DNA of 64,000 bases from Amphiura filiformis (taxonomy: Eukaryota; Echinodermata; Ophiuroidea; Amphilepidida; Amphiuridae). A model generated the notes under the pieces. That model ran no database searches, was not told the origin of the DNA, and worked only from the letters and a program-made list of their open reading frames with translations. Below are positions 1 through 64,000 of the stretch, one piece after another (position 1 is the stretch's first letter; each line of letters starts with the position of its first letter). The position numbers and the translations under genes are program-made. The stretch covers positions 41,173,726 to 41,237,725 of the forward strand of contig NC_092637.1 in NCBI RefSeq assembly GCF_039555335.1, written 5' to 3'.

Positions 1-116
1 TAGACTCTGGATTGAATCATATAATATGAAAAATCATATCATCATCCAAATTGGTATAGTAGCAGTGTATCCCACGTTTGAATAAGTGATTCCAAACCTC
101 GAGGAATTCAATGAAG

Positions 117-568
117 TTTCCGGCAATCAAAACATGGCTTATATGGAAGAAAAATAATTATTAAGCACGAATCACGTGGTTTTATTTAAAACAAACTCAT
201 AGTGACCATAAACACGAATAACATGCGATATTAAAAATTCCCGGACGCCGAAATTGTCGAGTGCAATGACGTCCAAGTAATACGATGAAGCCTGACGACA
301 TTTAAGCACAATTAACCATTACGTCATGCGAAATTGTCGCGTGCAATGACGTCCAAGTAATACGATAAAGGCTGACGACAATTAAGCACAAATCACCATT
401 ACGTCATTGCACTTAGACAAATTCGGCCCGGGAAATCTGATATCGCGCGTTGAGAGGAGATTGTTTTTATTCGTTTTTATGGACAATATCAGTTTGTTTT
501 GAATAAAACCATGTGATTTGTGCTTGGTTATTTTATACCATATAAGGCATAATATTATGGTTGCCGGA
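117..568. mobile_element. MITE in gene C intron after FN3-1
   Basis: Terminal inverted repeats starting TCCGGCAA, with ATTAAGCACGAATCACGTGG near one end and its complement near the other. An inner segment of about 90 bases is present twice (near 245-320 and 330-410). The same element sits at the same place in gene B. Confidence 0.75.
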
Positions 569-652
569 GTCTCCTTTTAAACTAACGGTTATTTTTTTAG
601 TAACAGCACAGCCGATTCTAGTAAAGGACCTGATTCTATGCAGCTAACTTAC

Positions 653-949
653 CAGCTTGCTGAGTCATTACATCCATGGACAGCGATGGACCTGATCGTA
701 AATTATGTCGAGTTGTTACTGAAATAATGTACGTAGAATGTGAGACCAGATTTGGAATTGTAGCTTCTGAAGCTGTCGTAATTAAGGTATGCATATCATC
801 AGTCCGTGTAACACATTGATCTAGGTTAGTCAATCTATAATCCACCAAGTAGTCTATGGAATTGCGGCAGGGACTTGGGTCTGGGTCCCATTGTAGTTGC
901 ACTGATATTTGGTTTGGAATTGGCTGTAGATTTGTTATCATTTGTGGAT
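653..949 (-). CDS. Gene C exon 7: FN3 domain 1
   Basis: DPQMITNLQPIPNQISVQLQ, WDPDPSPC and TIPNLVSHSTYIISV; 297 bases, phase 1 to 1, donor gtaagt. The next exon lies left of the window. Confidence 0.92.
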
Positions 950-3900
950 CTGAATACAGAATAAATAATGCCAAATTTAAATGTCGTTAATTCTTAGGAT
1001 AAGAGTTACCCAACCATAAGTATTTTGCATGAATTGTTTTGCGTCTTAAAATTATCACAGCTGTGAAATAGCGAACCATATTACGCTGTAACGGTTTGCC
1101 CCTGCTGCACTAAAAGCTCAATAAAGTGACTACAATTTACAATTTAAGAGGACCTTGACTCGGAAATGGCCGCAACTGTATATGTAAAGAGTTGTTTTGG
1201 TTTGCAGTCGATTTCAAATTTGTAATCAGTTGCGGGTCTGACTATAGAAAAAAACCACAACATATTATAGTGAGCTACCAGAATACACTGAAAATAAATA
1301 AGAGAATGGTTTAAAGATGTCGTGAGCTCAAAATTCAAGATTCTAGTCAACATTGTTGTGTTTTTTTTTATATTAACTCCTTTCTGGTTAAATTGATCTT
1401 GTTTTTTACTGTTTTTTGTTTGTTTTTGTGTTTGCTTGTATGTTTGTTTGTTTGTTTTGTTTTTGTTTCGTTAACTTAAATCGGTTATATTTTAAAACCA
1501 GTAAATATTAATTAGAACCTTGTAATTTTGAACCATCCATGTATCTTCCTACCTGGACAGAGCTCTTCCAGCATTTAATAGGTGTAGTGTAAAAAAAGAC
1601 ACACAAAAACATGGTTAAACGATTGTTTCAAACGTTAAGGCAAATAAAACAATATAAATAATTAGTGCACAGTGGGCTACAGTTCTGATATCCAAAAGAT
1701 CCCTCGACGTCTCGGTTCTGTGACCCCGTCACGGTTAACTGACCAATCGCGGCCAAGAAATCAGACGGCTTGAGGAAGCATCTAGGATAGGATGTGAAAC
1801 GTCGCCAGTCGAAAATTGTAAGTCCAGTTGACTAGATTTTAATTATCAATTTGATATTTTGTATGGAAATATACTGCATCAAAATTTTTAAAATGCTGTC
1901 AAAATGTTATTGTAAAATATTTTTTTGGAAATATTTTTGGCCAAATATTTTGTCAACACTTATTATGTTAGAATATTTTGCAGTTAGTTTTCAAAAACGT
2001 TTTTCAATGTTATGAAACGTTTAATACCGTTTATATAACCCGAAATTAAACATTTTCTGGCAACCTTTTGCGAATAATGTCAAAAACGTTATGTGCTTGC
2101 CAGGTAGTGACATATTCAAGATAATCCCGACACTAAAAGTTAAAGGCCTTCCGAATTATTTGCAATGTTTTATTTTATTTGTATCAGTTGAGTTACCTTA
2201 CCTTGACAATTCACCCCATACCAGTCTGGGTGACACCTATCCGATGTACATATGCCCGTGTATGGATTACATGGAACACGGTCAGCACAATGACATACCG
2301 ACATGCAGCTCGCTCCATAAAAACCTTCTCGACAATCTACATGAATTCAATAGGATTGCCCAAAATTATATGCAAGGATATTAACGTTTTTTAATCAGTG
2401 TAAGCTTTGCCATTTCATATTCCACTGACCCATAATATCACTAGGGAATCGAAACAAAAAGATATTAACTATCTAGGACAATTGGAGTTCAATTGAAATT
2501 GGTTTCTTTAATGAAATTAGCGGGTTATATGTGATGTGTCATGTCAAAAGGAGACACGTTTGGGCAGGTAATCAATTTTCACATATCTTAAATAATGAGA
2601 TATTTTGCTCCACAATGCCTTTTTCCCCAATGAAATCGGACATTCCTTAGCGAAGACATTGAGTTGGAAAGTTGTGGTATTAAAAAATTGGAAATTGAGA
2701 TATCGGCCTTTAAAAATATTATTGCTATGACAATGTTGAGAGTAGGATTTACCTTGAAAAATGTCTCAAAAATACAAGATGCCAGTTATATTCCGGTCTG
2801 AAACTATCAGACAATATTTTTAACATTAATAACATCACAAATTCGCAATCACCCCCGAGCAGATTTTTTGGCTATTTCTCCATTTACGAACCTGCCCAAA
2901 AGTGTCTCCTTTTGACATGACACGTCACATATGATATTGATGTTTTTCATTCAGGCGTATTGTGTCAGGCCTCCAATAATTGCTGTTCGGATTTTTTCTT
3001 AAGTTGGGCCGAATGTTTACTCTGTGCAGAAAATACACTCCTTATTCCAAGCCTTAGGTATTCCCTTGTCTTGAAATCATAACTTTCTATGATTGTCAGC
3101 TTTTACTTGTCCCAATATTTTAGCACAGACACCGCTAGGTCACGCCACCCTCCAACTCGCCTTAACGCAATGAATTGCAACCTTGTAGGGTGTCATATAT
3201 GTGACTGTACACGGCGAATGAGCCGTAAATTCCTCCCCCGGTAAATTTTGTTCTATTTCGTGTTTAGAAAATACATCATAAGCTTTAAAATGATATATTA
3301 TTTGACTTATGGTTTGTTGAACTTTACTCCATCAACAAAATGATAGCTTTCTTTGTTTCTACGTGTGTCTCTTTTTCCACATTGCTGGCAATAAATATCA
3401 AAGAGTCATAATTGGCGGTCATTTCAAATCATCCCCAAGTCAACGACGTTCAAGCTGGGCCGTCGCCATGGGGGTGCGACACCCCCCTGGCGATCTCCAA
3501 AAAAGGAGAAAGAGAGAGAAAGGAAGAGAAGGGGAAGAGAAAGAGAGGGAGGGGGGAGAGAGGAGATAAAAACTACAAAAAGTTCGTAATATATTTATAC
3601 CATAAACTTATTCTGTCGCCAAAGGTTGCTGGATTCACTATACTTCAAGAAATTATTTTCATCCCCATCTCCCTCAATGTCAAGAAGAAATCTACGCCAC
3701 TGTTCATCAGCACCAATTGAGATTGATAAGTTGTGACAAAATGTACGATTTGCATCTTCCTTTTGGTCTATTTTAAACCCAAAATTAATCCCATTATGGC
3801 CCATTCAGTATTAAAATGCTAAATTGCCGCGCGCATTGATCGCTAAAACCATTCTGTGAGTAGGTTTGAGACGGTCCCTTGGAAATTTCTTTTTTTTTTC

Positions 3901-6557
3901 ATCTTGAACTTGAACACGAATCTCAAAAATGAGAGTTATAATTCCATCCTGTCTATAATGTAAACCATGAATAATATAAATGCTAGGGCAGCTCCTCTGA
4001 TGCCTGGAAAGTGGGTTACAGTTGTGGGGTAGGGGTGTCTTCTATCCGAAGAGCCTTGTTGCCTTGCCCAGGGGCCATCAAAAGGTAAATTCGGCCATAC
4101 ACCAGAAAAAAAAAATCTCGACAACACCCCCCCATGAGAAAATGGTCAGGCGACGACCCTGGGTTCAAGAAAGTTCTCTTATTGTTAATTGCTGGTTATA
4201 CATACCTATACAAAATACAATGCCTGGTAACCCACCACTTGAACAGGATTTAGCCAAAGCAAACAAAGACCAGAGCTATTAAAAATTCTATAGCCATCTA
4301 AGGTAGAAGCTTATTATCCTTTTCAACAATATGATTATTGATTGGTGTTTGACTATCAAAATGAGATAGATGTCGCGCCAGCTAGAGGTACCGATGAATA
4401 CGACCTTCATGCACATGTTACACTGTAACTCAGAATACAATTTATGGAATTTACGGCTCATTCGTCCTGTACGGTCACATATATTTCAGATTAAATGATT
4501 AAACAAGCAGGAGAGAGCTTACTTAAATTACAGTCTATACCACGATACCCTGTCCCACATGAACACCCGTATGGATGAGGTAGACAAAACATACGCCCTC
4601 TACACGCATCTTGATTCGCACTCTTACAGATCAGTTGCCCATCTTGACCCCAGTGATTACGTCCGTGAGCTGCGTCATGAAAAAATATGGTGTATTTGAT
4701 TGTAATGTTTGATATAAAATTGATGATTTGAATGCAATACATACACAGTTGAAAAAATCTCGGTGAAACCATCAATTTCGGTGAATAATTCTTCCATGAT
4801 TATGTTTTTCAGAATCTTACATGTTATTTTACGAGATGTTATTATTATTAATTATTATTGCAAACATTTATTAAGTGTAATTCCAATGCGCTTTACATAG
4901 TAAAAATACATACAAAGTACAAGTGACGCACATTGCATATAAAAGTCGTCTTTACAATTACAACAAAACATAAAGAACTATTAAAAAAATACCTGCATCA
5001 TTAAGCAATAAAACAACTGTTTCATATTGCATATGTGTATGTATTTACTGTCTGCTAAGAATACATGCTGATTGCACGATCCTTTTAGACTCTTTTAAAA
5101 GACGTTTACCGTATCATCGGGTTATTTTGGTTAGTAGCTAATGGAATTTCAAACTACATTTCATTTAAGCTAATAATATTAATACTATATTGTTTAAATG
5201 ATGACTTTCCTCTTTTACAACGTTGGCCACTGAATCCTGGTGCACAAACACATTCACCTGAACGTTCTTCGCAAACTCCGCCGTTGTAGCAGCGAGAACA
5301 ATTAAATTCACAATTATTACCCCATTTTCTTGCTCCACAAGCTGAAAAACATAGATTAAGTTATGCAACATGAAAAGACAAAAGTCATGCTCAAACAGTT
5401 CGCCACAGAACAGTTGGTCACGGTAGGAAAAACTTTTAAATTTTGTAAATTAAAAAAAATAACCTCTTAATTGAATAGAAATCGTAGCTTTCGACGAACA
5501 ACTAGTGAGGTATCATTGATCAACCCCCAACTGTGTTTTTCGGTCAAACACACCTGGAACTATACCATGTTTGAAATTCAGATAGAATTGTTTTGTTTTG
5601 TTTTGTTTTTGATAGGCTTAATTTATCGATGGAAAAACTGTTTTTATTTTTTTATTTGAGCATAATCAATCGATACACGCTGCTTCGTAGTTTTGCGCAA
5701 AGTCGTATTTTTTGCGCAACTGGTAAGGATATCATTGATCAACCCCCAACTGTGTTGTTGGTAAAACAAACTTCGAACTATAACACGTTTGAAACTCAAC
5801 TTAATTTATTGATGGAAACACTTTTTTTATTTTTATATTATGGATCATAATGGTGAATTAGAATAACCAAGTTTATCGATCGATGGACGCTGTTTATTGA
5901 GAAAAAGTAAGTTTTTACAATTTCACCCTTACTCGGGAAAACATAGCTTATCAACCAACAAACTGCGTTTATCGGAAAAACTGTCTTTATCTAAATACTA
6001 TTTATTTTTTAATCGAGTAGCACTGCACGGTTCATGGTTGAACAAGTAATTTCTATTTTTTAAGCTTTTTTTTTCGCCCGATAATGATAAGCTACGTTTA
6101 ACGATGAATTTAGCTTTAGGTTTTTCAGAGCTTGCCGAATTATTAAGCATTGTTTACTTTGCCTTTAGACGCGATCTAAAGCAACCTTTGCTTTGTTTCT
6201 ATTGTCTCATGCGTCATTTTATCAAACTAACCTCGTACAACCAGTTGGAATATTGCGTGTTTACCATCGCCTCTCTTGTTTGACTTAGTGCATTCATAAA
6301 CGCCCGCATCATCGACTGTAACACTCGGTATAGTAACACTTTTCTTATTGGTCCAATTAGGACAGTTTCTCTTGCCATTGCATTGCACGTTATCATGCCA
6401 CCATATCAATTCAGATCCTGTTGTAGTCATTGTGAAGGTCACAGACTCTCCAATGCTCACTGTTTGCGAAACGTGCTGAGGGGTAACTTCACCTGAAACA
6501 AAATTAAAGTTAAGGGGAGAAAAAGTAGACAAAAATAATGATAGAAATATAATAACT

Positions 6558-6593
<36 letters not shown>

Positions 6594-6640
6594 GTGATGA
6601 TGGTCCTAATAATAATAAAAATACTAATAGTAGTAGTAGT

Positions 6641-6732
<92 letters not shown>

Positions 6733-6736
6733 TAAC

Positions 6737-6775
<39 letters not shown>

Positions 6776-8891
6776 CAGTTTATATTAATTTGACCTCAGA
6801 TGACCACTAGTGGCCCCATTATTGGCATAATTATAATGAAAGCTCGCTTATTAAACAACTCTAATATTGTGATCTATCGGTTTATTGATTAAAATAATCT
6901 ATTATGTACGACTATGAATTTTGGGTAGAACGTTGCCCTGGAACTTTGTCCCTAATACTAGCAATCATAGAGACGCACTGTCATCCCGGGACTGTCATGT
7001 ACCACTTTCGCGTCGCGCCAACACTGGCAACACCAAGCGCTGCAAATAGATATTTGGGTACGCTGTAGTTATGTTAATAGCACGTTCCAGGAGGATTTAA
7101 AACATCACGAAATCTGTTCGACCAATTTCAAGCCAGATCCATTTAAAAATGCATTACATCTTGGCTAATTTGAGGAGTTTAGTTTTCTGGGCATCTTTTC
7201 CATAGACGCTTGTGTAAAGCATTTTAACCACACTTGAAACAATCAGTACACTACTTCGTTGCCTTCATTACATAGTAGCGTACGGTGGGCACCGCGAACA
7301 AATGACTTAGTATGGTCACTGAAAAGATTAGATGTGGAAAATCTATCAATCGTGCAAAAACTAATACAAATTGGTGTTTTATGTATATGTACTAGTCAGA
7401 GTATGCACTATAGACAAGTGGAATACGGTAAAATCTTCAATTATAGGGATGTGTGTAAATGTGTCTGTTTTTGATTTGTTGTCACACTCCTGGACTATCC
7501 TTACTATCTTGTGCCATAGTAATTATTGTTATCCGTTCCCTTTTTCCTCCTTTGCTTGCTTCACAATAAAAAGCGCCGATTCGATTAAGGCCACTTGAAG
7601 CAGGCATACGATGTAATATCGCTGTGGTACCAACACGATCCGTTATTCCATCAGGTAATTGATTCCCAGTCTTTGTATAAGATGTTCGTCCGAATGATAT
7701 CGTTGCGTCAGTGTCATCACCACTTCTGTAGCCTCCGATGAACATGTCATCGTCATCATTTACTCGAGTGTCGTTACTAAAGCAGGTGACATCCAAAATA
7801 CAGTACGTTTCTTTGAAAAAAAATTGAAAAAAAAAATCAAACGCATTAAATTCAGGTCATTTCATCCGCCAATCGAGCTACATTATCAAGGGACGAAATA
7901 AGCTAAGTGCATCATTTAAAAGAGCGAATTTTGGCATGATATTGGTTAAAACATTAATGGCCTCAAATGTTCATCATGCATGTCGAACCAGTTTGTCTCA
8001 GCCTCATTTGTCAAAAATCTTTAGCACCACAGTATTTTTTTTCTTTTTGACCTACGCGAATGCCATTTTCTCGATCCAGATAGACATTTCGCAGCGTGCT
8101 TCTGGTTTTTGCCAATTAAAGCCATGAAAGCTTCAGTCACGGGAAATAATAATTACATTACTAAAAATGAAGCGTGCAGCTCAGTCAGCGTTGTCGTTTC
8201 ATTCATCCGATGTAGTGCCCAATACCATAATATACACCATCCTTCTAATAGATTTGTACTCGCATAATCATGCCATATTCCTGGTATGTCAGCGCAATCA
8301 TGGTGACGTCGAAAAATGGTTTCGTGAAGGGTAGACAGATTTAAATAGTCACAGGTATTCAGAAGAGAGAATATTCCCAAACAGTACTGGGTAACCGGTT
8401 TATACTGGAGGCTTTAATGTTACACATACAATGTGTGTATTAGCGAAACTGGTGGAAATCAATTATGGGAAAAATATGAAAACTAAATAAAACAAAAGCA
8501 AAAACAGAAATGCACAATTAAGTCCTACTACCTGTACAGCTATGCGGGCGTAAAGCTGAGACAAACTTTTTAGTTTTAATAATAAGGAGGGCCGTTTTCT
8601 TTTGTTCACTGTGAGGAGAAGGTAAATGTCCTCCGTTTTACCAAATTGTACTACCACACGGCACACCAGATCTAAGAATTTATGCTCATGAGTTTTGAAT
8701 TATGCAAATGAGCTATCTCATCAGCATATTTTCGACGAACATCAAATGGAATTTGCCGACAGCCAAATGTCACCCTCGACCAAGTCATTTCAGTAAACGC
8801 CTGACCAGAAAATAAACAGTTATAAATAAATGTGCTTACCAGATACAATCTGAAACAGTATTCCCAATTTAAGGAACACATCCAGCGACAT
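653..8891 (-). CDS. Gene C: Tie-like Ig/EGF/FN3 receptor, N-terminal seven exons (3' part outside window)
   Basis: Close paralogue of gene B with the same exon phases: signal peptide, Ig1, Ig2, EGF1, EGF2, EGF3 and FN3-1, then off the left edge. Unlike gene B its EGF3 is in frame, so every visible exon is open. The second EGF again carries FCLPHPYGCSC, placing the module in the Tie family. Whether it ends in a short tail, a phosphatase or a kinase cannot be seen. B and C share intronic MITE and microsatellite positions, so they arose by tandem duplication. Confidence 0.88.
1137..1237 (-). pseudogene. Truncated duplicate of the FN3-1 exon in gene C (relic or alternative last exon)
   Basis: Behind a good polypyrimidine tract and AG, in the right phase, it reads DPQLITNLKSTANQ... 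and IQLRPFPSQGP, clearly related to the start of FN3-1, then stops at TAA after 33 codons. It could be a dead exon copy. If spliced from EGF3, it would make a secreted Ig-Ig-EGF3 protein. Confidence 0.5.
2202..2336 (-). CDS. Gene C exon 6: EGF-like domain 3, intact
   Basis: DCREGFYGASCMSVCHCADR, PYTGIC and RCHPDWYGVNCQ in one frame; 135 bases, phase 1 to 1, donor gtaagg. It serves as the reference for the broken gene B exon. Confidence 0.92.
2526..2934. mobile_element. MITE with 45-base inverted repeats, gene C 5' of EGF3 region
   Basis: ATATGTGATGTGTCATGTCA..., with AAAGGAGACAC and GGGCAGGT, is mirrored at 2,890-2,934. No coding sequence inside. Confidence 0.65.
4523..4669 (-). CDS. Gene C exon 5: Tie-type EGF-like domain 2
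   Basis: HGRNHWGQDGQLIC, CRGRMFCLPHPYGCSCGTG and YRGIDCNL; 147 bases, phase 1 to 1, donor gtaagc. Confidence 0.95.
5204..5209 (-). other. Predicted non-canonical GA 5' splice site (gene C, EGF1)
   Basis: The exon ends AGAG and the intron begins GAAAGT, as in gene B. Retention of the same unusual hexamer in both paralogues argues against a sequencing error. Confidence 0.5.
5210..5341 (-). CDS. Gene C exon 4: EGF-like domain 1
   Basis: CGARKWGNNCEFNCSRCYNG, then GVCEERSGECVCAPGFSG. The 3' border is set by phase and again falls before GAAAGT. Confidence 0.85.
5460..6060. repeat. Degenerate tandem repeat in gene C intron
   Basis: Two to three diverged units containing ATTGATCAACCCCCAACTGTG and TTTATCGATGGA-type words, each about 230 bases. 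No coding sequence. Confidence 0.5.
6232..6492 (-). CDS. Gene C exon 3: Ig-like domain 2
   Basis: EVTPQHVSQTVSIGESVTFT, LIWWHDNVQCNG and DDAGVYECTKSN. Three bases longer than the gene B exon; phases unchanged. Confidence 0.92.
6558..6775 (+). repeat. GAT / AAT trinucleotide microsatellite upstream of Ig2, gene C
   Basis: (ATG/GAT)n then a long (AAT)n run, about 65 bases from the Ig2 acceptor. A shorter AAT run is at the matching place in gene B. Confidence 0.95.
7505..7810 (-). CDS. Gene C exon 2: Ig-like domain 1
   Basis: ETYCILDVTCFSNDTRV to GAFYCEASKG; 306 bases as in gene B. Phase 1 to 1, donor gtaagg. Confidence 0.86.
8840..8891 (-). CDS. Gene C exon 1: signal peptide
   Basis: Encodes MSLDVFLKLGILFQIVS, identical to gene B, with donor gtaagc in phase 1. 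An in-frame TAG lies 15 bases upstream of the ATG. The 5' leader just before the ATG is also shared with gene B (GCTGCTG.CAACATG). Confidence 0.87.
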
Positions 8892-11690
8892 GTTGCCAGC
8901 AGCCTAGACAAGTTCGTTATGCCATAAACAATATTGCGTCCTGTTATTATAACATAATTAATACTATTTTTAGCTTTCGTTTTTTTAATCATATTCTGGT
9001 TTTTATTCCGGTGTCAGAGCAGGGTAGGTTGGTTTTGCCAGTTAGTGTTTACATTTGTTGAGTTCTAAGTGTGGCATAGAATGATAGATAGATAGGTGTA
9101 AAATTGCCACCCCTGGGCAATTCGAGATTATCAAGGTCAAGGTCTAAATAAAAAAATAGCACAGTTTTGACTAAACCAATGCCAACAATGTCATAATGAT
9201 TAAAACCTACCGGTGTTTCTTTGAACGGTTAAATAGGTAGCGAGTCGTTACAGGTAGTTATAACTATTGTTTATTATAATTGAGATAACACTACCAACAC
9301 TTTATTTTAATTTTAAATAATCTCAGTGTCTTAACTGTCAAAACAATCTAACCCCATAAAAACGAAATTTTGCTGCTGGAATATTTCCAATTATCGAAAG
9401 TATTACGTAGTTAATACCATATCCTGCAGATAACAAAGTTTTGACATCGGATGGACTATAGCTAGTTTTGAACATAAGCTTTTCCTATTAAAATAAAAGG
9501 AAGTATTGTTTAGCATGGCTATATAGTGAACTAATGAGCAATAGCAATAGCAATGTTTGAATGTTATTAAACATGTTAAATCCACTTTCAATGATCCCCT
9601 TGGAGGCGTTACAATCGTAATTTGGTCGAATGACTTGAGAAATCTGAATAATTCTCATCAGGTGACTAGCAAATACAGAATGTTTTAACGGAAACGTTTA
9701 AATGATGGGTTATATAAAGAGTATAAAACGTTTTAATACCACCTAGAAAACATTTTTGAAAATATAATGACAAACATTCTAACATAAAATTTTTAATTTG
9801 CAAAAATGTTTGCCGGAAACATTTTACAATAACATTTTGACAATGTTGGAGTGTTTTTTATATAAAAACGTTTAAAAATGTTTTCATCACCTTATATACG
9901 TATTGACCAAAACCAAATAACCACGTTTATTACACATTTATAACGTTTTAAAACATTTTGTGTTTGCTGGGTGTTTATACATATCAATAAATGACCAAAA
10001 AAGAGAAAACAGTTAAGTTGTGCTAAAATGTGAAGCTGTAATCAATTTTGTGCAATTGCATATATAGTTTCCCATACGGCCAGACACCTCCAATATTGAC
10101 ATCATTGTTTACGGCTTTATCGCTTGCAAAATACACTAGCAAACCTATACCCAATATACCCACCAATGCAAAACAATCTGGATTTCATGATGTTTCACTG
10201 ATATTACCGTTAAGTGTCGTTCTTTGCTATTCTCGGTATTATACCGTAAATGTTCGATTAACGGCGCTATGGGGTCCCTTGACATATGTGGGATTTTAGG
10301 CACAACCTAAAAGAGCCCTCCCGTAAAATTATCACCAGCAAATAAGTGCACCGAACCCTAATTCTTGTTGTGATTTTAGAATAGTTAGCCCGCTATTTGC
10401 ACATGAAATGTACCCCAAGGCAAAAGAGCCAAAGTGCGCTATTTGGTGAATCTTTACGGTAGAGTATTTGAAGCATTCACCGTTATTTTTGTAATGAGTG
10501 AGTATGCCAATGTAGAAATCTCAAATAGTAAGATTTTGACTGGACAGATTACATGTTATCGTTAAAGGCTTAATATGCGATTATGGTCACATTTTAATTT
10601 GGTTATTATTTGCCAAAATTTGTCAGATTTGCCAAATATTATAAAATATTATTAGCAACAACTGTAAGGAAATGCGTCTGGTAAAATGAAAGAAACCTCA
10701 CCTACCATCTTAGCTGCTTAACCCTAGAACTACCAAGACATATTTGGTAACATGAACTATGAAGGGGTGGGGGTGTTGCAACCCCCTAATTCTCAATTAC
10801 AAAAGTCATCTTGAAGTAAGCAAGCAAAATGAGCCGATGTCGGGAATATTGATTTTGCGATATAGCCAAAAATAGTATGTAACATCCTTTGCATTTTATT
10901 ATTCTAAGCAACACTAAAATAGCAATATCTCTGGAACCATTAGTCTAATTATGATGGGTTTTCAGCAAAATAAAGCTCTGGAAATGGCTCATGTAATGAA
11001 ATTGAAAACTAATTTTGGATTTTAATCGACATCAGACTCATTTTGCTTGATCGCTAAATTTAGTTTATTACTTATAACTTTATATTTGATACCAATGTAT
11101 TTCTTCCATCCAGTGAAACCAAAAAAAAAAGGTGCAAACATTACCCATATAATGTCGCTATGACGTCATAATGTGATGACGACCACATGCTATTTTGGGA
11201 AATTCCGTACAAAAGTACAGGCAAAATTAATTCTCGACTAAAAATTCTACGAAAATGCAATTTTCACCATATTTTCTCCTGAATATAAAAGGAAATTGGG
11301 CTTACTATCTAAAGTAGCTGGTACCTTACTAGGGGGGTGGAATATGTGTAGGGGTCATAACATTTTAGGAGTTCTGAATAGGGAAGTTAAAAAGCAATAA
11401 GTAGGTCTGACCTTTTCGATGATGGTATGCAGGGAAGGGCCCTTTTGCATGGTTTGGGCCTATTATTCCTCTATATAGACCTATTATTTGAATTGTGTAT
11501 TATTATCTTATAACGCCATTGGTTTTCAACTATTTAATTCTTTCAACACGCTCAAAATCCATGACTACCATATATTATGTACATCAACAAGTTATATATA
11601 AAAATGGGTAATGGTGAATCCAACGGACGAGGACACAAAACACATCAAGGATCAATAAATGATACAAGAGGATATCTTGAATATGAACAA
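8892..11690. other. Upstream region of gene C, no gene seen
   Basis: No coding sequence I can support. It should hold the gene C promoter, but no clear TATA or initiator could be assigned. Around 9,680-9,970 AACGTTT-rich text resembles 1,880-2,080. Confidence 0.5.
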
Positions 11691-11691
11691 C

Positions 11692-12616
11692 AGGAAAGAA
11701 AACGAGCAAGGTACACCAACTTGATGTGGGGAAACAAGTAAAATACAGACTAGACAATACGCAAGGGGGGCAGTAATGTAGGCATTATAAGTACGTAAAG
11801 TTCGATGGCCCGAACTTTACCTACTTCTAATGCCTACATTTGCTGTTTTATTACGATGTACCATGAGGGACATGCAAACTTCAATCACTTTTTTCAAACT
11901 TTAATCACTTTTTGCAAACTTCAATCACCTTTTGCAAACTTCAATCACCTTTTGAAAACTTCAATCACTTTTTTTGCTAACTTCAGACCCTTTTTTGCTA
12001 ACTTCAAACCTTATTATTTTACTAACTTCAAACCCATTTTTGCTAACTTTTTTAATAACTTCAATCCCTGTTTTTGCTCTTCAAACCCTTTCAAAGACAA
12101 AAAAGTATGGCAGCTACACTATCTCTAGGTAGGATATGTAAATATAAAACCAGTACAAGTCCAGTACAGGGTCAACTGGGAAACTACACATCGAACCGCC
12201 CACACACTGACCACCAGTCAGTGACAAGGTCACTCTCAGCTAGCCTTTGAATGTTAGCCTTGATTCAAGGCGTAAGTGCTTCTAGGATAGTGGTATCTAC
12301 ACAGATACTATATACTTGAAGATCTTTGCCACATGCCTGTAGCCAATATTCCGAAAAGTTAGTCCATAGACTGCTGTCATATCCATGTTATTTATAGCCA
12401 CAAGGTAAATGGGCACATGTTCAGAGCATAGAATGTTTGAAGTTTGCAAAAACCGGTTAAAGTTTGCAAAAACTGATTGAAGTTTAATTGCATGTCTCTC
12501 ATGGTACACCTTAGTTTATGCCCCCCCCCCCCATAACCCCCCCGCATATTGTCTAGTCTGTATTTTATTGGTTCCCCCACATCAAGTTGGTGTATCTTGC
12601 TCGTTTTCTTTCAAGG
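11692..12616. mobile_element. Inverted-repeat element with internal minisatellite
   Basis: Ends share AACGAGCAAGGTACACCAAC / TTGATGTGGGG over about 75 bases in inverse orientation. Inside, 11,874-12,080 repeats GCAAACTTCAATCACTTTTT with variation, and 11,790-11,845 forms a hairpin. Confidence 0.65.
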
Positions 12617-12770
12617 ATGTAGCAATTTTATTATAATCTATTTGCGGATGATCTTTATCTTAATGTGATTTTTAAAACAAATAAGAGTGTTCACGACTAC
12701 AGTACACAGGCAAGTCAATGATTTTCACTTACTGCATAGTGCAATAAGAAGCAAACTAGCATGCACAATT

Positions 12771-13193
12771 AGGGGCTGTGCAATAATTATGAGCCCTGGG
12801 GAGGGTAAAATTGGGGGGCAAGAAATTTTGGCGAGACGAAAGGGGGGGCTTGCAATTTTGGCAAGCCGAGAGGGGGGCAAGCGATTTTTGGCACGCATTC
12901 ACGGGGCACCTTTTTAATAAAATGCTCTAAAAAGGCTTAGGAAAACAGTACGGAAACGCTTAAATATGCAAATTTTCCTGCTCGCTGCGCTCGCAACATA
13001 CATCTAGGCCATTCAAAGTTTGGAATTTGGGATCCCAAAATTTGGCATGTTCAAGGGGGGGGCAAAGAATTTTGGCGGGCCGAGAGGGGGCAAGCGATTT
13101 TTGGCGGGCCGAGAGGGGGGGGCAAGCGATTTTTGGCGAGCCGTTCGGAAATTTTACCCCCCCGGGGGGGCTGATAATTATTGCACAGCCCCT
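12771..13193. mobile_element. MITE with G-rich minisatellite
   Basis: Ends AGGGGCTGTGCAATAATTAT and its complement. The interior repeats GGGGGGCAAGCGATTTTTGG and GCGAGCCGAGA. G-rich ORFs here are repeat artefacts. Confidence 0.7.
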
Positions 13194-13333
13194 TAGCTCT
13201 CAAGGAACACAATCCGTTATTACAACTCAATCATATGAAAAGTCTTCGTTTTACCCACTTCATGTAATTATCATTATTTAAAGGTCCGTAACCCGATCGA
13301 CAGCATCATCCCCCCCGATTTTTGTCATTGTTA

Positions 13334-13378
13334 ATCAGTTGTGTCCCACCCCTTGTATGAAGATATCATACTACCTTT
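13334..13378 (+). repeat. 45-base direct repeat, copy 1
   Basis: ATCAGTTGTGTCCCACCCCT... is identical at 14,111-14,155. This may mark ends of a decayed element of about 0.8 kb. Confidence 0.6.
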
Positions 13379-14110
13379 GGTATCACAAAATAGATCGTAT
13401 TTTTCTCATTACTATCCTGAAATTTGACGCTCCAAGTCGATGTATTTCCGGAGAAATCGGAGAATTCACACAAAAATAGCTTCCTTGGTGGCTACCAATT
13501 TCTTGAATTATGGACAGGCTTATCGTAGATAATTATAGTCTCCTCAACAGCTAGTTTGGTTTCGCATCATCCACATTGTATGAGAAGAGCAAACCGCAAT
13601 AACTACTGAAGAGACTTCTGATCGACCACGTTACTTTAAAGCTTTAAAATTCCTTCTGAAATTAGCAGCTGCTCGTTAATAACTGAAGAACGGTATAGCC
13701 TCGATGGCTAAACGATACATTTTCTGAATCCTTATGACTAGACGAACAGTCCATTTTTAGCACATTTGACCAAGATTGAAATTTGACCCTGAGTAATGTT
13801 CGATGACTTTTTCCCGCCATAAGCTATTCCAGTTAAATTGCTCTCAAGCATTTTTGTTTAGATTATGATATTAACTACCAATGGTAAAAGTGCATCTTCC
13901 CACCCCCACCCCCTCCTCAAGTGGTAACGCCCAATCCCCTGGGTCATCCACCAATATGAGTATTTTTCAATTTATTAAACATTAATTATGGCGACATGCT
14001 TGAGAAAATCATTATCCCTTTTTTGTGCTTTTCATTTTTTCAAACCATCGAAAAAATTTGGTTTACAATTCAGAACTTCCTTCAATAAAAATATTCTCGT
14101 CTATACATTT

Positions 14111-14155
14111 ATCAGTTGTGTCCCACCCCTTGTATGAAGATATCATACTACCTTT
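14111..14155 (+). repeat. 45-base direct repeat, copy 2
   Basis: Second copy of the repeat at 13,334-13,378, just downstream of the likely gene B poly(A) signal. Confidence 0.6.
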
Positions 14156-14203
14156 ATAGCTTATTTTATGTGTAACAAGATATATTTACAATGTCACTAA
14201 TCA

Positions 14204-14209
14204 TTTATT
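14204..14209 (-). other. Possible poly(A) signal of gene B
   Basis: Minus-strand AATAAA about 395 bases after the stop. If used, the 3' UTR would contain the palindromic element at 14,343-14,503. Sequence match only. Confidence 0.35.
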
Positions 14210-14342
14210 AAACCATATTTTAAAGTTTAAATGAGCAAAATATTATGCTATACAAAACTATTCTGTACATGATGATGTTTTCATGCGGGGAGAAATTGTC
14301 GTCACAATCCACTTTAAACTTGTTCACAACGCTAACGTTATT

Positions 14343-14503
14343 AGAGAGCTTGCGAAATGGAGTTACTTTAACTTTAACTTTAACGTCTAGAGGATTATAG
14401 AGGATTATGTATTCAAAACCACCTTGGTTTTGAATACATAATCCTCTATAATCCTCTAGACGATAAATTAAAGTTAAAAGTAACTTTCATTCTCAAACTC
14501 TCT
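14343..14503. mobile_element. Near-perfect palindromic MITE in predicted gene B 3' UTR
   Basis: Arms AGAGAG...TAACTTTAACGTCTAGAGGA and on to GTATTCAAAAC meet around CACCTTG. It is flanked by ATT on both sides, a 3-base target duplication. Transcribed, it would fold into a hairpin with arms of about 75 bases. Confidence 0.8.
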
Positions 14504-14601
14504 ATTATATCAAATAAGCGAAACTTACGGCAGCACTGTAAATTTGCCACGTTCAATTTATATAATTACATTCACATTTTTTCACATTTTGATCATCTAT
14601 T

Positions 14602-14926
14602 TCAATTTAACTTCTTCGTACTCTTCATTATCACCCCTTCATTACATCTAACGACTGATTCATTATCGTAGACAGCACTCTCTGTTGCAGGTTGCTCTTG
14701 TGTCTCATCCGCATGGCTTAGCCCGCCACCGATATCTTGGTAAATCGCTTCATCTTCGTCAGGATGGACCTTCATATCCTGGTATGTCGTGTCTCGTTCT
14801 TCTGGTTTATATTTCACGTAGCCACCTGATGACATCTGGATCTGGGCACTTGAAGAAACACCGGTTATGATATTTGACGGAACGTGACTCTTTTTCTTTG
14901 AATTATTCTTCGCTCTGCAGTTTGAT
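14602..14926 (-). CDS. Gene B exon 17: cytoplasmic tail with tyrosine motifs, stop
   Basis: 107 codons plus TGA. Tyrosines: GGYVKY (1059, 1062), TTYQDM (1071), AIYQDI (1085), AVYDNE (1109). YQDM fits a PI3K p85 SH2 site, YDNE a Grb2-type Y-x-N. YQDM-x10-YQDI is ITAM-like in spacing, but with Met at the first +3 position. No kinase or phosphatase sequence follows. Confidence 0.92.
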
Positions 14927-17900
14927 CTGTAAGTAAATAATTCAGTCGTTATTTGTTAATAAATTAAAAACAATATTACAATTATCATTTATAACATAAA
15001 AATAACTGACCTCATTTTCAATACCAGTAAGACAATCACAATCGCCATTAATGCGATCACGCATACAAACACTGCTGTCAGTATCATGTGTGCTCCTGGA
15101 CCTGTTAACAAGATATAAATGTATGAGAAATGTAAGGATCGTTATATTGCACGTTTTGTGGTGTACATGTGCATAATACACCGCAGAACCCCCACAACCC
15201 CCACAAGCTACACATACCCATCAGGTAACCATATGGGGAATTACTAACATTTATTCATATTTGCACTGCAAAAACTGTGTTTAGAGATTGAACACCTTTT
15301 TCCCCTCGATTTGTAAACACGTGTATTATCTAAACACCAATGTCGAACTTCAAAATATCAAGTGTTTAATATCTAAACTCAAGGCATCAAATTCCTAGAC
15401 ACGTTAAGCATTTAAATATGTTTACAAAAATCAAAGACACAGTGGTGTCTAGAATATTTATCCTATTAACAGTGTTTTGCAGTGTATGCGTGTATAGGGG
15501 GGAGGCTTTTTGGGACGTGAGCACATCAAATAAAAAGGGGGATAGTTCCTGGTTGCAGTAACGTCCATGGTTGGAATGCAAAGACTCATATTAACATCCG
15601 CACTTGCCAGCAAACACCTACGCACCCATTGGCGTAGCAAGAGCCTCGTGGCCCATGGACAAGGAGTAGTGCAGGTCCCTCTTTACATCATATTTATCAC
15701 CCCTCCCCCATTTTCGCTTTTGCTTGGGGCCCCAAACCCTCGGTCCAGTGGCGTTCCTCCACCCTGTCCACCAGCTTACTACGCCAAATGTACGCACCTT
15801 TTACACACACCCACAAACATAAAATGAAATCAAATATACCTTCTGTAGGGTTGGATTGGGATCTGGCACTCAATGATGCGAGCGTTACTTCGGTACCCTC
15901 GGACCAAGAGACCACGCGACGCTATGATGTAAGAACAGAGATAAGAAAATAATGAGTGAAAAAATGCAAGAAAGGGAGATACAAGTATCAGATTAAAATA
16001 GTTCAAATACACCAGACACAAAAAGAAACTCGTCAGTTATAGTCATCCTTGCTGTTCAACAACCTGATAATTTTGGATTATTCAGAAATATACATTTTGT
16101 TAATTGGACTTTGCATCTCATTTGACACACTGTTCGTGAAAATCGAGCACGAATTGAACAAGATATGCGCCTCCAAACCGTCAAACCCCAAAATCAAAAG
16201 TTGCAATTTCAACGATTTTCAATGGGAACACATCGTTGTATTGCACACAAGCACCACGGGCCAATCAAAAAAGCACACGATGTAACAGGCACAATTGAAT
16301 CTTTAAAATTGATTTTGGGGTTTGAGGGTTTGGACCGCATATCATGGTCAATTCTTGCTCGATATTCACGAACAGGATGTTAAATGGGACAGCAAAGTCA
16401 AATTACAAAATGTATATTTCAGAATAATCCAAAATTACAGGTTGTTATACAGCAAGGTTGACTATAACTGACGAGTTTCCTTTTGTGCCTGATGTAGATG
16501 CGGATTATAGCAATTAATGAAAGGAGGATGTACATGGATGAGGTGAGTCATTTAAGGGGGTACTGCACCCCTGCCCAATTTTGTGCCTATTTTTGCATTT
16601 TTCTCATAAATGATAGCGCATTGGTGACAAGTAAGATATGTATATTATAGGGGCAAGGACTACAACTACTGCACTGGAAATTTTATTTCAGCACAGACAA
16701 CAGTTGTGGAGTTACAGTCAAAAATGAGGAAAACCAATATTTGATCAATAAATCAATAACTACTTGCTTTGAGTTGCCGAAATTTCAGTGCAGTAGTTGT
16801 AGTCCTTGCCCTATAATATACATATCTTACTTGTCACCTATGCGCTATAATTTTTTAGAAACATGCAAAAATAGGCACAAAATTGGGCAGGGGTGCAGTA
16901 CCCCCTTAAAGAAAGAATACTATGAAACCGGAAAACAAAACTGATGAAAAAGAGAAAGAAAACAATGAGGACAAAGTGACGTATAGAAAGAAGTATAATG
17001 TATTTAAAGTGTAGAAATTAATACAATTTTTATTACAAAATACCGTGTCATTGATGCGGCTATAATATGCAATGTATACTCTGTACGTATTTCCATCATG
17101 TAGTGGTGGATTGTTGTATTCTCCATAAGTCTTTGCATCACCTATTACGAATCTGGAGCTCTTTTTCACATCTGCTTTTGGTAAGCTTGCAGCCACATAG
17201 GCAATATATATCGGTGAGTGTATCTTCTCCTGAAATGAAATTGCTCCCGAATTCTTCACATTGGTTTCCAACTCGACACCTACTTGATATCCACTGAGAA
17301 TATGAAAAAGTATACTAATTTTAGCGATGTGTCCTCCTTTAAACTAAAGCCCAAATGAAGACCAGAGCGCAAGAAGACCGTAAGTCCTATTTGGCATTTT
17401 GAGATATGATCGTTTAAACTTTTTAAAATAAGATAATTTGAAAGTAGAAAAAAGCTATAATATTGGTACATCTCAGGTACATGGGTATAGGCAAGAAGAA
17501 TCATTTTGTGTATCAACCAAGTAAATATCTGTAATATTGATCGATATTGATCGATTTATCATTTTTGGACTTACGGTCTTCTTGCGCTCGGATTGAAACA
17601 AAAGCTTATAACTCAAAACTGAATGCAGATGTTGGAAATATTTAACCATATTGGTAATCTATGTGAAAAGACGAGCAATTCGACACCTTGAATTGTAAGG
17701 TTGTTTAAAAATTTGACCTTAGTTGACCTTTAACCGGAAGTGACCCTCTAACTCATTAACCGAGCTCAAAATGTATGATAAATTATATATTTTCGTAATC
17801 GTTGTGATGAGACGAGTAATTTGACATGTTTCTTGACGACATTGGACAATTTTTCATTTTTACCCCTCTTGACCCCTCACGTGACCCCTATAGGGAGGGG

Positions 17901-20900
17901 GCCAATGTAAAAAAAAATGTCAAAATTTTTGTCTTCATCCAATAACTTCAAAACCATCTGCAACTCAATTTCGTCAAAAGTGGACTTGCAGTCGTATTGG
18001 AGGATGATGATGATAATGACCGTCATCATTATCATCATAATTAAATTGTATACAGGTTGATATATAAACATAATATAATATAAACACAAGATAAACAGTC
18101 TTCTGGATCTGCTGCACATTTTTGAGTGATTCTCGTTACCCAAAATGAAGCGTTTATACATAGCTTACCTGACGAACTCAGAAGAACTCACTGGAATTAG
18201 TATCTCAACAGTGGATGATGCTATTTGATTAGAAGTAATATCCGGTAAGGCAGTAGGCTTCGGAATATCTGTTTCATGTCACATAGAGATCAAATTTACA
18301 ATGTGTAGAGAGACAAATAAAAATCGTATCGAAGAAGAAGAGAATCTAAGAAATTCCAGTTATTACAACAAACTTTCTGATGGGGTGAAACACCCACACA
18401 CACGAAGTAATTATAGTTCCCTATAAACTTGAAAAATATGTCTTTATGTCTCAGTAAAGAGTAGAACTCATTTGATGAAGCTTTGCACAATATTGCAGTT
18501 CTGCATTTGCACGTGCTAGTATGCAACAAACAAGAAAATAATACACCGATACGAGGCAGATGAACACTTCTTTAAGGCATAATATGGTATGTTGCAGGGC
18601 AAATAATTATATTTTGTAAGGGATCAAAATGCTCATGTACCTTCAATTGTTGCAGGAGTGGTAAAAAGGAGGATGCTGGTATGGTCTCCTTTACCTTCAC
18701 CAGAGTAAGCGGCCACAAGCAATTTATACTTCGTAGACGGCTTGAGAGAGGAAAATGTGTACGTTCTCTGATCAGCATCAATCTCATCGTCAATAATGGG
18801 TTTTGAAGTCGACACAAAAGTTAAATCGTATGGCTTTTCAATAATTATTGCTTGCACCTGGAATATACAAATATATATTTCAAATGAACAAAGTAAGAAC
18901 CCTAAAATCCTCTTCATAAACAGTTTTCTCTATAACAAATTGCCAAAATGCAACAAGATGAAGTAATTACACCTTTAACAAGTAGTAAATGTGATTTTTA
19001 AGATAAATGATTGAAATCAATAAATCGATTATTAAAACTTAATTGGCATCACTAATCGTCAAACCATTTCGAAAATAATAAAATTGATGGTAATATTCCA
19101 CGTTTAACCTTACACGATCAAACCGTTAAAATGTATAATTTCAAATGGTATTTCTTTAAAAAATGAATCGTGTTTGCTTTGAAACTTACTGAATAAGCAA
19201 TGATGACCCCGTGTGGATATTGTGGTTCGATCCAAGTCACGTTTATTGAGTGTTTTGACACGTCATGTACTTGTAATAATCTTGGTGCACTTGGTACTTG
19301 AAATTAAAATAAATAAATGAATACAGAAATTAAAACTCATACTGATAAGGTAGTAGATACGTTAGCCCAGGCTCCCAGACAATGGATGAGATGGGGTGGT
19401 GGAAGCACTCAAGTTCACCTTACCGGGCCTTAGTGGGCCACTTTATGCCTCGCCTGACCCCTGCTCCCGTTTTTCTATCCCCAAATTGGGGCATAACTAT
19501 ACTAGTATATCCAACTCACTGGATATTTTGCAATTCACTCCACTTAGATTTGCACGCATTTCCTTTTAAAATATTTAAAAGAAAATAATATTTAAATGAA
19601 CATCTTTAAAGTAAAGGTAAATATGGAAATAACAATAAATAACGTTACATACATATTTCAAATACTTTATTAGATAACTGCAATTATATACAAAATACAG
19701 AGAACGCACAATAAAGCTCGCAGAGCAGGCGGCAAATTCAAAGTCTAATTACATGCAAAAAGTGAGAAACCATGGAAAACACATAAAAAGCAAAAACTTT
19801 AAACCATGGCGATGAGTAAACCCATAGCCATGCAAGCAAATGACAACAAGAAGGGCGAAAACAAATTAGCGCTGTGCATTGACCGCGCCAACACGCATTT
19901 GCCACACAATTTTTGAGCCAATGCCAGCGCTGATGCTCAAATATTTAGCAATGGCTTTGCTCCTCCGGGTGTCAAACCCAAGTATTTTTAACCCAGGCAC
20001 CACGCTTTTGTGGACACACCCTGTAGAACCAATGATGATGATGACGATTTTGCATGAGTAATTTGTGTCGAGAGTGATCAGTTCACACAAAGGACTGTAA
20101 TACATAAATTTGGTATTCAACTATATATGCCCCTTTTAACTGTTCGTCAAGGATGAGTAAGTATTTGTATAGCGCATTTTACATAAAGATCAAGGCGCAT
20201 CTTCTACCTATATAAGGAATAACACATTAGGAGCTACATTCTACTTCAGTGCAACTGAGGTTAAGAAAAATGGTTACATTGTACCTACCAGCTTCGCTAG
20301 TTTTAATCGGTAATACAAAATATGGACCTGGACCAGATTCTGTGATCGCCGCAACTTTGAATATGTAGTCTGTGTATGGGTCCAGATTCCCTATCGTAAT
20401 ATCTTCAAAGTCCGTTGAGTTATTCTCTACTAAGGTGTCGCCGACGGTGTGAAGGACGTATGGATACGATTCTATTTCGCCATGCCTAGAGCCACAAGGA
20501 GGCAAAGACCACCGAAAACTGATGTGATTAGATGACACTTCGTATGCAGTTACATTTGTAGGTGGAAGTATTGGGGCTGTAGGTATCAAATGATGTAAAT
20601 AAAATTTTAGATGATCATCTTATGGATGTGCGCGATATATACAATATGTTTAGATAAAACATATTGAAAAGAAAGTTTACATTTTGACACAATTATTGTT
20701 ATGGTTATTTAGACGAGTGATGTCATTCCAATGTTATTTTAAACGTCTACTTCAGTCTGACAGGCATTTGTCAGAGGTTAGTAAGAACCAAAAAGAGACG
20801 TCTTTCCTGTATCCAAAAGAGGCAACTATGCATAGGTCTGGGAAATATATATATTTCGTACAAAAGTTTAACTAAGAGCATATGTTGCGACTCACATGCT

Positions 20901-23900
20901 GTATTAGTCGTTCCATTGACAAAGGCAGTTCTCCCATCTGTATTACCATTTGTGGCGCTTACTGATACTTCGTACGTCGAATGTGGTAACAACGTCTCTA
21001 TAATTGCTTCCCAGCCAGAACCTCTATACGAGAAAGGTCTCCAAACTTGAGGATTTTCAACGACCATCTCACACTGATCTTTGAGCAGTAGCTGAAACTG
21101 TATCGTGTAACCGGTCACACAATTGTTGTCTGATGCTAGTTGCCATGACACACGTAGCTCATTTGAAGAGGATTTGCCCTGCGCTTTTAACGAACTGACC
21201 TGTCCGGGATCTTAGTCAGATTGAAAATAACAGAAAATTCATCTGTATCATTACTATTATTATATTTTGGGATAGTGTGACTATGCAATGAAGTAGATTT
21301 AACTTCAGATGTTGATATACTTTCCAAAACAGTCAGCAGAATATGTTCATCAATAAACAACATAAATTAGCCATAAACGATGACAGGAAAACTTAAAGAC
21401 TCATATTTATATTTGATGTCAGGGATGTCGTCCACGTTGGAAGAAAACGGCCGCTACTGGGTCTCAACCGTATTGGCTCTGTGGATCATTGGAACGGGCA
21501 TCAATGTTTATTTAAAAATGTTAGTCAGTTACTTTGATAGGACATTAAGCTGTTAAGCTTTACAAAGACTTTTGCGTGAATACAAAATTGTTTAAAAACA
21601 ATTAATTTGCAAAGACAAAATAAATAATTCTTACTTATTGTTCTTGTTCTCCCCGTGATTAAATTAGACCAAGGTCCATCACCCGCGTCATTTGAGGCAC
21701 GTACGCGAAAGCGATACGCCGAACACTCAATCAGATTACTGATTGTTACGTTTGTAAAGGATGTTGCACCGTCAATTAATTTGTAATTAGCATCCAAAAG
21801 GTTGTATTTATATTGTAGTCCACCTCCATTAATCTGGCCGCACGGTACTGGCTTCCAGTTAAACGTAAGACCATTAAATGTTGTCTCAGTAGTAGCAGAT
21901 GGCATCAGTGATGTAAAAATTGGTTCTTGAAGAAATGCAAGAAAATATATGCATTCAAAACTAATCTTGAAATTTTTGAGTAACCCTAAACCCGTCCCCT
22001 CGAAATAACACAAATAAACATAAAAACCAACACTAAAAAAAACAACAACAAAACCAAAAACAACAACAACAACAAAAAAAACAAAAAAAACAACAAAAAA
22101 AACAACAACCAAAAACATAAAAACTCACAAAAAGAAAACAAATAAACAGCAGCAGCAACAACAACAACAACAACAACGACAAACAGCAAAATAAAACCCT
22201 TAAAACAAACAAACAACATAGAACCAATAACGTATCGTTTCAATTATTTAGGTGCTCCAAAGCCCATGGTGCGAAATGCGCTTTCTACCTAATATTGTTG
22301 TTATTATATTATTAATGTCAAATCAGTTTGAAAGAAGGATATATTAAAAAAGTATGAACGAAAATATATTATATTGATTTTCAATAAATAGTTTTACAGC
22401 ATTGTGTTAAGAATTTTAGGCAAAAAAGTATATTTTTCTAGATTTCTCAAAAATTCAAAAAAAAATGATACGGTATAAAATCTCCCCTACATACAAAATG
22501 CACGTGCTGTACACATATTCTTTTTAGCCTTTGTCAGTTTGTTCGGAGAGAGGATAATACCTGCATGGATTCAATCTTCATAGAATGATGAAAGTAGTGG
22601 ACTTATCATCGATCCCCGATTAACACTGCAAGTAAATATCTTAATTTTTCTGAGACAGGAATAGCTTTTATTAATTTGAGCAATACATGGTGCCCGGAAA
22701 CTACTATTGTTTATGTACTTTGTTTACTAAACGCCAAGTGGTTAAAGCTCTAAACTCTAGATTGAGTCATACAATATGAAAATACTCTAGAATCATACCA
22801 TCATATAAACTTCGAGCATTCAAGGAAGTTTCCGGCAATCAAAACATGCCTTATATGGAAGAAAAATAATTATTAAGCACGAATCACGCGGTTTTATTTA
22901 AAACAAACTCAACAAACAGTGACCATAAAAACGAATAACACGCGATATTCAAATTTCCCGGACGCCGAAATTGTCGAGTGCAATGCCGTTCAAGTAATAC
23001 AACGAAGGCTGACGACAATTAAGCACAAATAACCATTACGTCATTGCAGTTAGACAATTTCGGCGCGGGAAATGTGATATCGCGCGTTGAGAGGGGACTG
23101 TTTTTATTCGTTTTCATGGTCAATATGAGTTTGTTTTAAATAAAACCATGTGATTCGTGCTTGATTATTTTATAACATATAAGGCATAATATTATGATTG
23201 CCGGAGTCTTATTTTAAACTAATGGTTGATTTTTTTAGTAACAGCACAGCCGATTCTAGTAAAGGACCTGATTCTATGCAGCTAACTAACCAGCTTGCTG
23301 AGTCGTTACATCCATGGACAGCGTTGGACCTGACCGCAAATTATGTCGACTTGTTACTGAAATCATGTACGTCGAATGAGAGACCAGATTTGGAATTGTA
23401 GCTTCCGAACTTGTGGTAGTTAAGGTATGTATATCATCAGCCCGTTCATCACATTGATCCAGATTAGTCAATCTAAATTCCACCAAGTAGTCTATGACAT
23501 TGGAGCAAGGACTCGGGTCTGGATCCCATTGCAGTTGCACAGAGATTTGGTTCGAAATAGACTGCATATTTGTAATCATTTGTGGATCTGAATAATAGAT
23601 TTAAGAATGATAAATCAAATATCGTTATTATTCAGGATAGAAGCTAGCAGTATTAATCATGTTAATGCGCCAATCACTAACTGTAATACATACCCTAACA
23701 GTAATTAAAAAAAAAAACCCTGTTGCACTAAAAACCAACATAAATTAAACAAGGGATTTGGATGACCATCCCTCGTGCTCATTTTACAAAGTGCTCCTAT
23801 TAAAACTATATCGACAGTACTGGCTGGGAACCCTATGTGTTTGCTCCAATAGTTTATTATTTCTATTCAAAGCTAAACACCAGATGAAAACGGCATGTTT

Positions 23901-26900
23901 AGCCATTTTATTTTAAACTTCGTGTACTTATTTTAATATCAATGAACAAAGAGACCATAATACCGACCCCAGGGTACCAACTGCAGGCACACAATGCACG
24001 ATTTTCAATCAGAAGAAGCACCCCTGTTGGTTAATGACGTGGCCTAAACGAACTGCTAATACGTGGTTAAAAGGAACAGAAATAAGAAATTATATAATTA
24101 TCTCTTCCTACCTGGGCAGCGCTCTTCCAACATTAAGCAGGTGTAATGAAAAGGAAGCAAAAGAAAACAGAACGAACACATGATTAACAATATGGTTTTA
24201 AACTGTCACCCTAACATAGACAATATAATGAGGAGAATTTTAAAACAAATCTTGGATATCAGAGTCGTGGCAACGTATGGTCCATTGACGAAAGACGGAT
24301 CTAAAATTAAAACTTCATCAACAACAGCAGCAGTTGCGCACAATAGACCCTTGACTATAAAATCACGTTCTTGTGTATATTTCCCTTATGTTCCCTTTAT
24401 AGTGGACGGACTCAGATACGGCATTACTACAATTGGGAATTCTGCATTAATGTCATACAAACCCCAGTATTAAATTTGGTAAATAAACCGAATAAAATCT
24501 TTGAAGGAAAATGCCTATTGATTGACAGATAAAGTATAAGGCTTTTCCAATTGGTAGCATTATGTTTATCAGTTGAAGTCGACTCCAAGCGAGTTCTATT
24601 ATAGTTAAGTCAAAAACCTCAATTTGGTGACCACTCTCTGGCTAGTAAGGTTTGACGACTGATTCGACTTCTATGGACCATTTAGAAATAAAATAGCCTC
24701 CATGTCCCTCGCGAAAATCCCGGCATTTTTCGCTAGAGGCCAAAATCAAAATGGCCGCCGCCACCATTTTGAAAATTTAAGTTTTGAACCAGAGCACCTA
24801 TAATCATGCACAAAGACACTTTTACGGATATGTCGAGTACAAGGATTCCGATTTTGACATTAGTTTGACATTACGGCATCATTTTCACCCAGAAATCAAG
24901 CACCATCTTGAAAAATTTAGATTTTTCAAAATGGTGGCGGCAGCTATTTTGGATTTTGGCCTCCAGCGAAAAATTCCGGGATTTTCGCGAGGGACATGGA
25001 GGCTATTTTTTTTTCTAAATGGTCCATAGAAGTCGAATCTATCGTCAATCCTTATTAGCCAGAGAGTGGTCACCAAATTCAGGTGTTTGACTTAACTATT
25101 ACCTTGACAATTCACCCCATACCAGTCTGGATGACACCTATTCCATCTACATATTCCCGTGTGTATGGATCACAGGTAACATCGTCAGCACAATGACATA
25201 CGGACCTGCAACTGGCTCCATAGAAACCTTCTTGACAATCTATACAAAATCAAGAGAATTGCTTGCACATTGGTAAGAAAATGCACTCATTAGAGAATGA
25301 ATTTGGAGAAAACCTTCTGATAATTACAAACACTCGCAAAGCAGCAAGACCTTCCCTCTAAGCTTTTAATCCGATAAGCTGATTATCTATTTGTTTTCAC
25401 GAATTGGAAGACATTCTTTGATGTATTACTGAGCTGGTGGCTCAGCATAGTATTTTATTAACAGAAGGTATTCTCCAAATTCGTTTCCTAATGTATACAT
25501 TGCTCCTTGTTTGGTGCAACTCATGTCATGAAACAAAATCATAATACTGCGCCGCTCAACATTTGTATATTAATATTTCTGTTTGCAAATAGGCACGTTA
25601 TTCACTCTCTATTGACGATCAGTATTCAAATGAGTGGAAACAAAACACATTAATTAATTACGATAATGCGGGCTTATAAAAGCTATGATGCGTTTACAAA
25701 CATGTTTCGCCACACAATTGTATCGCTTGAAATTGTAACGAAATTAACCGTAAACACGAAACGAGGTGTGTAAATAGAACCCGTCCGCACGTACGAGACG
25801 TACTACTTTGTCGCCGGACGGGCTATGTTCCTAACCAGCCTTTCCGACGAACGTCCTGACGGATGCCACTAAAGCGAATAGTCACACACCGACCGCCGAA
25901 ATACCATGACAGAATTGTTTATCTTTTGTTTGGCATTTTTAGGCCACAATTATTCTTATTTTGGCCCATTTTAGCATTAAAATACACATTGCAAATTTTT
26001 GCGCGCTTCAATCACGCACGACCCGGTAAAGTCATTTTAGTAGCGGGTCAACGGGAAATTTTGCACCTTGGAAATGTAGTCCACTGGTAACTAGCACCTA
26101 GGCACTAAGACAGCGCCCGAACACCAATACATCAAAACCAAATTTACACAAAACATATTGATATGTTACGTTCAGGCCGGACGGTTAACTTTTAGGAACA
26201 GCCTGTCATGCGGTTGCTTTTTGGCTGAATTTTACACACTGGTGATGGGTACGCCTTTTAGCAGCGTTAGAAACTGAAATTATTGAATTCAACTTTATTT
26301 AATTAGCTTCAACAAAAGATTTTCCTCTTAATACAAAGTCATAATTAATTAGTATAAAGGAATTGGTTAAGACGATTAGACGAGGTTGCTTTACTTATTG
26401 AAAATAAGAGTAAACTTACTTAAATTACAGTCTATACCACGATACCCTGACCCACATGAACACCCGTATGGATGAGGTAGACAAAACATACGCCCTCTAC
26501 ACGCATCTTGATTCACACTAGAACAGATGAGTTGCCAATCTTGACCCCAGTGATTACGTCCGTGAGCTGCTTCAAGAAAAATGCGGTATTATTTGATTGT
26601 AATGTCTGATATAAAAGCGGATAGTTTGAATGCAATACAAACATATTATTGGTTCGCTAATAAGACTTTTTGAAATATTGGGTGAGACACTTGCATTGAA
26701 CGCAATATTAAACAAAATCAAGGTAAAACCATTTATTATGATTTACATCTTCTACTGTTAGGTATGTAAATGGGTAACAGGACCGTTTTCCTGTAAAATG
26801 AGCTGAAGCTTATTTCATGGGGACCCATGCATGATATAATACTGCAGCAGCCCCCAAAACACGATTTTTTAGTTTAAATGAACTAATTTTATATTCATAC

Positions 26901-29900
26901 AAAGACAGAGTGCTCGAAAAAAACACGTTTGACCGACCAAATCGGATTTTATACGTAAAACCTGACCGTGTCTGTGTTAAAGTTACACCCTGTCGATTTT
27001 TTAGTAGTCACAATAGTCCCTAAAAGTGGCAGGAATAAATCACCAGGATTGGCCGTTAAAAACAAGTTGTTGCACTGTTTGCCTTCAATTTTGCTCCTTC
27101 CATAATTACATATTACTCTCTCACATCGTCGTACAAATAATTTTAATCTTATTTCAATATTGATGAATAAATTTCAAATTATCGTTTTGTCGTAAACAAT
27201 TAGTCTAATATTTTAAAGGGAATCATACGACCGGTCCTAAATAAAATTGAGGAAAATATATGAAGGATCTGCTGTTGCCTAGTATCGAAAGAGTGTTCTC
27301 GCATCTCTGTATAAGTTTACTATCTGCCAAGAATAATAATGCTGCTTGTTTACTCTATTTAGACTCTGTCAAGAAACATTAATCTGATCATTGGTTCAGT
27401 GGCGTAGATTTCTTTTTGACATTGGGGGGATGAAGTTGGAAGAAAATCTTGAAGTATAGTCAATCCAGCACCCTTTGGCGACAGAATTAGTTTATGATAT
27501 AAATGCGAGTGAAGCGGGCGAAAATTTTTTGCTATTTTGAAGCTAAACTGATGAAATATGGTGTAAAAGTAGATTAAATGCGCACGAAGCGCGCAAAAAT
27601 TTGCACTTTTGGGGCTAAAATGGGCAAATATGAGGTTAATTTGGTCAGAAACCCATTATCAGGCGTCAACATTGGGGGGGATGATTGTATGGACCATCCC
27701 CCCCTGGCAAAATATTGGGGGGGGATAAATCCCCCATCCCCCCGGATCTACGCCTATGCATTGGTTTACGGTTATTAGTAAGTAGTAGTGTAACCACATG
27801 TCCTGTGTGTGAATACTTTCCTGTTTGACAATATTCGCCACTGAATCCTGGTGCGCAAACACATTCACCTGAACGTTCATCACAAACTCCTCCGTTGTAA
27901 CAGCGAGGACAATCAAACTCACAACTATTACCCCATCTTCCCGCTGTACAAGCTGAAAAGGATAGATTAAGTTATGGAGGTGAAACCGTTAGAGGAAATG
28001 CAGGTCTCATGTAGAATATTACATCATTGACAAAGCTTGATTTATGTGATGGAACTGTTGCGTATATTACAAGATGTCTTACAAGATTTGCTTTATGGCA
28101 ACACATTTTAAGCAGTGACGGTAATATCTATGTATTTTGCTGGGTCATGTTTGATCTTCACTAAAGTCTTCTGGGATTGTTCTTGTAACCCGCGAGTTTT
28201 ATTCCATTTCCATGAGGATTTGTGAAATTTTTACCCAAAATATAACATTTTAACAAGTTATTTCTTTAAAACTAAATGGAGTAGAATTTTCATATTTGAT
28301 AAGCAGAACACGTGGAACATGGGTATTTAATATCTATGAACAAAATTATCACTTATTTCAACATATTTATGTGTGAAAAATTTGATTTATGTGTGAAAAA
28401 TGGCTCTTTGGGTCTAAAAAGTCAATCACAATAATTTTCTTTGACTCTTGAAATTCAGAAGTAGGCATAAAATGCACGTTTCTAGTAATGGTCATTTTGG
28501 CCCAAAGTTAACCCTTTTCACTACATTTAGCAATTTATTGCATTACAAAATTTGGCATTACCCTTTATATATATTAATGATATACAGGTTTTTTTTTTCA
28601 TTTTAAACTATTAGGAGAATTCAAAGAAACGACTCTTCTGAACATTTTGATAATGTTTGATTATTTTGAAACATTTGCCATACAAAATCGTTAAAAGGAG
28701 CACTTTTGGCTGCATTGCTTGTATACTGAATTTTAACATGTCCATAGCATATATACTTGTATTTCTTTTTCCACAAAATATTATTAGTTTTTACTGAGTT
28801 AAAGCAAAAAACAAAATCGCAACTTAATTCCAGCGCCGATGTCGCTAACGACTTCGTCAATCGCGACTGAGGCCGGTCCTGATAATGCGTTATAACCGTT
28901 TAATGTGCTATGTGCGTACATTTTTTATTATCAACATCGCGAATTAGTTGTTACAAGCTGTTTTTAAAATGAATTTTGTCACAAGTACATCACATAAATA
29001 CATGAATTTTGCAGGGTATGTTAGTTCATTAATCTTCGAAAAACTGTATTATTTTTTATTTGTTATGTGCTGTGATACCAATTTTAGTTTCCAATTTAAC
29101 GCCATGCTCAAGAAACACTTAACTTATCAACCGATAAACGGGATTTACTGGAAATCCATTTCTAGCTTTCTAGCTTGTTCTAGCTTTGGGGCGTTATATG
29201 CTACATTAGTGGAACTAATGTATTTTGACATTACACCTCAAATAATAAAACTAGATTTTTTTTTTCTATAATGCAAATGATGCAAATTTTGAGCTGTTGA
29301 ATCAATATTTTATTCACATAATTATGATTTTAGCACAAATCAATAATAAATCAAACTTTCCCAATTATATAACCTGTTTTTATTAATTGTTACTGATAAA
29401 ACCTTAAATATCGCAGGGTAAAAACAATGTAATACGTAAGAAATATAAAACATGCGTTTGCATAGGCAAAAACCGAGAGGGTTTTTGAACGCCCACATAT
29501 TTGGAACCAAACGTCCGATTGGAATCAAATAAAAAGCAAATTAAAGCTAAAATTGCAAATTATTTTATAAAAGAATAATCTAAAAATGCTCATTTTAGCT
29601 ATTTGTACTGATTCTTCTTGCCTGGGTTACTTTAAATTTTCTTATCGACACACATAAAAAACGAATGACATATTGAACAATTTTCGCTGGCAATACACGT
29701 GTGGGTCTCTATTATAAAATACATTAGTCTCCACGGCAGCCAGTTTGGTTCCGCTCCTCCACACAAACAGTCTGCCAATGGCCACTTATAACGCCGTTTC
29801 TGATTGGCTACACGTATGTAGCTGTAGAGCTGTACATACGGGAATTTGATTGACCTCAGTCAGCTGGCGAGATGGCGGGTTAAAATTGCTCATGAATAAT

Positions 29901-30424
29901 TAAGTAGCCGTCTAGCCGATCGACCAATTGAAAGCTTTGTTTGACGTCAAGCTGGATGACGTCGTCAGAAAACCGTTAGCCAATCAAAAGGACCAGTTCG
30001 TCATCATTGGCAGACTGTTTGTGTGGAGGGAGCGTAACCAAACTGGCTGCGAAGGAGACTAAAATTACATTATCACATGCGCCATTTTATCAAACTAACC
30101 TCGTACAACAAGTTGGAAAATTGCGTGTTTGCCATTTCTATTGTTTAATTCAGCGCATTCATAAACACCAGCATCATCGACTGTAACACTCGGGATAGTA
30201 ACACTTTTCTTATTGCTCCAATCAGGACAGGTTCTCTCGCCATTGCATTTCACGCTATTATGCCACCATCTCAATTGAGTCCACGGTGTGGTCATTGTGA
30301 ACGTCACAGACTCACTAATGCTCACTGTTTGCGAAATGTCGTGAGGAGTAACTCTGCCTGAAACAAATATATATTGAGGAAAGAGGAAAAAGTGGTAATA
30401 ATATTCATAAATATGATGATGAGA

Positions 30425-30469
<45 letters not shown>

Positions 30470-33400
30470 TATAATAATAATAATAATATAAAGGATAATA
30501 ATAATATAAATGTAAAAATAATTATGTTGTAGCTATATTGATGCAGGGAATATTGGATTTATTTACATTTATTTAATTTTTTTTCTCACACTCTTATATT
30601 GTTCTTACTATTTTGTGACATAATAATAATTGTTATCAATTCCGTTTTCAAGTTTTTCCTTGCTTCACAATAAAATGCACCGATTCGATTAAGGCCTTCT
30701 GACGCAGGCATACGATGCAGTACAGCAGTGTTGCCAATGCGATCTTCTGAACCAAAAGGTAATCCATTCCCTGTCTTTGTATAAGAAGTTCGTCCAAACG
30801 ATATCGTTGCGTCAGTGTCATCACCACTTCTGTAACCTCCGATGAACATGTCATCGTCATCATTTACTCGAGTGTCGTTACCAAAGCAGGTGACATCCAA
30901 AATACAGTACGTTTCTTTCAAAAAAAAAAAAACAAGACATCGATAACAACAGGCAATGTATAAAATTAAAAAAACATATAATTGTATAGTCAATCAAAAC
31001 AGCTGAAAGAGTGCTCGATACTGTTTGATAGTAGAGCGTGTAATAAAATACACAAACAACGTAATAACGTTATTAAAGTTTTATTCAGATTTCCTTTGAC
31101 AGCTAAAGGCCCGGTCACAATATGACGGCCGATAACCTACGAAAGGTGACGAACGTGAAAATCACAAAATGTTGACGGCAAAGCGAAACAAGAAAAACAA
31201 GATTCGCTGACGAATGGGAACGACCTTCAACGACAACACGGCGGCAAGGGACGAAAGGCTGCGGCAGGAAACGGAGACTAGCGACCAAAAATGGACGTTG
31301 TCTGGGCGGCGAGTGACGATGTCTCGACGGAGCCGACAACAAGCAACGAGGTCAGACGGCTAGCAGCGGATTTGCTTGCGGCAAGGAACGGCAGCTGACG
31401 GTGGATTGCGGCGATGATGACGTGACTCAGCGGCCGACATCAAAGCATGTGTGTGCGGGTCGTATAGTCCACTTTGAGGTTCCCACTAAATATTAGCATC
31501 AATATCAATAATAATCAAAAATATTAACATCAATATCAACAATAATCAAAAATGTTAAAATCAATATCAATAATAATCCAAGCTATTAATATCTATATCA
31601 ATAATAATCAAAATATTAACATCAATATCAATAATAATCAAAAATATTAACATCAATATCAATAATAATAAAAAATATTACACATATCAATAATAATAAT
31701 AACAAAAATTAACATACATAGGCCTATCAGTAATAATCAAAAAAGTAAAATCAATATCAATAATAGTCCAAACTATTAATATCTATATGTAATTATCAAT
31801 AATAATCACAAATATTAACATCAATATCAATAATAATAAAAAAATATTACACATAACAATGATAATAAAAAAGATTAACATACATATCAGTAATAATAAA
31901 AAAAAGTAAAATCAATATCAATTATAGTCCAAACTATTAATAGCTATATCAATAATAATCACAAATATTAACATCAATATCAATAATAATCAAAAATATC
32001 ACACATATCAATAATAATATTAAAAAATATTACACATATCAATAATAATTTTAAACAGTTAATATACATATCAATAATAATCAAAATATTAAAATCAATA
32101 TCAATAATAATCCAAACTATTATATCAATATCAATAATAATCAAAAATATTAACATCAATATATCAATAATGATCAAAATATTATCATCAATATCAATAA
32201 TAATCAAAAATATAAATATCAGTATCAAAATAATCCAAAATATTAACATCAATATCAATAATAATTAAATATCAATATCAATAATAATCAAAATATTAAC
32301 ATCAATATCAATATCAATAATAATCAAAATATTAATATTTTGATTATTATTGATATTCTTTATACGAACTTCAAAATTGCATCGTGCCGGACAGTCTATT
32401 GAAATCGAACTGACGTCAAAAAATGTCAAAAATCGCACAAAAAGTTTAAAATTGTGGACCATCGTTTAAAAATTGTAACCCATCGCAGACCACCGTTTCA
32501 ATGCCGCAGGTACTCGCAAACGACCCGCCATCAACAGTCAACATCCGTCACCCTCCGGACAACATTCGCAAGTCACTGTCGCACCAAGATCGTTACAATT
32601 TTGTTACTTGCCACAATGTGTCGCCAGGGTTTGAGATGTGACGTCACTTGCCGTTGTTTTTTCGTCAATGGTCGTTGACAACGATTACCAACGAAATTGT
32701 GACGACCTCAAAACGACAAAAGACGGCTTCGCACGGTATGAAAACGTCAACAAAATGTGAGTTGTGGTCTCCAACGAAAATCGCAACTACTTCTTTTGCC
32801 GTCACAAAATTTTCAACATGTTGAAAATTTGCCGACGAACGCGACGAATAATTTCGGCCGTCTGCGGTCGCTAACGAATTCGTCAGCGCCAACTAACGGC
32901 AACACACGATGAGTGACGGTAAATTCAAAATTGCAATTCGCAGATTAACGTTGCTTGCCGTTCACTCCTATTCGTCATAGTGTGACCGGGCCTTTACGAG
33001 CGCGACGTCAAGCGTGTGCATTGGACGTTGTGCAAATAATACGCACTGGACGGCTAGCAGTACGTTTAATTTGTAAAAGGAAATCTGAATAAAACTTTAC
33101 AGCATGATTTGTTACTCGGAGTGTCCCGCCCCAACGGCGGTCATCAGATGAAATAATTGCTGCTGGATTCAGAATTCAACAGCAATTATTGGTGTGATAT
33201 CATGAAAATTTGACAATAAGCATAATGCATATTAACGAATTGATCGGACAAGAACGAAATTTTAGGGTAGTTGGGTAAAACATGATTCCCTTAACATTTC
33301 GTTGTACTCTCGCGTTGGAATGTCTTTCCGCTCCCCCTATAACCGCAGAAAATGTTAAATTGTAATGATACTACAAATGGAAAACGTATCAAACCTATAA

Positions 33401-36056
33401 ATAGGGATGACCAATGAACCATCAACTTGATTAGAACACTCCCATAGACATGCAGTGAGCTCAACTGACATTTCTAAATTGAGCTCATTCTTTTATTTTT
33501 CATAATTTTTCTGTAAAAATTGGAGATGTTAATGCCAATTATGTTTTGTAACTATCCTGCAAATTACAGCATCATAACTTATTTGTTTTTTCTGTAAGTG
33601 TGAGTCAAAATTGGTACATCGCCACAGTGCGCTTAATTCCAGTGGCCCAGTGCAGCACTGCTCAGAATGGCACAAAATATTCAGATGAATAAGATCAGGT
33701 GAACACCTTGACCTACTGAGCTGTAATTTGGCAGACTTGTCGGTATTACCTCTATCATACCCTATGTAAAAAGGTTAAAAAAATGGACAAGTAGATCTCG
33801 AGTTAAAAATTAAATACCAGCTTCCCTTTTGAATTTCCAAACACCTTTCGAATCATGTTAAATAGACACCTTTCTGAACATAAATGTGAAGTTTCGTGCT
33901 CCACGGTTGTTTGATGGCATGTAAACTGTAGTAATTTTTAAGAAAAAGCGAACAATGATGGCGCTATTTATCTTAAATATTGTTTGCATCTTTAGAAGGG
34001 GTAGACACTTGTATAATTGCATTTAGAACATCAGAAAAAAGAATAACAAGTAGCAAGGAAATTTTCAAAAAACCTTCTATCATGAAATGTAAAGAATAAC
34101 AATTATTTGGCTAATCTAAATTTAACATGTATGTAAATAGCGCCCTCAATTTCCTCACAAATGTGCAGTTTATAGTATAAAAATTACCACAGAAAAGGAG
34201 AAAAAGGTGAATAATTTTACATAGAAACAAGAATCTATTTTTTTAAATAGCTATAAAAATATATGTGTATATTTAAGTGCGATAACTGTTGGTATTGTCC
34301 AGGTCTAGAATGTTTTGTTAGAAAAATTAATAAATGATCACATCAAACAACCGTGGCTCATTTGTTGTATTATTCACCTGATATCAACCCTAAACATTTT
34401 CTTATATTTATACCATCTGCACTGACTTGCTGCTATACACGCACAGGAGCTGTACTTTTAAAATACGCGCCTAATCAATAATGAGTCTTTCACTCCATTG
34501 TTAAAGTACTGTGCTCCCTGTAGCATATGGAGTGACCAGGCCCTGGAGTGTGATGGTTTTGTAGCATATGACAGTATTCATTCAAGCCTATCAAGGTCAG
34601 TTATTAGCCACTTGCTGAATGGCTGGGCATTATCAGCTATCAAAGAGATACCTTATGCTGCTGCCAATCACAATAGAGGTTAAACATTTTGTTAAAACCC
34701 CAGAAGTGATATCAGGACAAAGCTGTGCATGTTGGTACTTGATTGTTTGGATTCCTATGTTGAAAGTCCCTTGTAGTACATTAGTATTTTTCTTATGTGT
34801 AGTGTATATTGTTGTGGAAAAAAAGTTCAGCTGGACTTTTGATTTTGTGCCACTTTGGCCATTATGGATGATTTTTGGCAAATGTTTTCTAAAAGCATGA
34901 TTTCAGTGCCTCGGTTTGAAGAAATACTTAATGCTATTGACTAGTAAAGTGCCATTTCATAAGAAACCCCTTTGATACTTTCACAATATGCTTGTTTCAT
35001 GTTTGCATATATATTAAAATAAAGAAATATAAAAAGGTAAATATATGCTTATACCAATTTTGCTCACATATATATATTTAGACTTTGTCAATTTATTTCG
35101 TTCCAATGACCGGTCAGAATGGGAAACTTTGAAAATTCATAATTCGAAAAGTTTTTGACCGATTTTGACCATTTAACCACCAAAATACTTCTGTTGATGA
35201 GTTCTTTCCAGAAAACAATCTTTTGTAGCAATAGGGGCAACATGAAATTATGATGGTCATCCCTACTATAAACCCTTAATCAATAATAGTCATAATTGCA
35301 GGAACCTGGAACCATCATTTATTACAAAAGGAAAAAAATGAAAAAATAAATCCTTATTTTTCGGTAAATTACACAATAAAATTCCATTGAAAAAAGTGGC
35401 GGCGCTGTTTAATGAGGCTTATTATGACGTCACTACCCTGTTCCTATCAAAAAGTTATCATGATTGACTTGCAGTTATCCCGACTGCACTGCTGGTTATC
35501 ATCACAAATGTTTGATACAAACGCTATTTGGGTTGGGTTGTTATTATTATCTTGGTGTTTTTGTTTTTTTTTCGGCCGTCCAGATTTCGGGCGATTGTCC
35601 ATTGAGCCATGAATCTCCTTTTTCTCAAATTATATGCAACAGATCCCTCGTCAATATTCAATAATCTTGCAATTAGATGTTCCTTCACTATGATATGCTT
35701 CTATCATTCCCTTCTGGTGATCGGTAAATTGTGGCATTTTGAGCCTGATCTGATTGTCAAATCTGTGCAATTTTTAGTCTGAAATTCATCACTATCGGCA
35801 ACATCGCAGTTTTGTATCCAAATTCACATCCTCTGTTATTTTAGAATTGTACAATGACAATCAAAAACTACAACGAACAAGAATTCTTTAAAATAAATTT
35901 GACATGATATTAAACTATCGCTATCCTGCCATTGTGCATTATAGAAATCGGACATGCCTCTTTGGTATACTTGTTGGAAATTACAAATAATAAAATACAC
36001 TTACCAGATACAATCTGAAACAGTATTCCCAATTTGAGGAATACATCCAGCGACAT
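14602..36056 (-). CDS. Gene B: Tie-like Ig/EGF/FN3 receptor with RPTP-like membrane-proximal domain and short tyrosine tail
   Basis: Seventeen exons give 1,130 residues once the EGF3 frameshift is ignored. Layout: signal peptide 1-17, Ig1 about 19-119, Ig2 121-205, EGF1 207-249, EGF2 251-298, EGF3 300-343, six FN3 domains about 345-965, WSEGTEV stalk, membrane segment about 998-1020, tail 1021-1130. The N-terminal module is Tie-like. The last FN3 plus stalk resembles the membrane-proximal region of receptor tyrosine phosphatases. It should be a type I plasma-membrane receptor; the ligand is unknown, and an angiopoietin/fibrinogen-domain ligand is only a guess. No catalytic domain lies between its tail and gene C. 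Tyr1071 (YQDM) and Tyr1085 (YQDI) form an ITAM-like pair. A 2-base insertion in EGF3 makes the reading frame end early, so it may be a recent pseudogene, a null allele or a sequence error. Confidence 0.88.
15011..15101 (-). CDS. Gene B exon 16: transmembrane segment
   Basis: GPGAHMILTAVFVCVIALMA, then IVIVLLVLKM: about 23 hydrophobic residues followed by a basic stop-transfer sequence continuing in the next exon (RSNCRAKNNSKKK). Confidence 0.93.
15840..15921 (-). CDS. Gene B exon 15: extracellular stalk
   Basis: RRVVSWSEGTEVTLASLSAR plus SQSNPTE, 27 codons linking the last FN3 to the membrane exon. Phases 0 and 1 fit both neighbours exactly. Confidence 0.85.
16012..16492. mobile_element. MITE in gene B intron, stalk/FN3-6
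   Basis: Inverted ends with AAACTCGTCAGTTATAGTCA, followed by GTTATT/AACAACCTG over about 90 bases. No coding content. Confidence 0.7.
16556..16905. mobile_element. 350-base MITE with TTAA target duplication
   Basis: GGGGGTACTGCACCCCTGCC and its inverse, flanked by TTAA at 16,552-16,555 and 16,906-16,909, as for piggyBac/Kolobok-type elements. A decayed relative lies at 62,620-62,893. Confidence 0.8.
17044..17293 (-). CDS. Gene B exon 14: RPTP-type membrane-proximal domain
   Basis: IYIAYVAASLPKADV, FVIGDAKTYGEYNNPPLHDG and YRVYIAYYSRINDT. GD.KTY..Y.N.PL followed by YRVY is characteristic of the last extracellular domain of receptor tyrosine phosphatases. Phase 2 to 0. Confidence 0.92.
18169..18268 (-). 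CDS. Gene B exon 13: membrane-proximal FN3, first part
   Basis: DIPKPTALPDITSNQIASST, then VEILIPVSSSEF, which with the next exon gives SGYQVGVE, the RPTP 'P.......ISSYQV.VE' strand pattern. Phase 1 to 2; found from phase and splice sites. Confidence 0.85.
18641..18857 (-). CDS. Gene B exon 12: FN3 domain 5, second half
   Basis: YTFSSLKPSTKYKLLVAAYS and GEGKGDHTSILLFTT complete the FN3 fold. Phase 0 to 1, donor gtacat. Confidence 0.9.
19190..19296 (-). CDS. Gene B exon 11: FN3 domain 5, first half
   Basis: VPSAPRLLQVHDVSKHSINV, then TWIEPQYPHGVIIAYS: strands A to C of an FN3 domain. Ends in phase 0, so this domain is split by an intron. Confidence 0.9.
19866..20110 (-). mobile_element. Retrotransposon-like C-terminal fragment in gene B intron
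   Basis: Minus-strand frame with CKIVIIIIGSTGCVHKSVVP, then IAKYLSISAGIGSKIVW resembles the tail of non-LTR retrotransposon polyproteins. Identification is from pattern memory; the family is uncertain. Confidence 0.4.
20289..20576 (-). CDS. Gene B exon 10: FN3 domain 4
   Basis: SPILPPTNVTAYEVSSNHIS, FRWSLPPCGSRHGEI and LDPYTDYIFKVAAITESGPG. Phase 1 to 1. Confidence 0.93.
20896..21210 (-). CDS. Gene B exon 9: FN3 domain 3
   Basis: NPGQVSSLKAQGKSSSNELR, VSWQLASDNNCVTGYTIQF and LLPHSTYEVSVSATNGN: FN3 strands B, C and F. Phase 1 to 1. Confidence 0.92.
21635..21925 (-). CDS. Gene B exon 8: FN3 domain 2
   Basis: EPIFTSLMPSATTETTFNGL, TFNWKPVPCGQ and YRFRVRASNDAGDGPWS, a textbook FN3 F-G region. 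Phase 1 to 1. Confidence 0.92.
22020..22205 (+). repeat. AAC-rich low-complexity tract
   Basis: Runs of AACAACAAC and AAAACAAAAA just upstream of FN3-2. Long valine/phenylalanine or leucine ORFs on the other strand are artefacts of it. Confidence 0.9.
22831..23206. mobile_element. MITE in gene B intron after FN3-1 (same insertion as in gene C)
   Basis: Same inverted repeats as 117-568, with a single inner segment, about 85 bases from the FN3-1 donor as in gene C. The shared insertion predates the tandem duplication. Confidence 0.75.
23291..23587 (-). CDS. Gene B exon 7: FN3 domain 1
   Basis: DPQMITNMQSISNQISVQLQ, WDPDPSPC and TIPNLVSHSTYMISV: FN3 strand B Trp and the L-x-x-x-T-x-Y motif. 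Phase 1 to 1; the same length (297) as the gene C exon. Confidence 0.92.
24602..25098. mobile_element. MITE inserted into the 5' splice site of gene B EGF3
   Basis: Ends TAGTTAAGTCAAA and TTTGACTTAACTA, with about 190-base inverted arms containing TGGTGACCACTCTCTGGC. Flanking TTA (24,599-24,601 and 25,099-25,101) is the target duplication. The right TTA is bases +2 to +4 of the EGF3 donor. Confidence 0.85.
25103..25239 (-). CDS. Gene B exon 6: EGF-like domain 3, frameshifted
   Basis: NCQEGFYGASCRSVCHCADD is normal, then an extra GT dinucleotide (25,159-25,164 has three units against two in gene C) shifts the frame and leads to TGA inside the exon. The lost frame would continue to CHPDWYGVNCQ. 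Length is 137 against 135 in gene C. The donor gtaata is partly rebuilt by a MITE target duplication. Confidence 0.88.
26420..26566 (-). CDS. Gene B exon 5: Tie-type EGF-like domain 2
   Basis: HGRNHWGQDWQLIC, then CRGRMFCLPHPYGCSCGSG and YRGIDCNL. The FCLP.PYGCSC.(S/T)G pattern is a hallmark of the second EGF repeat of vertebrate Tie1/Tie2. Phase 1 to 1. Confidence 0.95.
27395..27770. mobile_element. Short G-rich transposon-like element in gene B intron
   Basis: Ends TGGCGTAGAT...GGGGGGATG and CCCCCCGGATCTACGCC are imperfect inverted repeats. The interior has AAATGCGCACGAAGCGCGCA words common to dispersed elements. Confidence 0.45.
27815..27820 (-). other. Predicted non-canonical GA 5' splice site (gene B, EGF1)
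   Basis: The exon ends ACAG and the intron starts GAAAGT. This matches the AG|GTRAGT consensus except for A at +2. The nearest GT (three bases on) would put EGF2 out of frame with an early stop. Gene C has the same arrangement. Confidence 0.5.
27821..27952 (-). CDS. Gene B exon 4: EGF-like domain 1
   Basis: ACTAGRWGNSCEFDCPRCYN, then GGVCDERSGECVCAPGFSG: a complete EGF-like domain. The downstream exon needs phase 1, which places the border before GAAAGT, a GA rather than GT donor. Confidence 0.85.
29725..30061. mobile_element. MITE just inside the Ig2-EGF1 intron of gene B
   Basis: Inverted ends TAGTCTCCACGGCAGCCAGT / TTGGTTCCGCTCC and CACACAAACAGTCTGCCAATG. It begins about 38 bases after the Ig2 donor. 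Confidence 0.7.
30100..30357 (-). CDS. Gene B exon 3: Ig-like domain 2
   Basis: VTPHDISQTVSISESVTFTM, LRWWHNSVKCNG and DDAGVYECAELN: Ig B, C and F strands with Trp and DxGxYxC. Phase 1 to 1, donor gttagt. Confidence 0.92.
30427..30505 (+). repeat. AAT microsatellite upstream of Ig2, gene B
   Basis: (AAT)n about 70 bases from the Ig2 acceptor, at the same position as 6,558-6,775 in gene C but shorter. Confidence 0.93.
30609..30914 (-). CDS. Gene B exon 2: Ig-like domain 1
   Basis: 102 codons from ETYCILDVTCFGNDTRV to GAFYCEARK...IIIMSQN. The paired cysteines and the GxxYxCEx..xxIxI ending resemble an N-terminal Ig domain of Tie receptors. Phase 1 to 1, donor gtaaga. Confidence 0.85.
31104..32996. 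mobile_element. Non-autonomous DNA transposon carrying a minisatellite
   Basis: Terminal repeats TAAAGGCCCGGTCACAATAT and its near-exact inverse at the other end. The interior has GACGG/CGACGA-rich arms and the 31,490-32,345 minisatellite. No transposase ORF. Confidence 0.75.
31490..32345 (+). repeat. About 30-base AT-rich minisatellite
   Basis: Some 25-28 units of the type ATCAATATCAATAATAATCA plus AAAATATTAAC, with base changes and small deletions. Isoleucine/aspartate-rich ORFs here are artefacts. Confidence 0.9.
36005..36056 (-). CDS. Gene B exon 1: signal peptide
   Basis: ATG at 36,054-36,056 gives MSLDVFLKLGILFQIVS, a short hydrophobic signal sequence, then donor gtaagt in phase 1. 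An in-frame TAA lies 24 bases upstream, fixing the start. Gene C has an identical peptide at 8,840-8,891. Confidence 0.85.
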
Positions 36057-36486
36057 GTTGTCAGCAGCATAGACAAGTTAGTTATAAATAAAAGTTCTAT
36101 ATACCATAAAGTCTTGTTTCTAGAATCACATCGTCGTATTAACATTATCGAAAGTATTAGATCTAAACAGAATATAAGGAAGTAGTGACTTTATAGCAGG
36201 AGCTGTCAATGGCTATCAATCAATCATTCGAAAATGAAAGTCTTTACTTTGTTCAAAAATACAACAAGAAACAAAATTTATAATAAATAAACATTTAAAT
36301 GAGGAGATGCTCAAAAGGCCATAATTTATCTATACAATAAAGACATACACACATTCATACCCGTAAGAGTGACGGTAATGGTCTAAATTTACGTACAAAA
36401 CGACGCGACGTTATGGGGTTTTTGACGTTAAGTGGGAATCCCTAAACGTTCGTATCTACGGGTAGTTCTACAAATACCCTCCTAAT

Positions 36487-36812
36487 GTTAGAGATCTTAA
36501 AAACCATTAAAATTCATGATATTTATAAAATACAACTTTCATCATTTATGTTTCAATTTCACCATGACCTTTTACCTACTGACCTCATTGAAAGTGATTT
36601 TTTTTAAAGTGCAAACACTGTCCCACCATTATGACACTAGACACGCTCACGACCCATTTATTGAACCGTCCAATACTGTTCTGGCAAGCAATACATCCCG
36701 TTCACAAGGTCCATTGGTCTGGAATAGTCTAATTTCAAACATAAAAGATTCCAGTTCTCTAGCCTCATTTAAATATCGTATGAAAAAAAAACCTCATCGG
36801 TTGTTATAGCTA
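36487..36812 (+). mobile_element. Remnant of non-LTR retrotransposon reverse transcriptase (3' end)
   Basis: Translation shows LEILKTIKIHDIYKIQLSSF, MFQFHHDLLP and, after a frame change near the T8 run, YDTRHAHDPF, GPLVWNSLISNIKDSSSL and FKYRMKKK. This is the usual C-terminus of CR1/L2-like polyproteins. Broken by a frameshift. Confidence 0.65.
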
Positions 36813-38689
36813 TACAGGGACCATTGTACCATGCGAGTTGCTGGTTTACAAATTATCCTCAGTTGAGCAAGCATGAATAATACGGTGATCAATAGACCCT
36901 AGTACGAATCCAAGCACAGTTACAACCAAAGAGCTTTTAAATAGAAATAGAGTCGCAATAGATTATATAATCTTTTGTTCGTTTGATGCCGATTAGAAGT
37001 TGCGACAGGCTATTCATAAAAGTGGTACCATTGTTTCGAATAAAGGGGTTCCGCCATTAAATTGGTCACTGATCCGGCATCATATTAACGCTCTACACAA
37101 CAGGCGAGTATCAATAAGTGACCACACTACAGTCATGTGTAAGGGCAGTCATGTGTAAAGTGGTACCATTGTACTCAAATTGTATCCCAAATGTGTGCTT
37201 GTGTGGGTCTGAAGACTATAAGGAGGCTTTAGCTGTCGATGCAATCATCTTTACCACCCACCTGACGATAGGTGTTTCATTTAAATAAATTGAATGCTCT
37301 TGGTGATCGATTACACATTAGAATGTATGAAGGCTGCCATTTCCAGTCCATATATCTATATTACACTATAATGGTAATCGCTATACGTATACATGTAAGT
37401 ATAAGTATAGGCCTATAAAGGTAGTTTTAAAGAAATTTCCATTTAATTTTATCTTAAGAAGGAGATTGGTATAGAAATAGTGGCGTACCCAAAGAGGGGA
37501 GGGGGTTGGGGAGGGGCAGATTCACCTCTGTGAGAAGTCTTGGGAGGGGAGGAGGAAGAGGGGAGGAGGGGATATGGAGAATGAGAGAGGGCTGGAGGAA
37601 GAGATAACAAAGACAAGTAGATAAATAGAAATATAAGGAAAATGATGGGAATGAGAGAGGGAGGGTGAGAGGGGACAATGAGAGCGAGGGAGTGATAAAA
37701 TGTAGGCCTAGGAAAGAATACGTACAGAGAAGGGAAAAGAAAGGAATGATGAATACATTTAATAATAATTATTAGGCCTATATAATAACTAAACACATAA
37801 CAGCACTGGGCAGCCATTCGACGATGTCAATGCCTTTATTCGTTTACTAATTAAAACGCCCAGTCAGATGTATTTCACACCTACCAAACACAACTCACCC
37901 AATTTCGCAAACTGGACGTTGAATGTACACTCTCATGAATATTGATTGGCAACATTTTCCAATATGTCAGCGCTCTGATCGGAAACAATAGAACAATAGA
38001 CCCTGCAGAGCGTTGGTTACAACACTGCGCTTGGCTTGTCTTGTACATTGCGAAATGAGCCTACATGTTTGCTAGTATAATGACAGACTCTAGAAATGCC
38101 AACATAAATCTTCAAAGAACATAAATCTTCAAAGAACATCATCTTAAGAATTATTTCAGTATCGAAATAAAAAATATAATTTTGTTTGTTCTAGCATTCT
38201 GTATCTCCACAAAATTATCACATTTTGTCTCCAAAATCCTATGTAAATGATTTTCGATGCTACACAGAAATTATTTTCGACAAAGGATAGACATTTTACA
38301 CAATTTGTCATAACTTAAAAAGATATTGGAATACTTTCATGTGTTTTTGATATTTTGTAGAGCAACATGAGTAAATAATAAAATTCAAACATCGCGCCCT
38401 CGGCGCAACTCGCATACAATCGAAGGTCGTGAAAGATAATCTGATAACAATAGCTTGACAATAGCTATTAATAATCCCGTTTTCAGTCCCTTCATACACG
38501 GTCCCTGAGCTATATTACTACCCCGTAACGTATTCTCCTAATCATCCAGCTGTCCCTATTCTGGCCCTATTATTGTCACGCTCAATTATCCTCATTCCTT
38601 CTTCTTTCTTGTTTCTTCTCTTCTTTGCTTTCTATAATCTAGTCGGATAACTTGTATTGTATTGTTTTGTCCCCTATACCTACACCAGT

Positions 38690-39315
38690 TTATTTGCATG
38701 ATAAATTATATTTGATTAAATATTAAGGTCACTGCAGCTCCACGCTATGCGTTTAGCAGGGTCCCCGTCAGTCAATAATTGTATTCGTCATATTAATAGA
38801 GGTTATCCACTTCACTCATGTGTGACTTTTAACAAAAGGCGCTGGTTCCCGTAGTATTCCTCATTCAAAACAATTCAACGCATGACCTCGGAGTTACCTG
38901 CATGACTTTGGCGGGTTATTTTGAAACAGTCATGGTTGCACATGCAGGTACTTCTTTTGAAGGTCCTAAACAAGGTATAGCAGTCGTTGATAGGATATGC
39001 AGCTTATAGAACACGGATAACCTCTATTATTGTATAAGATAAATTATCTGATTTGTAAATTGTATACCTATATCCACATATAAAAATATTATATCATGTA
39101 TATTGACATCATGAACTGTAATATTATATATTACATAGATTATGTATTCAAGTTGTATTATCTATTACAAATTATTATTATATGATTTTGTTAATATTAT
39201 TGCAATTTATTTTTATTATTAATTGTTAATATATTTATTAAACTATGTTTATTGCATTCAATGTTATTATTATTATATATGATATGTATGATATTGATTG
39301 ATGAATAAATTTGAA
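38690..39315 (+). mobile_element. Possible 3' end of a non-LTR retrotransposon
   Basis: CTCCACGCTATGCGTTTAGC is followed by an AT-rich stretch and TTGATGAATAAATTTGAACC, a tail type seen at CR1/L2 3' ends. No coding sequence; tentative. Confidence 0.3.
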
Positions 39316-40563
39316 CCTGAACTTGAGATAGGCGTTCACCATGGCTTGCTTGTCACGCGGGGCTCTTCTATATTGGAGCTCCGCTCCATTAGTAAAGAAC
39401 TCAACTACAGGAGTTTTCGGCTTCCAGCCGGGTCTGCGGCCTTCATGTTTTGTGTTGTTACTGGGACCCAGTATCATTTAATTTAAGCGATTTTTTGAAA
39501 ACGGAAAACAAAACAAAACTAAGAAGTACTAAGTGTACATTTCCATTATATTCGTTTAATTTAGGACCTAAATATTTTAGCCGTTTTGGCGTATTTGTCA
39601 ATCGAATGCCATTTTCTTGGCCTGGCAGTTCTTTTTGCTTTGTAAACTCTTGTAATCTTCAGTGTTTCTGATGTGATACCTGTGTTGATTTATCTGCTCA
39701 ACAAAATAATAACTATTGCATTTGGTAACTTTATAGTGACTATATTCGATATGATTCTAAACGCTTTTTTTAAACATATTTTCCAATTATTTTGACAAGT
39801 ATTTCCCCTACCGTAATAAGGTGTGGGGGTGTGTGTGTGTGTGTGGGGGGGGTGTCAGGTGAGACCCAACAGTTGGTTTCTACAGTGAAATCTCCATGGT
39901 TTTCATTTCGTTCTTGTAAAAACATTCCCAGAGCTAATGACATTTTACTTGTTAGTTAGGTGAACTATTCATTCGGTGAAATATTCATTCGGTGAAATAT
40001 ACATTCGGTGAAAATCCCGTGTTCGTAGAATTTGTAGCCGAATATCAATTTTGCCAATATGTTTGTACATAGCCAGAATTTCATAAATTTGCATGGTGGT
40101 GTTCACATTATGACGTACGTCATAGCGTATGTGGAGAATGTATGTACATATTTTCGTATCACTAGATTGAAGACGCGTATAGCTATACATTGGTACCAAA
40201 TATAACGGTAGGGTGTATAAAATTGAAAATTAGGGGGGCAACACTATTCGTAGTCCATGTTACAAAATATGGCCCAGTAATTCGAGGGCTCAATAAAAAA
40301 GAAATCCAGTTAAAACTAGGTGGCCGATTGACTGTCTCATTCGAGCACTCTAAACCATCAAAAGTGAAAATTTCACATCTGAAGAAAGCTTTCAGTTGTT
40401 CACACAACCCAAGTAATAGGTTAGGCCCGAGATGTTTCTTTAGTTGATCTGAAAAAAAAAAAAAACCAGTGATAGTCTCGTTTACAAATAGTGTGTGCAG
40501 TTTTATGGGCTACACACGTTTTGCTGCTGATATCCAATTTGCTGGAGCAAAGTAACTATAAAG

Positions 40564-40980
40564 CATACTGCAGTTACTGTCCGTTTTCCTATACACAATA
40601 CACAGTGCTCTTTCCCATTGACGCGTGACCTCTACAAATAGCCCTACGATAAAGTATGGGGATATGACTAGTTAACGTCGCTGTGTGAAAAATAACCGGC
40701 CAATATTAAAAGTACTCTTCTAAAGTTCTAGAAAATATAGTTTTTAACATGTCCTAAATTTTTAGCTAATTTAGATGTTTGGAAACATTCGTACTTTGGT
40801 GTTTTAGTTAATGTTATAGGTAATAGTACATTGCCTGGTTAAAGTTACTGTGTGAAAAATAACCGGCCAATATTAAAAGTACTCTTCTAAAATTCTAGAC
40901 AATATAGTTTTGTAACATGTCCTAAATTTTTAGCTAATTTAGGTGTTTGGAGAGGGTCGTACTTTTGTGTTTTAGGAAGG
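40564..40980 (+). repeat. Dispersed repeat with internal duplication
   Basis: CATACTGCAGTTACTGTCCG... and GTGTGAAAAATAACCGGCCA recur. The latter block occurs twice here (about 40,683 and 40,852) and once more at 46,202, next to the same leading block at 46,087. Confidence 0.7.
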
Positions 40981-41878
40981 ATATGTAAACGACAGATAAC
41001 ACCAAAAATATGAAGAAATTATTTCCAAACCGTGTTAAGTCAACAATCATTATGTTGCTCATTTTCAAGAATGCTGGTTTACAAAAAGCACGCCATTGTC
41101 TCATTTCGTGAACAAAAGTACACATACCATTGTTTCCTTTCGATTCCTTTATAATCGGTTACCCAACTGAAGCTATAATACAAACTTTATTGCGATATCG
41201 CACATGAAAACAGTCACATGTGCACAGCCAGAGAAGATCCGATTTAATCAGTTGAGCTGTTTCAATGAGTGTTATCTTGGTTTAATAGCTTTTAATAGCT
41301 TTTAATGGGGTTAAGTCCTGCAAAGGTCGAGATGAATTCTACTGTAGACATGACTGCATCATGGCTTACAATCACACGGTTTTAGTCTAGCCCCCAAGAA
41401 AACACAATGTTACAGTGGTTAATGTAAGATGAGTACTCATTATGATGGTCAACAGCGGCGCTTTGAAGTGGTGTTCCATTAATCACTATTCAAGTTTGGT
41501 ATTTGGTTGTTGTTGTTGTTGTTGTTGTTGTTAATAAACAGGACCATAAACATTAAAATCTACACAATTTATATATACAAAAGTGCAAATGTTTTGGATT
41601 CTTTTATGTACATTACTTTTTAGTGATCTATAATGGCTTGCAATATATAATTTAAAGCACATAATTGAGCCAAGTGCGCAATACAAATTGCACGAGACAT
41701 AAAGGCAAAGATTACTCGTGTATGGATTGAATTTGAAGCCTTTCATGTTCTAATTCGTCATACCAATAATAAAATTCATCACATTTAATATCTAGCATTT
41801 AGTTATGCTGGATAGTAAGTTTAAACTGCACTGTTGTTATCAAAACTTGAAATAATTTAGTTCGAAGTGACAGTTAAT

Positions 41879-44313
41879 AGAGAGCTTGCGGAATGAAGTT
41901 ACTGGAACTTTAACGGCAACTTCAAAAATATCGATTCGATTTCTTGCTCAACTTCACTTCAACGCGAACGTCAGATTGGTTTCTGTACCAACAGCGTCTT
42001 GTTGTTTAAACTAGGGGAAGTGTATCAATGGGTGATCAAAAGAAGGGTATGTAAAAGCGACTGCATCAAATTTCTCCCTTTTGTTTGCTGAAGTGGTTTG
42101 TTGGTAACACTTATAACCAAGGAGTTTATATAGGAAGGAGAGGAAATAGATTATGTAACGCTTATTGTTCCTTTGTGCCAATTGGAGTTCCCGACACGCT
42201 ATTCATCGAGAAGTACCTTTTGTTCGAGACAAAGGGCTTCCGCCATTAAATCGGTAACTGACCTGACCAGCGTATTAACGCTATAATAGGCAGGCTACTG
42301 TCAATAAGTGATGAAACGAAAGTCACGTAAAAGCGCCTATACGAACGAGAGGTACCTTTTGTACTAGTCCATCCCAAGGGTGTGCGTGAGTTGTCGCATG
42401 CACACAAAACAGAGGTTCACCTACAATACAAACCTATTGCAGCGCCCAAATTGGTTTGGGCGCCCATTTGATTATACTCAGTGAACACGCTTTGCTCTAC
42501 CATTTCGCTACGGACAGTTCAGCAGCATAGGCAAAGTGTGCGCTCTGTGTGGCGGATATAAGAATCTACACAAGTAAGTTGTCTACATTGTTTGCCAATA
42601 GGTCTACATAAGGATGTGAAGTAATTATGATATCACTCCTACTGTAGTATTTTTAAGGACATTAGCCGCGGTCCACATCGTGTTTTATTATGTATAGGCC
42701 TACCATAGTATTTTACATGAGCATCGCGTATATAGGAGTCTACCCTGGACCTCAAATGTGATATATTTGCTGATAACTCGAGAAGCATATAGCCATACTA
42801 TTTCTGAATCAATCAATAAAGCAAAGCAAATCATACTTGTAGGCCTATAATACTATATTAAATATAATTGCGGACCAACCGATACAGCTCGATACGCCCA
42901 ATGTATGAATAAAAGCACCTAACAATAAAGTCGCCCAATTGAACAGTTGTAGGTGTCGATCGCACGACTTCATTAATATTGATTGGCAACATTTTCCAAT
43001 ATGTCAGCGCTCAAATCGGACACAATAGAACAATAGACTCTTCAGTGCGTTGCTTATTACAATAGGCGCTTAGTTTGAATAAACATGGATTACATCTCTT
43101 GGCGATGACCAATGCAATGGGAATTAGGCCTACGTTATGAGCTATACGCTAATATTATACTTCTAAACATGTTTCAATTAAATATTCTTGTGATATGCCT
43201 ATTATTGTCCCGGATTATTATAATAAAAGCTCAATTATTATTCCAGTAAACGTCAGCTTTGTCAATTTTATATTTCCATCAGGACACAAGCCCATTTTAT
43301 CTGTTTGCTCTCCCTAGCCCCCCCCCACCACCATCACCACCTCTCCATATCATCCCTCCCTCCATCTATTCATCTATCCTCACTTTCCCACTCCCCAGTG
43401 GCGTTGCCAGGAGTTTTCTTTTAGGAGGGCAAGGACTCCTCTTTGCATTCTGATCGAATTAAATATATCTCTCCGAATGATCCTCATTTTGTTCTTTAAA
43501 AACTCCCAGAATTTTGAATTTCAACCAACATATTTCTGGATGCTCCTTTTCTGACATTCTTATTTTTTGTAACAAATAGGCCTCCTCTTTTGATAATGAA
43601 TAATTTGGTTGACATACAATACGCATAGGCCTATAATATGCGTATAATAGCGTGGCACATGTTAGACCAGCTTTCTGCTGAATTGGGGTACATAATGTAG
43701 GCCTAAATGAATAAAATAATAATTAAATAAAATACCTGAACAGTACAAACATATTTGGTTATATAGAGGTGTAATTTTAAGACACGCAACGTTGTAAAAA
43801 AATGTTCACAGTAGCTGCAATTCGCAGAAGTTCACTACACTGCTGGGTCGCGTAAAATCAGTCCATTTTACTGGAACTTAATCCCCTTGGCGTTGAAATC
43901 AAGCCAAAAACTTGGTTCCGCAAGCTGATTTGGTGTACGTCATGAGCACACACAAATGTATATATCAAGTGTGACGTTTGGAACAAAATTTATTTTGATC
44001 TAATTCAATCAGTAATTTTAGCATCATGTGGCATGTTTTTTACCCAAACCAAATTAGATTTCCAATAATTGGTCTATTAACTAGACAATACATAAGTGGT
44101 AATTATGTAGTCTATGAGGAAATATGCAAACCATTGTTTTAATTATGACGTATTTTCATCATAATTTACGGCACACTATAGATTCTGGCGTTAACTTTAA
44201 CTTCAAGCGGCTTTAACAGCTTTTAATGGCAGAGTAGTTTTGAATACATAATCCTCTATAATCCTCTAGACGTTAAAGTTAAAGTTAAAGTAACTTCATT
44301 TCGCAAGCTCTCT
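41879..44313. mobile_element. 2.4-kb inverted-repeat element related to the palindromic MITE
   Basis: Left end AGAGAGCTTGCGGAATGAAG, right end the inverse, flanked by AAT on both sides. Near the right end it holds the same GTATTCAAAAC...CTCTAGACGTTAAAG arm as 14,343-14,503. The interior has no transposase ORF and resembles 36,960-38,000 in part. Confidence 0.65.
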
Positions 44314-46086
44314 AATGTTTGAACAGTGCCGTAATCGCCAATGTGTTTAAAGTGTGATATGATTTGCGGAATTGAAAACCACAACTTTATAAAACTATTT
44401 CATCAAATGAACTTCCTCTTACACACACACACACACACCCCCACACACAAAACCCTCTTGAGCATTTCTTCTTAACTATTTTCAAAAACTAGATATAAAG
44501 ATCTACGATCCCATTGTTGTTATATATTGACTTAGTGTAACAACAATTGTTACAATATCAACCTTAACCGGATATATTTTACTTATAAATAATGATATAT
44601 AGCAGGATCGAAATTCTCTCCCGCCAGAAAATAAGCAAATTACCAACCAAAACCAAATTTAATGTGCTATAAAAAGTTATCTAACTTTGTAAATGATCAA
44701 CTATTATCTTGTTAGGCGTTTCATCGTGATTTTAAAAATATGTTATGAAGAAATAACCGTACATCAGTATATTTTAATTGTGACAAGATCTGGTAAAATC
44801 AGACAAAAGTCGGAGAAAAATTCAACATAAAAAACATTAAGAAAATGGACATTATATGTTCTTTTATTATTGTATATTCTAACCGCTTATTTGGTGAATT
44901 ATTTTTCGAAAAATCAATCCATCAATCAATCAGTCAATCAATCGAATACCGTTAGATGGTATTCTCTCTCACCCCTCCTCTCTCTCTCATATCTCCTCTC
45001 TCCACCTCCCTCTCATCTTTCTCTCTCCCTCTCTTTCCCTCCCCCTCTCTCCCAATCCCCATTCATATAATGTATGTCTTTCTCACTCTTGAAATTCAAT
45101 GAGTTCCTGATCGTCTGACTTTAATAATTTGTAGTATACTATAGACATGATTAAGAATCAAAGCTGAAACAAATATAAAGTGAATCCATTTTTATTCGTT
45201 GCATTGTACTGAACAACTGACAAGCCCAATATATAACATGCATAACTCATCCAGGGTATCAAGTAAGACAATTAACGTTTAAAACAAATTGAACTAATTT
45301 AACAATGTTTTCATTAAAAGCATTATAAAAAGAAACACAATTAGACGATTGCTGATGTATAAAGATTTCTCGTTCTAATTCGTCATACAAAACAATACAA
45401 TTCAGCACATTTGTCAATGTCTATTTGACAAGGATCAAGTGTACCGTTGTTACATTAATTAGTTTAATGTGACATATAATGTGTTTTTCTTACAATCAAA
45501 ACTAATAACAGGTTTCTATTGAGCAGTAATTGTGACCATAATTGTGTTTTTTATTGACTAAGTGTGATTTAACTTTTTATTGAACCAAGGTCTACGTCCT
45601 ATCCTAAAACTATTTTGTCAAATGAACTTCCTCTTTTGTAAATGATGGCTAGGCCTATATGATAATAACATATTAAAGCTCACAACATTATACATTGTTT
45701 ACAACACGTTGTTAGAACTCACATAATCAGCCTAATGCGGCCCATACACAATCAATTTGATTGATCAATATTGGAGACCCTAGATTTGATACAAAATAAT
45801 ATTTCTCTTCAATATTATTGTGGAGATCTAATCTAGTTTGATTTTATTGACGGTGATTAATTGGTGCAGCAATACTCAATTCTGAGGGATGCACTGTATC
45901 TAATGAAGATGAAGATAATGTTCGTGTGTACAGTACACAATGGCAGATTTTGCATCCACTCTTGTATCTAGGGTCTTTTATATTGATCAATCAAATTGAT
46001 CGTGTATAGGCTACATAAGCCAGCTTTCTTTAATCGATACACATAATATTTGTGTTATAATTACTTACTCCTCTTGTATTACACCA

Positions 46087-46290
46087 TACTGCAGTTACTG
46101 TCCGTTTTCCTATACACAATACACAGTGCTCTCACCATTGACGCGCGACCTTTACAAATAGTGTATGTTAGAAGTTTATTGCATTTGCCTAGTTAACATC
46201 ACTGTGTGAAAAATAACCGGCCAATATTTAAAGTATTCTCCAAACTTCTAGCAAATATATTTCTCTAACATGACCTAAAATTACAGCTAC
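46087..46290 (+). repeat. Second copy of the 40,564 dispersed repeat
   Basis: Same order of blocks as at 40,564-40,790, with point differences. Confidence 0.7.
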
Positions 46291-47083
46291 AATGCTGGCC
46301 ATAAGTGTTGGGACGGTTTGATAGGGTAATGTAAATAAGCCCCCCACTCCCCCGATCAATGTTGAATTCGACTTTTTTGGTCACACGAGCCTTGTGGCAC
46401 CCAACATTGATTGGTGGGGAAGGGGAGGGTTGAGTGTTAGGAAAGTGTTTAGGCTTGACACCAAAGAAACCTCCACTTTATCACGTTAATAATAACGGAA
46501 ATAAGGTCATACTATAGTGTACGTTTTCCATAAGTATCCCAACACATTTTGGCCATGGTTGTATTTGAAAAAAAAAAAAAAAATCATCTAATTTCAGTTT
46601 TTTGCTTATAACTCAAAAAGTAAATATGATATTGACACCAAATTTGGAGCAGTTAGAGATCTTATCATGTGGCTTTACCAAAATTTTTTGGATGGCTACA
46701 TTTGAAATTTAGGGACTGGTCACTTAACATGTCTTAAAACGATATTTTGGCCCTGTCTAAGTTCACTATTCGTCACTTTAACTGTCAAAAACTTGGGTTT
46801 TAAAATGGAAAATTATTGTTTCCACCCATTAAAATGTTACATTACAGCTATAGAAGAAAATAAAAGTTATCACAACATCTCGTGATCAAAAAACAAATAA
46901 AGGAATCGAACCCATGCACACTTGTTTTCCCAATTTACCGCAGTCTACCACAAATGAAGCAACAAAATACAGAAAAAAAGAAGGACGGACATTGGCAAAA
47001 ATTAATAGAACGACGAATATGATATGATGAAGGATATTGTAAAATAAAAAAAAAAAAGAAAAGAAAAAGATATATAAATAAAT

Positions 47084-47149
47084 CCAGGGGCTCGAACCCG
47101 TGTCCACTGTGCCTGTGGCAGATGCCGTATCCATTGCACCACAGAGCTG
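47084..47149 (-). other. tRNA-like block (A and B boxes), copy 1 left arm
   Basis: TGTGGTGCAATGGATACGGC, then GGGTTCGAGCCCC: D-arm and T-arm like sequences as in tRNA-Arg genes. The anticodon loop is irregular (A instead of U before the anticodon), so this is not called a tRNA gene. Confidence 0.5.
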
Positions 47150-47654
47150 TATTACTTTAACAGGCTTAAACTGTAATATAATGCTATTCAAGATGCATGT
47201 ATATAAATATACGCTCTACGGACGATAACAGTCAAACAAATCACACTTTTACGGCATTTGTTTCATTAACTGAATATTTATCATATAGCAGGTGTTGGCT
47301 GACATTTGTGCTCCACATATATTTCAGTTTTGGGCCGGGGTAAAATGATTTTGGGACAAAAACGAACGATATACACGTTTGTAAAAAGAAAAAGAAAGTA
47401 ATATTATATTAAAATTCTTTACTCTTTAAAGACGTGTATACCGTCCGATTTTGTCCGTAGTCATTATCCCGGACAAAAACTGAACTAAATGTGAGCACAA
47501 TGTCAGCCAACACCTGCTATATGATAAATATTCAGTTAATGAAACAAATGCCGTAAAATGTATTTTTTGACTGTATATCGTGTGTAGAGCGTATATTTAT
47601 ATACATGCATGGTGAATAGCATTATATTATAGTTTAAGCCTGTTGAAGTTACAC

Positions 47655-47718
47655 AGCTCTGTGGAGCAATGGATACGGCATCTGCCACAGGCGCAGTGGA
47701 CACGGGTTCGAGCCCCTG
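47655..47718 (+). other. tRNA-like block, copy 1 right arm
   Basis: Inverse of the 47,084 block, with GTGGAGCAATGGATACGGCA and GGGTTCGAGCCCC. Confidence 0.5.
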
Positions 47719-48922
47719 AATTTATTTAGATTTCTTTTTCTTTTCTTTTTTGTTATTATTTTACAATATCCTTCATCATATTATATTCGTCGTTCTATTA
47801 ATTTTGCCAATGTCCGTCCTTTTTTTTCTGTATGTCTACCTATATTTTACTTTCTATACTTACTATAAGTTTCTTTGAATAAATTTCAGTCATAAAATGT
47901 AATTTAAGCCTACTCCTGCCGACTATGATTATATTTACACGATATACTCGTTGCAAATACCACATACGTTTTTGATGCAAACGATGAAAATGATTAAAGT
48001 TTTGTTTTTTTTTCTTTTTTTTTTAGCTTTTTTTTAATTTTAAGTATTTTTTTCCCAAAATCACTCTTTTAAAAGACTTCAATCAATTCCTGTCAACAAA
48101 TATCATGTATTTCTGGTGATTAAATCACTACTCTTTCAAAATAAAACGTCATTTTACGCAAAATACGTAGTTGGCATAGGCTAATAATGTTCAGAACGCA
48201 CTGTAAAATACATGATATTGCGTATAAAACGTGACCGTATCCCTAAATCACATGAGGAAAATGCAATAATTTTTATATAAGTGAAAAGATAAATAGTTTC
48301 TCCGTTTTCATGTAAAATTTGATGAAAATCCAAGCTATGGTTGAGGAGATATGGGCCAAAACACACATTTTAAAATTAGATTTTTGTACCTTAGAGACAT
48401 GTATTTGAAAAGTTGAAAAAAATCATCTAATTTCAGTTTTTTGCTTATAACTCAAAAAGTAAATATGATATTGACACCAAATTTGGAGCAGTTAGAGATC
48501 TTATCATGTGGCTTTACCAAAATTTTTTTGGATGGCTACATTTGAAATTTAGGGACTGGTCACTTAAAATGTCTTAAAACGATATTTTGGCCCTGTCTAA
48601 GTTCACTATTCGTCACTTTAACTGTCAAAAACTTGGGTTTTAAAATGGAAAATTATTGTTTCCACCCATTAAAATGTTACATGACAGCTATAAAAGAAAA
48701 TAAAAGTTATCACAACATCTCGTGATCAAAAAACAAATAAAGGAATCGAACCCATGCACACTTGTTTTCCCAATTTACCGCAGTCTACCACAAATGAAGC
48801 AACAAAATACAGAAAAAAAGAAGGACGGACATTGGCAAAATTAATAGAACACGAATATGATATGATGAAGGATATTGTAAAATATTAACAAAAAAGAAAA
48901 GAAAAAGATATATAAATAAATT

Positions 48923-48986
48923 CAGGGGCTCGAACCCGTGTCCACTGTGCCTGTGGCAGATGCCGTATCCATTGCACCACAGAGCT
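48923..48986 (-). other. tRNA-like block, copy 2 left arm
   Basis: Same A-box and B-box text as at 47,084-47,149, same orientation. Confidence 0.5.
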
Positions 48987-49495
48987 GTATTACTTTAACA
49001 GGCTTAAACTGTAATATAATGCTATTCAAGATGCATGTATATAAATATACGCTCTACGGACGATAAACAGTCAAACAAATCACACTTTTACGGCATTTGT
49101 TTCATTAACTGAATATTTATCATATAGCAGGTGTTGGCTGACATTTGTGCTCCACATATATTTCAGTTTTGGGCCGGGGTAAAATGATTTTGGGACAAAA
49201 CGAACGATATACACGTTTGTAAAAAGAAAAAGAAAGTAATATTATATTAAAATTCTTTACTCTTTAAAGACGTGTATACCGTCCGATTTTGTCCCGTAGT
49301 CATTTATCCCGGACAAAAACTGAACTAAATGTGGAGCACAATGTCAGCCACACCTGCTATATGATAAATATTCAGTTAATGAAACAAATGCCGTAAAATG
49401 TATTTTTTGGACTGTACATCGTGTGTAGAGCGTATATTTATATACATGCATCTTGAATAGCATTATATTACAGTTTAAGCCTGTTGAAGTTACAC

Positions 49496-49558
49496 AGCTC
49501 TGTGGAGCAATGGATACGGCATCTGCCACAGGCGCAGTGGACACGGGTTCGAGCCCTG
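49496..49558 (+). other. tRNA-like block, copy 2 right arm
   Basis: Same as 47,655-47,718 but one C shorter in the T-arm. Confidence 0.5.
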
Positions 49559-50324
49559 AATTTATTTAGATTTCTTTTTCTTTTCTTTTTGTTATTATTT
49601 TACAATATCCTTCATCATATTATATTCGTCGTTCTATTAATTTTTGCCAATGTCCGTCCTTCTTTTTTTCTGTATGTCTACCTATATTTTACTTTCTATA
49701 CTTACTATAAGTTTCTTTGAATAAATTTCAGTCATAAAATGTAATTTAAGCCTACTCCTGCCGACTATGATTATATTTACACGATATACTCGTTGCAAAT
49801 ACCACATACGTTTTTGATGCAAACGATGAAAATGATTAAAGTTTTGTTTTTTTCTTCTAAAAATTAGCTTTTTTTTAATTTTAAGTATTTTTTCCCAAAA
49901 TCACTCTTTTAAAAGACTTCAATCAATTCCTGTCAACAAATATCATGTATTTCTGGTGATTAAAAGTGAGAGAAATTCTCTCTTTAATTTTCTTATGAAA
50001 CACCCAATAATTTATTTACCCGCCTTCTTTGCGGGTAATGACTATAGTGTCCTTAATTTAATGTTCTTATATAAACTGATTTTTTTTAGTTTTCACAACT
50101 CTTTCATGGCATTAGGTCACGAAGAACTGTTTGCTCGTCATCTAGTGACACATTAAAGGTAAGCTGTTTACCAACTAAGGGTAACAATCTGGGTAATTAT
50201 AAAGCCTATACAAAGAATGCATACTATTACTAGTTATCCCCTGTCTGTTCATGCAATACGAAAAATATCACTGGTTTTGAGGTCGTATCACACGAAGCCG
50301 CAGTGGACATGAATTTAGAATAAA

Positions 50325-50332
50325 TAAAAAGA

Positions 50333-50407
<75 letters not shown>

Positions 50408-50412
50408 ATATA
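50325..50412 (+). repeat. AAAT tetranucleotide microsatellite
   Basis: Uninterrupted (TAAA)n followed by a short TA run. The (LFIY)n-type ORF on the other strand is an artefact. Confidence 0.97.
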
Positions 50413-51943
50413 TATATATAAATATATAAATAATACCACAATCATAAAATGATCAAGTTATAGGCCTACTCCAAACTCTTCCATGTATGCTTTACAGTTT
50501 TCTGTCATGCAACTACCGCCAGGCCATGTAATACAGCGAGCCATTGCCAACGCGCGGCGCACACTTAGCACGCGAAGCGAGGTAGCGCGTAATTGCTGTC
50601 TTTACTGCATACGCGATCAGCACAGTGTACAATACAACGCGAGTATGCAGGCCCGTTAATTGCCGGTACTGATTAAGAGCTGAATAATACGGCTATATAT
50701 TATACGGTAATTTATGAACGCTGAACAATACGAAATTATATTATTTGGCTATTAACAAATGAAATGTCGTTATTCATGTCTACTGAATGATAAATTTTAA
50801 TATTAGTTTGAAATGTAATCTCTTCTTTCCAAATACAAAATTTTCTCTTCTTTGTTTTCAACCTTTAATCAAATGTATACTTTAAAGTGCAAAAATGGCC
50901 CCCATTTAATATTCTTATTACAAATGTATTTATTTATTTTTAAACGTATTGGTAATTTGTATGTCTCGTTAGGTCATGGCGAATTGTTGGATTGCCATCA
51001 AGTGAACATTTCCAGCTGAGCCGGGCACCAACTAGACTTCTCCGTAGTCCACTTTCCCATTTTGCATACTCTGGCCATAACATTTAAGCATAAAACTCTG
51101 ATTTATATTGATTTGTGTGCAACTGATAGATTTTCACATCTGTATCTGATCTTTTCAGTCACCGCACTCCCTCTGTTTGTTAGCTTCCCATGTGCGCTAT
51201 CAATAAACTGGTAGATTCCAAAATCAGAATTGTTCAGTATTAAAGTGAGCCATTATAATTATGCAAGATAATGTTGCATTCAGTTACTTTTATTGTCACT
51301 AATTATCTGATATTTTTAACTCTTTATGACCATTTTACTATTGAATACTTTAATTTTAATAAACATCAGTATAATTTTGAGTTCAACGAAATGGGTTCAT
51401 CATGACTAATAATAACATATTTTTAATAAAATTCGACTATGGCATAGTCTAGTCACCAACTTATGCTTTCCATTTTGGGTAATCAAAAGTAGACACAGTT
51501 AGTTTAAAATACCTTCATTATCTTTATCCCATATTGTATGCATAATACAACATTTTCTTTTCCTTTTTTCTTCAGCTTTTAAGCAAAAGTGAAAAAAAAA
51601 ACCCTATTTAATTTTGTTATAAAATGCAAAATCATTATTTTATTTGCTCGACTTTTTTCGGGCACCTACTGATTTTCGTATTATTGTTTGCCTCATAACC
51701 TCACCAGGTCATGAAGAATTGTTGGCTCGCCACGCAGTGCCAATTTACAGGTGGTTCAATCACCAATGTATTGGTTTTATTCTGGGTAATTAAAAAAAAT
51801 AGTCTATACAAAATCACATACGGTTAAATATAAGTTTCAAATGGTCAGTCTCAGATGTGAAACGGAAGATGATAATAATACAGAATTTTCATTTTTTTAA
51901 ATCTTTTTCTTTAGCAATGGTACTTGATAGTGAAACAGTGCAC

Positions 51944-52286
51944 AGGGCCGGATTTACCATAGGGCCAGATGGGCCCGGGCCCAGGGCGCCCAAATTTTGG
52001 GGGCCCCCAAAATTGCCTTGTGCAGAGTGCATCTTCCATTTTAGCCGAAAAACACCATGTTTTGAGCCAAAATAGGGTACAAGAATTGCACAATTTTGCG
52101 CGCTTCGCGCGCACTGGCCTGTTGTATAGCAAAATTCAGCTTCAATTTGGGATAAAATAGTCTTAAAATATCATAGCAGAATCGATAAACTTGCCCACTT
52201 GAGGTCACATGCCTTCCTCACGGTGCATTTGGGGGCCTCAAAATTTTGGCCTGGCCCAGGGCCCCCAAAAAGGTAAATCTGGCCCT
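51944..52286. mobile_element. MITE with GGCC-rich inverted ends
   Basis: AGGGCCGGATTTACCATAGG and its inverse (GGTAAATCTGGCCCT), with GGGCCCCCAAAA/TTTTGGGGG pairs. Lies about 420 bases downstream of gene A. Confidence 0.65.
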
Positions 52287-52455
52287 GATTAGTGCATCTT
52301 TAATTAAATTTTCTTGTTAAAAACTTAACCCCTCTTACCAAGTAGTAAAATGGTTGATGATAAGAATACAACATTTTTTCATAGCTCTCAAGCTCTCAAT
52401 ATATACTTAAAAGTGAAAATGTCCGTAATTTAATTTTGTTATTAAAACTGAATCA

Positions 52456-52461
52456 TTTATT
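52456..52461 (-). other. Possible poly(A) signal of gene A
   Basis: Minus-strand AATAAA about 250 bases after the gene A stop. It is a six-base match only, without transcript support. Confidence 0.3.
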
Positions 52462-52708
52462 TTCGCATTTCCTTCCCGCGCACTGACTGATTTTTGCATA
52501 TAATAAGTGTGTGCCTCGTGCATTATCATCATTAGAACACGAAGGATTTTGTGGAGTCTATCACCAACATAATTATGTGTTTCATTCTGGGTAATAAAAA
52601 GCCTATATGTTGCATATAGCTAAATTCCTTCAGTATGTCTAAAAAAGTGAATGGTTTATATTTGCCAGACATATTCGCGCGCTCTGTTGTCATATTGCTG
52701 CTCATTGC

Positions 52709-52888
52709 TCATACGTTGACATTTGCGTAGATCTGACCCTCGTCTTTGGTGTTATTATCCGCGCCAACATTTGCGTAGATTTGGGCATCATCTTCTGCCT
52801 TCTGTGTCTGCTGATGAAGGTTTTCGTACACACTTGCTGAGGATATCAGGTGAGCCTGTATGGCCTTGTAGCAGAATGTGTATTGGGC
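52709..52888 (-). CDS. Gene A terminal exon: end of D2 and tyrosine-rich tail, stop
   Basis: AQYTFCYKAIQAHLI closes D2. The tail carries VYENL and two copies of QIYANV 16 residues apart, then stop TGA at 52,709-52,711. The acceptor is preceded directly by an ATT microsatellite (52,891-52,977). Confidence 0.93.
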   Translation of the reverse strand, partial: AQYTFCYKAIQAHLISSASVYENLHQQTQKAEDDAQIYANVGADNNTKDEGQIYANVNV

Positions 52889-52893
52889 CTGTA

Positions 52894-52979
<86 letters not shown>

Positions 52980-53719
52980 CCGTTGATAATAAAAACCCTT
53001 TGGGATAAACCAAGAAGTATACGGCTGTTTTCCTGTAACAAATAAAATAATGGGAAAGTAAAACAATTGTTGTGTCTCGTGTTGATTAAATGCAACAAAG
53101 TATATATTAAATTATATTAAATAAATGTAAATTTAACCAGTAAGCATCTTACCAAGTTTCTGACAGCTTGTGGTCTAACCAATCGAAGGCGTCTAACGGC
53201 GTGGAAGATATCGATTGTTTGATTGTATTCAAGCTGATCAATAACGGACATGATGGTGCAAAATGCACATGATGCTCCTACGCCATCACTAATAAGAGGA
53301 AACAAAAGCAGATTCCCGTGATCAGAATTTCAATCATAAGATCGAAGTTAAACTAATAACTTCATGATGTCTGAAGGTACCAGACGCAACTGTAGCCGGT
53401 AACTTGCAAGGTTATGCCCGATATTGTGATTTATCCGTACCAATATATATTTTTTTTGGATAATAATCTACACCAAGATAATGTACATCTTTGGTTTAGG
53501 AATTTTCATTTTACGAATTTACTTCTAATTTTGAATAAGTTGACTCACATGCAGTGAACGGTAATACGTTGTCGGGTTTCTGGTTTGTAGTACTCTTTGA
53601 GAGACTGGATAAGTCGAAGTACTGAGTCTGGAGAAGATGGCGTGTCTTTGCCTGCTGGCCAATTCCCCAAGGCAAATTGACGGACGGTTCTGTTTCCCTA
53701 AATAATAAGACAACATTAC

Positions 53720-53768
<49 letters not shown>

Positions 53769-56700
53769 CCAATCAATCAATCAGTCAATCAATCAGTCAA
53801 ACATATGATGCAAGCATATCAATCAATCACGCAAGTAGCACATTGAATGTCAACGATTCATTCCATTTAGCGAAGAAAATGAAAATGCTTTTCTTCTCTT
53901 TAGTTATTCAGTATATTTTCCTATTTCTTTATTTTCATTCAATTCTTTCCACTCTGTTATTTTATTTCCTTTTACATAATTTGCTACTTGTTTGCATTTT
54001 ATTCGTTTCAACCCGCTATCGTCAAAATTACCTTTTCTCTTGGATTCGTAATACGAAACGTTCTCACTGTTATTCCCGGTAGACTCTTTGTATCTTCTTC
54101 TGTGCCTGTAACTGCTATTGGTCCAAAGTTTGCGGTACTTCCGATTTCTGGCCAATATGTGATCGTAGACTAGCGGGCAATATTGACAAGTAGAATAACA
54201 TGGAATATATAACATAAAAAAGACACTTCCATATTGTGTATTTGAAATATAACGTTTTTAACGATGAGATGTTTTCAGTGATGTTCTGAGTTTTTGGTGA
54301 TGGTATATACAGTAATCAACAGCATAGTGCCCTATGTAAGTTGATATCCACTGTTTAATTTCTGCATTTTTCTATTATTGCCCTTTATTCTTACAGTAAA
54401 GGATACGTATTCATATATTACAATGTATAGTGGGTCTGTATCAGGTATGAAAACGAAATGGTTATTACTTGTTACTCGAGAAATTAGACAAAATAATGCA
54501 CTTAATAAAATGTTATCCAATGTGCATTAGACACATCAAATCAGAGCGCGTGGATGATTTTAACCTCTAAACTATCATAAACTTCATGAACATTTACAAT
54601 AATGTAACAACAACAAATGAATACTTGACAGTATTCTGTTATGTTAAACTTACGGGATCTTTGTTGGTTAGTGAATTCAGCATAACGATTATGTTTGACT
54701 TATGATCATAAACCATACGCCAAATATCAGCTACGGTTTCCGGGAGTGGTGTTTGCGTCACAAGAAATTGGTCCTTTACACGGCAGCCCTATATAGACAT
54801 TGAAATTCACAAGTTGATTATGCGTGTTTTTATACGAAAAATATTTTTGGTCATTTGCCGATTTTGTTTTATGTTATTGCCGATACTACTGCTGCTAATA
54901 ATGATGAAGATGCTCCTGTTGATGCTGCTGCTGCTGATTATAAGTAGCATCGCAAAGTGGAATGATGTGTATTCCGTCCTCGCGAGTAAAGCATCCAATG
55001 TGTACAGTGCTGATTATTCGGTAGAGAATACGGGGACACAAGTGGATTTCCTAGAATATCATAAGACTAATACTTCTAAAATGAGGGGACGAGAGTAGGA
55101 TCAGAGGCATTACTGATGAAATCTTCCGCACGGAAGACGAAACGTCTAGAAAACGTAAGTAAATTCTGACTTGTACAACAAAATCTGATATTTCCTTCTA
55201 AAATGATTTCCTGTAGTTATAGCTCAATAACTATTGTTTTATTATTTCTCCTTAATTAACTTTGTATTGATCTTCGTACTCCTGGCGTTTTTTACTTACG
55301 TTAATATAAGCAGCATTGATGTAGTTGGTACTGGTTCCATCTACTTCTGTCATCAAGTACGGCCGACTACGGTCCACTGCAATAATTATTACAAAATTGA
55401 CAGTAACGAAGAGGCAAATACTGCTTTCAGCCTCACAGGCTTACGCGATAAGACATACTAAGACCATGCAAATACAGCTATAATATTAAGGGAGGATCAC
55501 AACCAGTGGGCACGACAGAATAATGATTTTTCAGTAACGACACTTCAAGCAAAGTGACATAAGATTACTTTGAGGGAGAAAATCACAATCGGTAGAGAAT
55601 CAACCCAGCGATGTTGTATAAGCTTTTGACTAGAAATCATTAGTGCAGATGTTCGAATCCTTTCCTTCTGGTTGTTAATTTTAAAAGAGCAAAATGCCAC
55701 CTAAAATGCAAAGGGCTAACAGTTACTTTATGTTCTTCCGGGCTATAAGTGACTTAATCATTGTTACACTGTTTTGGATGAATTTATTGATTGTTCTTAT
55801 GTTGTTTTAAATTTGAAACACACAACATTGATAAAGGTGCAATGATACTGATAGAGAACATATATTGAGGTTAACAACTCGTTACATACGTGGTAAGATA
55901 TCTTCAAATCTATTTTTAAGCCTGTTGCTAGGATTGAATCCACCTGTGTATTTCTCTTCGGGTAGCCACACTGTCACCTTTTCTAAAGCCTATGGAAACG
56001 ATGCATTGAAAAAAAAAAACCCTGTTATTAGTACTTAAAGCATGAATTACGAACATCTTCGGAGCCATTCAATTGTCACTTAAGTTAGGATTATATTTTG
56101 TGTTTTATACCGAATATCAAGAGCTATTATTCTCTATGTTACATGATGTATGTGCTTATACTTGCTATAGCTAATCAAGATTTATGTGCATTCTTTAATT
56201 TTGCCTTTCACCTACCCTAAATTGTTTCGCGAGACCAGTTTGTCCAGACTTCGTATCCTTGCTTCTAAGTTTCTTCAACTCTGCGTTGAAATCTACTCTG
56301 GTAATAGAAGTATCTCCACAGTGGATGTATTCGACAAGGGTGTCGAATATAAATCGGTACTGTGCCTGGAAGATAATATAATATCATAATAATATCTCAT
56401 TACAGTCGTTTATAATACAAGAATTAAGAATTGACTTAATTAAATATTTCAATGTGATGACAACAATATTAATATCAAGTGTGTCTTCAATGATGTCTTT
56501 GACTGCCCAGTTGTTCAGCCAAAGTAAGATAATAAGGTGTGTGTGGGTGGGGGTGGTGTGGGGTGTGGGTGTGTGTGTGTGGGGGGGGGGTGATTGTGAA
56601 ACCATTCTCAAAATATTGGTTTTATACGGTACTGTGGTGCAACGGCAAGGGTTTCGACTTAATTCGTTCATGATCGCAATATTGCGGTCGCGAAACACAG

Positions 56701-59700
56701 TAACATTGCCATCTTAATTGTTGATATACCAGTCATCATGCGCTCATAATTTAGGTTGCTTTTAAGATACGGGTTGAAACTAAGCAGACAATTACAGAAA
56801 GGATAAATAAATAATGTGTGAAAATATGACATTATTTTGTTGTACCATCACAAAACGCGGCTCTTTTCTTCATGTAGCCTTTTTATGGGACACCATGTAT
56901 TTGTCAGATGTTTGGCGCGGGCAATAAAATAGGGCGCAGCCGTTTTACAAATTTTGTCAGCCAAAAAAGGATCCCAGTGTTCCTGATACGACAGGCTCGC
57001 GATGGCTTTTGGCGGAACTTCATGTCAATTTTCTCTTTATGACTTACCGAAGTCTGCACCATTTTCATTCGTTTCTGTCTCATCTTGGAAACAAAGTCGT
57101 AGACATCAATAGTGCCGTCTCTCTTGGCCTGTTGCCTCATTGCTTCTATAGTGATGTATGTTCCTGTTCTCCCAACACCAGCACTATAAAATATGTTAAA
57201 TTATATTAACTGTTTTACTTGGAATGATAGTAATTTTTGGGAATTGTATATAGAAGCGATTATTGTGCTGCAGCTCGCAATGTAAAAACAATAATGATAC
57301 AAGGAACAATTTTTTATACTTAAAAGGATTTCTTTACACCATAACTTTTCTATAAAGGAAACGAGTGACAGAATTGTAACTCATGGTAACCATTGGTAAT
57401 TAGCAGAGTGCAATTCAATTACATCTGTGATTACTAACTTTTCGACTGTAATCGACTCTTTTCTCAGCTATGCTTGCAAATACCAATAACCCGAAGGTAA
57501 TTTTTTTTAACGGAGCCGAAATCACAATATAAGCTTAATAAGCCTTTATCTTCTGGATGTTTCAGATCAGTAAATGCAGGTATCAGTTGCTAAAATAAGG
57601 CTACAAAATTAAATAAAAAACAAACAAACAAAAACAAACAAAACAAACAAAAAAACCGTACCTGCAATGAATGACCGGGGGACCCGCGTTTCTTGGCTTG
57701 TAACTGTTGACTACATTCATAAAGTTGAGAAGGGAAGGGCACTGCGGCACACCCATATCTGGCCACTCAATGAAATGAAACTGTCGCAACTCACGAATTT
57801 CTCCAGTTGAAATCTGTTAAGAACGAAATCACGTTGTAAAAAGGTGAAACGAATCTACCCAAAACTGATTACGAGAAGTCCATAAAATAAGTGTATATCA
57901 GTTTGTTCAAATTGATTACAGTGAATGCATGAATGTATGATAGAATGAATGAATGAATGAATGAATGAATGAATGAATGAATGAATGAACGAACGAATGA
58001 ATGAACGGACAAAGGAATTAATGAATAAATGATGAAAGAATAAAAAATATGAATGAATACATAAATACGCATATGAATGAATGAATGAATAAATGAATGA
58101 ATGAATGAATGAATGAATGAGTAAGTGGATGAACGGACGAGCAGACGTACAACAAACATGTCAAAAGTTTCACTACATCCAAGCAGCAGAACACTGCCTA
58201 ATTTGCATAAATCCAAAATGGTTGCTATTATTTAAAATGCAAGGAAAAATGTCAAAGTGATCTTCTCAACATATAGGATTCTGAAAAAGTATAAATTGGC
58301 CTACTCAAATTGCCAGTTCTAGAGTAATTTGCAAAACATTCAAAGTCAAATTATGGGTTCCACAGGGTAAAAGGTTTTAAAATTGTTCTGCTTGCAAAAT
58401 ATTTAAAACCAAGAATAGTCCCAGGTGTTTTGTACCTGGGTAACAGAGAAAAAAAAAATGATAAAGCCCATTGAGCTCTGTTAACTTTGTCTTATTTTGT
58501 GGTGTCACCCAATGCACAAACATCCCAAAACAAGGTAACTATTCTACAATAATTGGTTTAAGTTTTGTCAAAGGACCAATAAGTTAGACCCATGTGGAGC
58601 CCAAAAGTCGACCTGATATTAGATTTTCCCTGGATTTCTGTCATGTTTTTGTGCGAGCTTTTGGATGGTGGGTGCATGTGGAATATATAAGTTTACTTCT
58701 TTTACTTTTCCCAACAACAATAATTAGTATTACATATAGCAGATATGCCCTCTACACCCCATTACATGGTAACAGAAGACATGTAAGGCAAAGACTGTTG
58801 CAAAATGTGCAAAAACTGTTGGGGGACTTCGACAACTTTAACTTTAAAAATGCCATTACCACTTTGGCTTCAAATCGTAGTACATTGAGAAACTTTGTAG
58901 TCGCCTGCTTCGCAGCCGAATGAAACGAATGAATTACTTACCTGCTCAAGTTGGAAGCGTCTGATCACAAAGTCTGCGAACTTTTCTTCTTTGTTAGGTG
59001 TTACATTGAAACCTCCCAACACAACTTTTTCCTCTGGCCAATACTGTTCACATTTGACCTATGAGATATGGATACGTGGAGCGAAGTGAACAGTTGCATT
59101 AGGTCAACACATTCCTGCTTCTCCGTGTTTTGCGTGTGGGTGCGTTGTTTTTTTAGATTTATTTTCCTACTATTTGCCAAAAAATTTATACACGTACAGT
59201 TATAAGTAAAGGGCAGAAATGTACTGACATTTGAGATAAAGAATCTTTCCAGCAAAAAATGAAATGTTGAAAAAAAGTCATTATACAGGGTGAGTCAAAA
59301 AAAGTGCAATAGAGAAAAGAATCCATTTTTATTTAAGAACCGATTTGAACCTTTTAGGTTTTTAAACATTTTATAAATGATATATCCATTAGTGACCTTG
59401 CGGGGTTATCGGGGAATTTCAGTAGAGTGATTACTCTAATGACCAAGGAGTTAAAAAATCATTATTTAGAAACAATGGAATAATGAAATAATGAAACTGT
59501 ACTATACATGTAGTGTAAGAAAAGTGACATACACTTTTGTATTTTACTCATATTTAATTTAAAAATGCAGTGATCACAGTAGACTGTTTTAGAGAGAAAG
59601 CAATTCTAATCACTCTTTTCATTTATAGCATATTGATTAGGCGTTAACCTAAATCAAAAATAAAGTTGTTGAATTATGGTTGCAGCAGTAAAAGTTGATT

Positions 59701-62220
59701 TACCTTTCCACTTTCGAAGAGCATGGTGAGCATTACCACTGTCTTGATTTTATACTGCCATATCATACGCCAAAAATCTTCTACTGATTCCGTATTTGGA
59801 CCTGTACAGGTACAAAACTTTGGTTTATGAATATTGTTTTTAAAAACTTATTGATCAAAAACTATATGGAAAAACCAAAGAGAAATCAAATCACCATTGC
59901 TTACTTAAAATAAAGATAATTATGTTGCAGTGTTAACTTGCTATATCAGAAGAAGTGAACATGGAAGGTGATGATGTTTGGTTGTTCTCGCCGTTAGAAT
60001 ACCCTACCACTAGATTTTCAATGGGAGTCATTTAAAGAATATTACATACACATGCACATTAGTGGTAATCCGACTTGTAATATGCGTGTGTGTGGAGGGG
60101 GGGGGGGGCATTCGGCCTGAATTGTCAAAAGGTGACTTAAGGGATCTAAAATGAGCGTTTATTGCGTTTCGACAGTATTTTTGTGGGACATGAGAGCACC
60201 TCAGACCTATCGAATTGCATTCTGAATACGAAGCATGTCTTTCTGATATCAAATATTTTTCATTTTTGAAAATCACAATATAATACAAATTTTATGACAA
60301 ATTAAAAAATTGATATTTTTCAAATTTTGATATATAACAGTCCTCGAAGTAAATTATATATGTAATGACATATTCTTAAAGTGTATGTAGCAGGGAGGTA
60401 AAGCCGACGGTCATTTGAACATTTTGACCTTTCATAATGAAGATATGGATTTTTTTCCCCAAAAGACCTATTTATTTTTGGTGTTTTGGGGAAAAAATCC
60501 ATATCTTCAATACGAAAGGTCCAAATTTTCAATTGATCGTCGGCTTTTCACCCCACCTACATACACTTAAAGTATAAATCATCAGATTTGTAAAGTTTAC
60601 TTCAAGTACTGTTAAATATCAAAATATTAATTTTAATGATTTGCCATAAAATGTGTATTAAATTGCGAATTTCAAAAAATCAAAATTATTTGATATCAGA
60701 ATGACATTCTTCGTATTCAGAATGCAATTCGATATGTCTGATGTGCTCTAATGTCCCACAATAAATACTGTCCAAACGTTCATACCCCAGCCCTTAAAAG
60801 AACCAAACATTAGTAAATTTTCCGAAGGGGGGGGTACGTCACCATGAACCCCTCCCACATACCCCCCACACACACACCGATTGACACCCATGTAAATTGC
60901 ATAGTATAATGTATTATATAAGGATAACTTTGTTTTGCTTCGTCTCTTGTCAGTTTCGCGGTCAAGTACATTAGTTTCTGATAAGCTGGTATCAAACATT
61001 TTTGGTTCGTTACAAGAGGGTAACTACTTAGAACGTTTAGACCACGATTAGTTTAATAATACTTAAGATTATGAAAATGTTTACCTTGACTTGCAATGTA
61101 CATATCGCTCTCATAGACACTCTGAAATGTAAATACCAAAATATCGTTTGCTTTAAAAAAACAAACACCTTAAGTATGTAATAAAAATATCTGAGTAATA
61201 GTGTTTCCCCTTTAAATATCTACACCAATTTTACCTTGTTATTAGATTTTGCGCGATCGTATCGGTAAAACAATAGATGCTGAAAGAATTACACCCCATT
61301 TAATTTCCTCACTGTATTATGGTATGGCAACCAAATCTGGGTAATCATACAATTGCAAGAATATCTTCTTTTATCTATTGCATATAGTCATTGTAATCAA
61401 AATTTACTGTTCTGAGGACAGGGTACCGTTCGCTAGTCAAATGCGTATTACCACCCTTATACGAGTAACACATTAATTTGGTGACTGATGTATGAATTCA
61501 TTTAACTTACATCTATGAAGCTTGCGTTGATGAAATCAGAGTGTGGATCACCCTCCAAAGGAGTTAAAGTCACTCTGGAGTTGTCATCTGAAAATCAAGT
61601 AAACTGAACTTATCGATACTAAGAGACTAACATACTTAAGGGATCTGGAATGAACGTTTTGAGCGTTTCGACAGTATTTTCTGTGGGACACGAGAGCACA
61701 TCAGATATATCGAATTGCATTCTGAATACGAAGAATGTCTTTCTGATATCAAATTATTTTCAAATTTTATGAAAAATTATTAAAATTTGAAATTTTTCCC
61801 ATTTTTGATATATAACAGTCCTCGGAGTAAACTTGATAAATCTAATGATATATTCTTAAAGTGTATGTAGCCGGGAGAAAAAGCCGACGATCAATTGAAA
61901 ATTTTGACCTTTCATATTAAAGATATGGATTTTTTCCCCAAAAGACCTAAATTTTCAATTAATCGTCGGTTTTTCATCCCACCTACATACACTTTAAAGT
62001 ATAAATCATCAGATTTATAAAGTTTACTACGAGTACTGTTAAATATCAAAAATATCAATTTTTAATCATTTGCCATAAAATGTGTATTACATTGCGAATT
62101 TCAATTTTTTTTTATATCAGAAGGACATTCTTCGTATTCAGAATGCAATTCGATATGTCTGTTGTGCTCTAATGTCCCACAAAAAATACTGTCCAAACGT
62201 TCATACCCCAGCCCTTAAGG

Positions 62221-62253
<33 letters not shown>

Positions 62254-62562
62254 CACGTTCCTATACCGGAATTAATTTGAGCGCGTCCGTGCAAATTTGA
62301 TAAACACTGGCTATGTACAAATTAAAGTATAGGCGAAATTAATTTTCTTGAGCTGTAATATTATATTTTCATTACGACTTGTGATATCCATAAAAGTGAG
62401 AGTCTGTTACAAAATAATTTAGACCAAAGAGTTTCATTGGTGTAAGGAAATCTCAATTTCTGAAGGCAACTTACATGTAGTGATATTACCATATCTGTTT
62501 TTCTTCTTGTTTTCCGGCTTCTTTGCAGCATGCCATGGATGAAGATTATCACTGGGGAGTGT
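52709..62562 (-). CDS. Gene A: receptor-type protein tyrosine phosphatase, C-terminal 15 exons (5' part outside window)
   Basis: Fifteen exons with GT/AG borders and matching phases join into 589 codons plus stop. D1 spans about residues 15-240: KNRY (21-24), EWPD loop with Asp158, P-loop HCSAGVGRTG with Cys189 and Arg195, and Q-loop QTSAQY (233-238). All key residues are present, so D1 should dephosphorylate phosphotyrosine. D2 (about 300-545) keeps the fold (DQFLVTQTPL, YWPE, VHC) but has WPA instead of WPD and Ala490 where the P-loop Arg belongs, so it is a predicted pseudophosphatase. The tail has YENL (Tyr551) and two IYANV (Tyr568, Tyr584), Y-x-N motifs typical of Grb2-SH2 ligands. The tandem D1/D2 layout is that of transmembrane receptor PTPs. 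No membrane exon was found before 64,000, so the ectodomain is unknown. Many introns carry MITEs or microsatellites. Confidence 0.93.
52891..52977 (+). repeat. AAT microsatellite at the acceptor of the last gene A exon
   Basis: On the coding strand (ATT)n runs directly into ATTTACAG, the acceptor of the terminal exon, so the repeat itself forms the pyrimidine-rich tract. Confidence 0.95.
53153..53288 (-). CDS. Gene A exon: D2 degenerate P-loop
   Basis: Completes VHCIDGVGASCAFCTIMS. The Cys is kept, but the Arg of HC-x5-R is Ala, so phosphate binding should be lost. The rest is a normal D2 helix ending RPQAVRNL. Confidence 0.92.
53549..53697 (-). CDS. Gene A exon: D2, WPD loop replaced by WPA
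   Basis: Contains RQFALGNWPAGKDTPSSP, where the general-acid Asp of WPD is Ala, and ends RITVHC with a split codon. Phase 0 to 2, mirroring the D1 WPD exon. Confidence 0.92.
53723..53800 (+). repeat. ATCA tetranucleotide microsatellite in gene A intron
   Basis: (AATC)n starting about 26 bases from the acceptor of the D2 WPA exon. Confidence 0.95.
54032..54169 (-). CDS. Gene A exon: D2, YWPEIGSTANFGP
   Basis: 46 codons beginning STITYWPEIGSTANFGPIAV, typical of RPTP D2 domains, and ending FRITNPREK. The acceptor is cccgctag, the donor gtaatt. Confidence 0.9.
54654..54788 (-). CDS. Gene A exon: D2, TQTPLPETVADIWRM
   Basis: 45 codons, phase 0 to 0. It contains DQFLVTQTPL and IWRMVYDHKSNIIVML, equivalent to the D1 short exon plus the FWRM exon fused into one. 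Confidence 0.92.
55300..55376 (-). CDS. Gene A exon: D2, TNYINAAYIN
   Basis: 77 bases encoding DRSRPYLMTEVDGTSTNYIN and AAYIN, the typical D2 'YINA' segment. Its length and phase mirror the 61,511-61,587 exon of D1. Confidence 0.9.
55890..55989 (-). CDS. Gene A exon: D2 entry
   Basis: Encodes ALEKVTVWLPEEKYTGGFNP and KNRFEDILP, the degenerate D2 counterpart of the KNRY loop (Tyr replaced by Phe). Phase 0 to 1. Confidence 0.88.
56216..56365 (-). CDS. Gene A exon: end of D1, linker to D2
   Basis: 50 codons, AQYRFIFDTLVEYIHCGD..., the last D1 helix (Q-Y-x-F...EYI), followed by the basic D1-D2 linker ending KSGQTGLAKQFR. Confidence 0.92.
57048..57183 (-). CDS. Gene A exon: D1 P-loop and Q-loop
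   Basis: Joined to the previous exon it completes HCSAGVGRTGTYI, the active-site signature with nucleophilic Cys and substrate-binding Arg. It ends KMVQTS, the Q-loop. Phase 2 to 0. Confidence 0.96.
57662..57813 (-). CDS. Gene A exon: D1 WPD loop and start of P-loop
   Basis: Encodes REIR-like strand, FHFIEWPDMGVP (general-acid Asp present) and ends PPVIHC plus AG, so the intron splits the codon after the catalytic cysteine. Phase 0 to 2. Confidence 0.95.
57938..58128 (+). repeat. GAAT tetranucleotide microsatellite in gene A intron
   Basis: Two (ATGA)n blocks separated by imperfect units, between the KCEQYWP and WPD exons. Confidence 0.95.
58594..58923 (+). other. Unrecognised ORF in gene A intron
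   Basis: 109 codons, ending LLQNVQKLLGDFDNFNF... and LRNFVVACFAAE. The second half looks more protein-like than chance, but I do not recognise it and it ends where the gene A exon begins. A transposon fragment is the likeliest explanation. Confidence 0.2.
58942..59058 (-). CDS. Gene A exon: D1, KCEQYWPEE segment
   Basis: 39 codons, phase 0 to 0. It starts VKCEQYWPEEKVVLGGFNVT, the conserved 'KCxqYWP' strand, and ends FVIRRFQLEQ before the WPD-loop exon. Confidence 0.93.
59704..59801 (-). CDS. Gene A exon: D1, FWRMIWQ segment
   Basis: 98 bases encoding PNTESVEDFWRMIWQ followed by VVMLTMLFESGK, the conserved DFWRM / IVML core of PTP domains. Phase 1 in, phase 0 out. Confidence 0.93.
60141..60793. 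mobile_element. MITE in D1 intron, copy 1 (TTAA flanked)
   Basis: GGGATCTAAAATGAGCGTTT...GTGGGACATGAGAGCA and the inverse TGCTCTAATGTCCCAC...CAGCCC, flanked by TTAA on both sides. Confidence 0.8.
61085..61121 (-). CDS. Gene A exon: D1, short 37-base exon
   Basis: Encodes SVYESDMYIASQ plus one base, matching the conserved 'yIasQgP' segment of PTP domains. The acceptor atttcag and donor gtaa agree with neighbouring phases. It is too short to stand out as an ORF. Confidence 0.9.
61511..61587 (-). CDS. Gene A exon: D1, SRVTL...DFINASF
   Basis: 77 bases, phase 1 to 0. It encodes DNSRVTLTPLEGDPHSDFIN and ASFID, the canonical PTP segment after KNRY. Confidence 0.92.
61640..62214. mobile_element. 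MITE in D1 intron, copy 2 (TTAA flanked)
   Basis: Same family as 60,141-60,793 in the same orientation, flanked by TTAA, about 50 bases before the SRVTL exon acceptor and followed by a poly-A run (62,225-62,253). Confidence 0.8.
62475..62562 (-). CDS. Gene A exon: D1 entry with KNRY loop
   Basis: The acceptor caaaacag is followed by TLPSDNLHPW... and ...KNRYGNITT, the phosphotyrosine-recognition loop opening a PTP domain. The donor is gtaagt and the exon ends in phase 1. It is the first exon of gene A that I can place; the preceding juxtamembrane exon was not identified. Confidence 0.9.
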
Positions 62563-62619
62563 CTGTTTTGAAAAAAGTCAAGGCTATTTAAAATAGCTAC
62601 AGTATATCAAATTCAATAG

Positions 62620-62893
62620 TTATGCATATTATAGGGGCAAATAATTCAGCTACTACACTGGAATTTCAGTGCCTCAAGACAAGCGGTACGTTATTTATGA
62701 GGTAACGCTAGAATGTACCTTCTTTCTTAACACATATAATGAACCACTTGTCTTGAATTACTGAAATATCATTGAAGCAATTGGATTCCTTGCCCCTCTA
62801 ATATACATCACTTTTGTTACCAGTGTGTAATTAGTTTTTGAGAAAAATGCAAAAAAGGTCACAAAATTGGTCATGTGTGTAGTACCATCTTAA
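62620..62893. mobile_element. Decayed copy of the TTAA MITE of 16,556
   Basis: GCATATTATAGGGGCAA... and CACAAAATTGGTCATGTGTG, then AGTACCATCTTAA match the 16,556-16,905 element with many differences. Confidence 0.55.
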
Positions 62894-64000
62894 GTACCTC
62901 TCTCCACGAGATATGCTGGCGCTGGTGGGGATTGTAAGCTGGGATTATATAGGGATTGATTGGATGGTGAACCCAAAGGATGGGGGCATGCACTGAAAGC
63001 CGGGATTGGGTGGTAGAAACACAGTAAATACAGTGGGATACATATAAAATGCCTACAGTTGAAATGAATTTAAATGTACTTGAATAGTGCATTAGCGTAT
63101 TATGGTATAACTATGATACACCATTTATGTTTGGGAAAAGGTTGAAATTCACTAAACACCGACCATTGTCCGGATTAGGAAACATTTTCTTCTTAAATTG
63201 CCAAACATAAATATTTTACTATGCAGTCTGGAACAGTATTATTGATATTGTTTGAACAGCTCGTAATCGGTGGGAGTTGTTGGACTTTTACCACTACGCC
63301 AAAAACTAGACCCCGTTAAGAGTGATGTCGTTAACTTGTCTGGTCTACAGCCTGTCTAAAAAATGCTAGTGAAAAGCGCCCTCTTTGGCAATTAGAAAAT
63401 ACAGATGTGACATAATGCTTGCATCAACGTCAAGGGCGTTGTCTTAGCTCTCAAATGCCGTTTGTTCAATTTGCTTGATTTAATCTCGAGATATGCTTTA
63501 TACTTAACAACGAAAGTGTAAAATCACAATTGTGCCACCTTTAATACACGTACTAGGAAAGAGGGTTGTACAATGTAAATCAATGAAAGCATCAAGTTTA
63601 TATAATTATCAAGAGTTCCTTCGTGATATCAAAAGAATGCATCACTTACACAACAATACAACATTTTTTTTTACTGTTTTATCATGATACTTGTTATAAT
63701 GATTCTCTTTTCCACTTCCGACAAAATTAAAAGATAAATAAATATTTTACATTCTGCTGTAAAATTAAATACATGTGCAAGTCAATGATTTTATCATGGT
63801 AAATATTGTTCTTTTTGTCACTCAAGACATGTTAAATATTGCACACTTATAGGTTAATGAACTAAGACAAGTTCATGAAATTTGACAAATTAATGAAATT
63901 AGACAAAATAATGCACGCGCGCTGATGCGTCTAATGAACGAGCCCCGAAGGGGGGAGGGAGTGCATTAGACACATCAACATCAGCTATCATTGATTTACA
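62894..64000. other. Right edge, no exon confirmed
   Basis: Should be gene A intron, but no membrane-segment exon is recognisable. 63,890-63,980 shares AAATTAGACAAAATAATGCA and GTGCATTAGACACATCAA with 54,475-54,540, a dispersed repeat. Confidence 0.4.

Follow-up and report, generated by a model that had tools for sequence, protein, structure and literature searches.

A candidate enzyme-free receptor with a Tie-type head and an RPTP-type membrane-proximal domain in Amphiura filiformis

Tie receptors carry kinases, and receptor tyrosine phosphatases (RPTPs) remove phosphate. The vertebrate RPTP VE-PTP acts on Tie2, and for this reason a link between the two families is functionally interesting. 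Sea urchin (SpTie1/2; PMC12113024) and oyster (PMC4883820) are reported to have Tie kinases, and candidate surface proteins of starfish coelomocytes include both a kinase similar to Tie-2 and a protein similar to RPTP-F (PMC13409769). No Tie/RPTP chimera is named among the titles and abstract openings listed in literature searches, which mainly covered papers outside subscription journals.

We analysed a stretch of 64,000 bases of the Amphiura filiformis genome (below, the window; G+C content 35%). On its minus strand, a receptor gene extends from the ATG at 36056 to a stop codon ending at 14602. Its predicted product contains a signal peptide, two Ig-like domains, three EGF-like domains, six FN3 domains (FN1 to FN6), one transmembrane helix and a cytoplasmic tail. 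A partial copy of this gene (gene A; 8891-653, minus strand) is situated downstream, with the remainder past the window start. The cytoplasmic part of a tandem-domain RPTP (gene C; 62562-52709, minus strand) lies upstream. We consider it slightly more probable than not that the receptor gene encodes an enzyme-free single-pass receptor, with a Tie-type head, a six-FN3 stalk whose last domain is of the RPTP type, a transmembrane helix and a tyrosine-bearing tail, produced from joined phase-1 modules. The join of the Tie-type head to the RPTP-type membrane-proximal FN3 domain is in itself well supported at the level of sequence by the comparisons described below. Searches of the window for other elements gave no tRNA and no Rfam match at the gathering score. 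In a search for relatives, 17 pattern matches in bacterial and archaeal contigs and 7 in viral contigs were obtained, none of which was confirmed.

Structure of the receptor gene

Exon ends were set by splice consensus and phase. The resulting model has 18 coding exons, or 17, as given in the initial annotation, when a 12-nt mini-exon is left uncounted; the strand, the exon order and both gene ends also coincide with those given there. AG is found at all 17 acceptors and GT at all donors but one (16 of 17), which shows only that a consistent set exists, because the ends were picked by these very rules. The phases are compatible at all junctions except the one after EGF3, and the model without EGF3 has an open frame of 1089 residues.

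Exon 1 (36005..36056, phase 0-1), recognized by its translation and ending in the donor CTG/GTAAGT, contains the start codon and the signal peptide (MSLDVFLKLGILFQIVS) and has a counterpart in gene A. The intron between the signal peptide and Ig1 contains a tandem array of 27 copies of a 31-base A+T-rich unit (31488-32335). The head is encoded by the phase 1-1 exons of Ig1 (30609..30914, 306 nt, 83% identical to gene A), Ig2 (30100..30357, 258 nt), EGF1 (27821..27952, 132 nt) and EGF2 (26420..26566, 147 nt), followed by the exon of EGF3 (25103..25239, 137 nt). An alternative Ig1 donor at 30590 was dropped, as it breaks the phase; the donor at 30609 is GTAAGA and is conserved in gene A. The mini-exon (24112..24123, 12 nt; AGCGCTGCCCAG, ERCP) is a predicted one, conserved in gene A together with its donor CAG/GTAGGA.

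Each of the first four FN3 domains occupies a single exon: 23291..23587 (phase 1-1 by frame, 83% identical to gene A), 21635..21925, 20896..21210 and 20289..20576. The fifth is split between 19190..19296 and 18641..18857, and the sixth, membrane-proximal domain between 18169..18268 and 17044..17293. The exons of the first five domains are supported by frame and Pfam, the first part of the sixth by frame, and its second part by matches to Fn3_PTPRU, PTP_tm and RPTP-mu. These are followed by an extracellular juxtamembrane exon (15840..15921, placed by frame), the transmembrane exon (15011..15101, Kyte-Doolittle) and the exon of the cytoplasmic tail with the stop codon (14602..14926), all on the minus strand.

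The transmembrane helix follows the last FN3 domain and has a 21-residue Kyte-Doolittle mean of 3.35; the second highest value, 1.51, belongs to the signal peptide region. Five tyrosines are present in the 108-residue tail, in YVKY, YQDM, YQDI and YDNE. YxxM is a docking form for PI3K and YxN one for Grb2; we take YQDM to fit the former type and YDN the latter. Read by eye, the tail contains no ITAM (YxxI/L-x6-12-YxxI/L), the first motif of YQDM-x10-YQDI having M.

Neither a kinase nor a phosphatase domain was found by Pfam in the receptor protein (E<=1) or in the three minus frames of 8892-14601 and 14602-36056 (E<=0.1). Pfam thus supports the absence of both enzymes, already proposed from the initial reading, for the protein, its introns and the region towards gene A. 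The unspliced scans recovered the FN3 exons and, weakly, Ig2, but neither Ig1 nor the EGF exons, and short exons could therefore escape them.

The FN3 stalk and the neighbouring phosphatase gene

Pfam recognizes five fn3 stretches in the 1089-residue model. The sixth FN3 domain matches Fn3_PTPRU (31.4 bits, cut-off 24.7) and PTP_tm (31.3 bits, cut-off 26.3). With the fragment from FN6 to the tail alone, Fn3_PTPRU scores 33.8 bits, and PTP_tm, at 25.5, narrowly misses its cut-off; with unspliced DNA, the scores are 28.9 and 21.2, the latter again under the cut-off. Among PDB sequences, the fragment from FN6 to the membrane matches RPTP-mu (E=3.3e-5), and the weaker matches, nanobodies (0.51 and weaker) and RPTP-delta (0.85), are at chance level. 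The motif GDAKTYGEYNNPPL...YRVY, which the initial annotation had called diagnostic of RPTPs, is indeed present in the last FN3 domain (17293-17044). The RPTP likeness of this domain is borne out by the two Pfam families above cut-off in the whole model and by RPTP-mu; "diagnostic" is too strong a word for the motif.

The complete FN3 array has LAR as its best PDB match (2.9e-21), and RPTP-mu matches it over query residues 270-625 (6.6e-18). Further matches of the array and its halves are titin, integrin beta-4, contactins and ROS, and thus the RPTP assignment of FN1-FN5 is weak. Tie2 is absent among the listed PDB matches of the array; PDB does contain Tie2 FN3 chains. Judged by these matches, the sixth FN3 domain is of the RPTP type, and the family of FN1-FN5 is left open.

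R2B RPTPs (RPTP-mu, kappa, T, U) share with the receptor the membrane-proximal FN3 domain with GD-x-KTY-x-x-Y-x-N-x-PL, and the FN array of RPTP-mu is colinear with that of the receptor over the residues given above. However, the receptor has no phosphatase domain and has a Tie-type head, and the MAM domain of R2B is absent from its Pfam matches at E<=1. The LAR-type RPTPs (RPTPF, D, S), whose member LAR is the top PDB match of the array, differ in the same two respects, the phosphatase and the Tie-like Ig/EGF head. LAR-type RPTPs usually have a longer array than the six FN3 domains of the receptor. In R3 RPTPs, most FN3 domains are encoded by one exon between phase-1 introns and others have an internal phase-0 intron (PMC5336234). 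FN1-FN4 and FN5 of the receptor fit these two patterns, whereas FN6, by its exon lengths, does not.

Gene C confirms the proposal that an RPTP gene is the neighbour of the receptor gene. It contains two stretches of Y_phosphatase (412.6 bits, Pfam), and its best PDB match is LAR (3.8e-122), followed by RPTP-S, PTPRE (5.6e-114) and PTPRA; one small exon of the first phosphatase domain (D1) was not located. D1 contains WPD and HCSAGVGRTG. The second domain (D2) has HCIDGVGASC across a splice junction (53554-53549 and 53288-53265, minus strand), with A at the position of the catalytic arginine, and thus is probably inactive. The C-terminus (52834-52712, minus strand) contains YENL, YANV and YANV. 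RPTP-alpha has a C-terminal YANF too.

The proximity of gene C brings in a possible, though less likely, explanation, that the receptor is an RPTP without its phosphatase. RPTPs of this lineage would already have had Tie-type heads, gene C would be a full-length one, and the receptor gene would be its truncated paralogue producing a decoy or a dimer partner. The last FN3 domain resembles those of RPTPs, the FN array does so with less clarity, and gene C is situated upstream on the same strand. However, the three minus frames of 62563-64000, up to the window end, contain no Pfam domain, and thus the ectodomain of gene C seems to lie outside the window. Further, tblastn of the receptor protein against the gene C region yielded nothing significant (best E=0.78).

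The second copy and two irregular exons

From the signal peptide through FN1, gene A has the same exon order and phases as the receptor gene. Its exons, all on the minus strand, are the signal peptide exon equivalent to exon 1 (8891-8840), Ig1 (7810-7505), Ig2 (6492-6232), EGF1 (5341-5210), EGF2 (4669-4523), EGF3 (2336-2202), the mini-exon (1564-1553) and FN1 (949-653). Between the last two there is an FN1-like fragment (1238-1158, minus strand; 52% over 27 residues, E=0.08), which may be a chance match.

Comparison of the two copies over 435 codons, with the mini-exon left out, gives dN 0.103, dS 0.274 and dN/dS 0.38. Individual exons give ratios between 0 (signal peptide, 17 codons) and 0.95 (EGF2, 48 codons, with 1.5 synonymous and 5.5 nonsynonymous differences), and with such small numbers of codons and differences these single-exon values are weak. 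In a neutral simulation of the open frame of the receptor gene at half of dS, the mean number of stop codons was 16 and no run was free of stops (0/1000); at 0.05 and 0.02 per site, the stop-free runs were 4/1000 and 72/1000, respectively. As about 16 stops are expected under neutrality and the frame is open, the receptor gene seems to have been constrained during most of the time since the duplication. A very recent loss may be compatible with the simulation.

The first irregularity is the donor site of EGF1. In the receptor gene, the frame with EGF2 requires the junction ACAG/GAAAGT (27820-27821), and gene A has GAG/GAAAGT at the equivalent place (5209-5210). The GA donor is the sole frame-keeping choice among the EGF1 donors examined; the GT donor AAA/GTATTC was rejected, being in phase 2 against a phase-1 acceptor. 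With the GA junction, gene A aligns to Tie2 with no gap at this place. Hence the intron after EGF1 is a candidate conserved GA-AG intron common to both copies. Introns with GA donors are rare. They are common in a copepod, in which AG precedes the junction and intron position 3 is nearly always A (PMC5714493). The sites of both copies conform to this pattern.

The second irregularity is in EGF3. Compared to the 135 nt of the open gene A exon, the exon in the receptor gene contains an extra CA, which shifts the frame and results in an in-frame stop. Since EGF3 in gene A is in phase 1-1, skipping of this exon preserves the frame. Judging by the sequence, the receptor gene would either need EGF3 skipping or produce a truncated protein, or else the difference is a recent mutation or an assembly error. 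The receptor gene would yield a full receptor only by skipping EGF3, unless the species is not fixed for the 2-nt difference.

It is unlikely that the receptor gene is a pseudogene recently inactivated by this insertion, with gene A being the working receptor. The stop in EGF3 and the open EGF3 of gene A agree with such an event, but the remaining exons have stayed open where neutrality since the duplication predicts the stops counted above, although a very recent loss would stay hidden from this count. Moreover, the overall dN/dS and the phase of EGF3, which allows for frame-preserving skipping, speak against it.

The Tie-type head and the proposed receptor

The head of the receptor gene without EGF3 is most similar to human Tie2 among PDB sequences (E=7.7e-32), the next different protein having E=8.9e-5. 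For the head of gene A with EGF3 and FN1, the E-values are 1.7e-43 for Tie2 and 1.4e-6 for the next match, and for EGF2-EGF3 of gene A alone, 2.2e-13 and 2e-7 for the next different protein. The alignment of gene A with Tie2 contains 34 identities in 112 positions of the Ig part and 57 in 134 of the EGF part. In the latter, 25 columns have a cysteine in at least one of the two sequences, and 21 of these agree; where EGF1 joins EGF2, gene A has H and G in place of two Tie2 cysteines.

The Ig domains are less clear. Ig1 of the receptor gene has no Pfam Ig match, Ig1 of gene A taken by itself gives no PDB hit at E<=10, and only the last part of it aligns to Tie2; thus Ig1 is labelled as an Ig domain mainly by position. 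Ig2 of the receptor gene is below the Pfam cut-offs (Ig_3, 21.3 bits, cut-off 30), and Ig2 of gene A is above one of them (I-set, 30.4 bits, cut-off 23.7). The initial count of two Ig, three EGF and six FN3 domains holds for order and number, with Ig1 lacking a Pfam match and EGF3 being frameshifted. With the same remark on EGF3, the Ig-Ig-EGF-EGF-EGF head is homologous to that of Tie2.

The head thus resembles that of the Tie1/Tie2 kinases in its Ig-Ig-EGF1-3 order, in the agreement of the EGF cysteine columns in gene A and in the EGF2 pattern FCLP-x-PYGCSC, the FCLPHPYGCSC noted initially being found in 26566-26420. It differs by the replaced cysteines, by the six FN3 domains, the last one being of the RPTP type, and by having neither a detected third Ig domain nor a kinase. 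In both copies, FN1 comes straight after the EGF exons and the mini-exon, and Pfam finds no third Ig domain in the three minus frames of 23588-25102 and 650-2201, a type of scan that missed Ig1 and the EGF exons too. The initial proposal that the gene combines ectodomain parts of both families stands for the head, where Tie2 is the best match by a wide margin, and for the last FN3 domain, where an RPTP is the best match; for FN1-FN5 the assignment is weak.

An origin from a Tie gene that lost its kinase and gained an RPTP-type membrane-proximal domain appears rather improbable. The clearly Tie-type head and the Tie kinases reported in sea urchin and oyster are what it could build on. Against it, Tie2 is not listed as a match of the FN array, neither copy shows a third Ig domain in the Pfam scans from EGF3 to FN1, and Pfam finds no kinase in the protein or in the minus frames of 8892-36056. 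Least probable is the merging in our model of two separate genes, for a secreted Ig/EGF protein and for an FN3/transmembrane protein: the stop in EGF3 would terminate a secreted head, but gene A repeats the head-FN1 join with conserved splice sites, the phases agree except at EGF3, including those from FN1 to the tail, and there is one signal peptide and one transmembrane helix, the only other strongly hydrophobic stretch being the signal peptide itself.

Returning to the enzyme-free chimeric receptor, we suggest that it arose by joining of modules bounded by phase-1 introns. The head would bind an extracellular ligand, the tail tyrosines would be phosphorylated by an outside kinase and then dock SH2 proteins, and RPTPs such as the product of gene C could dephosphorylate them. 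Should the tail stay unphosphorylated, the receptor would be a decoy for the Tie or RPTP ligand. If this reading is true, the gene would illustrate how phase-1 exon shuffling transfers receptor heads from one signalling family to an opposing one, and would offer a testable case of a decoy or docking co-receptor for the Tie ligand.

More tentatively, the locus may represent a class of enzyme-free receptors that combine the angiopoietin-receptor head of Tie with a stalk of the RPTP type and a tail for phosphotyrosine docking, tandemly duplicated beside an RPTP gene. FN2-FN6, the transmembrane helix and the tail joined to a head are seen in the receptor gene alone. Should such a class exist, the ligand of the Tie head would gain a third output beside kinase and phosphatase.

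The region between the receptor gene and gene C (36057-52711) has four Pfam matches in six frames at E<=0.1, all below their own cut-offs. The window also contains several long repeats. A segment of about 1.57 kb occurs twice (46560-48124 and 48400-49964), with 97.5% identity between the copies, and each copy contains inverted matches some 880 bases long. Long self-pairing inverted repeats resembling foldback elements are situated at 16008-16496, 16551-16910, 60165-60778 and 61660-62203.
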